The notes under the pieces: generated by a model
Databases searched by the model: none
Told to the model about the DNA's origin: nothing
What the model saw: only the letters and a program-made list of their open reading frames with translations
Made by a program: the position numbers and the translations under genes
DNA from: an archaeon
Lineage (GTDB): Archaea > Nanobdellota > Nanobdellia > Woesearchaeales > UBA9642
Length of the DNA stretch: 64,000 bases
Assembly (NCBI GenBank): GCA_020057295.1
Contig: JAGVGF010000006.1
Span: forward strand, 124,001 to 188,000
Direction: 5' to 3'
Shown here: positions 1-64,000 of the stretch, in pieces
Position numbering within the stretch: the first letter of the stretch is position 1
Layout: the number at the start of each line of letters is the position of its first letter

Positions 1-203
1 TCGATATATGCATGAAATCCTTTGATAACCTTGTCCTTAACTAATTTATTTATTCTATAAAGTGCGGTTTGTTTACTTACACGACATTTTGTTGCTAAAT
101 CTTTTAGCGGAATGCGTGCATTATCCCTTAAAGCGCTTAATATTTTTATATCTACCTTGTCTAATTCAGAACCTTCAAATAAATATTCTATCATTCCATC
201 CAT
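1..203 (-). CDS. Lrp/AsnC-type HTH transcriptional regulator (partial)
   Basis: Only the N-terminal 67 codons are in the window; the gene runs off the left edge. The translation contains the typical Lrp/AsnC winged-helix start: LDKVDIKILSALRDNARIPL at about residues 14-33, followed by a recognition-helix region (SKQTALYRINKLV). In the family this DNA-binding part is followed by a RAM effector-binding domain, which would lie outside the window. The start is the ATG at 203; a second ATG three codons in (194) is an alternative. It is divergent from the gene at 390, and a perfect palindrome at 312-330 lies between them, a plausible operator for this or another regulator. Confidence 0.8.
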   Translation of the reverse strand, partial: MDGMIEYLFEGSELDKVDIKILSALRDNARIPLKDLATKCRVSKQTALYRINKLVKDKVIKGFHAYI

Positions 204-311
204 AAAATAGTATAATTATGTATTATTTATATATTTTTCCTAAATTATTAGAATTTTCTACATTGTTATTTTATTATGCCAAGAAGCTATACTAATACTA
301 TCATTATTTGA

Positions 312-330
312 TTCCGAAATATTTTCGGAA
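312..330. promoter_or_regulatory. Perfect 8-bp-arm palindrome, candidate operator
   Basis: TTCCGAAATATTTTCGGAA has two 8-bp arms around a 3-nt centre. It lies in the divergent intergenic region between an Lrp-like gene (start 203, minus) and the unknown gene starting at 390. A TATA-like AATAAATATAAA lies about 20 bp downstream of it toward the gene at 390, so a bound dimer would sit just upstream of the basal promoter. The bound regulator is not known; the adjacent Lrp-like protein is the obvious candidate. Confidence 0.55.
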
Positions 331-389
331 AAATAAGAAATAGTGTAATAAATATAAAACAATTTAAAAAAAAAATACGAGGGATTAAT

Positions 390-1364
390 ATGGCAAGCGT
401 AACATTGGATAAAGTTGTACAGAATGTTGGAACATTTAAAGGAGATATAAAGGAACAACGAAGAGATTATGAGAGAGCAAAACAAGGCGTCGAATTATTA
501 GATAACGACCTAAGTAAAGAAAAACTTGAAGATGCATTAAGAAGAGCTTCTGAGTATAGTGAATTTAACATACCAACTGCGCCAGTAGATACAGAGATAG
601 TTCGTGGAGATGTTTCATTTAATGTAAGATCTGAAGCAACAACTAAAAGACCACAATACAAAACAGCTGTTACAGGAATAGAAAATTACATTAATGGCAC
701 ACATTTTTTAGTTAATAATGGACATACAATTACAGGAGTTGTTAAAGAAGGAAATAAATGGTATGTAGCAACAGACACTTTACTCGAACATTGTGAAATT
801 ATGCTAGCAAGCATAATGATTCCGGATATTAAACAAACAATAACATACATTCTAAGCGGAGATTTGTCTGCCGAACCAACACCAAAAACAATTGATTTGG
901 GAAGTCAAAAGTCTTCACGTGCATTAAATGCAGAGAATTTTGCAAATTATGCAAGAAGAGATAGATTGAGACAAGATCTAAGTAAATTTGTTGAATCATA
1001 CGAGCTAGCACTATCTCAAGAAGAAAAAACAGGAGAAGGTATTGTACAAGTAAATACTAGAGCAGGTTACAAAGAAGAGAAAATTAAGAGCAAAGGTGCA
1101 AATTGGGCATATGTAGCAAAGACTCTGATAAGAATTAAAGAAAAAGATGATGAAGGAGAATTAAACATGCTAGCTGATTCGGAAACAAGTCTTGCATCAA
1201 AGAAGCGCGAATTACCATTCTACGACTTGAGAACAAGAGATGTAAGAGGAAGCGAAAAAGTATATGTTAGTCTACAAAGTGTATACGATAGAATACAAGA
1301 TTTAAAGGAACAGGAAGTAATCAAATCAAGTAGAAGTAAAATCAAGGCACAAGAAATCGTATAA
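390..1364 (+). CDS. Conserved-looking hypothetical protein, 324 aa
   Basis: I do not recognise this protein. The ATG at 390 follows a good Shine-Dalgarno sequence (GAGGGAT) seven bases upstream, and a TATA-like AATAAATATAAA lies farther up. The product is soluble and highly charged: the first 60 residues are rich in Lys/Glu/Asp and probably helical, there is no signal peptide or membrane segment, and the C-terminal 30 residues are again charged and helical (QDLKEQEVIKSSRSK). No cysteine motif or nucleotide-binding loop is visible. It stands alone between an Lrp-like regulator and a convergent winged-helix gene, with a T-rich terminator behind it. Real gene: high confidence. Function: unknown. 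Confidence 0.75.
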   Translation: MASVTLDKVVQNVGTFKGDIKEQRRDYERAKQGVELLDNDLSKEKLEDALRRASEYSEFNIPTAPVDTEIVRGDVSFNVRSEATTKRPQYKTAVTGIENYINGTHFLVNNGHTITGVVKEGNKWYVATDTLLEHCEIMLASIMIPDIKQTITYILSGDLSAEPTPKTIDLGSQKSSRALNAENFANYARRDRLRQDLSKFVESYELALSQEEKTGEGIVQVNTRAGYKEEKIKSKGANWAYVAKTLIRIKEKDDEGELNMLADSETSLASKKRELPFYDLRTRDVRGSEKVYVSLQSVYDRIQDLKEQEVIKSSRSKIKAQEIV

Positions 1365-1387
1365 GATATCTAAATAAACGTAGAAAA

Positions 1388-1428
1388 ATTTTTATTTTAT
1401 TTTTTTATATAAGGTTTTTATTTTTTTC
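1388..1428 (+). terminator. T-rich terminator after the gene at 390-1364
   Basis: About 25 bases after the stop codon come several T runs (ATTTTTATTTTATTTTTTTA, then another run of T). This is the oligo-T type of signal at which archaeal RNA polymerase stops. The next gene is convergent, so the T runs end the plus-strand transcript. Confidence 0.55.
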
Positions 1429-1758
1429 TTATACTTTTTGATGTTTTTCCAAATAAAGTTTCACGTGCGAGTCAATCATAGGATTAGCACCCTTATCTAA
1501 TTCATAAATAATATTTTCTGATGTTCCACCCCATGAATATTTACCTGATTTTTTATCAATTTTATAGATTTTAAACTCTCCTGTGGATACGCCCTTCTTT
1601 AAATGATAATATATTAATCTCATCGTCACAGGAGGATATAACTCTATATATACTTTGTATAATTCATAACCATGTAATTTTTTATAGAAATATAATATCT
1701 CTACAATATTCTGTCTAACTTTTGATCCTAATGGTCTTCCTTGTTTTCTATCAGGCAT
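1429..1758 (-). CDS. Winged-helix (PadR/ArsR-like) DNA-binding protein
   Basis: The frame can be opened further upstream to 1890, but that would overlap the divergent gene at 1809; the ATG at 1758 gives a natural 109-aa protein beginning MPDRKQGRPLGSKVRQ. The body reads as a small winged helix: a helix (VRQNIVEILYFYKKLHGYELYKVY), a recognition helix (PVTMRLIYYHLKKGV) and a beta wing (EFKIYKIDKKSGKYSWGG). The AT-hook-like GRPLGSK at the N-terminus may add minor-groove contacts. No effector domain follows. Target unknown; DNA binding is inferred from fold resemblance only. Confidence 0.6.
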   Translation of the reverse strand: MPDRKQGRPLGSKVRQNIVEILYFYKKLHGYELYKVYIELYPPVTMRLIYYHLKKGVSTGEFKIYKIDKKSGKYSWGGTSENIIYELDKGANPMIDSHVKLYLEKHQKV

Positions 1759-1808
1759 AATATTTATTCGATGAATAACTTTAAAAAGTTGATGCCTATA
1801 TTGTTTGT

Positions 1809-2774
1809 ATGCATCTATTAATTTTATCTGGGGAAAACTTAGAATTAGCAAAGATTGAAGCAGAATCATTACTTGGTTTAGAAAGTACATCGCTTGTTAA
1901 TGAGCAATTATACTGTACAATACCAACAGAAAATATTAATAAAATTTCACGATTAGCATACACTAAAAAAGTTTATGAGATAGCATATATCACAAATATT
2001 AACAATTTGGAATCTTCACTCGAAGCATATCCTTGGATTAATAATTATAAAAAAAATTTTTGTATAAGGTTAGAATCAAATTCTCAACGTAATGAGAAAT
2101 ACTATGCTAAATTTGTTTGGAAAAGCTTAGAAAAACACGTAACTCCAAAGGTTAATTTAGAAAATTCTGATTTATTAATAGAAATATTTATTCATGAAGA
2201 TGCAGCGATAGTATGCAGATTTATTTATGAAAACTTTGAGGATTTTGAATCTCGTAAAGCACACTTTAGGCCAGTATTACATCCAACAGCGATGCATCCA
2301 AAGATGGCGCGAGGACTTGTTAACATATTAAATCCTAAACCTAAAGAATTTATTATTGATCCATTTTGTGGTGCATGCGGTATATTAACTGAAGCGGGTT
2401 TGATGAATTTAAAATTTAAAGGTTATGATATCGATAAAAAAATAATTTCCGATGCTAAAACAAATTTACAACACTACACAATTAATTCTAAAAATTATAA
2501 AATAATAAAAAAAGATTCCACAACAATAAAAAAATTAAAGAATATAGTCACGGATTTACCTTATGGACTTAGTTCTAAAAAATCTGAAGAATTAAACAAA
2601 TTGTATTCTAAATTTTTAAAAAATGTTTCTGGTAATGCTGTTATTGTGATGCCAGATTTTATTAATTATAAAAAATTATTGAAAGAAAATTTATCAAAGA
2701 GACTCAAAGTAGTTAAAATTATAGATTATTACGTGCATAAGAGCTTGACCAGAAAAATAATAATTATAAAATAA
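1809..2774 (+). CDS. trmG10: tRNA (guanine-N2-)-methyltransferase, TrmG10/Trm11 family
   Basis: At 321 aa this has the usual length and order for archaeal TrmG10: an N-terminal THUMP-containing tRNA-binding half (about 1-150) and a C-terminal Rossmann methyltransferase. Motif I is DPFCGACG at 184-191, where SAM binds. The catalytic motif IV is TDLPYG at 248-253, compared with the common DPPYG. The family methylates G10 of tRNA to m2G and m2,2G. The ATG at 1809 lacks a clear Shine-Dalgarno and probably lies close to the transcript start. The 3' end is one base from the convergent aldolase gene. Family assignment is solid; G10 specificity is inferred. Confidence 0.82.
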   Translation: MHLLILSGENLELAKIEAESLLGLESTSLVNEQLYCTIPTENINKISRLAYTKKVYEIAYITNINNLESSLEAYPWINNYKKNFCIRLESNSQRNEKYYAKFVWKSLEKHVTPKVNLENSDLLIEIFIHEDAAIVCRFIYENFEDFESRKAHFRPVLHPTAMHPKMARGLVNILNPKPKEFIIDPFCGACGILTEAGLMNLKFKGYDIDKKIISDAKTNLQHYTINSKNYKIIKKDSTTIKKLKNIVTDLPYGLSSKKSEELNKLYSKFLKNVSGNAVIVMPDFINYKKLLKENLSKRLKVVKIIDYYVHKSLTRKIIIIK

Positions 2775-2775
2775 A

Positions 2776-3591
2776 TTATTTCTTGAAATGTTCCTTATGT
2801 GCTTCATCTTCGAATAATTTTAAAGCATCATCTACAGACATATTTTCGTGGACCATCATTCTTGCAGCTTTGCTTATAGCGTAAGGTTTATCGTGTTGCC
2901 ATACATTTCTTCCTATAGCAAGTCCTGTGACTCCTGTTTTTAAAACTTCGTCAATTTTCTTAAAGAAGGAATGTTCATCAGTTTTACTTCCACCTGCAAC
3001 AAGAACTTTTGATCTTCCAGCACATTTTACAACCCATTTGAATGCTTCAGGATCATTAGGATACTTTATCTTAATAAAATCTGCACCAAGTTCTTGACCA
3101 ATACGTGCAGCGTAAGCTAATTGATTTACATCAAGTTCGTTAGTTATTTTTGGACCATTGAGATACACCCACGCAATTACCGGTATTCCATAATCGTGAG
3201 ATTGCTCGATTACTTTTCCTAATGTTTCGAACTGTTCTGGTTCCGTAACACTGCCTACAGACATCTTGTAACCGATGGCACTTGCACCAATTTTGACAGC
3301 TCTATCAACAGAACAGAAAGGTTTTGAAATTAAAGATGCATCTGTTAGACTGGTTTTTCCATTAATTTTTACAACTAGAGGAACATCTCTATAATAACTG
3401 TGATAGAATTTCTCAGCAATTCCAGAATGAACTATTACTCCATTGTACATTCCTTCTAACGCAATATCGAAAATATATTTTGGATCAACATTTTGCAAAT
3501 TAAGATCCACAGGACCGTGCTCTAATCCTTGATCGTGTGCAAGAAGTAGTGATCGACCATTCTTCATTAGCTTACTAGTATTAACTCTCAT
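2776..3591 (-). CDS. fba: Class I fructose-1,6-bisphosphate aldolase, archaeal (DeoC/FbaB) type
   Basis: This 271-aa TIM-barrel protein matches the archaeal class I aldolase family, which cleaves fructose-1,6-bisphosphate to DHAP and glyceraldehyde-3-phosphate through a Schiff base. DQGLEHGP lies at 20-27. The Schiff-base lysine is in FIKIKYPND (Lys174 or Lys176), and a C-terminal phosphate-binding GLAIGRNVWQ follows. The start ATG is preceded by AAAGAGGTGTGTT, a leader also seen before the PfkB, lactate dehydrogenase and PDH genes. The homologous ADH synthase (archaeal aromatic pathway) is an alternative, but glycolytic neighbours favour aldolase. It heads a run of sugar-phosphate genes on the minus strand. 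Confidence 0.85.
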   Translation of the reverse strand: MRVNTSKLMKNGRSLLLAHDQGLEHGPVDLNLQNVDPKYIFDIALEGMYNGVIVHSGIAEKFYHSYYRDVPLVVKINGKTSLTDASLISKPFCSVDRAVKIGASAIGYKMSVGSVTEPEQFETLGKVIEQSHDYGIPVIAWVYLNGPKITNELDVNQLAYAARIGQELGADFIKIKYPNDPEAFKWVVKCAGRSKVLVAGGSKTDEHSFFKKIDEVLKTGVTGLAIGRNVWQHDKPYAISKAARMMVHENMSVDDALKLFEDEAHKEHFKK

Positions 3592-3654
3592 AACACACCT
3601 CTTTAGCTATAATTATGAACTATTATTTTAAATAGTTTCCTATTTGAGAAGGAT

Positions 3655-4320
3655 TTATTCGTATAATATTTGATTTATGTACTTGAAAAGAGATTTGTGA
3701 TCTTTAAATATTTTTTTAGCGCCTTTCAGATATTTTTCTCCAAGAGTTGTTTCAATTGCGAGTACATTAAGTTTTGATCTTATCGCACTTTCTATTCCTA
3801 GAGGAGCGTTTTCAATAACAATAATATTTTTCTGACTCACATCACTTTTAGTCAGTTTTAACATCTTCAAGGCTTTAAGATATGGTTCTGGAGAAGGTTT
3901 TCCATTTTTAATATCATCACCAGAAACAACAACTTCGAATAATCCACTGAAATATTTTTTTATGATGGTGTTAGAAAATTCCTTATTAGCGCCTGTAACT
4001 ACAGCCATTCTAACACCTTTAGACTTAAATAGTTTAAGATTTCTCAAAACATGCGGGAACATCTTTATTTTAAACGTTTTAGCTAATAATCTCTTCTTTT
4101 CTAAATATATTTCATGCTCTTGAGCTTCTGTGAATTTTATATTATGCCTTTTTGCAAACAACTCTATAGTCTGCTCATAACTCATTCCTTCACAAAGTGC
4201 CAATTCTTCGTTTGTTATAGAAACATTATGATCCTTAAACGCCTTTCCCCAAGAGCTAATATGATACTTCATACTGTCAATAAGAACGCCGTCCATATCA
4301 AAAATGATAATTTTTGTCAT
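3655..4320 (-). CDS. HAD-superfamily phosphatase / beta-phosphoglucomutase-like
   Basis: This 221-aa protein has all HAD signatures: nucleophile loop FDMDGVLIDS (Asp8, Asp10), motif II VVTGANKE near residue 107, the conserved Lys in NGKPSPEPY, and motif IV as VIENAPLGIESA. The helical cap between residues 15 and 85 resembles the beta-phosphoglucomutase/phosphoglycolate phosphatase subfamily. It probably dephosphorylates or isomerises a small sugar phosphate; the exact substrate cannot be read from sequence. It lies between the aldolase and a PfkB-family kinase on the same strand, which points to sugar-phosphate metabolism. Confidence 0.8.
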   Translation of the reverse strand: MTKIIIFDMDGVLIDSMKYHISSWGKAFKDHNVSITNEELALCEGMSYEQTIELFAKRHNIKFTEAQEHEIYLEKKRLLAKTFKIKMFPHVLRNLKLFKSKGVRMAVVTGANKEFSNTIIKKYFSGLFEVVVSGDDIKNGKPSPEPYLKALKMLKLTKSDVSQKNIIVIENAPLGIESAIRSKLNVLAIETTLGEKYLKGAKKIFKDHKSLFKYINQILYE

Positions 4321-4364
4321 AGAATCAAATCCTAATTAAAGTTATATTTATTAGTTAGATTTAT

Positions 4365-5366
4365 TTATAATTTCTTCTGTAATACTTGTCTATGATCGCG
4401 CTCTGCCATCACAAAAGCTCTTGTATCTAACAATTTGGTTTTAGCCCCTAATCCAGATATTAGTGATTCTGCATTTAGCATTCCGAGTTTTAACGAGGAA
4501 GATATATCTTTACCCATTATTATAGAAGCAACAAATCCTGAAGCAAATGCGTCTCCTGCTCCGGTAGTTTCTACAACTTTTACTTTGGCGGGTTTTGCGC
4601 TATAAACATACTCGTCATAACTATTATAACAATGCGCACCGTTATGTCCATCCGTTATCACTATAATTTTTGGACCGAGCTTCGATACTTCAAATAATAG
4701 GTTGAATATGTTATCAGTATTATCTGATACTAATGCCTGCGCTTCTTCTTTATTGAATATTAATATTTCTATATTTTTTATTATTCTTTTTATTTTGCTC
4801 TTGTTAGTATTTATTAAATATATGCTTGGATTGTATGCTACGCTGATATTTTTACGTTTGGCATATTGTATAATTTTTTCTTGGGTTATTAAACTTTCCT
4901 TTAGCATTGATGACGCATATATCCATTTAGAATCAATGTTTTTAAAATCTATATCGTTTCGTGACAGGTCATCATTGCATCCCTTATAAGTAAATATTGT
5001 TCTATCATCATGTACTGAATCTAATATTACTGAGTATCCTGAAATATCACCATATGCTCCTATAAAAGTTACATGTTCTTTAAATAAACATTCTAGAATT
5101 GTTTTACCATTATCATCTTTACCAATTTTTCCTAGATATGCTGTTTTTAGTCCTAATCTTGAGAATGCTACTGCAGTGTTTGTTCCGCCACCACCTATGA
5201 AAAATTTTAATTCTTTAATAAGTATTTTAGCACCTAACGGGTATGCTATATCTACATGTTTATGTATCCTTAATACTTCCGACTGTGTAGGATCTGTATG
5301 TACAAATACGTCAACAGTTGCAGAACCAATGGTTATAATATCATACTTGTTACCGAACGGAGCCAT
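4365..5366 (-). CDS. PfkB/ribokinase-family carbohydrate kinase
   Basis: This 333-aa kinase carries the two PfkB signatures: the N-terminal glycine-rich substrate motif (FIGGGGTNTAVAFSRLG, about 57-73) and the C-terminal anion-hole/catalytic-base motif ETTGAGDAFASGFVA near residue 265, where the Asp is the base. The family phosphorylates sugars or nucleosides. Next to an aldolase it could act as a phosphofructokinase, but that is inference. An in-frame GTG six bases upstream belongs to the GAGGTG ribosome-binding site, so the ATG at 5366 is the start. A TATA-like TTTATAAATA lies upstream on the minus strand. Confidence 0.82.
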   Translation of the reverse strand: MAPFGNKYDIITIGSATVDVFVHTDPTQSEVLRIHKHVDIAYPLGAKILIKELKFFIGGGGTNTAVAFSRLGLKTAYLGKIGKDDNGKTILECLFKEHVTFIGAYGDISGYSVILDSVHDDRTIFTYKGCNDDLSRNDIDFKNIDSKWIYASSMLKESLITQEKIIQYAKRKNISVAYNPSIYLINTNKSKIKRIIKNIEILIFNKEEAQALVSDNTDNIFNLLFEVSKLGPKIIVITDGHNGAHCYNSYDEYVYSAKPAKVKVVETTGAGDAFASGFVASIIMGKDISSSLKLGMLNAESLISGLGAKTKLLDTRAFVMAERDHRQVLQKKL

Positions 5367-5428
5367 ACACACCTCTTAATACTCAAATCATGAGTTAGAG
5401 TATTTATAAATTTTGTTTAGAACACTAT

Positions 5429-6436
5429 TTAGAATCTTATATTGTCTAGTATAGAATGTGCATTTGTACTGTTTAAGTGTTTAGAAAATTCATTCCATTC
5501 TTTCCCGAGTTTTGTGCTAAATTTTGTTTGTAACATTTTAGTTTCTTCATCACTAACTCTAACATATTGATCTATATCTATCAAGCCGTAAGGATATCCT
5601 AAAAATATAGGATCATTAGAATTTTTGTATAAAATAGAGAATATTTCTTGAATATCTCCTTCAAACTCTTTTTGTATTTCAAATCTAAAAACATAATCGG
5701 ATTTTTTGTTTAATTTTACGAAGTATAATTCTGCTAAATGTTTAGGATTGTTGTTTGTAACAATAGGGTAATAAGTCCAAGAATTTAATGAAGAAGTTTT
5801 ACCTAAATCTAATAATTTTTTTGTGATACTTAAACCGTTTTTTGTCACTAAAGTACATGTTTTGCTCAACGCACAAACTTTTTTGGTCAATAATAATTTA
5901 TCTAAATATTTATCCTCTAAAGGATATCTCGCTTCCATTGTTCCATCTAATAATATAAAATCTACATCCTTGCTGTGTATATATGCATATTCTAATTCTG
6001 CGAATCTGCGTATTATAGAAACAATTCTGCTAACACCACATTTTTCTATGCCGTTTTTTAATAATTCATCATCGGGATTAAATATCATATTATTAAATGA
6101 TTTGTCTGGATACGTTTTTACAATAAATTTTCCGTTGTCTTCACGTATAAAAATATAAAATTCTTCTTTATTGCGCGACAAACGTTTATTATTAGTATAA
6201 ATTATACTTCCTACTCGTATTATACCTATACAAAATTCTGCACTTTCAAACAAGACACTATTCCCTCCATCCACAAACATTATTTTGGAATCAGAATTAG
6301 AAGTTATGTTTCGGATTTCATGAAAATTTTCTTGACTAATTTTCAAAGGAGCATATTTAGAATTCATTAATAAATAATCATCGCCGACATCTTTTTTAGA
6401 AACTATATTTCTTAATTCTTTAACCAAATTATCCAT
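5429..6436 (-). CDS. nurA: NurA-like 5'-3' nuclease domain protein
   Basis: The 335-aa product has the pattern of NurA nucleases: a first acidic motif FVDGGNSVL (Asp at about 55) ending a beta strand, a second acidic motif ILLDGTMEARYP (about 162-173), and a C-terminal block with FLGYPYGLIDIDQYVRVS. NurA normally works with the HerA translocase in double-strand-break end resection. No herA lies nearby, so the partner is elsewhere or the protein acts alone. The start ATG lacks a strong Shine-Dalgarno. The family assignment rests on spaced motifs, not close similarity. Confidence 0.62.
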   Translation of the reverse strand: MDNLVKELRNIVSKKDVGDDYLLMNSKYAPLKISQENFHEIRNITSNSDSKIMFVDGGNSVLFESAEFCIGIIRVGSIIYTNNKRLSRNKEEFYIFIREDNGKFIVKTYPDKSFNNMIFNPDDELLKNGIEKCGVSRIVSIIRRFAELEYAYIHSKDVDFILLDGTMEARYPLEDKYLDKLLLTKKVCALSKTCTLVTKNGLSITKKLLDLGKTSSLNSWTYYPIVTNNNPKHLAELYFVKLNKKSDYVFRFEIQKEFEGDIQEIFSILYKNSNDPIFLGYPYGLIDIDQYVRVSDEETKMLQTKFSTKLGKEWNEFSKHLNSTNAHSILDNIRF

Positions 6437-6509
6437 AATCTGAAGAATAAAGAATGATATAAAAATGTTATTAAAAAGAATTAGAATAAAAAAATAATTG
6501 ATAAAAAAA

Positions 6510-6542
6510 TTATATTTCCTTCTCTGGATGGAAAGGTTTGCA
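6510..6542 (-). repeat. Degenerate second copy of the 3' end of the gene at 6594-7214
   Basis: Read on the minus strand, this stretch encodes C-K-P-F-H-P-E-K-E-I-stop. The gene just upstream ends P-K-P-F-H-P-E-K-G-I-stop. About 24 of the last 30 bases match. Between the copies lie a perfect hairpin (GTTGCCTTTGGCAAC, about 6571-6585) and a GGTGCA direct repeat. It looks like a local tandem duplication of the gene's tail, now outside the coding region. Confidence 0.6.
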
Positions 6543-6593
6543 CCTTTTTACAAAAAGCTGCACCAAAAACATAAAGGTTGCCAAAGGCAACTC

Positions 6594-7214
6594 TTATATC
6601 CCTTTTTCTGGATGGAATGGTTTTGGCATTTCGTATAATGTCTTTAATTTTAAGTATTGTTTAATAGTGTTTTGTAATCTATATACAGTCTTGTATAGGT
6701 TGACTTTGTGAGTTTCAATCTGTTCCTTATATATTCTATTTCTAAATAATTTATCTACTTTTTTTAGTATTGGATGTGTAACCCATTCGCCTTTGTAATC
6801 TAACTGTAACCATGCTTCTATATCTATTATGCAATCTCCACGATCTGTCTTCATCTTATAACCTTGATGCATTATCTCTATACTTTTCATGTTAATAGTT
6901 GTGAAATCTATCTTAATAAAATATCTATAATAATCACTATTTGTCGGATCTTTAACACAACGCCATCTAATTCTATGTTCCTTAGCTCCTGTTCCTAAAA
7001 TTCTTTCTAGATAGAATACTTCAGGATTTCCGGAAGTTCCACGCTCGCCATAAATATCTCTGAATCCTTCTTCATCAAGCCAATCATGTATTAATTTGTA
7101 AAGGTTTTTCATGTGGAATGTTTCTTCATTCTCAACCATTACCTTAGCCACTAGAATATCTTTACTACCCTTATCAGGAGTGTCCCTCTTTTCAAACTTA
7201 AACAATTTACCCAT
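6594..7214 (-). CDS. Hypothetical protein, 206 aa, basic, alpha/beta
   Basis: I do not recognise the family with confidence. The protein is soluble and basic, with an N-terminal alpha/beta region (YKLIHDWLDEEGFRDIYGE), a central beta-rich part and a C-terminal half with long charged helices (PILKKVDKLFRNRIYKEQIE). Such single-copy basic proteins are common in small archaeal genomes; a nucleic-acid or ribosome link is only a guess. The start ATG is preceded by a TATA-like element and an A/T-rich leader. The last ten codons occur again 50 bp downstream of the stop (6510-6542), after a short perfect hairpin. Confidence 0.7.
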   Translation of the reverse strand: MGKLFKFEKRDTPDKGSKDILVAKVMVENEETFHMKNLYKLIHDWLDEEGFRDIYGERGTSGNPEVFYLERILGTGAKEHRIRWRCVKDPTNSDYYRYFIKIDFTTINMKSIEIMHQGYKMKTDRGDCIIDIEAWLQLDYKGEWVTHPILKKVDKLFRNRIYKEQIETHKVNLYKTVYRLQNTIKQYLKLKTLYEMPKPFHPEKGI

Positions 7215-7303
7215 ACATTCACAATATAAGGTTTATTATTTAAAAATTTTTGTATTGGAATGTTTAATAATATATTAAAAAAAATTAGAGAAAAATTAAT
7301 TAA

Positions 7304-7654
7304 TTAGAATACTCCTGCCGCTAACAATGCATATAGCATAAATCCTAATGCTAATACTATCGCAACGATTATAATTGTTAGCCATGCTGTTCGAGTTGCT
7401 GAACTAACAGTTTCTACCTTAGTAGTACTCGAGATACTGCTTACAGTAGTGGTTGTATTAGTTTGAGTATTTGTAGTTTCATCAGAAAGATTGTTTAACA
7501 ATGCATCTGTTGACTGAGCATTCGTTGTATCAACGCTTGTCTCTGGTACTTGTATCGGTGCTTTTAACGTTCCAGTCTTCTTCTTCGTTGTCTTAGGAGC
7601 TTTCCTTTTGACAGTTTTAGTTACACTCTTTTTTTTAGATTTTGATTTAGCCAT
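7304..7654 (-). CDS. Small tail-anchored membrane protein with Lys-rich N-terminus
   Basis: The 116-aa product has three parts: an extremely basic N-terminus (MAKSKSKKKSVTKTVKRKA), a Ser/Thr-rich linker (about 35-85), and one C-terminal hydrophobic helix (LTIIIVAIVLALGFMLYALL) ending two to four residues from the C-terminus. That topology predicts a tail-anchored protein with the basic segment in the cytoplasm, where it could bind nucleic acid. I chose the ATG at 7654 over an upstream in-frame start at 7672 because GGTG immediately precedes it and the protein then starts MAKSK. No homologue recognised. It lies downstream of the topoisomerase VI genes, which are on the same strand. Confidence 0.65.
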   Translation of the reverse strand: MAKSKSKKKSVTKTVKRKAPKTTKKKTGTLKAPIQVPETSVDTTNAQSTDALLNNLSDETTNTQTNTTTTVSSISSTTKVETVSSATRTAWLTIIIVAIVLALGFMLYALLAAGVF

Positions 7655-7726
7655 ACACCATGAGTATAACAACCCATATTTAAAGTTTAGTCCCTACTAT
7701 AGAATAAAAAATACCGTTAAGGGTGT

Positions 7727-8953
7727 TTAATCAAGCCATTCTTTGTTTTTGATCTTTTCTGGAAGATATTTCTCAGAAATAAAACTAATACCTTTAGACG
7801 AAAGGGACTGGATTTCTACTTTGGCATCGAATTCTTTCATCATTTTGAATTGTCGTTGCCAATCTTTGTGTTTTGCGAACCACTCATAAGCCTGCATCTG
7901 CTTAATTCTTGATCTGTCCTGATCTGTTAATTTAATGAAATGTCTTTTTAAGTCGTATTTAACAATATCATCCATTGACACTCCTAAGAATCTTACATCT
8001 GGAATTGCCATCTCATCAGCCATGTGTGCAAGTGCAATACTTCCAAATTTAATTACACTATAAATATAAAATCCATATATATCTCCATCTGTAAGTACAA
8101 GTATGGGTAAATTGTGTTCTTTAGATAGTCTCTGTAATAACCTTCTTATTCCCCTGGTTGTCTGTCCTTGAGAAGACATGATTATACAATTCTGTTTTTC
8201 CCAGAATCTATCTTCATGTAAACGCTCCCAAACAGCTGCCTTTTCCATGTATATTACAAATTTTGCATCAACCTTCTTGAATTTAATATTTTCAACATTA
8301 CTTGGAATAGACCATCCTCCAGAACCAAGTTTAGACCAATCAATAGTATCACCCATATCTTCAATTACAACTTTTCCTGCAACTGAACCCATTTTGTTCG
8401 CATTTACATTTAAGTTTTCTCTTGAAAATCCCGTGATTAATTCCATATCCTCAATAACTTTATCAGTCTCTTTTTGATCATCAACAATATTTATTTTAGT
8501 ATTTGGAATAGTACGCTTTGCCATATAAAATACATCTCGCAGACTTGCGTGTTTTTGAACATCAAGAAGAGTTTTACATATTGCTGCAACTTCTATAGTT
8601 TGCAAAAATTTCTTTGAATGAGCTGCATTGAAGAAGAATCTTTGAGCAGTTTTATCTCCAAGTCCTAAAGTCTTAGATTCTTTATCATAAATAACATTAC
8701 TAAGTCCCCTGACAGCTAACTCTATTTTTGGATTTTCACCTTTCTTAATATCTGAAACTACTGACTTACCTAAATTTATTAATTCCTCTCGAGGAGTTCC
8801 AGTCTTTCCATTAGCTGCCTTACGCTCAGCATTCGATGCATTAACATTTCCAGTTTTATGAACATCTTTAGAAGTGTTTGATTGTGAGAATGTCATCTGT
8901 ACTTCTTTCTCTCCTTCAGCTTCTTTAACTGCTTTTTTTGTTTTTGGTGCCAT
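7727..8953 (-). CDS. top6A: DNA topoisomerase VI subunit A
   Basis: This Spo11-like catalytic subunit of the type IIB topoisomerase makes the transient double-strand break. The catalytic tyrosine is Tyr143 in LRDVFYMAKR. The Toprim metal site is present: Glu236 in IYMEKAAV and Asp289/Asp291 in LTDGDIYGFY. At 408 aa it is slightly longer than usual because of a 50-residue low-complexity N-terminal extension (residues 1-50, Lys/Asn/Ser-rich). It lies 31 bp downstream of top6B on the same strand, so the two are almost certainly cotranscribed, as is typical of archaea. Confidence 0.97.
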   Translation of the reverse strand: MAPKTKKAVKEAEGEKEVQMTFSQSNTSKDVHKTGNVNASNAERKAANGKTGTPREELINLGKSVVSDIKKGENPKIELAVRGLSNVIYDKESKTLGLGDKTAQRFFFNAAHSKKFLQTIEVAAICKTLLDVQKHASLRDVFYMAKRTIPNTKINIVDDQKETDKVIEDMELITGFSRENLNVNANKMGSVAGKVVIEDMGDTIDWSKLGSGGWSIPSNVENIKFKKVDAKFVIYMEKAAVWERLHEDRFWEKQNCIIMSSQGQTTRGIRRLLQRLSKEHNLPILVLTDGDIYGFYIYSVIKFGSIALAHMADEMAIPDVRFLGVSMDDIVKYDLKRHFIKLTDQDRSRIKQMQAYEWFAKHKDWQRQFKMMKEFDAKVEIQSLSSKGISFISEKYLPEKIKNKEWLD

Positions 8954-8984
8954 TTTTTATTCTAATATATTTTTTAGTAATGTT

Positions 8985-10673
8985 TTACTCGTCTGATTCC
9001 TGAAGTTCATCATCCGTATCATCATCTGATGCAGACTTTCTTGATTTATCATCCTCTTCATCTGCATCTCCTTTTAATGATTCCATCTCGAATATTTGTT
9101 GTTTTATTTCTTCTTTATTTGTCATTGCTTTTAATTGTTCCAATAACAATACCTTATTTTCTCCTGTTAATCTTGATAATGCATCAGCTACTTCTGGCAT
9201 GTATCTCTCGAATAAATTAGCCCTTTCTAACTGATTTTGTACCCTATGCTTTTTAGCTACATATAATTGTAATTTTCGTCCGGCTTCTTGTAATCCTAAC
9301 TTTATCTCTTTAATTATTTCTGGATAATGAGCAAGGGCTTCTTTAGATTCTGATGTGAATGGAACCCATACTGAACACATGTGTATTAATATCGTTAATG
9401 GACCAGACGGTATTGAACCATTACTTTGCTGTATGCCATAAGATTTCCAATTTGTGCCAACCACAGACTTTGTAAATGCACAGGCACCTTGTTGATATAA
9501 TAATGGAACCCTGTTCGCAAATCTTAATATTGTTACTTGATCTTCCTTACTTTGTGTTCCACCATATGCTAATCCTACTTCTATCTGAAAAGGATTTCCC
9601 CTATAAACAAATATAGGTCTAGTTATAGTAACATAAAATTCTGCATTAATTTCTTTTTTCAGACTTTTTTCTAATAATTCCTCTCCTATCGGACTTAGAC
9701 AATCTGTTGTAGGAGCCATAATTTTTGTATCTTTGAATGCATGCATTAACTTTTCTGCATCTTGCATACTCATATCTTCAGGTTTTTTTCTAGGATCAAT
9801 CAACGCCTTTTCACATATCTCTTTAGCTGTGCCTGGACCAATTCTTGATAAATCGTTTAGTAAGAAACTATTTAATGTTCTAGCCTCAGTATTTTTTAAT
9901 AATTTCATTAATATTCCTAATTCTAAACCGTAAGGATGAGGCTTAATTTCTAGTGGTTCTTTAGGTAGTTTATCTGTTGCCCGAGCATAAATAAACTGTT
10001 CTGCTTTAGGATTAGTATAAATTATTGTTGCATGTGGATTGACTATTGCAGTCTCTTTAAGATATTGATCTACAGATTGATCCCCCTTAATGTAGCTTCC
10101 CTCTAAATCCATCTCGATTTTTGTACCATGATCTTTAGAATCCCAAGGTTTTATTTCATCAATCATTATTTCTGGACTATTATTTTGAGTATTTAAGTGT
10201 AATTCCATGTAATGTGCAGGTTTATTTTGTTCGGTCTTTGATATAATTTTTGTAGGTCTACCAGTTGTTAATTGAGAAAACATTACAGCTGCAGAAATTC
10301 CTATACCCTGCTGTCCTCTTGATTGTCTTAATCTATGAAATTTGCTTCCGTAAAGAAGTTTTGCGAATATTTTTGGTATTTGTTCTTTTACAATTCCTGG
10401 ACCATTATCTTCAACAATAATTCTATACCTATTTTCTGCCATTTCTATTATTTCTACACTTATCTCAGGCAGTATTTTTGCCTCTTCAGAAGCATCTAAT
10501 GCATTGTCTACTGCTTCCTTTATAGCTGTAAGTAATGCTTTTCGCGGATTATCAAACCCTAATAGATGTCTATTTTTTTCAAAGAATTCCGCTACAGATA
10601 TCTCTCTTTGTTTCTTAGCCAAATCTTCAGCAGTTATCTTTTTAGTCTTATCGGACTTATCCTTTTCAGCCAT
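8985..10673 (-). CDS. top6B: DNA topoisomerase VI subunit B
   Basis: The ATPase subunit of topoisomerase VI. The GHKL fold is clear: N-box [13 protein letters not shown] near residue 50, G1 VEDNGPGI near 91, G2 GQQGIGISA near 121 and a [10 protein letters not shown] strand near 185. These are followed by the H2tH and transducer domains, whose switch lysine should lie in the [12 protein letters not shown] region. The C-terminal 40 residues are very acidic and Ser/Asp-rich, an unstructured tail. At 562 aa it is a normal length. It is the first gene of the top6B-top6A operon; a TATA-like ATATTTATTAA lies about 35 bp upstream of the ATG, suggesting a short leader. Confidence 0.97.
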
Positions 10674-10755
10674 TATTGAGAGAGTTCAGGAAGGGATTAA
10701 TAAATATTTCTATTGAGTAGCATATAAAGGAATAAAATAAACGTTTAACAGCGTC

Positions 10756-11238
10756 TTAGAATAGTGTTGAAAGAACCAACAATATTAGTATTAAAGTATA
10801 GCTTACGAAATTTATTAAGAAGGATAATTGTAAGGATTTAATCCAAGGATTTTTACATTTTTTTCTTAAAAATAGTCCTATTATCGGAAATTCTGTAAAT
10901 GCACTTAGTATAAATGCTGGATAAAGCATGATAATTGTAGCTCTAGGATCTTTAGAACCCCAAAGTATCAAAAAAGATAATATAAAACCAATTATTGTTG
11001 ACACAATGTTTGCACATGCAACCATTAACGCATCATAGCCAAATTTCAAATCTATCTTGTTATATTTCAGTACGAAATAAGTTACGATAGATTCTACTAA
11101 AACTATAGGTATTAATAAAATTATGCCAATCAGACCATAAATATTCATTAATGCAGGCATGTAAGTATCAGCAGCAACAAAAGGTAGAAATATTAAAGAT
11201 GCAATAATGTAAGGTAAAATGTTTTTCATGGTGTTCAT
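10756..11238 (-). CDS. Small polytopic membrane protein, unknown
   Basis: The product is about 160 aa and mostly hydrophobic, with four to five likely membrane helices (at roughly residues 5-22, 28-52, 66-92, 101-120 and 133-158). The first helix could be a cleavable signal (IASLIFLPFVAADTYMP). An alternation of short charged loops (KYNKIDLK, RKKCKNPWIK) gives a plausible topology. No family is recognised. Three in-frame starts lie close together (GTG 11250, ATG 11238, ATG 11229) and none has a good Shine-Dalgarno, so the exact start is uncertain. Confidence 0.6.
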   Translation of the reverse strand: MNTMKNILPYIIASLIFLPFVAADTYMPALMNIYGLIGIILLIPIVLVESIVTYFVLKYNKIDLKFGYDALMVACANIVSTIIGFILSFLILWGSKDPRATIIMLYPAFILSAFTEFPIIGLFLRKKCKNPWIKSLQLSFLINFVSYTLILILLVLSTLF

Positions 11239-11352
11239 TTTGAAATTCACAATATTTAATGATAAACTAAGTTAATAAATGTTTTTATAACTTTAATTAA
11301 ACGAGATAAAAAAATAAAATAAAAAAATAGATATGAACAAATAGTTTGATGT

Positions 11353-12882
11353 TTAATTAGTGCCGTTCTGCAATTCTATAATCTGTTTTATTATTTCTAA
11401 TAATTGATTATATAACTGCTTTAATCTCAAATCTTTATTCATTGTGTCCGTAGGCACTGTTGGCATCGGAACAGGAGTAATCACATTTTGATTACCAACA
11501 TTTACTGTTATAGTACTTTTAGCACTTTGACCATTCTCATTCATTACTGTGAACGTTACAGTGTATTTTCCAGCATTGCTGTAAGAATGTGTAAATGTTG
11601 AATCTTGTGTAACCATAGCTATATTAGTTGCTGCATCAGATGACACACCAATATATTGTGGTCTGTCTCCCCAATCAACCATATATCTCAAGTTCTGCCC
11701 ATTATCCTGAACACTTAAACTCCATGTGCCTTGCTCATTAACATTCAATTTTTGTGGCCCGCCAACACTTTCAATAACTGGTTCGTTAATTACGGGAAGT
11801 ATTAGTTTTGGTCTTACATCAACTAGTTTTGATGCAACATTGTTATTCATATTCAATTCATTGTCGGTTTTAACACTAACTTTGAAAGTGTACTGTCCAA
11901 TTGAATTATAAGTGTGTGCTGTGTGTAATGTTACAACATCTCCAGGTTTAATTGTTTGATAAGATCCTGTTGCCATTCCAGTACCTGAACCATCACCGAA
12001 TTCATAGTTTATAGAATAATAGGATGCATCTGCATTACCATAATTTTTTAGTCTGATTGTAAAATCTACTGTATCTCCTACGTATATAGGATTATTAAAT
12101 TCTACATCACTGATTGCTAAATCCGGATTAGAGATAGGAACAATTGCGTTATCAACACGAACTGTTATTGTTGATTCTGCTGTTAATCCTTTTTCATCTA
12201 TTACAGTAAATCTTACAGTATATTTTCCAGAATTAGTGTATGTGTGACTAAATGTTGAATCCTGTATTGCTATTGATTCAGCCATGGCTTTAGAACTTCC
12301 AACATTAAATATTACTTTTGGTCTATCTCCCCAATCAACTTTATATCTTAAATTCTGTCCATCATCATGTGCACTAATCTTCCAAATACCATTTTCATTA
12401 ACAGCAAGATTTTGTGGTCCAGAAACTTCATCAATAACTGGTGCAGTGTTTACATTAATTATATTTTTGCTTAAATAATATGTAAATTCGACCATTCCTG
12501 TTTGAAATAATGTTGATGGTGTTAATTTTAAAACCGTATTTGAATCTTCATTTGAGGTTATAGTAGAATATAATTTCATGTGTGTATATACTGCACAAGA
12601 ATTAACATTCTGATTTAAGGTACATACAGTGAAGTCGATTCTAGGATTTGGATCGTTGCCTTCGTACGCAATATTATTTAGTTGTACACGAAAATTTGAA
12701 CCTGGTATATCATAACTATCATGTAAACCTATTTGAAAAGAACGTTGCTGTATTGCTATCTGTGATGTTGATATAGCGTTTGCTTCTTCTATACTGGTTG
12801 CTGTTGCTAAAGGCATACTCAGTACTAATCCGATTAAAAAAATACTAAACAAAAAGTTTTTTACATTATTTTTTATATTCAT
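11353..12882 (-). CDS. Secreted PKD/CARDB-domain surface protein
   Basis: The ATG at 12882 follows a strong GGGGG ribosome site; an upstream in-frame ATG at 12924 is less likely. The 509-aa product has a signal peptide (about 1-30, FLFSIFLIGLVLSMPLATA), an N-terminal beta region, a PKD domain with DWGDRP and HTYTNSGKYTV, a CARDB-like domain with IYVGDTVDFTIRLKNYG, and a second PKD domain nearly identical to the first (again DWGDRP and HSYSNAGKYTV). A C-terminal coiled-coil (LRLKQLYNQLLEIIKQIIELQ) ends it. PKD and CARDB are adhesion folds of archaeal surface proteins. The duplicated PKD blocks show recent internal duplication. Confidence 0.8.
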   Translation of the reverse strand: MNIKNNVKNFLFSIFLIGLVLSMPLATATSIEEANAISTSQIAIQQRSFQIGLHDSYDIPGSNFRVQLNNIAYEGNDPNPRIDFTVCTLNQNVNSCAVYTHMKLYSTITSNEDSNTVLKLTPSTLFQTGMVEFTYYLSKNIINVNTAPVIDEVSGPQNLAVNENGIWKISAHDDGQNLRYKVDWGDRPKVIFNVGSSKAMAESIAIQDSTFSHTYTNSGKYTVRFTVIDEKGLTAESTITVRVDNAIVPISNPDLAISDVEFNNPIYVGDTVDFTIRLKNYGNADASYYSINYEFGDGSGTGMATGSYQTIKPGDVVTLHTAHTYNSIGQYTFKVSVKTDNELNMNNNVASKLVDVRPKLILPVINEPVIESVGGPQKLNVNEQGTWSLSVQDNGQNLRYMVDWGDRPQYIGVSSDAATNIAMVTQDSTFTHSYSNAGKYTVTFTVMNENGQSAKSTITVNVGNQNVITPVPMPTVPTDTMNKDLRLKQLYNQLLEIIKQIIELQNGTN

Positions 12883-13095
12883 TTTTCCCCCTGCGATGCA
12901 TTTTGTATCATTTGTATCGCTCAATTATTTTTTAAAATTTAATTTCTTTAATAGGGTATAAACTATCTGTTATAAATAACCTTTTTAGAATTCCAATGAA
13001 GTAGAAGTCATAAAGCAAATTGTTTATATAGAAATTTGTTGACTTTAAATAACATAGAAGTTATGCGTGAATTTATGCTAATAGAGATACAAAAT

Positions 13096-13677
13096 TTAGA
13101 ATCCTGATTCTTCTACTGATCTTTGTTTCATTATCTTCTTTTGTCTTTCTAACCATTTGTATACATTAGCATGTGGACTTCCACCAAGTAATGATTCTAC
13201 AGCTCTCTTACATGCACTTACATCCTCTACATTACCAATCATACTAATAGTTTTACCATATACGGATATTGAACAATCAGTTAATCCTTCGATGGTATTT
13301 CTTGATTTTCCATCTGCACCAATAACTCTTCCCTTTAATCTTTGCTGATGTGATTTTTCTTTAGAATAATCATTTAATGAAACTACTTCTAGAATATAAT
13401 CTTGTTTTAATAATTGTTTAGCAATTTCTGGATTAAATCCTCGGCTTATTGCCTTAATAACTTCTCTTAATGCGAATAAATTTATTGCATCCTTGCCTGT
13501 TAATGTTACATCCCCTTCTTTACTATCAATATTAATTTTACAAGAGGTCTCTTTCTCTAAATCATTCTTAGTTTCGCCTTTTGCACCGATAAGTACAGCG
13601 ATTCTGTCTTTAGTTATACGTAAATCGTAACTATACTCTTCTTTGTTTTGTTCTACAATATTGTCTGATTCCCCCAT
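13096..13677 (-). CDS. Dim2/Pno1-like KH-domain RNA-binding protein
   Basis: Two KH domains are seen, with GxxG loops in VLIGAKGETK (about residue 30) and RVIGADGKSR (about 118), and the C-terminal GGSPHANVYKWLERQKK block that marks the archaeal Dim2/Pno1 family. These proteins bind the 3' end of 16S rRNA and take part in small-subunit maturation, also working with translation factor aIF2-alpha. RIO1, another 40S-maturation factor, lies 2 kb away. I start at MGESDN (13677); the five residues upstream (MFLFL) do not fit the family. Length (193 aa) is normal. Confidence 0.87.
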   Translation of the reverse strand: MGESDNIVEQNKEEYSYDLRITKDRIAVLIGAKGETKNDLEKETSCKINIDSKEGDVTLTGKDAINLFALREVIKAISRGFNPEIAKQLLKQDYILEVVSLNDYSKEKSHQQRLKGRVIGADGKSRNTIEGLTDCSISVYGKTISMIGNVEDVSACKRAVESLLGGSPHANVYKWLERQKKIMKQRSVEESGF

Positions 13678-13738
13678 AAGAAATAGAAACAATCAACGGT
13701 TTTTAAAGTAGATTATTTGAAGAATATATAGAACGATA

Positions 13739-14440
13739 TTATTTCTTGGCTATTTTCCATAATAAATCAAAATGTTTCTTATACATTTGAGCTACTAATT
13801 TCGATTTAATTACAACAGCAACAAGTGAAGGATCCCAAATATTGATGTTAATTTTATCTCCATAAATAAATGTAGCAACAGGACTACTGTATTCGCTTGA
13901 AATATAACGCACTTCAGTATAATATGCTGGAGGGTTTTTCTCAGTATAAATTCCAAAGTAGGGGATTTTCTTTGCTTTTGCATCTCTGACCCATTGTGCT
14001 GCAAATACTGGAAGTTTTTCTCTAAGTTGCCCTTTAATACCAAAGCCATATATCGGTTTTCCATCGCGAATCATATCTCGCCACGCAGATTTCATGCCTT
14101 CATCTCCTTTATAGACTTCTACAGAGATTTCATCACTCATAATATTATTTAATCGAAGAATTTCTGGAAATAATGAATCGAGAATATTTCTTTTTTCTTC
14201 CAGTAATTCGTAAAGATTTTTAGGGTTTGTTACTTGAAATTTAAGTGTTTTGCCTTCCTTAAAGTAAGTTATTAATCCTTTTTCTTTGAGTTGTTCAAGG
14301 ATGTCATAAATGTTTGTTCGATGAAAACCTGAGTCTTTTGAAATATCTTTTACAGTGCATAACCCTAATTTTAATACGGTAAAATAAATTGTTGCCTCAG
14401 CATCAGTAAAACCTAATTGTACAAGTTCTTTCGGGTTCAT
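13739..14440 (-). CDS. TrmB-family transcriptional regulator
   Basis: This 233-aa protein has the N-terminal TrmB winged helix (LGFTDAEATIYFTVLKLG, then the recognition helix RTNIYDILEQLKEKGLI) followed by a coiled-coil dimerisation helix (NPKNLYELLEEKRNILDSLF) and a C-terminal ligand-sensing alpha/beta domain of the short TrmB type. TrmB proteins repress or activate sugar and other transport genes. It is divergent from a substrate-binding lipoprotein gene, and the 120-bp space between them holds two palindromes around a TATA box, so it very likely controls that gene and itself. Ligand unknown. Confidence 0.85.
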   Translation of the reverse strand: MNPKELVQLGFTDAEATIYFTVLKLGLCTVKDISKDSGFHRTNIYDILEQLKEKGLITYFKEGKTLKFQVTNPKNLYELLEEKRNILDSLFPEILRLNNIMSDEISVEVYKGDEGMKSAWRDMIRDGKPIYGFGIKGQLREKLPVFAAQWVRDAKAKKIPYFGIYTEKNPPAYYTEVRYISSEYSSPVATFIYGDKININIWDPSLVAVVIKSKLVAQMYKKHFDLLWKIAKK

Positions 14441-14472
14441 TGAATCTACTTGGATGTCTGTTTATTTAAAGT

Positions 14473-14488
14473 TGTCTATTTATAGACA
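14473..14488. promoter_or_regulatory. Palindromic operator upstream of the TATA box, probable TrmB site
   Basis: TGTCTATTTATAGACA: 7-bp arms around TT. It lies seven bases upstream of the TATA box of the plus-strand lipoprotein gene, at the BRE position, and about 33 bp from the start of the divergent TrmB gene. Binding here would block or recruit TFB/TBP at either promoter. Confidence 0.6.
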
Positions 14489-14495
14489 CACATTG

Positions 14496-14503
14496 TTTAT
14501 ATA
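14496..14503 (+). promoter_or_regulatory. TATA box of the substrate-binding lipoprotein gene
   Basis: TTTATATA lies 58 bp upstream of the ATG at 14561, between two palindromes (14473-14488 and 14511-14525). The expected transcript start is near 14525, leaving a leader of about 35 nt that contains the AAGGGGAT ribosome site. Confidence 0.65.
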
Positions 14504-14510
14504 TTAGTAT

Positions 14511-14525
14511 TACTACACAGTAGTA
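14511..14525. promoter_or_regulatory. Second palindrome at the expected transcript start
   Basis: TACTACACAGTAGTA: 6-bp arms around ACA. It falls at the predicted transcription start of the lipoprotein gene, the classical position for a repressor. It differs in sequence from the upstream palindrome, so two regulators or two half-site classes may act here. Confidence 0.45.
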
Positions 14526-14560
14526 TATTAATTAATTTTATTCGATAAGGGGATGATACA

Positions 14561-15757
14561 ATGAAAAACAAAAATATGATAACAACAACCAGTGTTTGCA
14601 TATTAATATTAGCAATAATAGTAATTTCAGGTTGTGAGAATCAACCAATCACAGGACAAGTAATAAAAAATAATCAAAATGCTATTAATCAAAATCAAAT
14701 AGTAGAGAAGAATCCTGTGAAAGTTGGTGCGACATTAGCGCTCAGTGGAAATCTAGCATATATAGGAGTCAACGAACTTAATGGATTACAAATGGCCATT
14801 GACGAAATAAATAATAATATGTCAGACAAAGTAAAATTCAAATTAATAGTAGAAGACAATAAAGGAGATGCGAAAGAGGCAGTTACAACAGTTCATAAAT
14901 TAATAAATACAGATGAAGTAAATGTAATGTTTTCAGCATTTACGCAAGTAACAAACTCTGTTAAGGGAATAGTTTTCGACAGCGGAAAAATATTCATGTA
15001 CGCGTCAACATATCCGAACATTGCTAGAGAAAATAACAACACATTCAGAGATTATTTTGATGCAGGAGATCACGGATTAACAATGGCGAGAGTAGTTAAG
15101 AATAATAGATATACTAATGTTTATTTTTTAACAGAAAAATCTGATCAGTGTGCACTGTACGAGAAATCATTTAATGAAGAGGCAAAAAAGCTAGGAATAA
15201 AAATCATAGCAAGAGAAGAATATCAAGTTTCAGATCAGGACTTGAAAACAAATATAATAAAGTTAGATATGAAAAAAGGCAACGCGTTAGTAACATGTGC
15301 ATGGAGGCATCAGACAATACTGATGAAACAATTAAAAGAATTAGATATGCTGCAAATCCAAACATTTCATATGATAGCACCTTATTTTCCAGCAGCTAAC
15401 ACGCCAGAGATGAGAAAAATATATCAGGAAAATAATGCGATCACATCATGGTATGGTTTTGGAGAGACAAAAAATACGCAAAGACAACAAGAGTTCATAG
15501 ATAAATATAAATCAAAATATGGAATAGAGCCCACACCAGATGCAGCATATGCTTACGATGACATTTATGTTTTAGCAAATGCAATTAATGCTTGCAATTC
15601 AGATATTCAGAACAAAAAGTGTGTTGTAGAGCAACTAAAATTCACAAATTATGATGGAGTAGGAGGACACTTAGCATTTAACGACGAAAGATTATCAAAT
15701 AGAGAAGTTATATTCATGAAAATTGTTGAAGACAAGTGGCAAGTTATTACAGAATAA
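14561..15757 (+). CDS. Branched-chain amino-acid type ABC substrate-binding lipoprotein
   Basis: The 398-aa protein begins with a lipoprotein signal peptide with lipobox-like VISGC (Cys25), followed by QPITGQVIK, a leader style common in DPANN surface proteins. The mature part is a two-lobed periplasmic-binding-protein fold of the LivJ/ANP-receptor family: GATLALSGNLAYIGVNELNG at the start of lobe 1, KLINTDEVNVMFSAFTQV, and a C-terminal PTPDAAYAYDDIYVLANAI. It would bind an amino acid or related small molecule outside the cell. No permease or ATPase gene is adjacent, which is unusual; it may serve a distant transporter or act as a sensor. Divergent TrmB regulator. Confidence 0.83.
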   Translation: MKNKNMITTTSVCILILAIIVISGCENQPITGQVIKNNQNAINQNQIVEKNPVKVGATLALSGNLAYIGVNELNGLQMAIDEINNNMSDKVKFKLIVEDNKGDAKEAVTTVHKLINTDEVNVMFSAFTQVTNSVKGIVFDSGKIFMYASTYPNIARENNNTFRDYFDAGDHGLTMARVVKNNRYTNVYFLTEKSDQCALYEKSFNEEAKKLGIKIIAREEYQVSDQDLKTNIIKLDMKKGNALVTCAWRHQTILMKQLKELDMLQIQTFHMIAPYFPAANTPEMRKIYQENNAITSWYGFGETKNTQRQQEFIDKYKSKYGIEPTPDAAYAYDDIYVLANAINACNSDIQNKKCVVEQLKFTNYDGVGGHLAFNDERLSNREVIFMKIVEDKWQVITE

Positions 15758-15815
15758 TCTTCTCATTCGATGCGTCTAGAAATATATGCTATCCCAAGAA
15801 ATATGCCTAGGCGCA

Positions 15816-16529
15816 TCATTTATTTTTCTTTCCGACTATCTTATTATAAATTTTTAATTCATCAGCTTCTGTTATTTCAAAGAATTTTCTAAAATATATG
15901 GAGATATTTTTTACATCACGCATTATTAATTCTTTAGCATTCTGTGCACTTGTTGTTGTTCCTTGTGAAAAATCTATGAATATTGGTTCTTCATTATGGT
16001 TTAGAATGTTGAATGGACTTAAATCTCCATGTATTAATCCTTTTTTGAATAATTTATGCATGTTATCCATAACTTTTTTATAGAATTTTTTAGGATCTTT
16101 AGGAGGAGAACTCTTTAATTCTTGTGCAGGATCAGTATCTCCAATAAATTCCATTAATAAAATATTATCTTTAAATGCTAAAGGTTGTGGAACTTTAATA
16201 ACTTCTCTTGCGAGCATTAAATTTCTATATTCTCGCTGTGTCCAAGAGAATATTATTAGTCTAGTGCGATTTTTAACATCAGAATATCTCGGATCATCTT
16301 TCAAATATTCGTACATTTTGCCGAAATTACAATTTTCTAAACGATAAATTTTAACAATAATTCTGTCATTACGCTTATTTACAGCGGTAAATATGTTGGC
16401 TTCTTTTCCTACAGATATTGTGCTCTCTAATCTTTCGAAATATCCTTGTGATTGCATCTGAAATAATAATTCCATAGAATGCTTACTAAACACATTTCCA
16501 TACACTTTCCATTCTTCCTTATTCTTCAC
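15816..16529 (-). CDS. rio1: RIO1-type serine/threonine protein kinase
   Basis: All RIO1 landmarks are present in 237 aa: the flexible ATP loop STISVGKEANIFTA (about 37-50), the RIO signature region around WTQREYRNL, the catalytic loop HGDLSPFNIL (Asp about 171), and the metal-binding loop IDFSQG (Asp about 187). RIO1 is an ATPase/kinase that releases maturation factors from pre-40S/30S subunits. The Dim2-like KH gene lies 2 kb away on the same strand, though not in the same operon. Length is normal for archaeal RIO1, which lacks the eukaryotic tail. Confidence 0.94.
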   Translation of the reverse strand: MKNKEEWKVYGNVFSKHSMELLFQMQSQGYFERLESTISVGKEANIFTAVNKRNDRIIVKIYRLENCNFGKMYEYLKDDPRYSDVKNRTRLIIFSWTQREYRNLMLAREVIKVPQPLAFKDNILLMEFIGDTDPAQELKSSPPKDPKKFYKKVMDNMHKLFKKGLIHGDLSPFNILNHNEEPIFIDFSQGTTTSAQNAKELIMRDVKNISIYFRKFFEITEADELKIYNKIVGKKNK

Positions 16530-16598
16530 AAAATCATAGAATGAGACGATGTTTATAAAGTTAAAGAAAAAGATAATAAAAAAATAATTAAAAATAAT

Positions 16599-17966
16599 TT
16601 ACAAGTCGTCAGTTGTTAATACAGATAATCTTTCTGACTTAACACGTGTATCCATTCCTACTAAGAATTGAATATTAGCTCTTTCTGCAGCAGCTAACAA
16701 ATCTTTATCAACTATGTCATCTAATACTACTGCATATATTCCGCCGTTTAGGCTTTTTATTGTGCTAATCAATTCTGATACAGGTATTTTTCCTAAGATT
16801 GTTAACTTGTCATCAAGCATAAATGCTGCTCGTGTTCCAATCAAGTCTTCCATCATGTCGCCAAAGCTTTCAATCTCGTTTTGATTTGCCTGTCTTCTTA
16901 CTGCAGATGGTTGTACAGGTGCAGGTCTTGGAGGCATTGGAGCACTTGTTGGTGCTGACATTGGCCTTGGTGGTTGACTCGGACCATTTTGTGGTGGTCT
17001 TGGAGGCATTCCTTGCTGTGGTGGCCTTTGTGTTGGCATCATTGGCTTACTAGATTTCTTAACGCTGAATGTGTCTCCAGTTAAGTGATCTGGTTTTGCC
17101 TGATCTAATGCATTTTCTGGTGCATCACTTTTAACACCAATTTCTAGTTTAACTTGTTCAGCAGCAATTCTTGCTCTTAAACATTTATGAATTTCTTTCT
17201 TAGTTAATTCTTCTAACTCTTTACCATCTGGTGCTCTTGTTACGAAGTCTATGTCAGTAACCGATAATAATTCTTGTACTATCAAATTACCTCCTCTGTC
17301 TCCATCTACGAATACTGTAACAGTTTTCTGTTTACATAATTCTACGATGGTTGCAGGGATACTTGTTCCGTTGATTGCTATCGCATTCTTGAAACCGTTC
17401 TTTAACAAGTTAATAACATCTGCTCTTCCTTCTACCACAATTATTTCTGCTGCATCTGCTACTTCTGGACCTGCTGGTAATCTATCTCTACCGTATTCCG
17501 TTATTTCCATAACTCGAACTGATGCTGCTACTTCTTCTGCAATTTCTTGCGAGTTAGGAAGCACATTGTCTGTTAATGATCTTAACAATTCCTTTGCTCT
17601 CTCGATTACGAATTGTCTCTTGCTGATTCTGACATCTTCAATACTTTCAACACGTACTTTTGCATTACATGGACCTATTCTCTGAATTATTTCTAAAGCT
17701 GCTCCTATGATTGCTGTCTCTGCTTTATCCATTGAACTTGGTAGAACTATCTCTCCTTTGGTCTTACCGCCTCTAGTATCTAAATTTACTTCTATACGAC
17801 CAATTTTTCCGCTTCTTTGAAGCTCTCTTAACTCTAAATCTGCTCCAAGCAGACCTTCTGTCTGTCCAAATATTGCTCCTATAACATCTGGTTTATCTAC
17901 AACACCTTCAATTAAGATGGATGTATGTACGATATATTTTGAACTTACTGGATTAATTTTTCCCAT
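16599..17966 (-). CDS. dnaG: Archaeal DnaG-like primase / exosome subunit
   Basis: The 455-aa product is archaeal DnaG, an exosome-associated Toprim protein that also has primase activity in some species. The order is an N-terminal archaeal domain (SSKYIVHTSILIEGVVDKPD...), a central Toprim with IIVVEGRADVINLL (about 173-186) and the DGD pair in VFVDGDRGG (about 218), and a C-terminal exosome-binding domain. Between Toprim and C-terminus is an unusual Pro/Met-rich linker (about 305-355, many PPRP repeats) that is likely disordered. A RNA-like region without long ORFs lies directly upstream. Confidence 0.95.
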   Translation of the reverse strand: MGKINPVSSKYIVHTSILIEGVVDKPDVIGAIFGQTEGLLGADLELRELQRSGKIGRIEVNLDTRGGKTKGEIVLPSSMDKAETAIIGAALEIIQRIGPCNAKVRVESIEDVRISKRQFVIERAKELLRSLTDNVLPNSQEIAEEVAASVRVMEITEYGRDRLPAGPEVADAAEIIVVEGRADVINLLKNGFKNAIAINGTSIPATIVELCKQKTVTVFVDGDRGGNLIVQELLSVTDIDFVTRAPDGKELEELTKKEIHKCLRARIAAEQVKLEIGVKSDAPENALDQAKPDHLTGDTFSVKKSSKPMMPTQRPPQQGMPPRPPQNGPSQPPRPMSAPTSAPMPPRPAPVQPSAVRRQANQNEIESFGDMMEDLIGTRAAFMLDDKLTILGKIPVSELISTIKSLNGGIYAVVLDDIVDKDLLAAAERANIQFLVGMDTRVKSERLSVLTTDDL

Positions 17967-17999
17967 TTAAATCACTCTCATATTATTACTAATCATTTA

Positions 18000-18280
18000 T
18001 TATCCAGTCAAAAACTTTTAGAACAAGTTGTAATACTATCCAGAGCTTTAATAAATTCTACTACTTTGAAATGCTCTGATGTCGCCCATTTTTTTGCCAT
18101 AAATGAATCGAATGAGTATGAAACTTGTTCAATTATTGACTGATCACAAATCCTTATAAAAAAGATTTGTTGCCCGCACCACTAACTCCCATGTTCAAAG
18201 CTTGGCTTTCGCCGTTTGCTCCCACAGGTACTCTCTGTGTCGGGCTGAACGTATAAGCTTGATTAGGGCCTATACCTAAT
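18000..18280 (-). ncRNA. Candidate structured non-coding RNA 1 (about 280 nt)
   Basis: No long ORF lies here, and the part from 18170 to 18290 is about half G+C, well above the surroundings. The minus-strand reading folds well. Hairpin ATTAGG/CCTAAT (18262-18280). A multi-branch domain closed by CGGGC/GCCCG (18241-18245 with 18172-18176) contains CACAG/CTGTG (18223-18239) and a GGC-GAAA-GCC GNRA tetraloop (18204-18213). Then hairpin ACAAATC/GATTTGT (18146-18170) and a long arm pairing 18115-18142 with 18005-18036. A minus-strand TATA box TTTAAATA (18301-18308) sits 25 bp before the predicted 5' end. I tested 5S rRNA, SRP, RNase P, tRNA and 16S signatures by eye and none fits, so identity is unknown. 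Confidence 0.55.
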
Positions 18281-18310
18281 CGCAGGAAAGGAAAGGCCAT
18301 ATTTAAATGT

Positions 18311-18338
18311 TGTGGAAAACGAGATTTTGTTTTCCACA
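18311..18338. other. Perfect 10-bp inverted repeat (hairpin) between the two RNA candidates
   Basis: TGTGGAAAAC and GTTTTCCACA flank an 8-nt loop. The hairpin sits immediately upstream of the TATA box of RNA candidate 1 and downstream of RNA candidate 2 on the minus strand. It could end or protect the RNA 2 transcript, or be an operator for RNA 1. Confidence 0.5.
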
Positions 18339-18424
18339 GCTCAGAAATCTTGAGATTTTTGATGTTGTAGAAGTTTAGGATATTATTTTATCTAGGAGAA
18401 TTTCTAGATTTTAAAATTTGAGAA

Positions 18425-18530
18425 TAGTATGTTGAGTCCAGTTCAGAGAGATAGTGCGATGGGTTGGTTTTAAAGGTATGCGGTTAACATACGTGGGCAA
18501 AATCGTGATACTGAACCTGGACCCCAACAA
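18425..18530 (-). ncRNA. Candidate structured non-coding RNA 2 (about 100 nt)
   Basis: The ends pair over about 16 bp: GTTGAGTCCAGTTCAG (18431-18446) with CTGAACCTGGACCCCAAC, leaving one bulge and one mismatch. Inside are GCGAT/ATCGT and a terminal hairpin GTATG/CATAC. G+C is clearly above the flanks and no ORF is present. On the minus strand a TATA box CTTATAAATA (about 18551-18560) lies about 26 bp upstream of the expected 5' end GTTGGGGTCC, which argues for minus-strand transcription. On the plus strand the stem would be followed closely by ACA, as in H/ACA guides, but the stem is too long for that class. Identity unknown. Confidence 0.5.
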
Positions 18531-18668
18531 TAGTATAATCTAGAATGAACTTATTTATAAGTCTTATTAAGGATGCTTCTGTATTACTTCTACCCAATCT
18601 ATTAATAAATGTCTTCCTATGAAATACTATTAGGTTGTTAAAAACCTAAGCATATTGAGGTGATTTAG

Positions 18669-18812
18669 ATGAGAACGAGAGAACAAATTACTGAAGAACT
18701 TTTAAGGAAAGAAGAGCGAGTCAGGGCATGGGAACAAAAAAACATAGATCATTATGTTTATGATGAACCAAGATTAGAATATTTAGACATGTCTGATGAG
18801 GTGAGAATATGA
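18669..18812 (+). CDS. Small ORF, 47 aa, charged
   Basis: ATG at 18669 is preceded by a strong Shine-Dalgarno (GAGGTGA) nine bases upstream, and a TATA-like stretch lies farther up. The product is very charged (8 Arg, 10 Glu), with an N-terminal helix EQITEELLRKEERVRAWEQK and a Tyr/Asp-rich C-terminus. Its stop codon overlaps the start of the next small ORF (ATGA), a sign of translational coupling. No family recognised; the ribosome site and coupling are the evidence that it is real. Confidence 0.5.
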   Translation: MRTREQITEELLRKEERVRAWEQKNIDHYVYDEPRLEYLDMSDEVRI

Positions 18813-18880
18813 TTTCACTAGAAGACTTATATTATGTGCCTATAAAAGATGATGATAGCTATTACATCACACAAGATTAA
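18809..18880 (+). CDS. Tiny ORF, 23 aa, acidic, coupled to the preceding one
   Basis: ATG overlaps the previous stop (ATGA), and GAGGTGAGA lies just upstream inside the previous gene, giving its own ribosome site. The 23-residue product (MISLEDLYYVPIKDDDSYYI then TQD) is acidic and Tyr-rich. It ends at the convergent trmI stop, overlapping by four bases. It may be a peptide partner of the 47-aa protein; function unknown. Confidence 0.4.
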   Translation: MISLEDLYYVPIKDDDSYYITQD

Positions 18881-19656
18881 TTAATTTTTCTTACTATTGT
18901 TATGAATCCTGAATGTATATTTGAGAGTGATCTCGGTCTAACAATTTGACCTTCAATTTTCCAGTCTCTTTCGATTATCTCTATAGATTTTATGTGTGAA
19001 TATTCGTGCGTTTTCACAAGTTCATTAAGAAAGGATTGTGCTTGAGTAACTTGGGGACAGTAGACTGCTATTAATCCCCCGATTTTTAATATCTTATCTA
19101 CTGAATGTATGGCTCTCCAAGGCTCAGGTAAATCTAACAAAACAACATCAACATTTTCTACAGGCAATACATCATATGCATCAGCTTTCTGTACAATAAC
19201 ATTTTTTAAATTAAAATACTCAACATTTTTTCGTACTTGTTCAAGATTCTTTTCTTCAACATCAAAGGTATATACTTCTTTAGCATATTGTGCTAAAAAA
19301 CATGCGCTTCCACCAGAACCTGCTCCCATATCTACAACAACACTATCTTTGTTTATGCCAGTTTCTGCAAGTATAAATCCTAAATCTTTTAGTGGAATTG
19401 TTTGAGCAAGTTTTCTTATGCCTTTGTATGAGTCCATAAAATTTGCATCAAATATGAAGAATTCTTTACCTTTACTAGATTTTATTACGGTTTCTTTTTT
19501 CTGTAAATCTTCCGTACTTATTACTCCTTCTGATGAATGGAAATCTTTAGAAATATCCTCAATAAAATATGTTTTACCTTCAGAAATAACTACAGATTTT
19601 TGTAGCTCATCAATATATTCTCTATGCTCTTTACGTACTAGAACTTTCTTAATCAT
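18877..19656 (-). CDS. trmI: tRNA (adenine-N1-)-methyltransferase, TrmI family
   Basis: This 259-aa protein has the TrmI plan: a small N-terminal beta domain and a class I SAM-methyltransferase domain with motif I VVDMGAGSGGSACFLA (about 108-123), motif II YTFDVEEKNLEQVRKN, motif IV VVLLDLPEPWRAI (the catalytic DLPEPW), and a C-terminal IVRPRSLSNIHSGFI. Archaeal TrmI makes m1A at tRNA positions 57/58. The start ATG at 19656 is used rather than the in-frame TTG two codons upstream. Convergent with the small ORFs at 18669-18880. Confidence 0.92.
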   Translation of the reverse strand: MIKKVLVRKEHREYIDELQKSVVISEGKTYFIEDISKDFHSSEGVISTEDLQKKETVIKSSKGKEFFIFDANFMDSYKGIRKLAQTIPLKDLGFILAETGINKDSVVVDMGAGSGGSACFLAQYAKEVYTFDVEEKNLEQVRKNVEYFNLKNVIVQKADAYDVLPVENVDVVLLDLPEPWRAIHSVDKILKIGGLIAVYCPQVTQAQSFLNELVKTHEYSHIKSIEIIERDWKIEGQIVRPRSLSNIHSGFITIVRKIN

Positions 19657-19703
19657 AAACAAGAGAATCGAATCCGAATATATAAAGATTTAGAAAAAAA
19701 GGA

Positions 19704-19786
19704 TCAGGTAGTAGTTCCGTCGTGGTTCTTTTTAATTGTTGGGGGTTTAAAAAGAATAATGGCCACTTCGGAACCACCCCACCTGA
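19704..19786 (-). terminator. Long imperfect hairpin followed by T7: terminator or small structured RNA
   Basis: An 83-nt inverted repeat pairs TCAGGT/ACCTGA, GTTCCG/CGGAAC, GTGG/CCAC and TTCTTTTTAA/TTAAAAAGAA in nested order. On the minus strand it starts about 16 bases after the AbrB stop and is followed at once by seven Ts (19700-19694), so it can end the AbrB transcript. The arms are far longer than a terminator needs; a stable 3'-UTR RNA or a miniature inverted-repeat element are alternatives. Confidence 0.5.
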
Positions 19787-19802
19787 ATGGGATTTATGTG
19801 AT

Positions 19803-20096
19803 TTATGTTACGTTTTCGAAATTTCCTTTCGACCTCTTTTTGTAATTATCAACACTTTTGTCGATGTTTTGTTTTTTTACGTTAATCTTGTCAGCATTGA
19901 CTTCTATCTCGCGTATGATATGACTATGATCTGAGAGATCTTTTGATGGAATAATCTTTAGGAGAATTCCTTCATTTTCAACAGTATACAAGTAGAATCC
20001 TGTACCTTCATCAATATTTAACTCACGCCGTACATCTTTTGGAATCACAATCTGTCCACGCTTGTCGCTTTGAATTATCTTGGCAAATCTTCTCAT
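19803..20096 (-). CDS. AbrB/SpoVT-family transcriptional regulator
   Basis: The first 50 residues are a swapped-hairpin AbrB DNA-binding domain (SDKRGQIVIPKDVRRELNID, then GFYLYTVENEGILLKII). The remaining 45 residues are a charged helical tail (REIEVNADKINVKKQNIDKS) that may oligomerise. At 97 aa this is a usual length for archaeal members. Its promoter region contains two nearly identical 13-bp palindromes (20101 and 20181), the first only four bases from its start codon, which suggests autorepression. It is followed by a long hairpin. Confidence 0.85.
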   Translation of the reverse strand: MRRFAKIIQSDKRGQIVIPKDVRRELNIDEGTGFYLYTVENEGILLKIIPSKDLSDHSHIIREIEVNADKINVKKQNIDKSVDNYKKRSKGNFENVT

Positions 20097-20100
20097 TTTG

Positions 20101-20113
20101 TCTGAATATCAGA
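20101..20113. promoter_or_regulatory. Palindrome copy 1 (TCTGAATATCAGA), probable AbrB operator
   Basis: 13-bp near-palindrome starting four bases upstream of the AbrB start codon on the minus strand. An almost identical copy lies 80 bp away. A half-site TTCTGA also occurs at about 20120 and 20148 between them. Position over the transcript start fits autorepression. Confidence 0.55.
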
Positions 20114-20180
20114 TATTTATTCTGAAAGTATTAAAATAATCTATTTTTTCTGACTAAAATACCAAATTACTAAGTATTCT

Positions 20181-20193
20181 TCTGATTATCAGA
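20181..20193. promoter_or_regulatory. Palindrome copy 2 (TCTGATTATCAGA)
   Basis: Differs from the copy at 20101 by one base. It is extended on both sides to TTCTGATTATCAGAA. The 80-bp spacing is close to eight helical turns, which would place both sites on the same DNA face and allow looping between bound oligomers. Confidence 0.55.
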
Positions 20194-20308
20194 ACAAAAG
20201 TTATATTTAAAACTTTCGAATTTGCAAATAAAGAAAAAATGGACGATGAATGGACGAGAAAGTAGAAAGTTAAAAAACAATAACTAAAAACATTTGCTTA
20301 AGAAATTA

Positions 20309-21196
20309 TTAATTTATTTTCATTACGACAAAACAATGTCCTAGACCTTCACTGTTACCAGTAGGATGTTGTACATTCTCAATTTTTCCCAAGCTAGGCA
20401 AATCTTCATCCTTAACTAATGCCCCACTCATAAACTGTGTTATAGAATCAGATATTATCTTATGAAATGCTTCTTCTGACAATCCGTAATCTAAAACCCC
20501 TTTCATTCGATTTAATTCATCATATTCTCTTTTTATTAACTTTAATTTATTCACATCAACAGATCCTGGCGTAGATTTGATATATTTGCCATCGACAAGG
20601 ATACATTTCTCTCCATCATAATCATATAACTCGCGCATTTTTATTGCTTTACTAACTATGTCTAAAGGCAAACTTCGCAAATTTGCTATCCCGTCAATTT
20701 GATACACATTTTTTTTCACACGCATCGAATGTCCAATCAAAGGTATTATATGATCATCAACTTTTGTGGTAATATACCATTGTGCATTACTTAATGATGC
20801 TGGTACTCCATGTTCTTTTAATTTTGATTCTAATATGTGTGTAAATCCCCTATACAAATGAGTGGTATCTTTTTTCAAATCTAAAGCATCTGTATTCAAC
20901 ACTATACTGTAGCACAATGTGTGTAATGGCGAAACATATACTGCAGCACCGCCTGTAGGTCTTACAGTAATATCTAGATTATGTGTTTTACAAAATGTTA
21001 GATCCAAATCATTAAGACTTTGATGTTGTGCAAGAATTATTCCTGGACTATGACTATATATTCTGGCTACTGCATGAAATGTTCCATCCTGAACTAAGTT
21101 AAGATATCTCTCATTAATCTGCATATTATAGGCAGGATTTAATGGTTGCTTCTGAACAAAACATATTTTAGATTCCAAATTCACACCTTCACCCAC
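20309..21196 (-). CDS. lplA: Lipoate-protein ligase A / biotin-lipoate ligase family
   Basis: The 295-aa product carries the family's RPTGGAAVYVSP motif at 79-90, with HTLCYSIVLN after it, matching the lipoyl-AMP binding loop. The usual KxxG(S/N)A lysine motif is replaced by IGHSMRVKKNVYQIDG; one of its lysines should be the catalytic one. A C-terminal accessory region (about 240-295) is present. It would attach lipoate to the E2 subunit of the pyruvate dehydrogenase encoded 14 kb away. The ligase-versus-octanoyltransferase choice cannot be settled by eye, but the length and order favour LplA. Confidence 0.82.
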   Translation of the reverse strand: MGEGVNLESKICFVQKQPLNPAYNMQINERYLNLVQDGTFHAVARIYSHSPGIILAQHQSLNDLDLTFCKTHNLDITVRPTGGAAVYVSPLHTLCYSIVLNTDALDLKKDTTHLYRGFTHILESKLKEHGVPASLSNAQWYITTKVDDHIIPLIGHSMRVKKNVYQIDGIANLRSLPLDIVSKAIKMRELYDYDGEKCILVDGKYIKSTPGSVDVNKLKLIKREYDELNRMKGVLDYGLSEEAFHKIISDSITQFMSGALVKDEDLPSLGKIENVQHPTGNSEGLGHCFVVMKIN

Positions 21197-21266
21197 ATGT
21201 AAAGATAGAAAGGTATTTTATATAGTTTCCTAATAATATTTTATAAGTCTAATTCAAAATCTAATT

Positions 21267-21623
21267 CTAGAACGTACAACTCTTACAGTCTTGATTTTTG
21301 CATCTCTTGAAATCTTTATATTTTAATGTCCATAATTTTATTTGTTTGATTATGTCTATGAATTCTTCGCCACGTTTTGTTAATGAGTACTCTGATTTTA
21401 TTGGAATGGTTGTCGAATCTACTCTTTTTTGTATTACTCCTTCCCTTTCTAGTTCTTTTAATCTTGTAGACAACATTTTCGGCGTTAAAGTTGGCATCTT
21501 ACTCTTTATTTGATTATAACGCTTCCATTTTTCTTCGCCCTTATATAATTCTAGAAGTATTACTAAAGTCCATTTTTTACCGACCAAATTTGATGCATTG
21601 TATACAGCACATCCCGAATCCAT
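21267..21623 (-). CDS. HxlR-family winged-helix regulator with cysteine-rich tail
   Basis: The 118-aa protein follows the HxlR plan: N-terminal CAVYNASNLVGKKWTLVILL, the recognition region TPKMLSTRLKELEREGVI and the wing IPIKSEYSLTKRGEEF. Cys5 is the conserved N-terminal cysteine that senses reactive aldehydes or oxidants in several HxlR proteins. The C-terminus adds a cluster CKNQDCKSC, so a redox or metal response is plausible. It lies between lipoate ligase and the divergent D-lactate dehydrogenase gene, which it may regulate. Confidence 0.85.
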   Translation of the reverse strand: MDSGCAVYNASNLVGKKWTLVILLELYKGEEKWKRYNQIKSKMPTLTPKMLSTRLKELEREGVIQKRVDSTTIPIKSEYSLTKRGEEFIDIIKQIKLWTLKYKDFKRCKNQDCKSCTF

Positions 21624-21786
21624 TTCTAACCTCTAATTTATGAATGCCAATAATATTAAAAAAACATAACTTATTTATATATCTAATGAATTTTATACCT
21701 AATATAATAAATATACCATAAATATATAATAAAAGCAAATTACAATAAATATACTTATTAAATAAATTATTTGAAAGAGGTGTGTA

Positions 21787-22800
21787 ATGTTTTTTCAGAA
21801 GAAGGCAGCGTTCTTTGAGTTAGAAGAATGGGAAAAAGATTATATTAAAAAAAATGTTAAAGGTATTAATGCAACATTTTTTGATAAGCCTTTAACTCTT
21901 GAAAATTTTTCAAAGGTAAAAAATATCGAAATTCTAGGAGTATTCATTTATTCTAAAATCGATAAAAATATTTTAGATCAATTACCTAAACTAAAATTTA
22001 TTGCAACAATGAGTACAGGTTTTGATCACATCGATATTACAGAATGTAAGCTTAGAAATATTACAGTTTCTAACGTGCCTTTTTATGGTGAAAATACTGT
22101 TGCTGAACATACATTTGCATTAATATTAAATCTTTCCAGAAAAATCACTGAATCTGTTCATCGTACACATAAAGGAGATTTTAATGTTGATGGATTAAGA
22201 GGATTTGACCTTAAAGGAAAAACATTAGGATTAGTTGGAACAGGTCATATTGCTGCACATGTTGCTAGAATGGCTCACGGCTTTGAAATGAATATTATAG
22301 GATATGATGTCACACAACATGAAGAACTGACCAGAGATTTCGGACTGAAATATGTTGATTTAAACACATTACTAAAAACTTCTGATATAATATCATTACA
22401 CTTACCATTAAATGATAAGACTAAATATATTATTAATAAAAAAAACATTTCATTAATAAAATCATCAGCAATAATTATTAATACTGCACGTGGAGGATTA
22501 TTAGAAACTGACGCATTATTCCGAGCATTACAAAATAAAAAAATTGCTGGTGCAGGCCTTGACGTTCTAGAAGAAGAAACCATAATCAAAGAAGAAAAAC
22601 AATTGCTTTCTAGAGAATTCCAAACTACTTACAATTCTAAAACTGTTTTACAAGACCACATGTTACTGAGATTTGACAATGTAATTATTACTCCACACAA
22701 TGCATTTAATAGTGTTGAAGCATTAAAAAGAATTCTAGATACGAGTATAGAAAATGTTCAGAACTATCTTAAGAATAATCCTTTAAATATTGTTAAGTAA
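21787..22800 (+). CDS. ldhA: D-lactate dehydrogenase (D-2-hydroxyacid dehydrogenase family)
   Basis: The 337-aa NAD-dependent enzyme has the D-isomer 2-hydroxyacid dehydrogenase features: a substrate loop TMSTGFDHID (about 78-87), the Rossmann motif GLVGTGHIAAHVARMA (about 148-163), the catalytic Arg in NTARGGLLE (about 238), Glu in DVLEEE, and His in TPHNAFNS (about 304). The DVLEEE region with a following 25-residue insertion is typical of D-lactate dehydrogenases. It would reduce pyruvate to D-lactate and re-oxidise NADH. The start follows AAAGAGGTGTGTA, the same leader as the fba, PfkB and PDH genes. Confidence 0.85.
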   Translation: MFFQKKAAFFELEEWEKDYIKKNVKGINATFFDKPLTLENFSKVKNIEILGVFIYSKIDKNILDQLPKLKFIATMSTGFDHIDITECKLRNITVSNVPFYGENTVAEHTFALILNLSRKITESVHRTHKGDFNVDGLRGFDLKGKTLGLVGTGHIAAHVARMAHGFEMNIIGYDVTQHEELTRDFGLKYVDLNTLLKTSDIISLHLPLNDKTKYIINKKNISLIKSSAIIINTARGGLLETDALFRALQNKKIAGAGLDVLEEETIIKEEKQLLSREFQTTYNSKTVLQDHMLLRFDNVIITPHNAFNSVEALKRILDTSIENVQNYLKNNPLNIVK

Positions 22801-22830
22801 ATTTATAAAGATTAAGGGCAATGTCATTCT

Positions 22831-23154
22831 ATGCATGAAACAGTATTTGCTAAAAAAATTATTGATGAGGCATCAAAGCAAGGCAATGTCAAGGCCATAA
22901 CGCTTGAAATTGGTGAGTTGGCTCCAGTTCCAGCCAATGAATTGGTGGAATGTTTAGAACAATTAGTCGAATGGGATATACAATACACTGAAACTCTTAG
23001 CAAAATAAAATGCGAATGCGGATTTATAGGACATCCAACTATCGTAGAGAGAGGTCATGATTATTTTTTTATTGAATGTCCAAAATGTAAAGAGATACCT
23101 GAAGTGTTAGAAGGACAAGAGATAAAAATTGTTAGTGTATTCGTACAACAATAA
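22831..23154 (+). CDS. hypA: Hydrogenase nickel-insertion protein HypA
   Basis: The 107-aa protein starts Met-His-Glu, the N-terminal nickel site of HypA, and has the zinc-ribbon CECG ... CPKC (cysteines at about 69, 71, 90 and 93). The zinc loop is longer than usual and contains an extra His pair. HypA delivers Ni2+ to the hydrogenase large subunit, normally together with the GTPase HypB, which is not in this window. First gene of the hypA-hypC-hypD-hypE cluster, 30 bp after ldhA. Confidence 0.92.
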   Translation: MHETVFAKKIIDEASKQGNVKAITLEIGELAPVPANELVECLEQLVEWDIQYTETLSKIKCECGFIGHPTIVERGHDYFFIECPKCKEIPEVLEGQEIKIVSVFVQQ

Positions 23155-23193
23155 AAGTGTAAAAATAATATTATAATAACATAAGGTGCCTAT

Positions 23194-23415
23194 ATGTGTT
23201 TAGCCGTTCCAGGAAAAATAATTGAAATAAAAGAAGATAAGGCAACTGTAGATTTTTCTGGTGTTAAGAGATCTGTTGATATTTCTCTATTAGCGAATTG
23301 TGTAATAGGAGAATATGTTCTAGTTCACGTTGGTTTTGCAATACAAAAACTTGACGAAAAAATCGCTAGAGAAACATATAGGCTGCTTGATGAAATGGAC
23401 AAAGTGGAATTATAA
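23194..23415 (+). CDS. hypC: Hydrogenase maturation chaperone HypC
   Basis: At 73 aa with the invariant MCLAVPGKI start, this is a typical HypC. Cys2 carries the Fe(CN)2CO unit between HypD and the large subunit. The body IGEYVLVHVGFAIQKLDE matches the OB-like barrel. It is 40 bp behind hypA and ahead of hypD; AAGGTG upstream of the ATG is its ribosome site. Confidence 0.95.
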   Translation: MCLAVPGKIIEIKEDKATVDFSGVKRSVDISLLANCVIGEYVLVHVGFAIQKLDEKIARETYRLLDEMDKVEL

Positions 23416-23456
23416 GTTAGTATATGAACTATAATTTAACAACGAGATGATTTTTA

Positions 23457-24467
23457 ATGGAATATGTTGATAAAATCCGTGAAATAGCAAAAGATATGGG
23501 CGAAGTCCGCATCATGGAAGTTTGCGGAGGACACACTAATACTATAATGAAATACGGTATTAGAGATATTCTACCATCTAACATTAAACTTATTTCTGGA
23601 CCAGGATGTCCTGTTTGTGTAACTTCGCAATATGATATAGATTGCATGATTGAACTCGCATTAAATGGTGTAAAAGTATCAACGTATGGAGATATGATTA
23701 ATGTTCCAGGCACAAAGATGAGTTTAAGAGATGCACAAGCAAAAGGTGCTGATATTAAAACAATATATTCCATAGATCAAATATTAAAAGAACCAGACAG
23801 AGTTTTTTTCGCAGTAGGATTTGAAACAACAACTCCGATGACTGCAAAATTATTAAATCATAATATAAAAGTTTTTTCTGCACACAAACTTATTCCTCCT
23901 GCAATGAGGGTCCTAATTAGCGAGATGCATATTGACGGGTTTATCGATCCTGGACATGTGTCAACTATAATTGGTAGCGATATATGGAATGAATTAAATA
24001 TTCCTGTTCCGCAAGTTATTGCTGGATTTAAACCAGAATCATTAGTTAAATCAATTTATGTGCTTTTAGAACTAATTAAGAATAAAGAAGTTAAAATAAT
24101 TAATGAATATCCTGAAGTAGTTTTACCTCAAGGAAATATGATTGCAAGAAAATTAATAGATAAAAATATGAAATCTTATGATGCTGATTGGAGAGGTATC
24201 GGAATAATAAAAGATTCTGGACTAATACCTAGAAATCCTGAGTTAGATGCTAGAATCATATACAAAGATATGCTTAAAAAAGTAGTTACTAAAGAAAATA
24301 TCGAATGTAGATGCGGAGAAATTGTTCGCGGATTACTAGAGCCGAAGCAATGTAAATTATTCGGGAAAAAATGTACTCCTGATAATCCATTAGGAGCATG
24401 TATGGTTAGTGAGTCAGAAGGCGCATGTGCTATAGCTTACAAGTATGGTAGGAGTTTATCAGAATGA
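23457..24467 (+). CDS. hypD: Hydrogenase maturation protein HypD
   Basis: The 336-aa scaffold for Fe(CN)2CO assembly. Conserved motifs: EVCGGHTNTIMKYG (about 20-33), the GPGCPVCVT redox pair (about 49-57), GFETTTPMTA (about 122), and the C-terminal [4Fe-4S] cysteines in ECRCGEIVRGLLEPKQCKLF and GKKCTPDNPLGACMVS. Length and motif order are normal. Its stop overlaps the hypE start by four bases (ATGA), indicating coupled translation. Confidence 0.96.
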   Translation: MEYVDKIREIAKDMGEVRIMEVCGGHTNTIMKYGIRDILPSNIKLISGPGCPVCVTSQYDIDCMIELALNGVKVSTYGDMINVPGTKMSLRDAQAKGADIKTIYSIDQILKEPDRVFFAVGFETTTPMTAKLLNHNIKVFSAHKLIPPAMRVLISEMHIDGFIDPGHVSTIIGSDIWNELNIPVPQVIAGFKPESLVKSIYVLLELIKNKEVKIINEYPEVVLPQGNMIARKLIDKNMKSYDADWRGIGIIKDSGLIPRNPELDARIIYKDMLKKVVTKENIECRCGEIVRGLLEPKQCKLFGKKCTPDNPLGACMVSESEGACAIAYKYGRSLSE

Positions 24468-25519
24468 GCTTATTAGACAAAAATAATAATGATAAAAATG
24501 CTGATAATAATTGTCCAACAGGAACTTGTCCGCCAATAAAAGAATCGGATGAACACATTATAAAACTAAGCGAAGGAAGTGGCGGAAAAGAGATGCATAG
24601 ATTAATATCTGAAATTAGAAAAAGATTAGATGTTAAAACTGAATGGACTAATTCGGATGATGATTCTGCTGTTACAAAAATAGGCGATAAATATTTTTTC
24701 TTCACGACTGACTCTTATATAGTCACCCCGATATTTTTTCCTGGAGGAGATATTGGAAAGATATCTTTTTGTGGAACAGTTAATGATTTAGTTGTTCAAG
24801 GTGCAAAACCTTTAGGGATTTCATTGAGTATTGTTCTAGAGGAAGGTTTTAAGAAAAATGATCTCTTTAAGATAATAGATTCTATTAACGAAATGTCAAA
24901 AATGACTAACATACCTATTGTGACAGGCGATACTAAGGTAATGGAAAATAAATCTGTTGATGGAATAATAATAAATACGAGTGGAATAGGTATAGGAGAT
25001 TTCGTATTAGATAAAAAATTAGAGGAAACTGATGTGATAATTGTTTCTGGAGGAATCGGAGAACACGGGGCAGCATTACTTGCGAAGAGATTTGAAATAG
25101 AAACAGAATTAATAACTGATAGTAAACCTCTTGTTGATGAATTGCATTCAGTAAATACATTGATTAAACAAGCAAAAGATATTACAAGAGGCGGATTAGC
25201 TTCAGTGCTTAACGAAATTGCATCAAAAAATGAAGTTCAATTTCACATTATAGAAGAAAATGTTCCTCTGCTTCAAGAAGTTAGAGCATTAACAAACGTA
25301 TTGGGAATAGATGCATATAATATTGCATGTGAAGGAAGATTTGTTTGCATATCTAGTAAGCAAAACGCTGCTACTGTTCTATCTAAATTAAAAAAATTTA
25401 ATGCACTGAGCGCAGTAATAGGAGAAGTTAAAAATGGTAAAGGAGTTATAGTACAAACACGTTTTGGAACAAAAGTATTAAGTACACCTTCCGGAAGTAT
25501 AGTTCCAAGAATTTGTTAA
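24464..25519 (+). CDS. hypE: Hydrogenase maturation protein HypE
   Basis: The 351-aa PurM-like ATPase dehydrates S-carboxamide at its C-terminal cysteine to make the cyanide ligand. The terminal PRIC is intact (Cys351), and GSGGKEMHRLI plus DDSAV near the N-terminus form the nucleotide site. There is a 30-residue N-terminal extension, low complexity with an extra CPTGTC pair (Cys17, Cys22), not part of the standard HypE. Overlaps hypD by 4 bp. Convergent with hypF, 43 bp away. Confidence 0.95.
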   Translation: MSLLDKNNNDKNADNNCPTGTCPPIKESDEHIIKLSEGSGGKEMHRLISEIRKRLDVKTEWTNSDDDSAVTKIGDKYFFFTTDSYIVTPIFFPGGDIGKISFCGTVNDLVVQGAKPLGISLSIVLEEGFKKNDLFKIIDSINEMSKMTNIPIVTGDTKVMENKSVDGIIINTSGIGIGDFVLDKKLEETDVIIVSGGIGEHGAALLAKRFEIETELITDSKPLVDELHSVNTLIKQAKDITRGGLASVLNEIASKNEVQFHIIEENVPLLQEVRALTNVLGIDAYNIACEGRFVCISSKQNAATVLSKLKKFNALSAVIGEVKNGKGVIVQTRFGTKVLSTPSGSIVPRIC

Positions 25520-25562
25520 ATCTTTATTAATAATTATTTGATTTTCAATTACTATACAATTT

Positions 25563-27713
25563 TTAGTTATCGTGTGATAAATAATAACTTATCTGTCCAA
25601 AACTTATTCCCCCATCTCCAGAAGGAACTTTAGTGTTTATGAATACATTTCTTTCTATCATAAATTTAGTAATAATATTATTGTAAGCACATCCGCCACT
25701 AAATATTATACTTTTAGAATATTTACTAGCTATAGCGTACATACCTTGAGCAATATAATGCTGCACCGTGGCTGCAAGTCTAGATTTATCTTTATGTATA
25801 TTTTCTACTAAATATTTGAATAGCGGAGTAGTCATGAGAATATCATTTTCAATTACCGGTTCAAAATCATATGGTTCTGAAGAATGAGCTTCTAATACCA
25901 TAGCAGGTCTACCATCATATGTTCTGCTATTACATAAATCTAACAACGATGCAGCAGCATCGAGTATTCTTCCACAACTAGTAGTTATAGGACAATTAAA
26001 TTTCTCAGCAAATTGTTTATGCATTATTTGCAATTCTTTTGCAGTGTGATATTTTAACAAAAGTGTTTCTATTTCCGAATCATCTAAAAATTTCTTCAGT
26101 ATACTGAATAACATTTTAGAAGGAGTAATTGTTGCGCTATCTCCGCCTAATTGATATTGCTCCTCAAGATGCCCTACACGCTTATTATTATGAAATATTT
26201 CTCCACCCCAAATATTTCCATCATCTCCATATCCTAATCCATCACATATTATCGCTGCAAAATCTGTAAGTCCATACTCTGCAGCTACGGAGTATGCATG
26301 TGCTTTGTGATGTTGAATCTTTACTAAGGGAATGTTTATTTTTTTTGAAAGTTCAAAAGCGTATTTGTTTGTATTATATTCTGGATGTGCATCACATAAA
26401 ATAACATCTGGAATTGTATGCGTAAATTTCAAGAATTTATCTAGAGCAGTTTTATAATTATTTAACGTATCATTATTGGATGTGTTTCCTATGTATTGAG
26501 AAAGTGTTACACTTTCATTATTATATATTGCAAAAGTGTTATTTAGTTCTGCTCCCATAGATAATATTTTTATATTTTTTTTATCTTTAATAACTATATT
26601 TTCATTCAAAGTTATACTGCCTGGCACATATCCTCTGCTTCTTCTCAAAAATAAGGGTTTAGAGTTTATTACTTTAATCACCGAATCATCAATAGGGTTT
26701 TCTATAATCCTATCATGTGTAAGTATATTTTCTGTAAGTTGTTTTGAGTCGTCTATTGTTATAGGTTGATCAGGATAATTTGATGACGTCATAACTAATG
26801 GTTCATCTATATAATCAAATAAGAGATAATGTAAAGCAGTATAAGGTAACATCACACCTATTGTATCTAGTTCCGTGACGTCAGGATAAGATTTTTTACT
26901 TTTCAAAACAACTATAGGTCGTTGTTCAGATAGTAATAGTTCTCTCTCGATATTATTTAATTGTGCAATATCCTCAACCATAGAGATATCTTTACACATT
27001 ACAGCGTAAGGTTTATTTGATCTACCTGTTATATCTCTTAATTTTTTTACAGCTTCAGGAACAGTTCTACATACAAGATGAAATCCTCCTATTCCTTTTA
27101 CTGCAACAACAGCGTTATCTTTTAACAATTTTGAAGTTTTGAAAACAACTTCTTCTGTTTGTGTTGTGTCTTTCTGTTTCAAAAACAATTTTGGTCCGCA
27201 TTCATGGCATGCAATTGTTTGAGCATGATATCTTCTGTTTTTAGGATTAGTATATTCTTCTTTGCATTTATCGCACATTTCATATTCTTGCATCGAGGTA
27301 TTTATTCTGTCATAAGGATTTTTGTTTGTGATTGAAAATCTCGGGCCACAATTTGTACATGTTATAAAGAAATATTTGTATCTTCGATTATCTTTATCGT
27401 TCAACTCTTTCAAGCAATCTTTACACATGTATATATCTGCAGGTATTTCCGAGTATCCTTCTCCTGAACTTTCTAAGATTTTGAAATCAGAAAATTTTTG
27501 GTCATCAAAAGTCACAGAGTAACTATCTATTCTAGCTTGTGGTGGTATTTGCGATAATATTTGTAGAAACTTTTCTTTATCATCTACATCCACAACAACT
27601 CCCGTGCCTATATTTTTTACATAACCAGTGATATTTTGTCTAATACAAGAATTATATATAAATGGTCTGAATCCGACGCCTTGAACAATTCCTCTTATAT
27701 AAAATTTATACAT
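25563..27713 (-). CDS. hypF: Carbamoyltransferase HypF
   Basis: The 716-aa multi-domain enzyme transfers the carbamoyl group to HypE. The order is acylphosphatase domain (IRGIVQGVGFRPFIY at 7-21), two zinc fingers (CKDC...CTNC at about 96-125; CDKC...CHEC at about 145-175), YrdC-like domain (VKGIGGFHLVC about 205; KPYAVMCKD), and the Kae1-like C-terminal domain with KIQHHKAHAYSVAAEYG and CDGLGYGDDGNIWGGE. It is somewhat shorter than bacterial HypF but all motifs are present. It is last in the hydrogenase operon, 34 bp behind the accessory gene. Confidence 0.95.
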   Translation of the reverse strand: MYKFYIRGIVQGVGFRPFIYNSCIRQNITGYVKNIGTGVVVDVDDKEKFLQILSQIPPQARIDSYSVTFDDQKFSDFKILESSGEGYSEIPADIYMCKDCLKELNDKDNRRYKYFFITCTNCGPRFSITNKNPYDRINTSMQEYEMCDKCKEEYTNPKNRRYHAQTIACHECGPKLFLKQKDTTQTEEVVFKTSKLLKDNAVVAVKGIGGFHLVCRTVPEAVKKLRDITGRSNKPYAVMCKDISMVEDIAQLNNIERELLLSEQRPIVVLKSKKSYPDVTELDTIGVMLPYTALHYLLFDYIDEPLVMTSSNYPDQPITIDDSKQLTENILTHDRIIENPIDDSVIKVINSKPLFLRRSRGYVPGSITLNENIVIKDKKNIKILSMGAELNNTFAIYNNESVTLSQYIGNTSNNDTLNNYKTALDKFLKFTHTIPDVILCDAHPEYNTNKYAFELSKKINIPLVKIQHHKAHAYSVAAEYGLTDFAAIICDGLGYGDDGNIWGGEIFHNNKRVGHLEEQYQLGGDSATITPSKMLFSILKKFLDDSEIETLLLKYHTAKELQIMHKQFAEKFNCPITTSCGRILDAAASLLDLCNSRTYDGRPAMVLEAHSSEPYDFEPVIENDILMTTPLFKYLVENIHKDKSRLAATVQHYIAQGMYAIASKYSKSIIFSGGCAYNNIITKFMIERNVFINTKVPSGDGGISFGQISYYLSHDN

Positions 27714-27747
27714 AAAAATCCATATATGTTTGTACTTAAATTGTTTG

Positions 27748-28281
27748 TTATTGATTACTGTTATTTAAATAAAATAATATCTTTTCTAAATATAGTTCCA
27801 ACAACTTTTTTTGTTCATTGGTTAAATCAACTATCAAGGTGCCCCAATGAATAGCTATATCAGAATCTATTACCGGATCTGATATTTTTATGTCATAAAC
27901 TACTGTACGAATATCTTCCTCTAAAGAGTATTTATTATTTGAATATGTAATTTTTACTGTTGATACTATTAAATGTAATTTATCTACTATTTCAAGTATT
28001 TTTGCTGGAAGTACTAAACAATTAAAATCGCGTTTATATTTTAGTACAGTATAATTATGATAAGGAAGATTTTTAATATCAAAATTTTCTAATAAATCAT
28101 TGCCAATCCAATAAGCCTCTACACATTGTTGATTAATAGAACCCTGGTGAGCAGAATTATATCTTTCTGAAATCGTATTTAGCGATGATGAAATTTCTTG
28201 TTCGTTAACGGTGTTTTTAGAAATTTGAAAATTATTGACTCCAAAAGTCATGAATTTTTTTGTTAATTCATCACTAGACAT
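27748..28281 (-). CDS. Hydrogenase-operon accessory protein, unknown
   Basis: The 177-aa soluble protein lies between the hydrogenase protease and hypF, overlapping the protease by 19 bp, so it must be part of the operon. I see CVEAYWIGNDLLE (about 53-65), a PYHNYTVLK segment and a C-terminal SDIAIHWGTLIVDLT. This layout resembles a conserved gene found next to other cytoplasmic [NiFe] hydrogenases (possibly the DUF6390 group), whose role is unknown. The single Cys and two His could bind metal. Function inferred only from context. Confidence 0.65.
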   Translation of the reverse strand: MSSDELTKKFMTFGVNNFQISKNTVNEQEISSSLNTISERYNSAHQGSINQQCVEAYWIGNDLLENFDIKNLPYHNYTVLKYKRDFNCLVLPAKILEIVDKLHLIVSTVKITYSNNKYSLEEDIRTVVYDIKISDPVIDSDIAIHWGTLIVDLTNEQKKLLELYLEKILFYLNNSNQ

Positions 28282-28628
28282 TGTTCCACTTCCAAAGCAA
28301 TAATTTTAGAATCTCCAATCATCGGTATTCCGATTATTTTTATTGTTTTTTTCTCTCCTATAGATTCCATAAGTTTTAAGAAAAATCCTAAATCAAAATC
28401 GTGTAGACTTATAATATTTCTAGTTTTTAGTTGATTAACATCTGTTATTATAATTGTTTTTGTTATTCCTTTGACAACATCTAATATTACTATTTCCCCA
28501 TCTACATCTAGAAGATCTTCCGGACTTCTACAATGTACAAGTTCTACATTATGTAAATGATTAGAAACAATTCTAGCTAAACTATCTTCTTGTAAATATT
28601 CATTTCCAAAAACGTATAATTTTTTCAT
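28263..28628 (-). CDS. [NiFe] hydrogenase maturation protease, HyaD/HycI family
   Basis: At 121 aa this is a short but complete-looking M52 endopeptidase: VFGNEYLQEDSLA at the N-terminus (Glu13/Asp15 correspond to the first metal ligand), IVILDVVKG in the middle (second Asp), and LHDFDLGFFLKLM (His). It would cleave the C-terminal peptide from the large subunit after nickel insertion. It is 27 bp behind the large-subunit gene whose C-terminus still has the peptide. Overlaps the next gene by 19 bp. Confidence 0.8.
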   Translation of the reverse strand: MKKLYVFGNEYLQEDSLARIVSNHLHNVELVHCRSPEDLLDVDGEIVILDVVKGITKTIIITDVNQLKTRNIISLHDFDLGFFLKLMESIGEKKTIKIIGIPMIGDSKIIALEVEQCLVMN

Positions 28629-28655
28629 CTATTTGTATAAACTAATGTATAATTA

Positions 28656-29987
28656 TTATTTTTCTTCCCAATTTACTTCTAAGAAGTGTGCACTACATGA
28701 GAAACATGGATCGTAGCTTCTAATTAATTTTTCTACATCCATAACAATATCTTCTTTAGTTTTAGAGTTTAATATTGCCGGCACAAGTGTTTTTATATCT
28801 TCCTGCATGTTTAGTAAATTTTGTGCTGTTGGAGTTATTATATTTGCATAAGTTATTACTCCTTTATCATCTAAAATATATTCGTGCCATAATGTTCCTC
28901 TTGGAACTTCTAGACATCCTACTCCTCGTCCTGCTTTTAGTGGAACTTTATCTACTGGCTCATTCTTTATTTTTAGTTCTTGACATATTTTTATTGCATG
29001 ATCTATACAGTGTACAATTTCTATTGCTTGCATAATATTATTATGGAATGGATTCTTCGAAGGTAATTTTATTCCTGACTGTTCAAGTAATTTTTTTGCA
29101 TCTGAACTTAATTGTGCATGATTATTATTGAATCTTGCAAGTGCTCCTACAAAATATCTATGATCACTCTTTACAACAAAATTTGCTGTGGATCTAGGTT
29201 CATGATACTCTTTGATGAAATCTTTATAATCTGTTCTCTTAAAACAACTTTTGGATGAGCAGAATTCTCCGCCAAATAATGCGTATTCATTATGATCTTT
29301 TAATGAAAACCATTCACCTTCAGTTTCTATATCTGGACATTTTAACGTAAAAAATAATTCACAAGTCTTTACAGCTTCTTCTTTTACATTTAACAACTCT
29401 GTTTTTAATTGTTCTAAATCTTCCTGTGTTGGTAATTTTAACCACCCACCCACTGTGGCTGATACTGGATGTAAATCTCTTCCAGATAAAATTCTTACAA
29501 TATTATTTCCTGCTTTTACTAAAGCTAAAGCTCGTTTTAATTCTGATTTATATTTTGGAGCCATCGCTAATGCTGATTCGTATCCTAGATAATCTGGTAA
29601 TGCTAAAAAATATAAATGCGTAGAATGACTTCTTATCCTTTCTCCTATTGTTAATAATTTTCTTAATTCTGTTGTTTGTTTTGATGGAGTGTATCCTAAT
29701 GCATCTTCTATTGCAGAAATTGCCGCTATTACATGTGCTGAACTGCATATTCCGCATATTCTTGAGGTTATTTCATGTGCTTCAAAATATTGTCTTCCTA
29801 GAACTAAACCTTCAAAATATCTTGATCCTTCTACTGATGATAATTCACATTTAGTAATTTTACCTTCTTTTATAGATAAATCTAATTTTGCGTGTCCTTC
29901 AATTTTTGTAATATGATTTAATGTGATTTCTTTGTTCGCATTGTCATTATTTTCTTTATTAACAAGATTATGCGATTCTTTACTCAT
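28656..29987 (-). CDS. hydA: [NiFe] hydrogenase large (alpha) subunit, group 3b-like
   Basis: The catalytic subunit (443 aa). The N-terminal Ni-Fe ligands lie in RICGICSSAH (about 77-86) and the C-terminal pair in DPCFSCSAH (about 426-434); the nine residues after that His (FLEVNWEEK) are the peptide removed by the maturation protease next door. ITKIEGHAKLDL near the N-terminus is also standard. The operon order beta-gamma-delta-alpha and the companion subunits match cytoplasmic bidirectional NAD(P)-linked hydrogenases (sulfhydrogenase type). It overlaps the delta gene by 8 bp. The first 20 residues are an Asn/Lys-rich extension. Confidence 0.95.
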   Translation of the reverse strand: MSKESHNLVNKENNDNANKEITLNHITKIEGHAKLDLSIKEGKITKCELSSVEGSRYFEGLVLGRQYFEAHEITSRICGICSSAHVIAAISAIEDALGYTPSKQTTELRKLLTIGERIRSHSTHLYFLALPDYLGYESALAMAPKYKSELKRALALVKAGNNIVRILSGRDLHPVSATVGGWLKLPTQEDLEQLKTELLNVKEEAVKTCELFFTLKCPDIETEGEWFSLKDHNEYALFGGEFCSSKSCFKRTDYKDFIKEYHEPRSTANFVVKSDHRYFVGALARFNNNHAQLSSDAKKLLEQSGIKLPSKNPFHNNIMQAIEIVHCIDHAIKICQELKIKNEPVDKVPLKAGRGVGCLEVPRGTLWHEYILDDKGVITYANIITPTAQNLLNMQEDIKTLVPAILNSKTKEDIVMDVEKLIRSYDPCFSCSAHFLEVNWEEK

Positions 29988-30804
29988 TTTTTGCTCCGAC
30001 CTTTTCTTTTGTATGTTTTATTACCTCGTCTAACATAGGTAATTTTAATCCTGCAAATGTTCTCATTCTGTCCTGTATAAATTTATCGTCAAATCCTTTT
30101 TCTCTTAATATTTTTATCATTAATTCTAGATTCATATCTTTGCTTGGTCCGCGACATCCCCAACATTCTAAACCACCATTAATACATACACTATTGCATC
30201 CGCCTGCAGTTATTGGTCCAAGACAAGGTTTTCCAACATCAAGTAAACATTCGTTACCATTTTGTCTACATTCAACACAAACCGGACTGCTATAAGGGAT
30301 TGGAATTTTTCCTCGTAGTACTGATCTTATGAATGTTAATATCTCTTTTTTATTTGGAGGACATCCTGGAATGTAATGATCGACTTTAATATGCATATCT
30401 ACTGGTGTTGGTTGTACATCTTCTAAATCTTCAACTTTTTTGTATAGTAAATGTTCATAATTTTCTTTTAACGTAAAATTTCTATATGCAGGAATACATC
30501 CAGTACATGCACATGCCCCTAATGATACTACAAATGTTGCATTTTCTCTTAATCTTTTTACTTCTTCTAAATCTTCCTTTGACGCAACTAATCCTTCAAT
30601 AAATACGTAATCATATTTTTCTTCAACATTAACTTCTTTAATGAATGGAAACGCTTTCAAATCTATTAACTCTATTAAATCTAATATTTCATCTTCGTTA
30701 AATAAAACCGATAATAAACATCCTGCACATCCTGTTATCCCATAGAATGCTACTTTAGGTTTTATTTTCGGAGCGTTTTTTATTATTGTTTTTGCTTTTA
30801 CCAT
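29980..30804 (-). CDS. hydD: [NiFe] hydrogenase small (delta) subunit
   Basis: The 274-aa iron-sulfur subunit that wires electrons to the active site. The proximal-cluster motif is GITGCAGCLLS (about 23-33), followed by GACACTGCIP and PGCPPNK; C-terminal clusters are in CVECRQNGNECLL, GKPCLGPITAGGCNSVC and GLECWGCRG. No Tat signal is present, so the enzyme stays in the cytoplasm. This arrangement is that of group 3 small subunits. Its stop overlaps the start of the large-subunit gene. Confidence 0.94.
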   Translation of the reverse strand: MVKAKTIIKNAPKIKPKVAFYGITGCAGCLLSVLFNEDEILDLIELIDLKAFPFIKEVNVEEKYDYVFIEGLVASKEDLEEVKRLRENATFVVSLGACACTGCIPAYRNFTLKENYEHLLYKKVEDLEDVQPTPVDMHIKVDHYIPGCPPNKKEILTFIRSVLRGKIPIPYSSPVCVECRQNGNECLLDVGKPCLGPITAGGCNSVCINGGLECWGCRGPSKDMNLELMIKILREKGFDDKFIQDRMRTFAGLKLPMLDEVIKHTKEKVGAKNE

Positions 30805-30833
30805 TTTAATTTTATTTTTTTGATATTAATATT

Positions 30834-31700
30834 TCAATCATTCTTTAAATCTTTTATCTCATCATATCTGAATACAGGACCGTCGATACATGTAAATTTT
30901 CCTCGAATCATGCAATGACAACAAACTCCTAAAGCACAATACATTAATCTTTCAGCACTTATAAATATTTGATCATCATTGAATCCTTTCTGTTTTAGTA
31001 TTTCTATTACAAATTTCATCATTACAGGCGGACCGCATATAAATACTACTTTATTTTCATTATTCATATTTGATGCTTTTAATGCTTCTGTCACAAATCC
31101 TGTTTTTGCATCATAACAGAAATCGTGTTTCTCATTTTGATCTACTGTAACGCTAAGATTATATTGTTTTCTCCATTCCTCAATTTCTCTCGAAAATAAT
31201 ATATCTTTTGGAGATCTATATCCTAAAAATAAATGTACATCTTTGTAGTCTTCTCTATTTTTTTCTACATAATCTATTATTCCACGTAACGGTGCTACTC
31301 CACATCCCCCTCCTATGATTATTAGATTATTTCCTTTTAATAATTTCATAGGGTAGCCGTGCCCATATGGTCCTCTTACTAATAATGTATCTCCTTTTTT
31401 TATATTTGCAAGAGCTTTTGTTACATTTCCTACTTCTCTAATATTTAATCGTACATATTTATTTGAGTATGAGCATATTGATATTGGACTCTCTCCAATT
31501 CCTGGCAGTGTTACTTGAACAAATTGACCTGGATCATGCTCTATTTGCATATCTAAAGTTATTGTAAATGTATCTGGTGTTTCTCTAAAATATTCTAATA
31601 CTTTGTATGGTTTTGGAATGTACGGATTTTCCTTCTTCGCTAAATTCTTTTTTACTGAAGATTTTTTACTCGTTTTTTCCGTTGTCTCTTTTTCTTTCAT
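30834..31700 (-). CDS. hydG: Hydrogenase/sulfhydrogenase gamma subunit (FAD/NAD(P)-binding)
   Basis: The 288-aa diaphorase subunit belongs to the ferredoxin-reductase-like family. After a 25-residue Lys-rich N-terminal extension, it has the FAD motif SPISICSYSN, the NAD(P) motif IIGGGCGVAPLRGIIDY (about 125-141) and a C-terminal [2Fe-2S] site in MYCALGVCCHCMIRGKFTC. It exchanges electrons between NAD(P)H and the hydrogenase. It overlaps the beta gene by 4 bp. Confidence 0.93.
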   Translation of the reverse strand: MKEKETTEKTSKKSSVKKNLAKKENPYIPKPYKVLEYFRETPDTFTITLDMQIEHDPGQFVQVTLPGIGESPISICSYSNKYVRLNIREVGNVTKALANIKKGDTLLVRGPYGHGYPMKLLKGNNLIIIGGGCGVAPLRGIIDYVEKNREDYKDVHLFLGYRSPKDILFSREIEEWRKQYNLSVTVDQNEKHDFCYDAKTGFVTEALKASNMNNENKVVFICGPPVMMKFVIEILKQKGFNDDQIFISAERLMYCALGVCCHCMIRGKFTCIDGPVFRYDEIKDLKND

Positions 31701-32668
31701 TTCATCTCATTGATTATTTGAACAAAATCTATCCTTGTAGGACATCCTTGTATACATCGTCCGCATCCTACACACATATTTACACCATATCGCTCTTTGA
31801 AATATTCTAATTGATGATATATCCTGTGTTTGAATCTTTCCTCACGTTTTTGTCTAAACACATGTTCCCCTGCAACTCTACTAAAGTCTAAAACTTGACA
31901 TGAACTCCAATTTCTTACTCTTTTTCCTTCTTGTATATTACTAGTTTTTGTCTCATCATGTAGTTCAAAACAATAGCATGTTGGACAAAGATTTGTACAA
32001 GCAGCACATGATAAACATTGATTTACTCCTTTCTGCCAGTCTGGATGATCATATAATCCTTTAATATCATCTTTTAGTAATCTGTCTGCTCCTTTAATCT
32101 TTTTTTCTTCTTTTGTGATTGTGATATCTATATCCTCAAATAACGTTTTAAATTCTTTTATGAGTTCTTTACCTTTATCTGATCCTACTTCCACCAAGAA
32201 ATAATCTTTCTTATCATAGAACATTAAATCGTAATAATCTGCTAAATTTAGTGTTCCACAAAAACAATATTTTGATGGAGCTTCCCAGCAATGAAATCCT
32301 AACAAGTAACTGTTTTCTCTTGCTGCCATATAATATGGATCTTTAATTTGTTCCATGAATACTTTATCTTGATGTTTTACTGCATTAAGGTCACATCTTC
32401 TCAGGCCGAAGAATATTCTTTTTGGTGTTTCTAGCTTTGGTTCCTGAATTTTGTTATCTTTAAATGTAAATACTGTTTCATTCTTTTTAAAGAAAAACTC
32501 TTTGGCTGGAAAATAAGTATTTTTTTCTAGATAAATATCCTTAACTTGTTCCTCTTTTACTAACTCAAACTTTGCAAGTTTACCTTTTAATGGAGCTACC
32601 AATTGGTTCTTCCTTGCAAATCCTTCTAAGAATATATTTAACTCATCCCTCTTTATTCTATAAACCAT
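31697..32668 (-). CDS. hydB: Hydrogenase/sulfhydrogenase beta subunit (2x[4Fe-4S])
   Basis: The 323-aa protein matches the beta subunit of archaeal sulfhydrogenases and AsrA. Two ferredoxin-like clusters are clear in the C-terminal half: CLSCAACTNLCPTCYC (about 218-233) and CVGCGRCIQGCP (about 302-313), with IRxDLNAV-type FGLRRCDLNAVKHQD near residue 90. First gene of the operon. The ATG is preceded by TAGGTGAG and a TATA box at 32699-32706, about 31 bp upstream. Divergent from the PDH operon. Confidence 0.93.
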   Translation of the reverse strand: MVYRIKRDELNIFLEGFARKNQLVAPLKGKLAKFELVKEEQVKDIYLEKNTYFPAKEFFFKKNETVFTFKDNKIQEPKLETPKRIFFGLRRCDLNAVKHQDKVFMEQIKDPYYMAARENSYLLGFHCWEAPSKYCFCGTLNLADYYDLMFYDKKDYFLVEVGSDKGKELIKEFKTLFEDIDITITKEEKKIKGADRLLKDDIKGLYDHPDWQKGVNQCLSCAACTNLCPTCYCFELHDETKTSNIQEGKRVRNWSSCQVLDFSRVAGEHVFRQKREERFKHRIYHQLEYFKERYGVNMCVGCGRCIQGCPTRIDFVQIINEMK

Positions 32669-32698
32669 AGCTCACCTAGTGTAATCTTAGATATTGAA

Positions 32699-32706
32699 TT
32701 TATAAA
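32699..32706 (-). promoter_or_regulatory. TATA box of the hydrogenase operon
   Basis: TTTATAAA 31 bp upstream of the hydB start codon, giving a leader of only a few nucleotides to about 10 nt with TAGGTGAG as ribosome site. Confidence 0.6.
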
Positions 32707-32717
32707 GTTTGTTCAAA

Positions 32718-32727
32718 CCTCTAGAGG
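32718..32727. promoter_or_regulatory. Perfect palindrome CCTCTAGAGG between the hydrogenase and PDH promoters
   Basis: A 10-bp perfect palindrome in an otherwise AT-only spacer, 12 bp upstream of the hydrogenase TATA box and 28 bp upstream of the PDH TATA box. It could serve both divergent promoters. Confidence 0.45.
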
Positions 32728-32754
32728 CATAAATCATAATATTAAATCATAATC

Positions 32755-32762
32755 TTTATATA
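32755..32762 (+). promoter_or_regulatory. TATA box of the pyruvate dehydrogenase operon
   Basis: TTTATATA 36 bp upstream of the E1-alpha start codon; the predicted transcript start lies just before the GAGGTG ribosome site. Confidence 0.65.
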
Positions 32763-32797
32763 TTCCAATCTCAAAATTATAGTGGAAAGAGGTGTGT

Positions 32798-33871
32798 ATG
32801 AAGTCTACAGTTAAATCTTTTAGTGTGGAATATTTTCAAGTTCTAGATTCTGAAGGTAATGTAGATAATTCTTTAATGCCGAATATTCCTGAATCTAAGA
32901 TTAAAGAGATATATCATTTGATGGTCCTTGTTAGAACTTTTGATGAAAAATTATTCAAATTACAACGTTCAGGTAAAATTGGAACTTATGCTGAAGTGCG
33001 AGGAGAAGAAGCTTCTGAAGTTGGTTCTGCAATGGCTCTTGAGAAAGAAGATTGGATGTGTCCAAGTTTTAGGGAAACAGGAGTTTTTATCACAAGAGGT
33101 GCTCCTAGAGATAAAATTGTTCAAGCATGGCGTGGAGACGTAAGAGCATTTAAGGGAGATAAAAAAAATTTACCAGTTGCTATTCCAGTTGGTTCTCAAA
33201 CATTATACGCTACAGGAATTGCGTGGGCTTCAAAACTAAAAAATGAGAAAGATATTACGATAGTATATTTTGGAGATGGTGCAACATCTGAAGGAGATTT
33301 CTATGAAGCAATGAATTTTGCTGGCGAATTTAAGTTACCAATAATATTTTTCTGTCAAAATAATCAATGGGCAATTAGTACTCCAAGAAAGAGTCAATCT
33401 GCATCAGAAACTATTGCCCAAAAGGGAATAGCAAGTGGAGTATACAGTGTGCAAGTTGATGGTAATGATGCAGTAGGAGTTTACAAGATTACAAAGGAAG
33501 CAGTTGATAGAGCTAGGAATGGTGAAGGTCCTACATTAATAGAATCTATAACTTATAGAATGGGTGATCATACAACTAGCGATGACTCTTCAAGATATAG
33601 GACTGAAGAAGAAGTGAAATACTGGTTGGCAAGAGATCCATTATTAAGATTAGAAAAGTATTTCAGAAACATCAACACATGGAATGATGAGTATGGAAGA
33701 TGGGTTAAGGAAACTTGCGAAAAAGAAGTTGATGAAGCTATCGCTAAAGCTTTAGCAATTGAAAAACCAGGTCCAGATGAATTATTCGATTACGTTTATG
33801 CAGTTATGCCAAAAGAATTACAGGAACAGAAAAAAGAATTAGAAGAAGAAGTAAAACAGAGAGGATTATAG
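32798..33871 (+). CDS. pdhA: Pyruvate dehydrogenase E1 component, alpha subunit
   Basis: The 357-aa thiamine-diphosphate subunit decarboxylates pyruvate. The ThDP motif is present as FGDGATSEGDFYEAMNFAG followed by FFCQNNQWAIS (GDG...NN), and the phosphorylation-loop-like YRMGDHTTSDDSSRYR is near residue 255. The ATG at 32798 follows AAAGAGGTGTGT; the GTG two codons upstream is part of that site. First of four pdh genes. Branched-chain E1 is the alternative, but the neighbours and the lactate/Pta context favour pyruvate. Confidence 0.9.
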   Translation: MKSTVKSFSVEYFQVLDSEGNVDNSLMPNIPESKIKEIYHLMVLVRTFDEKLFKLQRSGKIGTYAEVRGEEASEVGSAMALEKEDWMCPSFRETGVFITRGAPRDKIVQAWRGDVRAFKGDKKNLPVAIPVGSQTLYATGIAWASKLKNEKDITIVYFGDGATSEGDFYEAMNFAGEFKLPIIFFCQNNQWAISTPRKSQSASETIAQKGIASGVYSVQVDGNDAVGVYKITKEAVDRARNGEGPTLIESITYRMGDHTTSDDSSRYRTEEEVKYWLARDPLLRLEKYFRNINTWNDEYGRWVKETCEKEVDEAIAKALAIEKPGPDELFDYVYAVMPKELQEQKKELEEEVKQRGL

Positions 33872-33875
33872 ACGC

Positions 33876-34850
33876 ATGGCAAAAATAAATATGGTTCAAG
33901 CCATTAACCAAGCATTGAAACAAGAGATGGAAAAAGACAAGAGAGTTCTTGTTATGGGTGAAGATGTTGGTGTAGATGGTGGAGTGTTTAGAGTTACAGA
34001 TGGTCTAATTCAACAATTTGGTAAGGATAGAGTTATTGATACACCACTTGCTGAAGCTGGAATTATTGGTACGGCACTTGGAATGGCAATTAATGGATTA
34101 AAACCTGTTGTAGAAATGCAATTCATAGGATTCTCGTATGAAGGATTCCATCATATTAATCATCACATGGCAAGATTCAGACAACGAAGCGAAGGAACAG
34201 TTAATGCATCAATAGTTCTAAGAGGTCCAACTGGTGGCGGAATCAAAGCTTTAGAATTACATAGTGAAAGTCCTGAAACATTTTTTGCACATTGTCAAGG
34301 ATTAAAAGTTGTTATACCAAGCAATCCTTATGATGCTAAAGGTTTAATGATTAGTTCGATAAGAGATCCTGATCCTGTCGTATTTTTGGAACCAGAAAAA
34401 TTATATCGTGCGTTTAAAGATGAAGTTCCAGAAGAATCATACACCGTACCACTTGGTGAAGCGAAGGTTGCAAGACAAGGTAAAGATATAACAATAGTCA
34501 CATGGGGTGCAATGGTAAGATTATGTTTAGATGTTGCTGAACAATTAAAAGGTAAAATTGATGTAGAGGTTATTGATTTGAGAACAATTTGGCCTCTTGA
34601 TGAAAATGCTATTTTAGAATCAGTAAAGAAGACAGGAAGAGCTGTTGTTGTTCATGAAGCTCCTAAAACTTCAGGTTTTGGTGGAGAGGTTGCTGCAAGA
34701 ATTCAAGAAAAGGCAATATTATACTTGAACAGTCCTATAGTTAGGGTTACAGGTTTTGATGTCCCATATCCACAATTTGCACTTGAAGAATATTACATGC
34801 CTAATGCAGAACGAATTATTAAAGGCATAAATTCTGTAATGAACTTCTAA
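33876..34850 (+). CDS. pdhB: Pyruvate dehydrogenase E1 component, beta subunit
   Basis: The 324-aa transketolase-like beta subunit. Typical segments: MGEDVGVDGGVFRVTDGL (about 27-44), DTPLAEAGIIGTALGMA, EMQFIGFSYEGFHHINHHMA, and the C-terminal domain with GFGGEVAARIQE and VTGFDVPYPQFALEEYYMP. It begins four bases after the E1-alpha stop, so the two are coupled, as expected for an alpha2-beta2 E1. Confidence 0.93.
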   Translation: MAKINMVQAINQALKQEMEKDKRVLVMGEDVGVDGGVFRVTDGLIQQFGKDRVIDTPLAEAGIIGTALGMAINGLKPVVEMQFIGFSYEGFHHINHHMARFRQRSEGTVNASIVLRGPTGGGIKALELHSESPETFFAHCQGLKVVIPSNPYDAKGLMISSIRDPDPVVFLEPEKLYRAFKDEVPEESYTVPLGEAKVARQGKDITIVTWGAMVRLCLDVAEQLKGKIDVEVIDLRTIWPLDENAILESVKKTGRAVVVHEAPKTSGFGGEVAARIQEKAILYLNSPIVRVTGFDVPYPQFALEEYYMPNAERIIKGINSVMNF

Positions 34851-34893
34851 TATTAAAAAAACATACAAAAGTATAAGCAGAAAAATTAGGTGA

Positions 34894-36444
34894 ATGATGG
34901 ATTTTAAATTTCCAGATGTTGGAGAGGGAATAACTGAAGGCAAGTTAGTAAAATGGCATGTCAAGGAAGGAGATTCTATAAAGTCAGAACAAACTGTTGC
35001 AAGCATAGAAACAGATAAAGCTGTTGTTGATATTCCATCACCAACAAGCGGTGTTGTAGAAAAATTATTCTTTAAATCAGGGGATGTTGTTGAAGTTGGA
35101 AAAGTATTGATGAGCATAAATAATGGTGGAGCGCCAACACCAGTTAGCAATTCAGTAAAACAAGAACCTGTAAGAAATGTAGTTATTGAAAAAAAGATTG
35201 AACCTGTTTCTAATCCAGTGATCGTACAAACACAATCATACATTCCACAAAATAATTATCCAAACACAAATAATGTTTCGAACAATAATCCTAATTCAGG
35301 AACAATTTTAGCAATGCCACAAATTCGAAAATTTGCGCATGAAAAAAATATTGATTTATCAAACATTCATGGTTCTGGAGCACATGGACAGATTCTATTA
35401 AACGATATTGGAAATACAACAGGAACAGTTCAAGCAATCCAGAGACAAACTACAACATTCTCGCAAACTGTTCAAACGTCAAGACCTATTATCACATCAA
35501 CTGCTAACGGACCTATTCAAAGTTTTAATGAAGTTCTAGCTACACCATCAACAAGGATGCTTGCTAGAAAAATGGGAATTGATCTAACAAAAATTAAAGG
35601 TAGTGGCGATAATGGAATGATAATAAAAGGAGATTTGACAAGATCAAACTCTTCACAAGAAAATGTTGTAACATCAATATTGCCAGTCAACGTTGCTACT
35701 AGAATATCTGCACCGATTAATTTCACAAATACGCAAACTACTCCTATCGAAATTGTTCCTATGAGCACGATTCGTCAAATTATTTCTAAAAGAATGTTCG
35801 ATTCAATTCAAAGTACAGCGCAATATACTGTTATGGATGAAGTTGATGTTACAGAACTTGTTAAGGCTAGAGAAAAATATAAGGAAGCTTATGAGAAACA
35901 AGGCATTAAATTAACTTATCTTGCTTTTATTACTAAAGCAGTTGTTCTAGCATTACAAAAACATCCATATGTCAATGCGACTATGGATGAAGCAAATAAA
36001 CAATTACTAATCAAACATTACTACAATATCGGCATAGCTACTGATACGCCTGATGGTTTGAAAGTTCCCGTAGTTAAGAGTTCTGAGCATAAAAATATTT
36101 TACAGATAGCTATAGAAATTGCTGACTTAGCATCAAGAGCTAAGAATAAAACTATCAAGTTAGATGAAATGAATGATGGAACATTCACAATCTCAAGTTT
36201 AGGTAATAGTTTTGGTCAAGGTTTTACTCCAATCATAAATTATCCTGAAGTAGCCATAATGGGTGTCGGCAGAATAATTGAAAAACCAGTAATATTTAAT
36301 GGACAAATTGTTCCAAGAAAGATTATAACATTATCACTTACGGCAGATCATAGACTCGTTGATGGTGCTGAAGCATCAAGATTCATGAATGACGTTAAAA
36401 ATTATCTTGAAGATTTAAACGCATTGTTATTGGAGTTGAGCTGA
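34894..36444 (+). CDS. pdhC: Dihydrolipoamide acetyltransferase (E2) with two subunit-binding domains
   Basis: The 516-aa E2 has one lipoyl domain with the target lysine Lys42 in IETDKAVVDIPSP, then an Asn/Pro-rich linker. It has not one but two peripheral subunit-binding domains (about 138-173, MPQIRKFAHEKNIDLSNIHG; about 215-250, TPSTRMLARKMGIDLTKIKG), and a CoA acetyltransferase core ending with the catalytic TADHRLVDGAEASRF. Two tandem PSBDs are unusual and would allow two E1/E3 partners per chain. Two ATGs are adjacent at 34894 and 34897; GGTGA precedes both. Confidence 0.93.
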   Translation: MMDFKFPDVGEGITEGKLVKWHVKEGDSIKSEQTVASIETDKAVVDIPSPTSGVVEKLFFKSGDVVEVGKVLMSINNGGAPTPVSNSVKQEPVRNVVIEKKIEPVSNPVIVQTQSYIPQNNYPNTNNVSNNNPNSGTILAMPQIRKFAHEKNIDLSNIHGSGAHGQILLNDIGNTTGTVQAIQRQTTTFSQTVQTSRPIITSTANGPIQSFNEVLATPSTRMLARKMGIDLTKIKGSGDNGMIIKGDLTRSNSSQENVVTSILPVNVATRISAPINFTNTQTTPIEIVPMSTIRQIISKRMFDSIQSTAQYTVMDEVDVTELVKAREKYKEAYEKQGIKLTYLAFITKAVVLALQKHPYVNATMDEANKQLLIKHYYNIGIATDTPDGLKVPVVKSSEHKNILQIAIEIADLASRAKNKTIKLDEMNDGTFTISSLGNSFGQGFTPIINYPEVAIMGVGRIIEKPVIFNGQIVPRKIITLSLTADHRLVDGAEASRFMNDVKNYLEDLNALLLELS

Positions 36445-37874
36445 TGGTTGTCGGTTCTTTAGATATTCAAACTGATGTTCTAATTATTGGTGCAGGTCCA
36501 GGAGGGTATGTTGCAGCAATACGTGCCGCACAGCTTGGGAAGGAAGTAATGGTTGTTGAAGATAGTTCTAAACTTGGCGGAGTTTGTTTGAATACTGGAT
36601 GTATTCCAACTAAGGCAGTCATTCATGCTTCTAATTTTCATCAGACAATTAAAGATATGGCTTGGGCAGGAATAACTGTTAAGGATTATACAGTAGACTT
36701 GTCAAAAATGCATGCGTGGAAACAAGAAATTGTAGATAAGCTGGGAAATGGTATTAAAAGTTTGTTTAAGAATTATGGGATAGAAGTTGTTCCTGGAAGG
36801 GCTGTGTTTAAGAATGATCATGAAGTGCATATTGAAGGAAAAACCGATATTACAAGTATAAAATTTAAGAATTGTATTATCGCAACCGGTTCATCAATCA
36901 TTGAAATTCAAGGGTTTAGGTTTGATGGAAAATATATTATTGGAAGTGATGAAGCTTTAGAATTACGCGATATTCCGAAAAAGATGATAATTATTGGTGG
37001 AGGTTATATTGGTACAGAAATGGGCACAGTTTATGCTAAACTTGGAACGGAAGTAAGCATAGTAGAATTCACCGACAGGTTGATTTCAGTATTAGAACCT
37101 GATGTTGTTGATGTTGTATCAAGAAAACTTGACGAGTTCAATGTTAAAAAATATTTGAAAAGTAAAGCTTTAAACTGTGAAATTCGCGATAATAAAGTTT
37201 ATGTTAAGATAGAACATGATGGAAAGGAAGAAATATTAGATGCGGATAAAGTTTTGGTTGTTGTTGGTAGAAAACCTAATAGTAATAATATCGGTTTAGA
37301 AAATACTGGAATTAAAATTGATTCTAAAGGTTTTATTAGTGTAGATAAGCAAATGCGTACATCGGTTTCGCACATTTTTGCTATTGGTGATGTTGTTGGT
37401 CAGCCTATGCTTGCACATAAAGCAAGTCGTGAAGCTAAAGTTGCTGCTGAAGTAATTTCTGGATTGCCATCTGCATTTGATAATAAAGTAATTCCATTCG
37501 TTGTATTTAATGATCCTGAGATTGCATCAGTTGGATTGAGAGAAGATGAAGCAAAAGCTAAAGGTATAAAATACATTGTTGGAAAGTTTCCTTTTAGCGC
37601 AAGTGGTAGAGCAATGACTCTAAATCAGACTGAAGGATTTGTAAAATATATTGCTGAAGAAAGTACGGGAATAATTCTCGGGGTACATGCTGTTGGTCCA
37701 AGTGCTTCAGACATAATTAGTGAAGCAACACTCGGCATTGAAATGGGTGCGACACTTGAAGATATCGCATTAACAATTCATCCGCATCCAACACTTCCAG
37801 AAACAATGATGGAAGCAGCAGAAGTAACATTAGGACAAGGGATACACATTTTTAATCCTAAATTTAAGAAATAA
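36444..37874 (+). CDS. lpdA: Dihydrolipoamide dehydrogenase (E3)
   Basis: The 476-aa flavoprotein regenerates lipoate and makes NADH. FAD motif DVLIIGAGPGGYVAAIRAAQ (about 11-30), redox disulfide GGVCLNTGCIPTKA (about 45-58), NAD motif IIIGGGYIGTEMGTVYAKLG, second FAD motif HIFAIGDVVG, and the C-terminal His-Glu pair in IHPHPTLPETMMEAA. No N-terminal lipoyl fusion. It overlaps the E2 stop by one base (TGATG), so the whole complex is translated from one operon. Confidence 0.96.
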   Translation: MVVGSLDIQTDVLIIGAGPGGYVAAIRAAQLGKEVMVVEDSSKLGGVCLNTGCIPTKAVIHASNFHQTIKDMAWAGITVKDYTVDLSKMHAWKQEIVDKLGNGIKSLFKNYGIEVVPGRAVFKNDHEVHIEGKTDITSIKFKNCIIATGSSIIEIQGFRFDGKYIIGSDEALELRDIPKKMIIIGGGYIGTEMGTVYAKLGTEVSIVEFTDRLISVLEPDVVDVVSRKLDEFNVKKYLKSKALNCEIRDNKVYVKIEHDGKEEILDADKVLVVVGRKPNSNNIGLENTGIKIDSKGFISVDKQMRTSVSHIFAIGDVVGQPMLAHKASREAKVAAEVISGLPSAFDNKVIPFVVFNDPEIASVGLREDEAKAKGIKYIVGKFPFSASGRAMTLNQTEGFVKYIAEESTGIILGVHAVGPSASDIISEATLGIEMGATLEDIALTIHPHPTLPETMMEAAEVTLGQGIHIFNPKFKK

Positions 37875-37940
37875 TATTATACTTTTATACAAAATATTCT
37901 AGACACGAATTTTCCCATTTTCCGAAATCTATTTAAAGAC

Positions 37941-37957
37941 AGTATATTTAGTATACT
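37941..37957. promoter_or_regulatory. Palindrome upstream of the DoxX gene
   Basis: AGTATATTTAGTATACT: 6-bp arms around 5 nt, just downstream of a TATA-like ATTTAAAG (about 37931), so over the transcript start. A second inverted repeat TACTCTTTTTAGAGTA follows at 37960-37975. The site resembles the palindrome before the membrane gene at 47821. Confidence 0.45.
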
Positions 37958-37999
37958 TGTACTCTTTTTAGAGTAAATGATGGTTTAGGAGGGATTTTA

Positions 38000-38404
38000 A
38001 TGAAACACGAAGGCATGTTTGGAAAATGTAAAATATTTACGGAAGGATACGCATACTTTTTTTTTAGATTAGTGATAGGTTTATTGTTCATACTACACGG
38101 ATCTGCTAAGTTTGGATCAGGAATTCCAGGCAATTGGATGATGCTGGTTGCTGGATTAATTGAAGTTGTAGGAGGATTATTCTTAGTACTTGGATTATGG
38201 ACTAGATTAGCAGCTATAATCTCTGCATTAGAGATGTTGTACGCATTCGTTGTTGTACATGCAATTGGAAAAGGAACAATTAATCCTTTAGCAAATGGCG
38301 GCGAAGCAGCACTGTTGTTCTTACTAGCATTCCTTGTACTTGTAACGTATGGTGCAGGAATTTGGGCTTTAGAAAGATCATGGAGCAAAAACGAGTGCTT
38401 CTAA
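38000..38404 (+). CDS. DoxX-family membrane protein
   Basis: The 134-aa protein has four membrane helices and the DoxX features: YFFFRLVIGLLFILHGSAKFG at the first helix, then GLIEVVGGLFLVLGLWTRLAA and NGGEAALLFLLAFLVLVTYG. DoxX proteins are linked to quinone/thiol redox balance in several organisms, but the biochemical role is not settled. Ribosome site GGAGGG eight bases before the ATG. It has its own promoter with two palindromes and a T-rich terminator behind it. Confidence 0.85.
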   Translation: MKHEGMFGKCKIFTEGYAYFFFRLVIGLLFILHGSAKFGSGIPGNWMMLVAGLIEVVGGLFLVLGLWTRLAAIISALEMLYAFVVVHAIGKGTINPLANGGEAALLFLLAFLVLVTYGAGIWALERSWSKNECF

Positions 38405-38410
38405 GCACTT

Positions 38411-38446
38411 TATTTTAATTTTTTTATTTATTTTATCTTTCACAAT
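38411..38446 (+). terminator. T-rich terminator after the DoxX gene
   Basis: TTTATTTTAATTTTTTTATT follows the stop codon within 10 bases; oligo-T tracts of this kind end archaeal transcripts. Confidence 0.5.
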
Positions 38447-38493
38447 TTTTTTAAACAGATGTTTATTCTTCGATTGTGTGTTGAGGTGAATTT

Positions 38494-39141
38494 TTGAGTA
38501 ATAGAACATTAGTAATTTATGCACATCCTGATCATGAATCTCATGCTAAATATACGCTTGAACTTGTTGAACAGGAATTAAAAAGAAAAAATTCTAACTA
38601 TGAAGTTTTAGATTTATACAAAATAGGTTATAACCCTGTAGTATCTGAAAAGGAACTTTATGGTTCAAAAGAAGAACGTCTTGATGAACAGACTCAACTG
38701 TTTCAAAAAAAAGTTTCTGATAGCAAATTGTTAATATTTATCTATCCCGTATGGTGGAACACTATGCCAGCTATATTAAAAGGATTTATTGATCGTGTTT
38801 TCTCAGCTGGTTTTGCATTCAAATATGAACCAGTCATTCCTGCCGGAATAAAAGGATTTGTTGATAAATTTTTAAGATTATTTAAGTACAGATTCAATTA
38901 CGGCATGCCTGTAGGATTATTAAAAGGTAAAAGGGCAATAATACTTACAAGTACTGGAGGTCCTAAGATTTTATCATATCCGTTCACCGGAATGAGATTT
39001 AAGAAAATAATACAGAAAGATATGTTAGGATTTTTTGGCATAAAATCAAGATTGTATTATGTAAGTGGCGCGTATAAGCTTGATGATTATCAGAAAGAAA
39101 AAGTAAAGAAGAATATAAGGAGAGCATCAAAACATTTCTAA
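38494..39141 (+). CDS. NAD(P)H-dependent quinone oxidoreductase, flavodoxin-like (KefF/MdaB family)
   Basis: The protein starts with a TTG codon at 38494, nine bases after a clear TGAGGTGAA ribosome site; no ATG fits as well. The 215-aa product has the flavodoxin-like fold of NQO1/KefF: VIYAHPDHESHAKYTLE at the FMN phosphate loop, FIYPVWWNTMPAILKGFIDRVFSAGFAF in the middle, and LTSTGGPKILSYPFTGMR. It would reduce quinones or other electrophiles with two electrons. It is followed after 5 bp by a P-loop kinase gene. Confidence 0.85.
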   Translation: MSNRTLVIYAHPDHESHAKYTLELVEQELKRKNSNYEVLDLYKIGYNPVVSEKELYGSKEERLDEQTQLFQKKVSDSKLLIFIYPVWWNTMPAILKGFIDRVFSAGFAFKYEPVIPAGIKGFVDKFLRLFKYRFNYGMPVGLLKGKRAIILTSTGGPKILSYPFTGMRFKKIIQKDMLGFFGIKSRLYYVSGAYKLDDYQKEKVKKNIRRASKHF

Positions 39142-39146
39142 TAAAC

Positions 39147-39680
39147 ATGAAACTAATAATTATCTATGGTCCACCTGCAATCGGAAAATTTACCGTAGCT
39201 AAAGAATTGGCAAAGCTAACAAGCTACAAAGTATTTCACAACCATATAGCATTAGATGCAGTCGAATCTGTTTTTACTTCTGATAAAAAAATATTCTGGA
39301 GTCTTGTTTCTGAATTTAGATTAAGAATTATTGAAGAAGCCGCAAAAGAGAACATACCAGGAGTAATATTCACTTCAGGATATCATGGACAACCTCTGGA
39401 TCCTACTTTAAAAAAGATAATTACAAAGGTTAAAAAACATAAAGGAAAAGTATACTTTGTTCATCTTATAGCAGATAGAAAAGAATTATTCAAGAGAGTA
39501 ACATCTGCCGAGAGAAGGAGATATCTAAAAACTAGAACTGCCTCTGATTTAAAGAGAAGATTAGCAAACTGGGATATGACCAAAGATGTTCCATTCAAAG
39601 AACCTAATCTTACAATCGATAATACCAAACTTTCTGCACGAACAGTTTCTAGAATGATAAAGAAATATTATAAGTTATAA
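39147..39680 (+). CDS. P-loop kinase-like NTPase
   Basis: The 177-aa protein has a Walker-A-like IIYGPPAIGKFTVAKELAK (about 4-22, GPPAIGKFT), a FHNHIALDAV segment typical of shikimate/gluconate-kinase-like AAA_33 proteins, and a C-terminal LID region with many Arg (SAERRRYLKTRTASDLKRRL). It could phosphorylate a small molecule. The substrate is not known. It starts 5 bp after the quinone reductase stop, so probably one operon. Confidence 0.75.
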   Translation: MKLIIIYGPPAIGKFTVAKELAKLTSYKVFHNHIALDAVESVFTSDKKIFWSLVSEFRLRIIEEAAKENIPGVIFTSGYHGQPLDPTLKKIITKVKKHKGKVYFVHLIADRKELFKRVTSAERRRYLKTRTASDLKRRLANWDMTKDVPFKEPNLTIDNTKLSARTVSRMIKKYYKL

Positions 39681-39696
39681 AAAAATTCTAATTTAT

Positions 39697-40710
39697 TTAT
39701 TGTAAACTTTGTACAACTGTTATTGCTGTTAGTTCTACAACATCTTTAACGCTTGCTCCGCGTGATAGATCGTTTACTGGTTTGTTTAAACCTTGCATTA
39801 TGGGGCCTATAGCATTATATCCGGCCATTCTCTGAACTAACTTGTAACCGATATTTCCGGCGTTCAGATCAGGAAATATTAATACATTAGCCTGTCCTTC
39901 AAGCATAGAATCTGGACACTTCTTCTTGTACACATCTGGAACTATTGCCGCATCAACTTGTATCTCTCCATCTACAGATAATTCAGGATTTTTTTGTTTA
40001 ATAATCTTAGTAGCATTTTGAACTGTATCTACAAGTTCATGTTTTGCACTTCCTCTTGTGGAAAATGATAACATTGCAATTTTTGGCTTTATTCCAAAAT
40101 TTATCACTGTTTCTGCACTTGTTAATGCAATACTTGCTAACTCTTCAGATGTCGGATCAATAGTTAAGGCTATGTCTGCAAAAAAATATACTTTTTGTCC
40201 TTTTTCCATAATCATTAATCCACTTGCTCTCTTAACATTCTCTTTAGTCTTTATTATCTGAAATGCCGGGAGATATGGTTTTGTTGAAGAATTTATTCCT
40301 GATATCATCCCATCAACAGTACCCTTATGTACTAGCATTCCTGCATAGAAATGCGACTGTCTCATTAATTTGCCTGATTCTTCTAAAGTTATTGCCTTGC
40401 CATCATGTATTCTCATTTCACGGAATTCTTTTGTAAATAGTTCTAATTCCGCTTTGCGAGTTTCATCTAATGGATCTATAATATTTTGTTCAGTAATATT
40501 TTTTATCCCTTCAGAATTTAATATTGCACGTATATCGTCCTTGTTTCCTATAATTATTGGTGTAGCAATTCCCTTTTTTAATATAATAGAACATGCCCTA
40601 ATAATTGTTTTGTCAACTTCTGGAAATACTATTGTCTTCTTTGATTTATTATTTGCAGCTATAGCCTTTATAGTTACTTGTTCAATAAATGTTTTCTTAA
40701 ACCACAACAT
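39697..40710 (-). CDS. pta: Phosphate acetyltransferase
   Basis: The 337-aa enzyme matches the Pta/PTB family: KKTIVFPEVDKTIIRA at the N-terminus, MLVHKGTVDGMISGINSSTKPYL (about 127-149), AMLSFSTRGSAKHE, GEIQVDAAIVPDV and the C-terminal NVLIFPDLNAGNIGYKLVQR followed by GPIMQGLNKPVNDLSRG. It interconverts acetyl-CoA and acetyl-phosphate and fits a PDH to acetate route. Pta is uncommon in archaea, which mostly use ADP-forming acetyl-CoA synthetase; acetate kinase is not in the window. Ribosome site GGGTGAG before the ATG. Confidence 0.93.
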   Translation of the reverse strand: MLWFKKTFIEQVTIKAIAANNKSKKTIVFPEVDKTIIRACSIILKKGIATPIIIGNKDDIRAILNSEGIKNITEQNIIDPLDETRKAELELFTKEFREMRIHDGKAITLEESGKLMRQSHFYAGMLVHKGTVDGMISGINSSTKPYLPAFQIIKTKENVKRASGLMIMEKGQKVYFFADIALTIDPTSEELASIALTSAETVINFGIKPKIAMLSFSTRGSAKHELVDTVQNATKIIKQKNPELSVDGEIQVDAAIVPDVYKKKCPDSMLEGQANVLIFPDLNAGNIGYKLVQRMAGYNAIGPIMQGLNKPVNDLSRGASVKDVVELTAITVVQSLQ

Positions 40711-40749
40711 AAACTCACCCTATTTTTTAATTTTATATAGACTATTTGA

Positions 40750-41331
40750 CTACTTCTTTTTTCTAGATTTGGATTTAGATAATATCTTTTTTGAATTTTC
40801 CTTACTTCCTATCTTTTTATATCCTATCCACATTATAATCAATAATTCTGCTAGTACAACTAATGCTCTTAAGACTTTACTCATGTCACTAAAATATCTT
40901 ATGGTTGCATAAAACATCGTTATTAATCCTGCAAACATCAATCCTGCTCCAAGATAATCAATCATCAAATATATTCCTAGAATTACTATTATTAATCCTA
41001 CAGGTAATAATATGAAAAATATGTTTCGATTATATTCTTGTTGTGCATCATTAAATTGTTTGTTGCAGAAATCGCACGTGTCATACACTTGACATCCTTT
41101 CTCTGTATAATTGTATACCGGCATTCCACCATCTCTACTACATTGGTTTTCTGCTGGAACAGGTTGATATGTACAATTCTGATCAACCTTTGCAGGATAT
41201 GGTCTATAATTATTGTATCCGCAATATTTGTCGTATGTCGGTTCTTGATATACAGCATCAACAAATAATCCTAAGAATAATGGCAAGAGAACCGTTATCC
41301 CAATAACCATTGCAACTCTTTTAGCATCCAT
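40750..41331 (-). CDS. Membrane protein with Cys-rich extracytoplasmic loop
   Basis: The 193-aa protein has a first helix (VAMVIGITVLLPLFLGLFVD), a 70-residue outside loop with six cysteines (CGYNNYRPYP, NCTYQPV, QCSRDGG, GCQVYDTCDFC), three more helices (about 105-165) and a very basic cytoplasmic tail (SKENSKKILSKSKSRKKK). The loop may be disulfide-linked or bind metal (CDFC). No family recognised. Its ATG follows GAGGTG. It lies upstream of pta on the same strand with 39 bp between. Confidence 0.7.
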   Translation of the reverse strand: MDAKRVAMVIGITVLLPLFLGLFVDAVYQEPTYDKYCGYNNYRPYPAKVDQNCTYQPVPAENQCSRDGGMPVYNYTEKGCQVYDTCDFCNKQFNDAQQEYNRNIFFILLPVGLIIVILGIYLMIDYLGAGLMFAGLITMFYATIRYFSDMSKVLRALVVLAELLIIMWIGYKKIGSKENSKKILSKSKSRKKK

Positions 41332-41435
41332 AAAAACACCTCAAATTAACATAAAGTTGAATATGAGGTTATACTTGTTTTGGTATTTATAATTTTTGTG
41401 AATAAATTTTTAAACAGTCTTTCGTTCTATATATC

Positions 41436-43193
41436 ATGTCACGTATAGCTGTAATCGATAAGCATAAATGTCATCCGGACAGGTGCGGGAATTATCTTTG
41501 CATTAGAGTGTGCCCTGTCAATAGAATGGGTGAAGAATGTATTACACAAAATGCAGGCAAGGCACAGATAGATGAAAAACTCTGTACGGGATGTGGTATC
41601 TGTCCAAAAAAATGTCCTTTTGGAGCAATTACGATAATTAATTTACCAGAAGAACTTGATAGAGAACCAATAAATAGGTACGGAATTAACGGTTTCGCAT
41701 TATATAATCTTCCTACACCAATATTTGGGAAAGTTGTTGGAGTAATTGGAAGAAACGGGATTGGTAAAAGTACTGCATTAAAGATTCTGTCTAAACAGAT
41801 TATGCCAAATCTTGGAAGAATAGATAAAACTCCAGAGAGTGTTACAATTAGGGATGTCATAGATTATTTCAAGGGTACAGAGGCACAAGCATATTTTGAA
41901 AAGTTAAGAGATGGAAAGATAAAGATATCATATAAACCTCAACAAGTTGATCAAATACCAAAACAGTATCAAGGAATGGTTTATGATCTATTAAAAAAAG
42001 TTGATGAGAAAGGAAAAATTGATGAAATTATTGAAATGCTTGAATTGAAAAATATTTTACAGAGTAACGTTACCGAATTATCAGGTGGAGAATTACAACG
42101 TGTTGCAATTGCTGCGACAGTCTTAAAAGATGCTAATGTTTATTTCTTTGATGAGCCAACATCATATTTAGATATAAAACAGAGAATGAAAGTTGCAAAA
42201 TTCATTAAAGGACTTGCAAATGAAAATACTGCTGTAATGGTTATCGAACACGATTTAATTATTTTAGATTATATGACTGATATGATTCATTTAATGTATG
42301 GTCATGAAGGTGTTTACGGTGTTGTCTCAGGAGTAAAGACTACAAAGAACGGTATTAATGTATATTTATCAGGATTCTTAAAAGAGGAAAATGTTAGATT
42401 TAGAGATCATGCTATAAAATTCAATCCTTCAGCTGTAAGTGTTGAAAAGAAAGATTTATTGCTTACAGAATGGAATGCTTTAGAACATCAACAAGGAAGA
42501 TTTAATTTAAAGGTTGATAATGGAAAAATATATCGTGGAGATGTAATGGGTGTGTTAGGACAGAACGGTATTGGAAAGACCACATTCGTAAAAATTTTAG
42601 CAGGAGTAATAAAAACTAAAGAAGATAATCAGTTGAAATTAACAGTATCATATAAACCACAATATTTGGAGCCTAGCGATGAACTTGTAATGTCTGCATT
42701 GCATAGAGCGATACAAAGATATGAAATACAAATAATCAGGCCATTAAATCTTAAAGAGTTATACACGAGAAAATTAAATGAATTATCTGGTGGAGAATTA
42801 CAAAAAGTTGCAATTGCACAAGCATTGTCACAAGATGCGGATATTGTTTTAATGGATGAACCATCAGCATATCTTGATGTAGAGCAGCGTCTTGTTGTTT
42901 CCAAAGTTATCAAGGAAGTAATGTTTACTACAGGAAGAAGTGCAATAATTGTAGATCATGATTTATTATTCATAGATTATCTTTCTGATAAAATATTAGT
43001 ATTTGATGGTGAACCAGCAATTAGCGGAATTGCAAATGCTCCGATGAACATGAGCGATGGAATGAATAAATTCTTATCAGACTTAAATATAACATTTAGA
43101 AGAGATGATGAGAATTATCGTCCAAGAATTAATAAAGAAGAATCTGTAAAAGATAGAGAACAAAAATCTTCTGGAAAATTATATTATCATTAA
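41436..43193 (+). CDS. abce1: Ribosome-recycling ATPase ABCE1 (RLI)
   Basis: The 585-aa protein has the full ABCE1 order. N-terminal [4Fe-4S] pair (CHPDRCGNYLCIRVCP; CTGCGICPKKCP). First nucleotide-binding domain: Walker A GRNGIGKST near 107, signature LSGGELQRVAIA, Walker B VYFFDEPTSYLD. Hinge, then second domain (GQNGIGKTT; LSGGELQKVAIAQAL; VLMDEPSAYLD). It splits ribosomes after termination. A TATA-like ATTTTTAAACA lies about 27 bp upstream of the ATG with no Shine-Dalgarno, so the mRNA is probably leaderless. Confidence 0.97.
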   Translation: MSRIAVIDKHKCHPDRCGNYLCIRVCPVNRMGEECITQNAGKAQIDEKLCTGCGICPKKCPFGAITIINLPEELDREPINRYGINGFALYNLPTPIFGKVVGVIGRNGIGKSTALKILSKQIMPNLGRIDKTPESVTIRDVIDYFKGTEAQAYFEKLRDGKIKISYKPQQVDQIPKQYQGMVYDLLKKVDEKGKIDEIIEMLELKNILQSNVTELSGGELQRVAIAATVLKDANVYFFDEPTSYLDIKQRMKVAKFIKGLANENTAVMVIEHDLIILDYMTDMIHLMYGHEGVYGVVSGVKTTKNGINVYLSGFLKEENVRFRDHAIKFNPSAVSVEKKDLLLTEWNALEHQQGRFNLKVDNGKIYRGDVMGVLGQNGIGKTTFVKILAGVIKTKEDNQLKLTVSYKPQYLEPSDELVMSALHRAIQRYEIQIIRPLNLKELYTRKLNELSGGELQKVAIAQALSQDADIVLMDEPSAYLDVEQRLVVSKVIKEVMFTTGRSAIIVDHDLLFIDYLSDKILVFDGEPAISGIANAPMNMSDGMNKFLSDLNITFRRDDENYRPRINKEESVKDREQKSSGKLYYH

Positions 43194-43206
43194 AATGTGA
43201 ATAAAT

Positions 43207-43908
43207 ATGAATAAATCAAAAATTCATAATAATACAATAATAACTCTATTCTCTATAACTCTTGCTATAATTATATTATTTGGATCGATGAATATCATAA
43301 TTTTTGATAAAGATTTCTATTATAGAGAGTATACAAAAAATGATGTTTACAGTAAAATTTCTACAAACAATCAAAATAATAATACAGCAGTAGACATAGC
43401 TCATAATGCTACGATTAATATTATGGATTATTTTCATGGAGATGCTGAACTAAAATATTTTACCAATGATGAAAAAAAACACATGGCAGATGTTAAGGTT
43501 CTAATTAATTTAATGACGACAATATATTATGCAGCAGTATTTTTATCTATAATACTTTTTGTTTATTGTTATGTCGCATTTAAGAAAGATAAATTCATGT
43601 TCGTTAAAATAATTACTCGCGCAATATTATATTCGTCTATATTTTTGATAATATCTTTGCTAATAATATTTTTATTGAGTGTATTTTATTTTGAATTATT
43701 ATTTGTGTTGTTTCATCTAATATTATTTCCTCAAGGAAATTGGACTTTTGACAGCACATCATTTTTGATAACTTTATTTCCACAACAGTTTTTCTTCGAT
43801 ATAACATTAAGAATTTTTGTGTATGCATTGTTTCAAGCAGCCTTATTCTTTGGCATCGGATGGTGGATTAATAAACATTTAAAGATTCATGAGAAACATC
43901 ACATCTAA
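43207..43908 (+). CDS. DUF1461-like integral membrane protein
   Basis: The 233-aa protein has an N-terminal membrane helix (about 10-33), an extracytoplasmic loop with FDKDFYYREYTKNDVYSKI and a YFHGDAELKYFTNDEKKHMADVK stretch (broken here as two parts, residues about 74-96), then three more helices. The pattern of the loop (Y-x2-Y and E-K-K-H-M-x-D-V) resembles the TIGR01906/DUF1461 family of unknown function, common in Gram-positive bacteria and archaea. It starts 13 bases after abce1, so it may be cotranscribed. Confidence 0.65.
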   Translation: MNKSKIHNNTIITLFSITLAIIILFGSMNIIIFDKDFYYREYTKNDVYSKISTNNQNNNTAVDIAHNATINIMDYFHGDAELKYFTNDEKKHMADVKVLINLMTTIYYAAVFLSIILFVYCYVAFKKDKFMFVKIITRAILYSSIFLIISLLIIFLLSVFYFELLFVLFHLILFPQGNWTFDSTSFLITLFPQQFFFDITLRIFVYALFQAALFFGIGWWINKHLKIHEKHHI

Positions 43909-43955
43909 GTAAGTCAACACAACCTATTTAAACCCTTAATATTTCTGAAAGTATA

Positions 43956-44714
43956 ATGGATTGGACAATATTATACATACTGGTTAGCGTATTGCTTGTT
44001 AGCATAGTTTCTCTAATAGGGATATTCACATTTATTATAAGATCAAAAAATTTAGAAAAAATATTGTTATATATGATAAGTTTCTCCGTCGGAGCATTAT
44101 TTGGAGATGTATTCATCCATTTGCTTCCAGAAGCATTTAATGGAACAACAAACATGACAGTGATTGGAATATATATTCTCATCGGAATATTATTCTCATT
44201 TGCTGTAGAGAAATTTATTCATTGGAGACATTGTCACGTTCCAGATCAGAAAGGACATCATCACTCTTTTGCTTATATGAGCCTTGTTGGAGATAGTGTC
44301 CATAATTTCATTGATGGATTAATAATTGCTGGAGCATATATTGTTAGTATTCCCGTTGGAATTGCCACAACCATCGCTGTTGTTCTTCACGAAATACCTC
44401 AAGAAATAGGAGATTTTGGTGTGCTTTTACATGGAGGATTTTCAAAGTCTAGAGCATTGTTTTTCAATTTCTTAACAGCACTGACTGCAATCGTAGGAGC
44501 ATTAATTGGATTTTTAATGAGTGGAAGTGCAGAGTTGTTAGTATTTATTGTACCATTCGCAGCTGGAAATCTTATCTATATTGCTGGAACGGATTTAATA
44601 CCTCAATTACACGGAGATAGTTGTGAAAATATTACATTTGGAAAAAGCGTTGGACAACTATTATGTGTTATACTAGGAATTCTTGTAATGATGAGTATGT
44701 TACTTCTAGAATAA
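43956..44714 (+). CDS. ZIP-family metal transporter
   Basis: The 252-aa protein has eight likely helices and the two ZIP metal motifs: SVHNFIDGLIIAG in helix IV (about 118-130) and VLHEIPQEIGDFG in helix V (about 152-164). A His-rich cytoplasmic loop (HWRRHCHV..., KGHHHSF) precedes them. It imports or exports Zn2+, Fe2+ or Mn2+. A TATA-like CTATTTAAAC lies 27 bp upstream of the ATG and no ribosome site is visible, so the transcript is probably leaderless. Confidence 0.9.
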   Translation: MDWTILYILVSVLLVSIVSLIGIFTFIIRSKNLEKILLYMISFSVGALFGDVFIHLLPEAFNGTTNMTVIGIYILIGILFSFAVEKFIHWRHCHVPDQKGHHHSFAYMSLVGDSVHNFIDGLIIAGAYIVSIPVGIATTIAVVLHEIPQEIGDFGVLLHGGFSKSRALFFNFLTALTAIVGALIGFLMSGSAELLVFIVPFAAGNLIYIAGTDLIPQLHGDSCENITFGKSVGQLLCVILGILVMMSMLLLE

Positions 44715-44752
44715 AGATTTAGAAAACATTGAAAATAAAAAAATAAAGGATC

Positions 44753-45304
44753 TTATAATCCACCGTATTTCTTCTTCGAATGTTTTTTCAAAGAGCTCAT
44801 GAGCATATCTCTCAACACTTTAGAATTTTGTGCATTCACACCATCTATATGCGCTACCACTCCTGAAGCTCCTCCAGCAGTTTCTAAATGTACATCATAT
44901 AATCCAAACATTCTATCTAAGAAATCCTGATCAACGTAAACATTCTGTATCTTCTCATACGGTAAAGATATTTCTATTCTTGAGATTACACCTTTCTTTA
45001 TTATTACTTCATCATGTGTCAAGTTGTAAAAATAGTATTTATAGTATAAAGACTGCCAAAGCACTGAAAGTCCAAACACTATGACTGCAAGAAGTATGAA
45101 TATTAGGAATATCACTCCTATCGCCGTGCCCACCCCGCCATAACTGGAATTGAATATCACATTTATCCCGAAAAAAAATGCGAAGAATACCAAGAATATC
45201 AGCCATCCAAACGCTGCACCTAGACTCTTCTTTAGTATCTTTATTTTTTCTAAAGGTATCTTACTACATGTTGTTCCTGGAGTACAATATATTTGATTGA
45301 CCAT
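44753..45304 (-). CDS. bPH2 (DUF304)-type membrane protein
   Basis: The 183-aa protein has two membrane helices (about 30-52 and 60-88) followed by a bacterial PH-like domain: YYFYNLTHDEVIIKKGVISR, then SLPYEKIQNVYVDQDFLDRMFGLYDVHLET. This is the YdbS/YdbT family. The role is unclear; members sit in the cytoplasmic membrane with the PH domain inside. The C-terminus is basic (KKHSKKKYGG). Convergent with the ZIP gene. Confidence 0.8.
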   Translation of the reverse strand: MVNQIYCTPGTTCSKIPLEKIKILKKSLGAAFGWLIFLVFFAFFFGINVIFNSSYGGVGTAIGVIFLIFILLAVIVFGLSVLWQSLYYKYYFYNLTHDEVIIKKGVISRIEISLPYEKIQNVYVDQDFLDRMFGLYDVHLETAGGASGVVAHIDGVNAQNSKVLRDMLMSSLKKHSKKKYGGL

Positions 45305-45369
45305 TATATCACCAACCGATATAAGTGCTGAAGTATTTATAAAAGTATTCCTTACCTTTTGCTATAGAA

Positions 45370-45855
45370 TTACTCTTTCCTAAACTCAGTAATTACTGGA
45401 TTTACAATATCGACATAAGATTCTGGATTCATTTCTATAGAATCTGTATGTGTTCCTGCACTGAATACTATCGATTCTCGCGTTAATAAACCTTCGTCAA
45501 AATATACTTGAATATTAAATAAAATTCCAAATGGTGGAACACTTCCAATAGTACATCCAGTCTCTCTTAGAACTTCATCTGGACTTGCAAGTGCAACATT
45601 TTTACTGTCTAGAAGAATCTTCAATTTTTTTAGATCTATTCTCTTGCTTGCTTGTATTACCGCTTGTATAAATACATAAGTTCCATCTTTTCTCTGTAAT
45701 TTACATATGATGGCTTTTGCTGCATCATCAAGATTTGTGTTTCTTATTGCAGCAGCATCCTGGCTTGTATGTACATGTTCATGAGTATAATGAACATATT
45801 TAGCATTATGTTTGTCTAATAATTCTTTTATTTGAAGAAATGTTGATGTAGCCAT
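45370..45855 (-). CDS. YbaK/ProX-type aminoacyl-tRNA deacylase
   Basis: At 161 aa this is a single-domain YbaK/EbsC protein: YVHYTHEHVHTSQDAAAIRN at the N-terminus, DDAAKAIICKLQR with the catalytic lysine (about 57), the core GCTIGSVPPFG (about 99-109) and VFSAGTHTDSIEMNPESYV. The family hydrolyses mischarged aminoacyl-tRNAs (Cys- or Ala-tRNAPro). Directly downstream of aspS on the same strand, consistent with a translation-quality role. Confidence 0.88.
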   Translation of the reverse strand: MATSTFLQIKELLDKHNAKYVHYTHEHVHTSQDAAAIRNTNLDDAAKAIICKLQRKDGTYVFIQAVIQASKRIDLKKLKILLDSKNVALASPDEVLRETGCTIGSVPPFGILFNIQVYFDEGLLTRESIVFSAGTHTDSIEMNPESYVDIVNPVITEFRKE

Positions 45856-45901
45856 TTTAGAATTGTAATCGGTTAATTATTTTTGATTAATTATTTTATG
45901 T

Positions 45902-47662
45902 TTATTTCTCAACTTTCAGATGTAATTCTCGTCTTACTTTCTCGTCTATATCTGATGGACATCCATCCATTGGGCATTCGCCTTGTTTATTTTTTGGGAA
46001 TGCTATTACTTCTCTGATATCATTTGTTCCGCACATTAATGCTACTAGCCTATCCATTCCTGGCGCAAATCCTCCGTGCGGTGGAGCTCCGTACTTGAAT
46101 GCTTCTAATAAAAATCCGAATTTCTTCTCTGCATCTTCGATTGTTAATCCTATAACATTCATTACTCTTTCTTGAATATCTCTTCTATTGATTCTTATAC
46201 TTCCTGATGCTACTTCTACACCATTTAGTACTAAGTCATAGCATAATGCTCTTACTTTTCCTGGATCTGCATCTTTGCCATCTAAGTATTGTAGATGTTC
46301 TTCTTTTGGCATCGTGAATATATGATGTGCTGCATCCCATTTTTGGTCTTCAGAATTCCATTCGAATGATGGGAAATCATAAATCCATGCAAATGCAAAT
46401 GCTGATTCATCGTATAATTTTAGTTTCTTTGCAACTTCTTTTCTTATATTTGCAAGGGCATCATTACATGTTTTGAATTGATCAGCAACTATTAATATTG
46501 TAGATTTTTCTTTTGCATCTAATTCTCTTATCAGATTCATTTGTATTTCTGTTGATAAGTATTTTGCTGCGCTTCCTTCAAGTCTTAATTGTTTAGATGC
46601 TTCATCTGTTATTACTTTTAATACAACTAAACCTTTTGCTTTGTAGACTTTAGCAAGTTCTGTAAATTCATCAGTATCTTTCCGTGCAAATTCATGGTCT
46701 ATAGATAATGCTTTGATTATTCCAGAATCTTCAATTACATTTTTGAATACTGAAAATTCTGAATCTTTAACAACTTCTGTAACATCTTGTAAGAATAATT
46801 CATAACGTATGTCTGGTTTGTCACAACCGTATTTTAGCATTGAATCATCATATGCTATTCTAGGGAATGGTGTTTTTAGTTCGTAATTAATTGTCTTTTT
46901 GAAAATATTTTTCATTAATCCTTCGCCAACTGTAAATACATCTTCTTGGTGGCAGAATGACATTTCCACATCTATTTGTGTAAATTCTGGTTGTCTATCA
47001 GCTCTTAAATCTTCATCTCTTAAACATCTTGCAATTTGATAGTATCTATCAAATCCTGAAACCATTAAAATTTGTTTGTAAATTTGTGGACTTTGTGGAA
47101 GAGAATATGCTTTTCCAGGATTTACTCTTGATGGTACAATATAATCTCTAGCACCTTCTGGAGTACTTCGAATTAAAAGTGGTGTTTCTATTTCATAAAA
47201 TCCTTGACTATTCATGAATTCTCTAGTTGCTTGCATTGCTAAATGCTTCATTTTAATATTATGTTGCATTTGTGGCCTTCGTAAATCTAGATATCTATAT
47301 TTTAGTCTAGTTTCATCAGTATTATTTAAGGGATTATCTAAATCTAATGGAATAACTTCACAAGTATTTAGAACAGTTAATTCTTCTACAAACACTTCTA
47401 TAGTTCCTGTTTCTAATTTCTTATTTGCTTCAGGTTTTTTTCTTACTATTCCTTTTACTTGTATAACAAATTCTCTTCTTAGAGTTTTAACTTCAGGAAT
47501 ATCTTCAGTATTAACTGTTAATTGTGTAATACCATAACGATCTCTTAAGTCTAAGAATGCTAATCCGCCATGTAATCTTATAGAATGTACCCATCCCGAT
47601 AATGTTACATTCTTTCCAGAATCTGTTTCTCTTAGTTCATTACATGTATGTGTTCTATACAT
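45902..47662 (-). CDS. aspS: Aspartyl-tRNA synthetase, bacterial type
   Basis: The 586-aa enzyme has the bacterial, not archaeal, AspRS plan. N-terminal anticodon-binding OB-fold (VTLSGWVHSIRLHGGLAFLD). Class II motif 2 in RCLRDEDLRADRQPEFTQID (about 205-224). A bacterial GAD insertion domain (about 290-405), and the C-terminal GGFAPGMDRLVALMCG plus FPKNKQGECPMDGCPS. Archaeal AspRS is about 430-440 aa and lacks GAD, so this gene was probably acquired from bacteria. TATA-like CTTTAAAAATC about 30 bp upstream and no ribosome site suggest a leaderless mRNA. Confidence 0.95.
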   Translation of the reverse strand: MYRTHTCNELRETDSGKNVTLSGWVHSIRLHGGLAFLDLRDRYGITQLTVNTEDIPEVKTLRREFVIQVKGIVRKKPEANKKLETGTIEVFVEELTVLNTCEVIPLDLDNPLNNTDETRLKYRYLDLRRPQMQHNIKMKHLAMQATREFMNSQGFYEIETPLLIRSTPEGARDYIVPSRVNPGKAYSLPQSPQIYKQILMVSGFDRYYQIARCLRDEDLRADRQPEFTQIDVEMSFCHQEDVFTVGEGLMKNIFKKTINYELKTPFPRIAYDDSMLKYGCDKPDIRYELFLQDVTEVVKDSEFSVFKNVIEDSGIIKALSIDHEFARKDTDEFTELAKVYKAKGLVVLKVITDEASKQLRLEGSAAKYLSTEIQMNLIRELDAKEKSTILIVADQFKTCNDALANIRKEVAKKLKLYDESAFAFAWIYDFPSFEWNSEDQKWDAAHHIFTMPKEEHLQYLDGKDADPGKVRALCYDLVLNGVEVASGSIRINRRDIQERVMNVIGLTIEDAEKKFGFLLEAFKYGAPPHGGFAPGMDRLVALMCGTNDIREVIAFPKNKQGECPMDGCPSDIDEKVRRELHLKVEK

Positions 47663-47782
47663 ATTAATGAATATTTTACTCTGATTTTTAAAGTTTGTTG
47701 AAAAACATTAAATGAAAATACTAAGGGTACAACTATATAATAACAATATTTATTAATCCTTAGCATCAGATTACACGTTAAG

Positions 47783-47798
47783 GTATATTTTAATATAC
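47783..47798. promoter_or_regulatory. Perfect palindrome upstream of the membrane gene at 47821
   Basis: GTATATTTTAATATAC, a perfect 16-bp palindrome 22 bp before the start codon and overlapping the likely transcript start. It is similar to the AGTATATTTAGTATACT site before the DoxX gene. Confidence 0.45.
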
Positions 47799-47820
47799 TA
47801 AGAAAATTTGGAGGGATAAA

Positions 47821-48420
47821 ATGGCTGGTGAAACATTACCAATTGACGCTGTAGGAGCTACTGCTGGTGGACAAGGTCTTGAAGCAATTATTTTAGTGAT
47901 AGCAGCACTGATATTTGTTGCAATAGTTGTAGGTGTAGCATTATATGTATATACTGCAATGGCATGGATGCGTATTGCAAAAAAAACAAATACTGAACCT
48001 GCATGGCTTGCATGGATACCAATAGCTAATATTGTATTGATTAGCAGGGTCGCTAGAATGCATTGGTGGCCAATATTATTATTAATACCAGGAATGATAT
48101 TTTCAATATTTAATACAATATATCCTGAGACAATAATATTCTTAATATTGTATGTAGTAAGTGTATTGCTTTATGGAATATTCCACGCTATTTGGATGTG
48201 GAAAACATTCGAAAGAGTTGGTAGACCTGGATGGTGGGCAATAATAACATTTGCATTTGCAGCACTATCTACACCATTTTTAGCAATGGAAATTCCTGGA
48301 CTAACTATGCTTTTAGGTATAACATTAGCAGTTATTGGAACTGCATTATCGCTTGTATTCTTAGGCTTCGCTGCCTGGGGAGATAAGGGCGTAACTAAAG
48401 CAAAAAAATCTAGAAAGTAG
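47821..48420 (+). CDS. Polytopic membrane protein (DUF5684-like)
   Basis: The 199-aa protein has five to six hydrophobic helices. After the first helix comes ALYVYTAMAWMRIAKKTNTE, then PAWLAWIPIANIVLI, ARMHWWPILLLIPGM and WKTFERVGRPGWWAIITFAF. The WMxIAxKTxxxxxWxAWIPIxN pattern is that of a family of small archaeal/bacterial membrane proteins of unknown function. Ribosome site GGAGGGAT just before the ATG, as for the DoxX gene. T-rich terminator follows the stop. Confidence 0.75.
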   Translation: MAGETLPIDAVGATAGGQGLEAIILVIAALIFVAIVVGVALYVYTAMAWMRIAKKTNTEPAWLAWIPIANIVLISRVARMHWWPILLLIPGMIFSIFNTIYPETIIFLILYVVSVLLYGIFHAIWMWKTFERVGRPGWWAIITFAFAALSTPFLAMEIPGLTMLLGITLAVIGTALSLVFLGFAAWGDKGVTKAKKSRK

Positions 48421-48422
48421 AA

Positions 48423-48450
48423 AAAGATTATTTTTTATTTTTTTATAATT
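48423..48450 (+). terminator. T-rich terminator after the gene at 47821-48420
   Basis: Right after the stop codon come ATTATTTTTTATTTTTTTAT, an oligo-T tract typical of archaeal termination. The next gene is convergent. Confidence 0.5.
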
Positions 48451-48477
48451 TTTAATTTCTCAGAAAATTTTACTAAA

Positions 48478-49044
48478 TTATTTCTTCATTATGTCATGTA
48501 ATAATTCTTCAACTTTTTGTAAATTCCATTTTATTGCATCGCCTTTCTTTCGTAACTCTCCATTTCGTAAATCCAGTCTTGCAAATGCACCGTATATTTC
48601 GTCAACTAATTCTCTTATAGCTTTAACTTCATTCTTGTTTTTTGCTATCGCTTCAAGTACTGATCTTCTTCCTAACTCGCCTGTTAAATCGCTTAATCCT
48701 GCAAGATAAATGTAGGGATCTAAATCTAGTTCTTTGTATGTGGGTAATTTTTTGTCTTTGATGAATCCATAGAAACAGCATGCTTCACAATATTCTTCCA
48801 ACGCATTATCCATGCTTCCTTTAAGTGTTGAATGTTTGTCAACAATTCTTTTTAGAGTGATTATAAGTTTTTTTGCTTCATCTAACAATTTTTTGGCTTG
48901 ATCTAATTCTTTACGATGTAAAGAGTATATAGCTGACTTACTATTTTTTAATATTATCCTTGATGTAGCAATGATTATTTCTCTCTGTGCATCTTCTTCT
49001 TTCATATACGCTTCTATTTCCTTGAATGATTTTTGGTCTAACAT
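48478..49044 (-). CDS. Translin-family (archaeal) RNA-binding protein
   Basis: The 188-aa all-helical protein matches archaeal translin: an N-terminal EIIIATSRIILKNSKSAIYSLH, a middle ALEEYCEACCFYGFIKDKKLP, YLAGLSDLTGELGRRSVLEA with the conserved D-L-x-G-E-L-x-R, and a C-terminal RLDLRNGELRKKGDAIKW. Archaeal translins form octameric shells; some show RNase activity on small RNAs. The catalytic acidic residues of the TRAX type (E in TGELGR) are present here. Confidence 0.87.
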   Translation of the reverse strand: MLDQKSFKEIEAYMKEEDAQREIIIATSRIILKNSKSAIYSLHRKELDQAKKLLDEAKKLIITLKRIVDKHSTLKGSMDNALEEYCEACCFYGFIKDKKLPTYKELDLDPYIYLAGLSDLTGELGRRSVLEAIAKNKNEVKAIRELVDEIYGAFARLDLRNGELRKKGDAIKWNLQKVEELLHDIMKK

Positions 49045-49107
49045 AGTATTTGTTAATTAATTATTTTAGAAATGATATGTATATTTAAATTTATCTTCTA
49101 CTCATCA

Positions 49108-49497
49108 TCAGTTTGCAAGTACTTCGTTCGGAGTAGTTTGATTAAAATATTCGCATCCTGTGACACAAGTCACATCTCCTGTTTGTCCGCTAATCTTTAA
49201 TAGTACTTGTGTAAATTTTCCTGTGTCAGGGTTCGTGAATAACACATTAGAATACCATGTAGAATTTTTACTGTACATGTTTACACGCGTATAACTATTA
49301 TGTTTAGCTATGGCTACAGCATTTCCGAAATTATCTGTAGCTCTTCCAGCAGTATCTTCTTGAACCACTAATGAAGGCAATACAGGACATTTACTTGAAT
49401 CCTTCTGTACACTTCCTTCGTAACATACATACTTAGTACATCCTGTAATTATTATTAAAGTCAGAATAATCGATAGAATTAATGGTAATTTCGACAT
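49108..49497 (-). CDS. Small secreted lipoprotein
   Basis: The 129-aa protein (start MSKLPL, 49497) has a hydrophobic signal and a lipobox-like ITGC (Cys20), followed by TKYVCYEGSVQKDSSKCPVL, a short disulfide-type leader typical of DPANN lipoproteins. The mature part is beta-rich (YTRVNMYSKNSTWYSNVLFT, about 68-87) and ends with a CVTGCEYF pair. Presumably anchored to the outer face of the cell membrane. Function unknown. Confidence 0.72.
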   Translation of the reverse strand: MSKLPLILSIILTLIIITGCTKYVCYEGSVQKDSSKCPVLPSLVVQEDTAGRATDNFGNAVAIAKHNSYTRVNMYSKNSTWYSNVLFTNPDTGKFTQVLLKISGQTGDVTCVTGCEYFNQTTPNEVLAN

Positions 49498-49606
49498 GTG
49501 TTTATTCATAATATCATCACTTAATCATTAAGGTAAGAGTTTTTTATAAATTTATTGGAATTAGTAATTCTTTGATAGTATTTAGTCCTCTGTAATAATC
49601 AAAAGA

Positions 49607-49614
49607 TTTATATA
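49607..49614 (+). promoter_or_regulatory. TATA box of the three-gene membrane cluster
   Basis: TTTATATA centred about 29 bp upstream of the ATG at 49640. No ribosome site precedes that ATG, so the first gene is probably translated from a leaderless mRNA. Confidence 0.6.
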
Positions 49615-49639
49615 TAAATTCTTTACTAAATTGAGTATC

Positions 49640-50218
49640 ATGACAGTATTCGGTGATAGTATAAACTTTTTAGTAAAGCTTGGCATCTACGATATAGTCT
49701 TGCCGTTCCTCTTAGTTTTTGTACTTGTTTTTGCACTTTTAGAGAAAACTAAAGCACTAGGAACTGAAAGAGCTCGTGACGACAAAGGCGAATATCAAGA
49801 ATATACTAAGAAGAACCTTAATGCTATGGTAGCGTTTGTTACTGGATTCTTTGTAGTAGCAAGTTCTCAACTTGTTTCCGTAATCAATAGAAGTTTATCA
49901 CAAATATTCTTATTATTATTACTTGTTATATGTTTCTTGATGGTTGCAGGAGCATTACATCAACAGACTAAGGAAGGATTCTTCCTTGATCCTAAGAAAC
50001 ACGGATTTTATTACGGTGCATTTATGGTTATAGTATTTGGAGGCATCATTGCTATATTCCTTAATTCTTTAGGTTGGCTTGATCTTGTGTATAACTTTTT
50101 AAAGGATAACTGGAATACAGATTATATTGCGTCAGTAATATTTATAATTATTATAGTAGGATTTATGGCTTGGATTATGAGTGATCCTAAACCTAAACCC
50201 GAAGAGAAAAAAGATTAA
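49640..50218 (+). CDS. Paralogous membrane protein 1 of 3
   Basis: The 192-aa protein has five likely helices. An upstream in-frame TTG (49631) is less likely, because the TATA box at 49607 would put the transcript start at the ATG. The N-terminal part reads GIYDIVLPFLLVFVLVFALL, then EKTKALGTE and KKNLNAMVAFVTGFFVVASS. The next two genes repeat this plan (PF-x-LVF-x5-A, KTK-x-LGTE, N-A-x2-A). No family recognised. First gene of an operon. Confidence 0.75.
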   Translation: MTVFGDSINFLVKLGIYDIVLPFLLVFVLVFALLEKTKALGTERARDDKGEYQEYTKKNLNAMVAFVTGFFVVASSQLVSVINRSLSQIFLLLLLVICFLMVAGALHQQTKEGFFLDPKKHGFYYGAFMVIVFGGIIAIFLNSLGWLDLVYNFLKDNWNTDYIASVIFIIIIVGFMAWIMSDPKPKPEEKKD

Positions 50219-50229
50219 AAGGTGAAATT

Positions 50230-50880
50230 ATGGCATACTACGGTACTGGTTATTATGGTAGTGGTTCTGGAGGAATTTTTGCTCAAGGAATCTTTAAATT
50301 ACAAGAGATGGGTATTGCAGATGTCATTCTACCATTCATTCTAGTATTCACAATCGTTTTTGCTGTAATGCAGAAGACTAAAATTTTAGGCACAGAGAAA
50401 GTTGGTACTGAGGATAAACCTCGAAAGAATTTTAACGCAGTTATTGCTTTAGTTATGGCTCTTGCTGTAATCATACCTCACGTTACTGGAACATATCCTA
50501 GTCCTGAATCTGATGTTGTAAACATTATGAATCAGGCTTTGCCTAATGTTTCTGTTGTATTAATTGCTGTAATTATGATGTTACTTATCATAGGAGTATT
50601 TGGTGGCGATGTGAGTATTGCTAAGACTTCACTTGCTGGATGGGCTGTTGTGTTCTCTGTACTCGCTACAATATTTATCTTCGGTAGTGCTGCTAATTGG
50701 TACAACTTGCCGAATTGGCTTTACTTCCTAAACGATTCAGACACTCAAGCACTTATAGTGATTATACTCGTATTTGCAATACTGATATGGTTCATTACTA
50801 AAGAAGATAAACCTAAAGATCCTAAAAAATACGGTGGTATTGAAGATCTTGGTAGAATCATGGGTTACAAAAAGGATTAA
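50230..50880 (+). CDS. Paralogous membrane protein 2 of 3
   Basis: At 216 aa it shares the plan of its neighbour: a Gly/Tyr-rich N-terminus (MAYYGTGYYGSGSGGI), then IADVILPFILVFTIVFAVMQ, KTKILGTEKVGTE, KNFNAVIALVMALAVIIPHV, two or three more helices and a charged tail with KDPKKYGGIEDLGRIMG. GGTGAAATT precedes the ATG. It starts 11 bp after gene 1. Function unknown; such triplets look lineage-specific. Confidence 0.75.
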   Translation: MAYYGTGYYGSGSGGIFAQGIFKLQEMGIADVILPFILVFTIVFAVMQKTKILGTEKVGTEDKPRKNFNAVIALVMALAVIIPHVTGTYPSPESDVVNIMNQALPNVSVVLIAVIMMLLIIGVFGGDVSIAKTSLAGWAVVFSVLATIFIFGSAANWYNLPNWLYFLNDSDTQALIVIILVFAILIWFITKEDKPKDPKKYGGIEDLGRIMGYKKD

Positions 50881-50882
50881 TC

Positions 50883-51464
50883 ATGGCAACATTTATTGAT
50901 ATAAGCATTATTAAGAACTTCACAACAATATTTACGTTCTTATTAGTGTTTGTTATAATCTACGGCTTATTAGAAATGTTTAACGTATTTGGTGAAGGCC
51001 GTAAGAGTATTCATGCAATTATTGCTATGGTTATCGCATTCTTAGTCAGTGTATCTAGTGGTGTATTGACTGTTATTCAAACATTCACACCGTGGTTTGT
51101 AATATTAATTTTATTTATATTTTTTATACTTTTTGCTGTTAGAATGTTTGGTGTTAGTGGTGAGAGTATTACTAAGGCATTTCATAACAAGAGCGCAATA
51201 CTTACATGGGTAATAATAATTACTGTACTAATATTATTATTCTCTTTAGGAGCAGGTTTTGGTCAACAAACTTTAGACCAAGGTCAAACAGGCGGTAAAG
51301 TTACTAGTGTTGCTACTGGTAATCAGACTGCGCCAACTGATAGTGGTGATTTTAGTCAGAATTTATATAATACTATCTATCATCCTAAAGTTTTAGGATT
51401 AATATTGGTAATGTTGATAGTTGTTGTTTCTATGTTATTATTGACGGATGCTGAAGGACCATAA
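50883..51464 (+). CDS. Paralogous membrane protein 3 of 3
   Basis: At 193 aa it is a shortened relative: FTTIFTFLLVFVIIYGLLEM, NVFGEGRKSIHAIIAMVIAF, then helices at about 63-86 and 103-122, an extracytoplasmic stretch with GQQTLDQGQTGGKVTS, and a last helix (KVLGLILVMLIVVVSMLLLT). It starts two bases after gene 2 and its stop is five bases from the convergent CTD protein. Function unknown. Confidence 0.75.
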   Translation: MATFIDISIIKNFTTIFTFLLVFVIIYGLLEMFNVFGEGRKSIHAIIAMVIAFLVSVSSGVLTVIQTFTPWFVILILFIFFILFAVRMFGVSGESITKAFHNKSAILTWVIIITVLILLFSLGAGFGQQTLDQGQTGGKVTSVATGNQTAPTDSGDFSQNLYNTIYHPKVLGLILVMLIVVVSMLLLTDAEGP

Positions 51465-51468
51465 GAAT

Positions 51469-53571
51469 TTATTTTTGTAAAATCATTTTTATTGTTTTTA
51501 CGTATGGTTTTTCTGTTCCTGTTGTTGGATTTACTGTCATTCTTAATAAATATAATCCGCTGCTTAATCCATTCCCATTTATTTGTTCTGTATAAGTTCC
51601 ACTTGATTGTATTCCTTCATCTATTTCTCTAACTAATTGTCCTAATGTATTATATAATCCTAATTTTACATGAGCATTCTGCTTTAGAGAGTATTGAATA
51701 TTTGTTGTTGGATTAAATGGATTAGGATAATTTTGTAATAATTCATAATTTTTAGGAACTGACTCGTCTATTCTAACACTTGTTAATGTTTTTGCTGTTA
51801 CTATCTTGCTAGTGTTTGATGCTACAACAGTATCTATGCCATCAGTAACTTTTCCAGTAAAAATATATGTTGTATTAGGTTCCAAAATATTTGATGGAAT
51901 TGTTAATTTTGTATTTTTTGTAATTATTACTGAATCTATTTTTCCACCCTTCATATTAATAATATATCTTAGCGTATCTGTATCTACTGAAGGATTCCAA
52001 TCTCTAACAACATCTACATTTGCATACTTTACAGTATCTGATACTTCCTTGAAACTCCAAGCAGATGGAGGAATATTTGCTGTTGTGAATGTTACAACGT
52101 TGGTTGCGTTTACTGTATCTATTCCATCTGTAACTTTTCCTTCGAGAGTGTATGAAGTGTTTGGTTTTAATAATGTTGAATCTATTAATACATTTCCAGA
52201 ATTATTTTTTACTTTGAAAATGAGATCTAAATCCGGACCAAAAACTCTTATTAGTCCTTTTAATGAATCACCGTCTGCATCTAAGGAAAAATTTGGTGTA
52301 TATATCACAGGTAGTTTCCCATTGGTAAATGTTGCTTTTGAATTATTTAATGGACTTATAATTGTAATAGGTTCTGGTGAAGTGTTCTTTGTTGTAAATT
52401 TTACAAATGGCGACCATGCACCTGCTCCTTTTGATCCAATGGTTCTTGTTCTTGTATAATATGTTGTATGTGCGTTACCGTTGAATGTTTTTGTTGTTCT
52501 GTCCATTGTTGAATCTTCTAATAATGGAACTGTTGTCGTATCCTTGAAGATTTGTAAATGATATCTTACTGCATTACTGTCTTTACTAGCAATAATATCT
52601 ACTAATTTATCTACAGTAGAATTATTAGATGGACTTGTTATAAGTCCAGAATTTGGAATTACAGGTTCGACAAAATCAGTCATATTGCCCATGAATAAAT
52701 CTTGTTGTTTGTCTCTCTTACGGAAATGTTGATCTAATGTTAAAGCAAGATAACTTCCATCAATTGGTTGCCATCCAGGATTAGACTGAACCGAAGGATC
52801 TGAATTAGATGGAACGGGTAAAGGAGGTATAGCAGGCCATCCATTATATGCCTTAACTATTTCGTGATTTATTCTCCAAATTTGAGAAGCTCCAATTTGA
52901 GAAGAGCCTTTGAATACTATACGATTTATATTATAATTTATACTACTAAAATTAGTTCCGGCATTCATAAATATCGTAAATGTTGTATCAGGGCTAGAAT
53001 TACTTGAAACAAAATTATACAAAGAATATCCTGTACTTCTCTCCATCGTATCTTTTGCAGCAATAATAGCCAAACTGTCTAGTCTTACTAATGTACTATC
53101 ACTTGAAAAATTTTCTATTCTTGTATTTACAGGATTTATTTGAGACCAGTGCGGAGGATCTTTATTTTTTGATACGTCATAAAGTCTCATCCACCATTCT
53201 GACACTAATGAATCTTTTCCCCACGGTCCCTCTCTTATTGTTTTTGGTGTTGCAAGCCATATTGTTGTATCGTTTGTAATATTCATATTTTGTTCAAATG
53301 TTTTATAATCTTGATGAGATAGTTTTACTGAATGTGTTCCTCCAGGTATTTTTGTAAAAGAAGAGTTACCATTCACGTCAGAAGATCTTGTATATTGTCC
53401 CTTATCTAAAGAAACAACGGCACCAGAAATAGGATTTCCTGCTCCATGTTTTAACTCTGTAACTTTAAAATTTACGTTAAATGTTTGTGCGAGAACGTTT
53501 GTTGTAAACATAGCTCCAGCTAATAAAGATAATCCTAATATCTTCGTCTTACGAACAATATTTTCAAGCAT
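51469..53571 (-). CDS. Secreted protein with T9SS type A-like C-terminal sorting domain (CTD protein 1)
   Basis: The 700-aa protein has a signal peptide (about 1-28, ILGLSLLAGAMFTTNVLA), a carboxypeptidase-regulatory-like beta domain (about 32-105), and a middle domain with INHEIVKAYNG. Three Fn3/Ig-like domains follow, two of them with a repeated VTDGIDTV motif. The last 85 residues match the T9SS type A sorting domain: LLQNYPNPFNPTTNIQYSL, VKLGLYNTLGQLVREI, GNGLSSGLYLLRM, KTIKMILQK. That domain belongs to Bacteroidota, Ignavibacteria and related phyla, not archaea. A TATA box (TTTATAAA) lies 21 bases upstream of the ATG. Full-length paralogue of the gene at 57642. Confidence 0.85.
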   Translation of the reverse strand: MLENIVRKTKILGLSLLAGAMFTTNVLAQTFNVNFKVTELKHGAGNPISGAVVSLDKGQYTRSSDVNGNSSFTKIPGGTHSVKLSHQDYKTFEQNMNITNDTTIWLATPKTIREGPWGKDSLVSEWWMRLYDVSKNKDPPHWSQINPVNTRIENFSSDSTLVRLDSLAIIAAKDTMERSTGYSLYNFVSSNSSPDTTFTIFMNAGTNFSSINYNINRIVFKGSSQIGASQIWRINHEIVKAYNGWPAIPPLPVPSNSDPSVQSNPGWQPIDGSYLALTLDQHFRKRDKQQDLFMGNMTDFVEPVIPNSGLITSPSNNSTVDKLVDIIASKDSNAVRYHLQIFKDTTTVPLLEDSTMDRTTKTFNGNAHTTYYTRTRTIGSKGAGAWSPFVKFTTKNTSPEPITIISPLNNSKATFTNGKLPVIYTPNFSLDADGDSLKGLIRVFGPDLDLIFKVKNNSGNVLIDSTLLKPNTSYTLEGKVTDGIDTVNATNVVTFTTANIPPSAWSFKEVSDTVKYANVDVVRDWNPSVDTDTLRYIINMKGGKIDSVIITKNTKLTIPSNILEPNTTYIFTGKVTDGIDTVVASNTSKIVTAKTLTSVRIDESVPKNYELLQNYPNPFNPTTNIQYSLKQNAHVKLGLYNTLGQLVREIDEGIQSSGTYTEQINGNGLSSGLYLLRMTVNPTTGTEKPYVKTIKMILQK

Positions 53572-53633
53572 AATATACCATAGAATAATAGGTTTATAAA
53601 TTTTACGCTTGTTACCACCTAACAGTTACTAAT

Positions 53634-56600
53634 TTACTTAACACTTAAGTTAAATTGATCATCATATATTTCGTAATTATTATACCAACTATTTAGACCA
53701 CAATAATTAGTAAATTTACTCTTACAAAGAGCATTAGTTCCACATAATTGAGTGGCAATTGATGGAAAATTTTGAAGAGGATATAAACAATCCGTCTTAA
53801 ATTGCCATTTATTAGTTGTTTTATTAAAAATTGCAGGTTGATCGCATTTCTTAGTCAAATTATTAGATGCAACAAGATTATTCATAATAGACCTATAACC
53901 TTCATCGCACTTCACAGGAGAAGGTTTGCATGAATCGGAAGACGAATAATAATCATATTTTTTATCAGGACACGCAGGGTAAATACCGCCTTTATCGCCT
54001 TGACCTTTCAAAGTTAATACTTCCTTAATTTTTTTGAATTCTCCTCCAGATATCGCAACGTACTTGTTTACACCTAAATCATAAGTCATTGTCTGTCCCT
54101 CTTTCAAACAAACAGGACATCCTGTAACATTATCTTGAACAATAGTTCCATTGACACATTCCGCATGCAATTTCATTTTAGAAGACACACCATGTTCAAT
54201 ATTACATAAAGCAGCATTAATTTTGTTTGGATCTAAAATAACGGAGTCAGTCGTAGTTCTCTCACGATCAATACCATCTGCATCTATTATTTTGGTAGTA
54301 TCAGGGAATTGATGTATTCCACAATCTGGATCCGCTGATGTTCCATTAACCTTTGCACATATAGGTGTACTCGAGAAATCATCAGGACAGAAACCATCCA
54401 TATTAATACTACAAGCTCTATCTTCAACTGTAGCATCAGGATAAACTATAGCCAAATCAGAAGGAGGACTACAAGTAACTTGTAAAACAAAAGATCTTTC
54501 TGATGATGCTTTTATCCATTCTTTACCATTCCATCTTGCACAATATCCATACTCTCCCTCAACAGAATACTTTACATTTGCGACACCTGTGGATTTACAG
54601 TATTTTAATAATGATTTTTGATCGGCACAAATATTTAATTGTGCTGTAGATCTAGTAGTTTTGTTGTCAATAGCAGACACCTTAGGGCTTACAGCAGTTA
54701 CAGCTCCAGAACCAACACAAGTAACAGAATTAATATCAGCACCGTATTTTAGATTTTGTCCTCCGACATAACTCAAACAAGGAGTTCCTACACCAATTTT
54801 TACTCCAACAATTGCATCACCATAACCTAAATAACTACAGAATTGTTTTAACGTGAAAGAATCACCACAAACAGGATATCTATTATTATCACCATTATAC
54901 AATTTAAGTAAATCGTTGCTCGTAGAATAAGTTTGTTTACTATTAGATAAAGGTCTTCCAATTTTATAATTATTACATATAACTCCTCCTGCACCTAACT
55001 GATTAACTAGGAGAGAAGGCCATTCTGTAAATCCTTTAAGAACAGCACCATATTGATTGTATGTAGTAGCTGCATTATTACAAGTATCAATTATTATTTT
55101 ATAATTTCCTGAACTACCATACCATATATTACTTCTAAAAACACCCGATCCTGGTAATCCATCACGGAATGCAGCCTGCATAGCATATAATCTGTTGGCA
55201 ACAAAATGTTCTGTAGTCTCTCCAGGACTTAATGAAACGGAATAAGTTATCGAACCTCTCTGATTACCATCAACAGTTGCTCCATCTTTTACTCTGTGAT
55301 TACCACCAGCAAACATTTCACCATCATAACTAATTTTGAAATCTGGATCATCAACGCTACCAATATCAACTTGTAAATTCGATACAAGATCTTGACATGT
55401 TGTTGCTGGACCATGATAATCGACAGTTATTCCAATTGCACCATTAGTATCACAAGAATATACAGCTCCATATGCACTGTTAGTAACACCAGGTATTATA
55501 TTACATCTATTACCACCAGTTAATGTTACACCTTCAATTTTACAATCAATTTTTTTACATGCATTACTACACGCATCAGCAAAATCTTCACTATTACCAT
55601 CATCACATTCTTCTGCACCTTGTACTCTTCCATCACCACAACTCTGACAAGTTCCTTGTCCAGTAATACTATTACAATCAGAACTACATGTTGGTACACC
55701 TATGTAAGCACCATAATAATTAGTACCAGCAGCACTCTTTCCACCATAAAATTCTGAACAAGTGTGTGATCCAGGATTTGTTCCGTCACAAGTCTCTGTT
55801 CCTTCAACAGCATTATTACCACAATAAGAACATGTTCCTCGAGTAATTGCACAAGTACTACTACAAGAAGGAGTTCCATGATTCATATCACGATCAACAT
55901 TATTATACACGATACTATATTCAGAGCAAGTATGCGAACCAATATTTGTTTTATCACATTCTTCAGTACCTTCAATAATATTATTCATACATAAAGAACA
56001 AGTTCCTTTCGTTAAAGCACAATTAGTACACGATGGAGTTCCATGATTCAAATTCCAGTAAGCATTGTTAAACAATGTAGTGAATTCATCACAACTATAA
56101 CCACCAAGATTTGAACCATCACACTGCTCACTTCCTTCAACAATATTATTCATACACAAAGAACATGATCCTAAAGTTATTTGACAATTACCATTACATC
56201 CTGGAGTTCCATGATTCAAATTCCAGTCAGCATTGTTAAACAATGTAGTAAAATAGTCACATGAATATCCTTCATCTAAATTAATCACTGAACCATCGCA
56301 TTGTTCATAAACTCCATAAGCATTAGGCCATTGAAGAGAACCATCGCCGCATCGTGTACAGTCTGGATCAGATATCCCGTGACTTGCACATATTCCTGAC
56401 GATATTCCGCAACTTGATCCATAATTATTCGGACATATTCCATCACTGGCTCCGCAAGTATAAATATTATAATTTCCAGAAGAAACATCATATAATTTTA
56501 CACCATAACCGTGTGTTCCAGAATAACATGTTCCAGAACATATTGGAGATATTGATCCTGAGCAAACATAAGATGTAGTCCAGCTACCACATTCATATAC

Positions 56601-57497
56601 ACATCCAGTTCCAGAGCCGTTCCATAATGCAAATTGTTCTAAAGAGTTTAAAGGTTTTGCATCGAAAGATTCTCCATTAATAAATTCGCGATTATTCACC
56701 GAAATATCAGATAAAGTTATTTTTGGACAAATCCAGGAACTGCAATATTGTGAAGTCTGACAGACACCGGTACAATAATAATTATCTGGAGCATCGCAAG
56801 TCATTTCTGCATTTGTGTTACATGAACCTTCACAATAACAATTTCTATTATTTAATTCTCCTCCTTGTTTACTATCACACATAGTTGTTGGTGAACTATA
56901 TGTTACAGCGTAAACTTTATTATTGCCTGGAGTGTTATCACAAATGTAGTTGTAACATCCACCATTAGCTACGACATACATTCCGTCTTTGTAAGACACT
57001 GTACCATAAGAACTACATGCAATGTTTTGGCATTGACCATTTACACAATTCTGATTTGCTCCACACACATTTCCACACGATCCACAATTAGTAACAGTAT
57101 TTATTGGAGTCTCACACCCATCAGATGCTATTTGATTACAATTTTTTTGTGTATTACGCGCACAAGGTTCGCATCCGCTAGAATCATCACAGTAAGAATT
57201 TATGCCACAATTTTGACTAAAATAACACGATACGCCACCAGTCCACCTAGCAGTGTTATATCCTGTACTCGTACAACCAAGAAAATCAATAGGATTACAA
57301 CTAGGATAAGAAACGGGATTTTTAAACACACATGCTCCACCAGTCCATGTACACAAACTATTCATTAAACATCCTGAATATGATTCGTGTGGACAAGGTG
57401 GACGCGCATAAACAATGTTTGATAATATTATTACTAAAAATATTAGTAGAACAATGGTGATTCCTTTCCAAATATAACTTCGCCTACTCATCCTCAT
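53634..57497 (-). CDS. Giant cysteine-rich surface protein 1 (1287 aa)
   Basis: After a basic start and a hydrophobic signal (about 12-32, GITIVLLIFLVIILSNIVYA), the protein is a mosaic of Cys-rich modules. These include an EB/EGF-like CGSCGNVCGANQNCVNGQC (about 140-158); five DUF4215/Myxococcus-repeat-like units of about 55 residues, each with CGDG or CMNN, E-x-CD and HGTP-x-C (55590-56350); a sandwich domain starting CKIEGVTLTGGNRC; and two copies of an unnamed domain with C-x-D-x4-L-x2-[YF]-C and a later V-T-C (about 54840-54700 and 54640-54470). No sortase or membrane anchor at the C-terminus. A TATA box lies upstream; ribosome site AAGGT. Followed after 62 bp by CTD protein 1. Confidence 0.8.
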   Translation of the reverse strand: MRMSRRSYIWKGITIVLLIFLVIILSNIVYARPPCPHESYSGCLMNSLCTWTGGACVFKNPVSYPSCNPIDFLGCTSTGYNTARWTGGVSCYFSQNCGINSYCDDSSGCEPCARNTQKNCNQIASDGCETPINTVTNCGSCGNVCGANQNCVNGQCQNIACSSYGTVSYKDGMYVVANGGCYNYICDNTPGNNKVYAVTYSSPTTMCDSKQGGELNNRNCYCEGSCNTNAEMTCDAPDNYYCTGVCQTSQYCSSWICPKITLSDISVNNREFINGESFDAKPLNSLEQFALWNGSGTGCVYECGSWTTSYVCSGSISPICSGTCYSGTHGYGVKLYDVSSGNYNIYTCGASDGICPNNYGSSCGISSGICASHGISDPDCTRCGDGSLQWPNAYGVYEQCDGSVINLDEGYSCDYFTTLFNNADWNLNHGTPGCNGNCQITLGSCSLCMNNIVEGSEQCDGSNLGGYSCDEFTTLFNNAYWNLNHGTPSCTNCALTKGTCSLCMNNIIEGTEECDKTNIGSHTCSEYSIVYNNVDRDMNHGTPSCSSTCAITRGTCSYCGNNAVEGTETCDGTNPGSHTCSEFYGGKSAAGTNYYGAYIGVPTCSSDCNSITGQGTCQSCGDGRVQGAEECDDGNSEDFADACSNACKKIDCKIEGVTLTGGNRCNIIPGVTNSAYGAVYSCDTNGAIGITVDYHGPATTCQDLVSNLQVDIGSVDDPDFKISYDGEMFAGGNHRVKDGATVDGNQRGSITYSVSLSPGETTEHFVANRLYAMQAAFRDGLPGSGVFRSNIWYGSSGNYKIIIDTCNNAATTYNQYGAVLKGFTEWPSLLVNQLGAGGVICNNYKIGRPLSNSKQTYSTSNDLLKLYNGDNNRYPVCGDSFTLKQFCSYLGYGDAIVGVKIGVGTPCLSYVGGQNLKYGADINSVTCVGSGAVTAVSPKVSAIDNKTTRSTAQLNICADQKSLLKYCKSTGVANVKYSVEGEYGYCARWNGKEWIKASSERSFVLQVTCSPPSDLAIVYPDATVEDRACSINMDGFCPDDFSSTPICAKVNGTSADPDCGIHQFPDTTKIIDADGIDRERTTTDSVILDPNKINAALCNIEHGVSSKMKLHAECVNGTIVQDNVTGCPVCLKEGQTMTYDLGVNKYVAISGGEFKKIKEVLTLKGQGDKGGIYPACPDKKYDYYSSSDSCKPSPVKCDEGYRSIMNNLVASNNLTKKCDQPAIFNKTTNKWQFKTDCLYPLQNFPSIATQLCGTNALCKSKFTNYCGLNSWYNNYEIYDDQFNLSVK
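55590..56350 (-). repeat. Five in-frame Cys-rich repeats of about 165 bp
   Basis: Within Cys-rich protein 1. The three central units share nearly identical DNA (for example CATTGTTAAACAATGTAG at about 56065 and 56235). Each unit encodes about 55 residues with the signature (C)xNN-x-EG-x-E-x-CD, then SC-x2-[FY], N-x3-N-HGTP-x-C. The two outer units are more divergent. The high DNA identity of the inner copies suggests recent expansion or gene conversion. Confidence 0.75.
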
Positions 57498-57641
57498 TTT
57501 TTACCTTTTAACTCACCTTTTAGTAATACACGACAATGTTATTTAAATATATTGCGTTTTTTAAACTTAAATTTAGATAATATAAAAACTAAGAATAGTA
57601 TCTGTTAATATATCTATTATGAAAATATATAATAAGAAAAA

Positions 57642-59441
57642 TTATTTTTTCAAAATCATCTTTATGGTTTTCATGTATGGTTTTTCTGTTCCTGTTGTCG
57701 GATTTGCAATCATTCTCAATAAATATACACCGCTACTTAATCCGTTTCCATCTACTTGTTCTGTATACATTCCAGAATTTTGTATTCCTTTATCTACTTC
57801 TCTGACTAATTGTCCTAATGTGTTATATAATCCTAATGTTACATGAGCATTCTGCTTTAATGAATATCTAACATTTGTCGTCGGATTAAAAGGATTAGGA
57901 GAGTTTTGTGAAAGTTCGAACGATTTAGTATTATTTTTTAATATTAATTCTATATTGTTTGAATATTTAAATTGTCCATCATTATCTATTTGTTTTAATC
58001 TATATTCTACTGTATCAGAAATATTTGTTTCTACAAATTCATATGTTCTTGATACGGATGAACTTCCTGAACCTTGAACAAATCCTACTCTTTTCCAATC
58101 TTTAATTTTTCTATCAACATTTTTTTCTACATCAAAGCCATAATTATTTACTTCTGTTGCAGTAGTCCATTTAAGACGAGCAATATTATCAATATATGAT
58201 CCTATAAACGATACTAATTCTACTGGAAGAGGAGTTGAATTAGTAGTATTTGACCATTCACTAACTCCTGCTTCGTTTTTTGCTCTAACTCTTACAAAAT
58301 ATTTTGTATTTGGAGAAGCAGTAAAATTTTTATCTGTTCTTCTAAGTAAAGAATCATTTACTGAAAAAGTTGTGAATGATGAATCTGTGGATATTTGTAA
58401 ATGATATGTTTCCGTACCAAATGAATTTGTCCATTTAACAAGCATTTCTAAAGGGACTCCTGTTGAATTATTAACTGGTTGTGTTATAGATACTGAAGAT
58501 GGAATTGTTGGACTAACATAATCTTCTATATTTAATAAGAATGCGTTTTGTTCTCCTCTAACTTTTGCCTTATGATGTCTCTCAGCAGTTTTTGTTAATA
58601 TATTATCATCTAATGTAAATTCTGGAGGATGTCCGTTCGGATCCATATTACTTGAAAATGTTGTTACATAACTTTTATCATCTCCAAATCCTGCAACTTC
58701 GTGTTGTAAGATAGGAATTGTTGGACCAGGAGAAACATTTGCACTGATAATATTTATTAAACCATTTCCATCATCGAATATAGTAGTTTGATTGTTATAT
58801 GGACTGTTAAAAGTTATTAGCACTCCACCATTATCTACTACATCCGCTGAATCTGTTGTTAATATATATCTTTTTTCTTTCAATATAAATTCTATGCTTG
58901 ATGTGTCGGAATCTTGCCATTGCGTTAATCCATTTCCTAATGCTTTTCTAAATATTAACGAATCGTATGATGTTGCGTTGCTTAAGAATGTTTTTTTAGG
59001 GTAATCTGCAAATAGAGGGTCTTTATTTTTTGGAGCACTACTTGAATATAGATCTATCATTTTCTCAGCTGTAATTATTCCTGTTCCTTTAGTTACAGTT
59101 TGTGTTGTTTCTGGAAGCGTAAAATTTAATGTCTTATTGCTTGTAATATTTACTGCAGTTTCAAAAAAATCCATATATCCTTTTTTACTGATTCTTACAT
59201 TATGTGTTCCTGATTGTATTCCTGCAATGGAGTAATTTCCGTTAACATCTGTTTCTGCAGTAATGGCACTTGAATCCACATATAATTTTACATTTTCTAT
59301 TGGAACTCCTGTTGAATCTTTTAATGAAGTAATTTTTCCTTGTAAAGTGTAGTTTTGAGCTGAAGCTAATCCTGATACAAATAAAACAGGTAAAACTATT
59401 TTACGGAATAATCTACCTACAATATTATCGAGTTTTAGCAT
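57642..59441 (-). CDS. Secreted protein with T9SS type A-like C-terminal sorting domain (CTD protein 2)
   Basis: At 599 aa it is a shorter full-length paralogue of the gene at 51469. Signal peptide (about 10-28, RKIVLPVLFVSGLASA), carboxypeptidase-regulatory-like domain (GVPIENVKLYVDSSAITAET), the shared middle domain with PILQHEVAGFGDD, one Fn3-like domain (YHLQISTDSSF), a discoidin/sorting-linker block typical of Bacteroidota exoproteins (TATEVNNYGFDVEK), and a C-terminal T9SS type A domain (NSPNPFNPTTNVRYSLKQ, LGLYNTLGQLVREV, KTIKMILKK). Its last 240 bp are about 85 percent identical to those of CTD protein 1. TATA box TTTATAAA again 21 bases before the ATG. Located between the two Cys-rich genes. 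Confidence 0.85.
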   Translation of the reverse strand: MLKLDNIVGRLFRKIVLPVLFVSGLASAQNYTLQGKITSLKDSTGVPIENVKLYVDSSAITAETDVNGNYSIAGIQSGTHNVRISKKGYMDFFETAVNITSNKTLNFTLPETTQTVTKGTGIITAEKMIDLYSSSAPKNKDPLFADYPKKTFLSNATSYDSLIFRKALGNGLTQWQDSDTSSIEFILKEKRYILTTDSADVVDNGGVLITFNSPYNNQTTIFDDGNGLINIISANVSPGPTIPILQHEVAGFGDDKSYVTTFSSNMDPNGHPPEFTLDDNILTKTAERHHKAKVRGEQNAFLLNIEDYVSPTIPSSVSITQPVNNSTGVPLEMLVKWTNSFGTETYHLQISTDSSFTTFSVNDSLLRRTDKNFTASPNTKYFVRVRAKNEAGVSEWSNTTNSTPLPVELVSFIGSYIDNIARLKWTTATEVNNYGFDVEKNVDRKIKDWKRVGFVQGSGSSSVSRTYEFVETNISDTVEYRLKQIDNDGQFKYSNNIELILKNNTKSFELSQNSPNPFNPTTNVRYSLKQNAHVTLGLYNTLGQLVREVDKGIQNSGMYTEQVDGNGLSSGVYLLRMIANPTTGTEKPYMKTIKMILKK

Positions 59442-59529
59442 AGTATATTATGATAAGCAGTATTTATAAAGTTTTTGGTTGTAGTCACTCAATAGTGACT
59501 ATTATTAAGAATTTTTTCTAATAAAATAA

Positions 59530-62500
59530 CTAGTTTACAACAATATTTTTCTTTCCATAAATAAGATATTTTCCACTCGTACTATTAAACAAATTAGAAA
59601 TTCCACAATAATAACCTATTTTATCAGTCACAACAATATCAGGGAATGTACAATTAGTAATAATACTATTTACAATAAGATCATATTTCGGATCTTCAAC
59701 AATGTTACCAGGAATTACAGCTGCAGTAGGATTTATTAAACAATTGCGTACACATTCATTAGATAAAGTAACTTTTTTCTTATCTAAACCACATTTTTTA
59801 GCACATTTTTTAACAGTATCAGCACTAGAACCATTAACTCTCTCATCACCAGTTATATTCACAAATAAAGGTAACTTAAATAACGCGTTAAGCAATTTAG
59901 AACAATTATTTCCTGTATTGAAATCCGTACCTACATCACAACTATTTAAAGCCGGAAAACAATATCCGTCTGTCAAACCATATCTGAATCCTTGAGGACA
60001 AAGAGTTTTATTAGCTGAACATATAACTGTATTTCCATCGTAATTAGTTACAGCAGGATTATCCAAATTTAAACTTGCTACTAGACATGCAGCTTGACCA
60101 CTAGAATTTTTATACACACAATTAGACGCGCCAGCGCATATCTTATGAACAGGAGGAACTGGTAATGCACATGATTGACCTAAAACAGTTAGTCCAAGTT
60201 TATCACGAACTTCTGCGCATGTCATCCACGTATGATGTGCAGAATCTATAGTGAAATTTACACCAGAGTTTGCAACAGGAATATTTTGTGTATGTGGATA
60301 GAATTTATCATCAACAGTATTCAAAGTTTTTGCCGCGTTTGTAAAGAATGCTGCTCCGCCAGGAGGAATTACACCCATTAATTTTCCTGCACATTTAGCA
60401 GGAATTGTACCATTTAAAGTATAATTAAATTCTATAGAAGTACTTCCTGCGCCAATACTTAAATCTCCCATTTCGCTACTATTTAATCCAATCACAGCTC
60501 CTTGACCGCCAATGTTACATGCACCATCAGTACTATTAATATCAACTTGTGCAAATCTTGCAGCAGAACAATCACCTGTAAAATTAATTACTACACGAAC
60601 TTTATCTTTTGGAGCACACACTCCCCTATCACAACCAGTACCAGGATACACTGCAACATTTGTAATAGAACATAATTGACAATATACACATCCAGGATTA
60701 CTACTATCACAACTCTCACCATATTGAGGTTGAGTAATTCCATCACCACATCGTGCAGCATCTTGAGTCCATTTCGGCCAATCTATAGTGCATGTATCAA
60801 GACATGGTGCATGACCAGGATAAGGCTGTCCAGCTTTTACGACATGAGTTACACCGAGTGTATCGCATATTTCTCGACCATTATTATTATGATCTCCGTA
60901 TATTTTATAATAATTAGTTCCGCCAGCATTAAGTCCTCGTTGAAAATCATTTTCGGTTAAATCATAAAATGTCCTATCAAGATTAGAAATATCATATGTT
61001 TGAGTTTCATCATTACACCAACTATCATATTTAAAATCACAATGTAACGTAGCCATAAAATAATTAGGATCAGTATCACTAAGAGGAACAACATAAAAAT
61101 CAGGATAATCTGGAACCCACCATCTATTAGACCAAAATTTTGAATGGTTTAAATATCCCCAAAAGCCAGTAAACTGTCTCCATTCTATGTGTGCTTGATA
61201 CCCGCTTTCACAATACGTTTCAGTGCCATCACAAAGAGTTCCATTTTGTGCAAGCCAAGGAAAAGGACCTCCATTAAGATTAGTAGCTCCTTCAGAAATA
61301 GTCTGTGCAATAGCATCTCCACATCTAGTCCTAAGAGTACAATTAGGCGAGCATCCACTACCATCTTGACCAATCATGTTGTCAGGATCATACTCGTCAT
61401 AAGGATCATTTGCTCTTCTTGAGCATGTTACTGATGTTGTAATATTCTTACTATTATTTGTTATCCATTGTAATCCATTCCATAATTTACATGATGCTAC
61501 AGAACCTGAATGAGTCGCAGCAGCTTCATTTGAAGTTGCATAATTATTATCTATACAATATTTTACTCTGCTTGGTTTATCATCACATATAACAACGCGA
61601 GATCCGTCTGTTGCATTTGGAGAAGGATATGTTTTACTTCCACTAGTAGTATTATAATCGCATTGTTCGCCTGCATCTAATTTTCCATCACCACATATTG
61701 GACCAATAATAGTTATATTTGAACATGTAGTATTACAATAGGAACAAACAGTATTAGGTGCAGCAACACATGCTGTGTTAGTATTAAATCCTCCTAAATC
61801 ACATTGTTCTGTAATACTATTATGATTAGGAGTTTGTTTCATACCATCACCACAGATTGACCAATGACATTTGTAACAATCAGCAGTATCAGTAGGACCA
61901 ACATCACATTGTTCTCCATATATTGTATCTACAAAATAATTTCCACAAGAGCCATTAGTTAAAGTTATACCTTTAGTTAGTGTTGTAGAATAATAATTAG
62001 ATTGTTTGTTTAAAGGAATTGGTAAACCACTATAAGCTTCTGAAGCGACTAGTGTTAAAGTTTGTCCATTACATCCAACGGGTATTGAAGGAATTTTATC
62101 GCTAAGTAAATTTGTAGGAGAAGTAAAACTACTAAGATTAGGATTGAAGATTAATAATATCATTTTAGAAATAACATTAGTAGAATCTGGAGTGTTATAA
62201 TTCATAACACAAGAACCGTATGCAGATGCGAAATCTATCTGTACACTTTTTGCTTTAGAACAATCTCCAGTATAATTTACAGTAATATTTAATTTATTAT
62301 CAGAATTACATGCACTATTAACAATATCACATCCATTACCTGGTTTAATATCTATACCAGTAATTTTGCAAGTTCCACACGCTCCATCGCCCATACAGAA
62401 TGTATTTGCTGGACATTGTGCATCACTAGTACACGCAACACATTGCCGGAATATGCATGTAGGCTTCAAAGAATTTTTAACTACACAATCAGTATTAGTA

Positions 62501-64000
62501 TCACACTCTATATTATATAAGTATATAGGATTTATCTGTGTACCAGCATAATACGCAAGAATGGTTGGAGGAAGAGTTGCTCCAATACCAAAATATTCCG
62601 TGTCTATTTTTTCAGAAACATCTTTAGAAGCTAGAACTTTTTTGGAAGGATATGAACCAAGTAAATCATCTTCAGTAATGTCTAATAATCTTTTTGATAA
62701 GTCATTAACAGGTAAAGATTTTACAACAACTCCACCATCATATCTAAATGATATTCCTGTAATATTATTTATTACTTTATTACCACAAATCAAAGGAAGT
62801 GTTGGTACTGTATAAGTAAAAGACGTAGTAGTTATAAGAGGAGTATTTAATAATGTATTAGATCCTGTCATGCCTTTCATCGAGCCACTACTAAATTGTA
62901 TCTTACAAGAATTATCAGAACTTGCAGCATCCACTTGTATTGCTTCTGTTAATGCACAATTGCCAGTATATCTAACATTAACAGTCCAAGTAGTACCAAC
63001 ATTACATGCATTAGCACTACTGCTACCACATGATGAAGGAGTAATTGATGCACTTAATATTGTACAATCTTTAATTTGACAAGTATTAGTACATCCGACA
63101 CTAGTATCTGGAATATTATTGGAGCAAGTAACAGGATATACATAAGCGGCAATCAGAGTATTCCATCCCCCAACATATTTGATACATGGCGTTCCAAAAG
63201 TTATTGGTGTTGCGCCAACAGTTGCAGTATTAAATCCATTCTCCAAACAGAATCTTGTCAATGAAGTAGTATCTCCACATACACCATAATAGTTAGCACC
63301 ATTATTATTTGAACGTTGCATAGATGCAGTAGTACTAAACGTAACAGATGATGGAGGTATATAATCACATTGCTCGCCAGAATCTGTAATAGTATTACCA
63401 CATGTTGTACATCGTGAAACATCATATCCACTACAACCAGTATTACATCCTAATGTTCCTATCCATGTTCTACCATCATTCTTTACGCCCGTACAAGTCA
63501 TAGAATTCAGCGTTGTACCATCACATGTTTCTGAAAATTCTTTAACATTATTTCCACAATATCCACATTTACTATAATCAAAATTACAAGAATTAGTACA
63601 TGAAACAACTCCATTATTGCAGTTCACAGCATTTCCGTTAGCATTAGAACATGAATTGTATTGACTGCAAACTTTTCCATTAATATCAGAACCGTCACAT
63701 ATTTCAGCAGGTTCTCTTATACCATTACTACAATAACCACAACCAGCAGAATTTAGTTTACATCCACCACAAATTAAATTTCCGTTGTTGGCCGGAACAT
63801 CAGCACCATTTCCTTGTGGATCGCTATACACATTATAGTTTGCACAAGTTTTTCCATAAGCAGTTGAACCGTCACATTCATCTCCTCTATTTGGATCGAT
63901 TATATTATCACCACAAATACTCGGAACCCATGAACATCCTAAAGTAGTACATTTAGCTCCACGATACGCGCTACAATCAATTGTACCATCACAATAATTT
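59530..64000 (-). CDS. Giant cysteine-rich surface protein 2 (5' part outside window)
   Basis: The frame is open to the right edge, so at least 1490 residues are encoded and the N-terminus is missing; an apparent start at 63831 is an internal GTG. It is a paralogue of the gene at 53634 with many CGDG-x-E-x-CD units (e.g. CGYCGNNVKEFSETCDG). It has three copies of a sandwich domain (C-x-I-x3-I-x-P-G-x-GCD ... YTGDC-x2-A-x2-VQID; about 63080, 62360 and 60660), and at least two copies of the C-x-D-x4-L-x2-[FY]-C ... VTCS domain (about 63280 and 61580). It ends without a membrane anchor. CTD protein 2 starts 88 bp downstream. Confidence 0.8.
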   Translation of the reverse strand, partial: NYCDGTIDCSAYRGAKCTTLGCSWVPSICGDNIIDPNRGDECDGSTAYGKTCANYNVYSDPQGNGADVPANNGNLICGGCKLNSAGCGYCSNGIREPAEICDGSDINGKVCSQYNSCSNANGNAVNCNNGVVSCTNSCNFDYSKCGYCGNNVKEFSETCDGTTLNSMTCTGVKNDGRTWIGTLGCNTGCSGYDVSRCTTCGNTITDSGEQCDYIPPSSVTFSTTASMQRSNNNGANYYGVCGDTTSLTRFCLENGFNTATVGATPITFGTPCIKYVGGWNTLIAAYVYPVTCSNNIPDTSVGCTNTCQIKDCTILSASITPSSCGSSSANACNVGTTWTVNVRYTGNCALTEAIQVDAASSDNSCKIQFSSGSMKGMTGSNTLLNTPLITTTSFTYTVPTLPLICGNKVINNITGISFRYDGGVVVKSLPVNDLSKRLLDITEDDLLGSYPSKKVLASKDVSEKIDTEYFGIGATLPPTILAYYAGTQINPIYLYNIECDTNTDCVVKNSLKPTCIFRQCVACTSDAQCPANTFCMGDGACGTCKITGIDIKPGNGCDIVNSACNSDNKLNITVNYTGDCSKAKSVQIDFASAYGSCVMNYNTPDSTNVISKMILLIFNPNLSSFTSPTNLLSDKIPSIPVGCNGQTLTLVASEAYSGLPIPLNKQSNYYSTTLTKGITLTNGSCGNYFVDTIYGEQCDVGPTDTADCYKCHWSICGDGMKQTPNHNSITEQCDLGGFNTNTACVAAPNTVCSYCNTTCSNITIIGPICGDGKLDAGEQCDYNTTSGSKTYPSPNATDGSRVVICDDKPSRVKYCIDNNYATSNEAAATHSGSVASCKLWNGLQWITNNSKNITTSVTCSRRANDPYDEYDPDNMIGQDGSGCSPNCTLRTRCGDAIAQTISEGATNLNGGPFPWLAQNGTLCDGTETYCESGYQAHIEWRQFTGFWGYLNHSKFWSNRWWVPDYPDFYVVPLSDTDPNYFMATLHCDFKYDSWCNDETQTYDISNLDRTFYDLTENDFQRGLNAGGTNYYKIYGDHNNNGREICDTLGVTHVVKAGQPYPGHAPCLDTCTIDWPKWTQDAARCGDGITQPQYGESCDSSNPGCVYCQLCSITNVAVYPGTGCDRGVCAPKDKVRVVINFTGDCSAARFAQVDINSTDGACNIGGQGAVIGLNSSEMGDLSIGAGSTSIEFNYTLNGTIPAKCAGKLMGVIPPGGAAFFTNAAKTLNTVDDKFYPHTQNIPVANSGVNFTIDSAHHTWMTCAEVRDKLGLTVLGQSCALPVPPVHKICAGASNCVYKNSSGQAACLVASLNLDNPAVTNYDGNTVICSANKTLCPQGFRYGLTDGYCFPALNSCDVGTDFNTGNNCSKLLNALFKLPLFVNITGDERVNGSSADTVKKCAKKCGLDKKKVTLSNECVRNCLINPTAAVIPGNIVEDPKYDLIVNSIITNCTFPDIVVTDKIGYYCGISNLFNSTSGKYLIYGKKNIVVN

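Follow-up and report, generated by a model that had tools for sequence, protein, structure and literature searches.

The minus strand of the window (the whole 64,000-nt stretch of archaeal DNA that was analysed) encodes, upstream of dnaG, an RNA that is real, strongly conserved and folded. It belongs to no Rfam family and is previously undescribed; no earlier report of it was found in the non-subscription, non-preprint literature searched. Because it is conserved, associated with a single gene and proximal to a promoter, it is best read as a cis-acting regulator. It would form a structured leader of the dnaG mRNA, probably autoregulatory through the mechanism proposed below. In other archaea, DnaG is a subunit of the exosome.

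The locus and its RNA

The preliminary description had singled out 18000-18280 as a zone free of long ORFs and holding a structured RNA, and both points stand. No long ORF of its own was found there, and minus-strand folding of 17980-18330 beats 100 of 100 shuffles (z -3.4), the 118-nt RNA alone folding better than 200 of 200 on the same strand (z -2.9). The start codon of dnaG is at 17966, and the RNA lies on the same (minus) strand and runs in the same direction (Table 1). The high G+C ascribed to the whole zone is confined to approximately 18160-18280 (0.48-0.55), 17980-18139 being A+T-rich (0.20-0.37). The TATA box is also found, just beyond the end of the zone, and transcription would start near 18275-18280. 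As for the 28-bp imperfect arm, the inverted repeat is present (GAACAAGTT at 18122-18130, AACTTGTTCT at 18020-18029), but it underlies the arms of a separate element, the conserved H1 hairpin that precedes dnaG.

Table 1. Elements of the RNA and dnaG region in the window
Feature	Positions	Strand	Basis
TATA box ATTTAAATA of the RNA/dnaG transcript	18300..18308	-	Sequence; TATA-like sites phased to the RNA 5' end in 113 loci
P1, reduced 8-bp 5' hairpin GUAUAGGC/GCUUAUAC	18251..18275	-	Compensatory changes in three genus members
RNA core: P2 (GCCCG.CAC/GUG..CGGGC), internal loop GAGAGUA/GUUA, P3, internal loops, P4, 3' NNCA	18168..18246	-	Comparative
Hairpin directly 3' of the core (ACAAAUC..GAUUUGU)	18146..18170	-	Sequence, three-genome alignment
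H1 hairpin, arms GAACAAGUU (18122-18130) and AACUUGUUCU (18020-18029), UCA-rich 5' loop part	18020..18130	-	Arm motifs in relatives
Ribosome-binding region of dnaG, weak GAGUGAU	17967..17979	-	Sequence; SD-like in relatives
dnaG, archaeal DnaG with TOPRIM	16599..17966	-	NF003108, 484 bits (cut-off 300); Pfam Toprim

The first DNA comparison, made within the genus (four genomes including the window's own), yielded two relatives that are 84% identical to the window within 18161-18317; in each, the match lies upstream of dnaG. Aligned with one another, the three genus sequences share a TATA box, a core that hardly varies and a 5' hairpin in which changes compensate each other. The two congeners have hairpins of other sequence in place of the one at 18146-18170.

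Two further structures were observed on the plus strand: 18309-18339 holds a near-perfect hairpin (GUUGUGGAAAAC...GUUUUCCACAG), and 18432-18525 is a structured stretch of greater length (GUCCAGUUCAG...CUGAACCUGGAC). The region 18290-18570, which holds both, folds at z -3.6, and the genus DNA matches end at 18317. A short divergent ORF of 47 codons (MRTREQITEELLRKEERVRAWEQ...) occupies 18669-18812 of the plus strand, and a similar one (MTRQQYQELLELKEERISNWEQ...) was seen by eye at the matching place in a congener (L004, about 1205-1336, minus strand).

No Rfam covariance model matched anywhere in the whole window at gathering scores. At E<=10 over 17900-18900 the only match was an unrelated snoU43 (17 bits, at 18760), and at E<=1 none fell over the RNA in 19 relatives, the sole match being a tRNA elsewhere in one locus. 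A tRNA search gave no tRNA. The same genome has its RNase P RNA (RF00373, 125 bits, C1:216184), SRP RNA (RF01857, 136 bits, C2:11868) and 5S rRNA (RF00001, 76 bits, C2:103646) elsewhere, with no match to any of these models at the RNA. Since ordinary copies exist elsewhere, the RNA is none of the three.

The preliminary description had found that the RNA fitted neither 5S, SRP, RNase P nor tRNA, and the searches agree. It had also proposed a new archaeal RNA unless RNase P or SRP RNA was missing from the genome, and both are present at normal scores; its interpretation is supported. An Rfam search and covariation had been named as tests able to refute it: the RNA matched no family, and very strong covariation was found. 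The observation was real and under-stated, and is partly confirmed as a whole, the G+C of the entire zone and the multi-branch fold being wrong.

Conserved structure

In the comparative structure the core is an unbranched rod, P2-P3-P4. Within P2, GCCCG pairs with CGGGC, then CAC pairs with GUG, and CAC/GUG changes to UAC/GUA. The GCCCG/CGGGC domain previously proposed is therefore correct in its closing helix (18241-18245 with 18172-18176) and incorrect in its multi-branch form, for which the comparative data substitute a rod with internal loops. The letters GAGAGUA, UGA and GUUAG of these loops are nearly invariant, and the 3' boundary of the core is sharp (CGGGCNNCA). A minus-strand GNRA tetraloop, also proposed earlier, exists in the window (GAAA at 18204-18213) but is absent as a family feature, most relatives having a shorter loop.

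Mutual information computed on 91 cores, with no helices given beforehand, placed ten helix pairs among its top 13 column pairs; of the three remaining, two touch a mostly-gap column. Alignment A6 has double changes in 15 of 20 core pairs, with 93.3% of cells pairing and a covariation score of 0.326, against 0.150+-0.006 when shuffled and at most 0.083 when slid. In 85 further sequences (60 from genomes of the order, 20 from other orders and five others), which were aligned by the model and so lean towards it, 16 of 20 pairs have double changes and the score is 0.366, against 0.157.

A full P1 domain lies 5' of the core in 41 of the 91 sequences, with AAUGGGUCCUU...GAGACACUCUU inside a variable stem. 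In these 41 relatives, double changes affect 14 of 17 pairs (score 0.529, against 0.239+-0.014). P1 is optional, since many relatives have this larger domain and others none; the genus of the window has a short hairpin only.

Two other structural proposals were set aside. A GUUCA/UGAAC pseudoknot had been suggested by three genus members, and its 5' half is unconserved in the wider alignment. The multi-branch and minimum-energy folds differ in part from the comparative structure, which was preferred, even though in silico it is less stable in the window than the minimum-energy fold (-28.5 vs -36.8 kcal/mol).

Association with dnaG

With the core located by covariance model and dnaG by tblastn, dnaG lies 3' of the core, in the same orientation, in 90 of 91, 60 of 60 and 20 of 20 genomes in three sets, 170 of 171 in total. 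The RNA thus precedes one gene, in one orientation, across lineages; the exceptions are G201, G202 and an extra copy in G101. The distance from the core end to the ATG is 103-568 nt (medians 175-255 nt across the three sets). A further pattern scan, of named contigs that overlap with these genome sets, finds dnaG next in 114 of 118 loci; the other four are cut off within 280 nt. The genes upstream of the RNA vary among relatives. Topoisomerase VI B, a KH-domain protein (KRR1/PNO1-like) and RIO1 kinase recur near the RNA or dnaG (L048, L051, L052, L057; 9003-16529 of the window).

In G201 and G202 (genus g122) the RNA is detached from dnaG and stands elsewhere behind a TATA of its own; the leader of dnaG retains the hairpins that normally lie downstream of the core, together with a separate TATA. 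Two copies are present in G101: one is divergent and linked to dnaG, and the other, more typical, stands alone with a convergent gene behind it. In one genome bin, G104, two dnaG genes (G104:C18 and G104:C22) each stand behind their own RNA copy of different sequence; they may represent paralogues or a mixture of strains. In locus L299 of G201, just before the core, the core start is partly duplicated in tandem (CAUAAACAGCCCGUCACGAGAGUACC twice).

In three loci from other orders of the class (L277, L280 and L281) a small TOPRIM ORF stands just before dnaG; it is PRK04017-like and distantly RNase M5-like, below curated cut-offs. A small TOPRIM ORF was also recognised by eye before dnaG in L275. 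In L275 and L281, both from other orders, the start of this ORF adjoins the core or overlaps it; in L281, a GUG inside the 3' strand of the core is the sole usual start codon before the TOPRIM motif.

Promoter, spacer and H1 hairpin signals

TATA-like sites are phased to the 5' end of the RNA. In loci without P1 they gather in a single 5-nt bin, 26-30 nt upstream of the core (68 matches, 67 loci); in loci with P1 they peak 101-115 nt upstream of it (73 matches, 46 loci). This phasing to P1-less and P1-bearing 5' ends implies that the transcription start should fall at the first helix of the RNA. In the spacer between RNA and dnaG, TATA-like sites are depleted (61 observed vs 146 in mononucleotide shuffles), with no clear peak near the ATG. 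Promoter phasing and the scarcity of internal promoters are consistent with co-transcription of the RNA and dnaG, as judged from sequence.

On the RNA strand the spacer is enriched in YCAY, with 512 observed against 229+-14 expected, and on the antisense strand it has 207 against 296 (all expectations from mononucleotide shuffles only; a control stretch gives a ratio of 1.11). KH-type RNA-binding domains typically recognise YCAY, and one such domain is present in Rrp4 of the exosome cap. H1-type arms (AGAACAAG...CUUGUUCU) occur as strict motifs in the right order in the spacer of 83 of 170 leaders, shuffles giving 0.05 on average, and some genomes have a second spacer hairpin of similar design. 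An SD-like sequence precedes the dnaG start codon in 162 of 170 leaders and is weak in the window.

No conserved U-run terminator follows the core: five of six U occur within 30 nt in 29 of 113 loci and in the next 30 nt in 24 of 113. No clear set of H1-type repeats that would form a wider regulon emerged outside dnaG leaders in about 1.49 Mb of fetched loci, from a list made up largely of the same palindromic arms read in antisense, with entries not individually checked.

A second putative small RNA was noted approximately 150-800 nt upstream of the dnaG RNA (L161, L162, L166, L084, L085, L211 and others). It comprises a TATA box, ...AACACCUCAAAACCACCUCUUUUCCUCAG, a hairpin and GGGGUUUUU, and its repeated ACCUC could pair with Shine-Dalgarno sequences. 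It was found within 420 nt in 42 of 170 loci and occurs in tandem copies in L179, L194, L218, L222, L248 and L265; in one family, 18 of 30 genomes have a single copy. A strict mutual exclusion of P1 and the CACCUC element upstream was weighed and rejected, both being found in 7 of 170 loci.

Taxonomic range

A first covariance model, built from three sequences, matched four of six genomes of the family at E<=0.001 and 280 of 352 of the order at E<=1, nearly always as a single copy. A second, built from 91 sequences, matched at E<=0.01 in 179 of the 378 genomes sampled for the class and in 231 of the 371 sampled for the phylum; among the matches listed for these samples, all belong to the same order or class. 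Named matches in the genome collection (80 titles of 118 stretches) carry the names Candidatus Woesearchaeota, Nanoarchaeota/Nanoarchaeia or DPANN, or belong to unnamed archaea.

The RNA was not matched in 72 of the 352 order genomes. Twelve of 13 tested also gave no dnaG match, which fits an assembly gap or joint loss; in one order genome (G148), dnaG is present and the core undetectable. Among 11 genomes of other orders with dnaG and no RNA match, an unfiltered search recovered cores at 32-36 bits in L275 and L281. It reached only 12.5 bits in L274, also of another order, and similar hairpins were seen in L277 and L279, from other orders, by eye only.

Proposed function of the RNA

The preferred interpretation, held with slightly better than even confidence, is that the RNA is the 5' leader of the dnaG mRNA, its core and H1 being bound by protein in a negative feedback on dnaG. 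Conserved dnaG linkage, a phased promoter and a conserved second hairpin, none of them visible to the preliminary description, point to an mRNA leader more than to an isolated RNA, and the computed basis further includes the conserved structure with its compensatory changes, the scarce internal promoters and the strand-specific YCAY enrichment. TATA-driven transcription would start right at the first helix, and the RNA would fold as a compact rod, with the optional P1 followed by P2-P3-P4 and their nearly invariant loops. The transcript would then continue through a UCA-rich linker and H1 into dnaG. Core and H1 may bind a protein that sets dnaG expression; the likeliest binder, by guess, would be DnaG itself or its exosome cap (Rrp4/Csl4/DnaG). 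Such binding could give negative feedback on the RNA-degrading machine, by analogy with the action of bacterial RNase E on its rne leader.

Archaeal DnaG is an RNA-binding protein proposed to bring stable RNA to the exosome (PMC4227792), and bacterial RNase E feeds back on its own rne leader (PMC10989929). The E. coli rne leader resembles the proposed dnaG leader in being long and structured, in preceding the gene of an RNA-degradation enzyme and in the proposed feedback logic. The two are not known to be related in sequence or structure; the archaeal gene encodes an exosome subunit, and the feedback is here only a proposal.

A tentative alternative, clearly less probable than a feedback leader, is that the core is a stable, trans-acting housekeeping RNA which shares the dnaG promoter and is cut or terminated after the core, its adjacency to dnaG reflecting co-expression with a protein partner such as DnaG/exosome. 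Single copies in most genomes, nearly invariant unpaired loops and the sharp 3' boundary would suit such a role, as do the stand-alone copies with TATA in G201, G202 and G101 and the separate dnaG TATA of the first two. Cores that persist away from dnaG argue against a purely cis role and for one in trans, which these copies keep open. However, linkage to dnaG in 170 of 171 genomes is tighter than this account needs, the core lacks a conserved U-run behind it, and the spacer bears no sign of a separate dnaG promoter. The RNA shares with archaeal RNase P, SRP and 5S RNAs the property of being a near-universal, single-copy structured RNA in the order, and differs from them in that all three are present separately in the genome.

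It is rather unlikely, although conceivable, that both roles are combined. The core would then be an ancient, class-wide partner of the DnaG-containing exosome, the leader setting the level of dnaG and a released form acting in trans, with the copies in G201/G202 and G101 representing the liberated form.

A little more doubtful is a small-molecule aptamer (riboswitch) controlling translation of dnaG, or of the small TOPRIM ORF and dnaG in other orders. Like the metabolite riboswitches of Rfam, the RNA is compact, sits in a leader and has conserved internal loops, and in L275 and L281 the core touches a start codon. Unlike them, it has no known ligand and no Rfam match and accompanies one gene only (dnaG, or small TOPRIM plus dnaG), with no metabolic or transport genes; it is usually present in one copy per genome, and no alternative fold or expression platform was identified.

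A divergent known RNA (RNase P, SRP, 5S, guide RNA or tRNA-like) is very improbable: the first three are refuted here by their separate copies, the searches described above found neither an Rfam family nor a tRNA over the RNA, and the weak likeness of the loop AGUACC..GGGAG to 5S loop E, noted by eye, is unsupported by any search. The RNA resembles archaeal H/ACA guide RNAs in having NNCA after a stem, with ACA in some family members, but ACA is unconserved across the 91 sequences (UUCA, AUCA and others), no guide pocket or kink-turn was identified, and Rfam gives no match.

Conclusions

Structured leaders are considered rare among archaea, many of whose mRNAs are leaderless. The RNA upstream of dnaG extends across a major DPANN group and shows the degree of conservation of a housekeeping RNA, and the gene to which it is linked encodes an RNA-binding exosome subunit of unclear cellular role. 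It constitutes a new RNA family for annotation in hundreds of genomes, a testable candidate RNA ligand for DnaG, and a handle on the control of RNA decay in minimal archaea.

Follow-up and report, generated by a model that had tools for sequence, protein, structure and literature searches.

The C-terminal domain (CTD) is the tag that routes proteins of certain bacteria into a dedicated secretion machine, the T9SS, and T9SS CTDs serve as a proxy for this system. According to a 2023 review, CTD proteins occur only in Bacteroidota and show, with few exceptions, a strict correlation with T9SS components (PMC10202324). It was reported in a 2024 paper that archaea are without T9SS genes (PMC11285876). 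In the literature searched, no paper connected type IX secretion to DPANN or T9SS to Woesearchaeota. Here we analysed a window, a whole stretch of 64,000 nucleotides from an archaeal genome (GCA_020057295.1, JAGVGF010000006.1:124001-188000), for which a sequence-only reading had proposed two proteins ending in T9SS type A-like CTDs.

Type A C-terminal domains of the two window proteins

The first protein (P0001, 700 aa) is encoded at 51469..53571 on the minus strand and consists of a putative signal peptide, a CarboxypepD_reg/PEGA-like domain, a middle region, Ig-like repeats and a C-terminal type A CTD. The second (P0002, 599 aa; 57642..59441, minus strand) has a putative signal peptide, CarboxypepD_reg, a middle region, an fn3-like domain, a pre-CTD and a CTD. 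The coordinates and reading frames proposed for the two genes were correct. The N-termini of the CTD proteins showed the classical n-h-c pattern ending in A-Q, as judged by eye and by a regular expression only. The middle regions contain loose HE motifs, from which a decayed metallopeptidase had been considered; this idea was dropped as no Pfam peptidase was found in the relatives.

The CTD of P0001 (residues 603-700; 51472..51765, minus strand) scored 37.4 bits with PF18962 (cut-off 27) and 32.6 bits with TIGR04183 (cut-off 23), while that of P0002 (residues 502-599; 57645..57938, minus strand) scored 30.6 and 28.7 bits, so the last 90 or so residues of both proteins passed the curated thresholds in the profile search that the sequence-only reading had suggested. 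It had also listed the landmarks of type A CTDs, and all were found at the extreme C-terminus of both proteins, namely NPFNPTT, LGLYNTLGQLVRE, SSG-x-YLLRM and the terminal KTIKMIL[QK]K. An extreme C-terminal position and a Lys-rich final strand are common to all five CTDs of this genome. These data confirmed that P0001 and P0002 carry genuine type A T9SS-type C-terminal domains. The AF2 model of residues 396-599 of P0002 had a mean pLDDT of 86, with the CTD mostly at 85-96, and was all-beta with two tandem domains; FNIII/Ig tandems and PorU (6za2) were among its Foldseek matches. The CTD is confidently predicted to fold as an Ig-like antiparallel beta-sandwich. The model of full-length P0002, with P0001 as sole companion, gave a pLDDT of 32.

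The window domains share with the T9SS type A CTD (PF18962/TIGR04183) the HMM score, the motifs, the C-terminal position, the Lys-rich terminal strand and the predicted beta-sandwich, but their archaeal hosts are without SprA or Omp85. They can also be compared with FlgD_ig (PF13860), which P0001 and P0002 match below threshold, whereas an internal copy in L086 exceeds the cut-off. In the window proteins PF18962 outscores FlgD_ig, and the C-terminal Lys motif is present there too.

Archaeal context and gene neighbourhood

The window carries the archaeal markers Topo VI A and B, ABCE1/RLI, RIO1 and a KRR1/Pno1-type KH protein, which agreed with the earlier view that it is archaeal by its information-processing genes. 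The genome is 1.20 Mb in 6 contigs (completeness 100, contamination 0.46), and its small size and gene content suggest a DPANN/Nanoarchaeota-like phylum. Next to P0001 lies an operon of three genes for small membrane proteins with multiple TM segments (49631..51464, plus strand), for which the Pfam search gave no match. The sequence-only reading had emphasized that P0001 is five bases from this operon. The closeness held, with 4 bp between the stop codons, but the genes are convergent, tail to tail, so that proximity does not mean co-transcription.

The CTD genes alternate with those of two secreted-type archaeal surface proteins rich in Cys. P0003 (1287 aa, 7.6% Cys; 53634..57497, minus strand) adjoins both P0001 and P0002, and P0004 (2093 aa), of which the 3' part lies at 59530..63999 on the minus strand and whose gene runs to window position 65811, adjoins P0002. 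Past the 5' end of P0004 the contig continues with archaeal genes, including L34e/L14e-like ribosomal genes named by eye. P0003 and P0004 are paralogous (E=8e-20), so that the window, with the order P0004-P0002-P0003-P0001, holds a tandem duplication of a unit of one Cys-rich giant and one CTD protein.

An assembly chimera or bacterial contamination has to be considered since the data are a MAG, and a PorV_fam match elsewhere, in G155, was indeed discarded as contamination since it sits on a bacterial-looking contig. The sequence-only reading had named mixed k-mer composition at 51.47 kb as the sign of such a join, and GC and tetranucleotide analysis showed no break at this position. Against this explanation, the five CTD genes with above-cut-off matches are spread over four contigs, they alternate with archaeal surface genes, and each of the five matches the genome's codon usage at least as well as an average gene does (z +0.7 to +2.3). 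In the single-contig genome of the relative G004, about 260 bp separate a CTD gene from an archaeal operon with ribosomal-protein genes and rpoD (gene names by eye). Given the further loci in the same genome and this single-contig relative, a chimera is exceedingly unlikely.

All five CTD genes of this genome have a large secreted-type neighbour on the same strand within 150 bp, compared with 28 of 186 other secreted-like genes by a crude signal-peptide rule; among the relatives, under a strict criterion, the CTD gene was paired with a large secreted gene in only 6 of 17 cases. On contig C4, a CarboxypepD_reg/He_PIG protein (C4_621) is followed by the CTD protein and then by a barrel-like protein. 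Homologues of C4_621 adjoin CTD genes in G216, G224, G068 and G090, and in G073 such a homologue adjoins a barrel-like gene without a CTD. A homologue of the partner on contig C2 (C2_671) adjoins a CTD gene in G004 (E=1e-53), which makes two tag-partner pairings that recur across families. The pairing could stem from co-regulation alone.

Bacterial relatives, transfer and apparent maintenance of the tag

A CTD match above the cut-off was found in 34 of the 371 sampled genomes of the phylum, which is an upper bound since some matches are on short contigs and lone MAG contigs may be contaminants. The domain was internal in 7 of the 29 archaeal relatives examined, near an N-terminal CarboxypepD_reg where that domain is recognised. 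When this genome was left out, the nearest CTDs among the matches listed for named genomes were those of Ignavibacteria, Melioribacteraceae, Balneolota and other FCB phyla, at up to 53% identity. P0002 also has the pre-CTD beta domain common to Ignavibacteria and Bacteroidota CTD proteins (residues 405-501, PLPVELVSF...YRLKQIDNDG; 57939..58229, minus strand). Pre-CTD and CTD together, as the last 200 residues of P0002, gave 147 bits and 42% identity with the FCB protein L199, and 94-137 bits with ten further bacterial fragments. Judged from these alignments, this block is a clear transfer fingerprint. Compared with Ignavibacteria and Bacteroidota CTD proteins having the PLPVELxSF pre-CTD, P0002 has both domains at 34-42% identity over about 190 aa, but for its N-terminal half the only established bacterial match is the common CarboxypepD_reg domain, and its gene adjoins the Cys-rich archaeal giants.

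The sequence-only reading had expected that a phylogeny of the CTDs would show the donor. The tree obtained (110 rows, 92 columns) was poorly resolved and names none, as the columns are too few to tell the donors or the number of transfers. Archaeal CTDs were interspersed among the bacterial ones and the starred branches force at least two label changes, indicating that the archaeal CTDs do not form one clean clade.

The CTDs of P0001 and P0002 are 82% identical, whereas most of the length of the two proteins shows 25-45% identity (25-38% outside the signal peptide). Within the CTD, dN was 0.11 and dS 0.54-0.57, and the resulting dN/dS of about 0.2 indicates purifying selection. As dS is lower in the CTD than upstream, recent gene conversion may explain part of this identity. 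In the G216/G224 pair, dN was 0.28 and dS 1.8 before the CTD, while dN was 0.31 and dS saturated within it. Lys was the last residue in 21 of 27 C-terminal archaeal CTDs (22 from relatives and five from this genome), compared with 25% in the proteome of this genome; the nominal P is about 1e-8 with relatedness ignored. From these patterns, the tag looks maintained in archaea.

The CTDs might instead have arrived as passengers with transferred FCB secreted proteins and persisted as stable Ig-like folds without a specific role. Their patchy distribution, the mixing of archaeal and bacterial CTDs in the tree, the whole bacterial pre-CTD and CTD block retained in P0002 and the internal position of some copies would all suit this explanation. 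We regard it as unlikely, since dN/dS is low and identity jumps sharply where the CTD begins, and since the Lys terminus and the conserved pairings speak against it. Likewise, of the earlier suggestion that the domain came by transfer and kept its shape, the FCB-type origin was supported, but retention of shape alone became less likely in light of the purifying selection and of the conservation of both the Lys terminus and the gene partners.

Absence of the T9SS translocon SprA and possible roles at the cell surface

Our searches for the T9SS covered SprA, Omp85, the PorV family and the C25 peptidase. SprA (TIGR04189) was found neither in this genome nor in any of the 36 archaeal genomes tested, whereas all five CTD-bearing FCB genomes used as positive controls gave a match; this agreed with the SprA part of the earlier statement that an archaeon has no known T9SS. 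A hidden SprA was rejected as the profile was positive in the controls only. Omp85 (PF01103) was likewise absent from the 36 archaeal genomes (G004 included; G198 and G204 are outside this set), and seven bacterial controls were positive. Neither PorV_fam (NF033709) nor the C25 peptidase (PF01364) had a match in this genome, and the genome search for sov, porU and porV called for by the sequence-only reading was thus negative for SprA, C25 and PorV_fam alike. C25 peptidase-family matches were present in four archaeal relatives.

An unexpected observation was that outer-membrane beta-barrel-like proteins occur in archaeal gene contexts of this phylum, some of them adjoining tag genes. In this genome, secreted-type proteins with a barrel-like beta-signal at the C-terminus are encoded at C4:170910-172220, C1:51199-51936, C1:154159-155007 and C2:72364-73707, with a possible further one at C1:155261-156376. 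Family matches were weak (OMP_b-brl, E=0.006, for C2:72364-73707; OpcA, E=0.066, for C1:51199-51936), and the remaining barrel-like proteins of this genome gave no relevant family match. The protein on C4 is homologous to the barrel-like proteins of G216 and G224 (28%, E=3e-10) and also to proteins of G073 and G226. The A8 family (C1:155261, C5:56161) was initially read as barrels, and some of its relatives were without obvious signal peptides. The relatives G004, G198 and G204 encode predicted PorV/FadL-family relatives adjoining archaeal genes. Compared with the PorV/PorQ and FadL outer-membrane barrels, these proteins match NF033709 (9e-14 in G004) below the curated cut-offs; they lie in archaeal contexts, and G004 is without Omp85. 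No barrel-like homologues were found in the viral contigs scanned. The presence of such proteins where Omp85 is lacking poses a puzzle of its own.

The sequence-only reading stated that an archaeon has no outer membrane. The absence of Omp85 agreed with this, but the several outer-membrane-barrel-like proteins encoded in archaeal contexts of the phylum did not fit easily. A diverged and unrecognised T9SS-like exporter together with an outer-membrane-like layer could be imagined in these archaea from the PorV/FadL-family relatives of G004, G198 and G204 and from the C25 matches of the four relatives. However, this is highly unlikely as SprA and Omp85 were missing from all 36 archaeal genomes and this genome has neither PorV_fam nor C25 matches.

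We give about an even chance to the explanation that laterally acquired FCB tags, once exported by Sec, are reused for docking at the archaeal surface. The CTDs would have been gained by lateral transfer from FCB bacteria, with Ignavibacteria-like donors, probably more than once, and the transferred genes would have been ameliorated in codon usage and then kept by selection without a T9SS translocon. The putative signal peptide would let the protein exit via the archaeal Sec pathway. The CTD would then no longer signal export across an outer membrane. Instead, it might act at the cell surface as an Ig-like module by which the C-terminus of the protein docks to a partner expressed with it; the most likely candidate for this partner is the product of the adjacent gene for a large secreted protein. 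The identity and location of the domains, the lack of SprA, the purifying selection and the conserved gene pairing were computed. From these we infer Sec export, a surface location and partner binding. The sequence-only reading was partly supported, in that the CTD identity, the archaeal location, the FCB-type origin and the lack of SprA held; its suggestion of surface attachment or partner recognition stays a proposal, as does the binding target. The internal CTDs in the 7 of 29 relatives suit a generic Ig domain, not a terminal docking tag.

The retained bacterial recognition features make another role attractive, in which an FCB neighbour recognises the CTD on the archaeal surface by means of its own surface-exposed T9SS components for attachment (PorU/PorV/PorZ). 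PorU of P. gingivalis has been described as acting in an attachment complex, by which CTDs are cleaved and anionic LPS is attached (PMC11285876). A probably symbiotic archaeon might thereby fasten itself or its proteins to the bacterium, perhaps with barrels entering the foreign outer membrane. The features which bacterial readers use, namely the C-terminal position and the final Lys, are kept; the nearest CTDs among the matches listed are from Ignavibacteria/FCB; and outer-membrane-barrel-like proteins adjoin CTD genes or occur elsewhere in the archaeal genomes of the phylum, with Omp85 in 0 of 36. On the other hand, there is no known host for this organism and internal CTDs cannot serve in this way, and we consider this role unlikely. 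Improbable as well is a mimicry kit of FCB-type tags and barrel-like proteins displayed by these tiny archaea: after Sec export, a bacterial partner would recognise the tags with its surface machinery, and archaeal proteins would thereby be fastened to its outer membrane. If true, a bacterial secretion tag would here be put to use across domains.

A maintained and recurrent set of CTDs in archaea without the translocon breaks the rule of correlation between CTD and T9SS, and it is a caution against predicting secretion from CTDs. It also offers a concrete molecular starting point for learning in what way small and probably symbiotic archaea construct their surface, and perhaps which partners they touch.

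Barrel-like and beta-rich proteins of the window's genome

The genome that holds the window, G000, encodes secreted-type proteins with barrel-like C-terminal beta-signals, which are set among archaeal genes (C4:170910-172220(-), C1:51199-51936(+), C1:154159-155007(-) and C2:72364-73707(-)), and no Omp85 was found in this genome. A beta-rich protein family with two members in G000 (C1:155261-156376(+) and C5:56161-57231(-)) adjoins an AbrB/PhoU-like regulator gene in several genera. A pair of SPFH/Band_7 proteins at C5:53463-56145(-), along with a small lipoprotein-like one, is grouped with a beta-rich secreted-type protein.

Hydrogenase-like genes in the window

Positions 23457-32668 carry HypD, HypE and HypF hydrogenase-maturation-like genes together with cytosolic NiFe-hydrogenase-like subunits, all named by eye from their translations.

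Gingipain- and PorV/FadL-family proteins in other genomes of the phylum

Peptidase_C25 (gingipain-family) matches were observed in archaeal genomes with CTDs: G112 (C54:4802-5899, the protein having a lipoprotein-like N-terminus), G119 (C7:338-1024), G068 (C27:12241-13017) and G126 (C54:6986-7786). Within the archaeal MAG G155, the contig of locus L239 (C2:5001-20000) has a bacterial look and is probably a contaminant. PorV/FadL-family relatives lie in archaeal gene contexts in G004, G198 and G204 (loci L220:9846-10757(-), L237:1417-2394(+) and L236:1435-2778(+)); in G198, aIF2-gamma-like and S6e-like genes are located ~4-5 kb from the relative.
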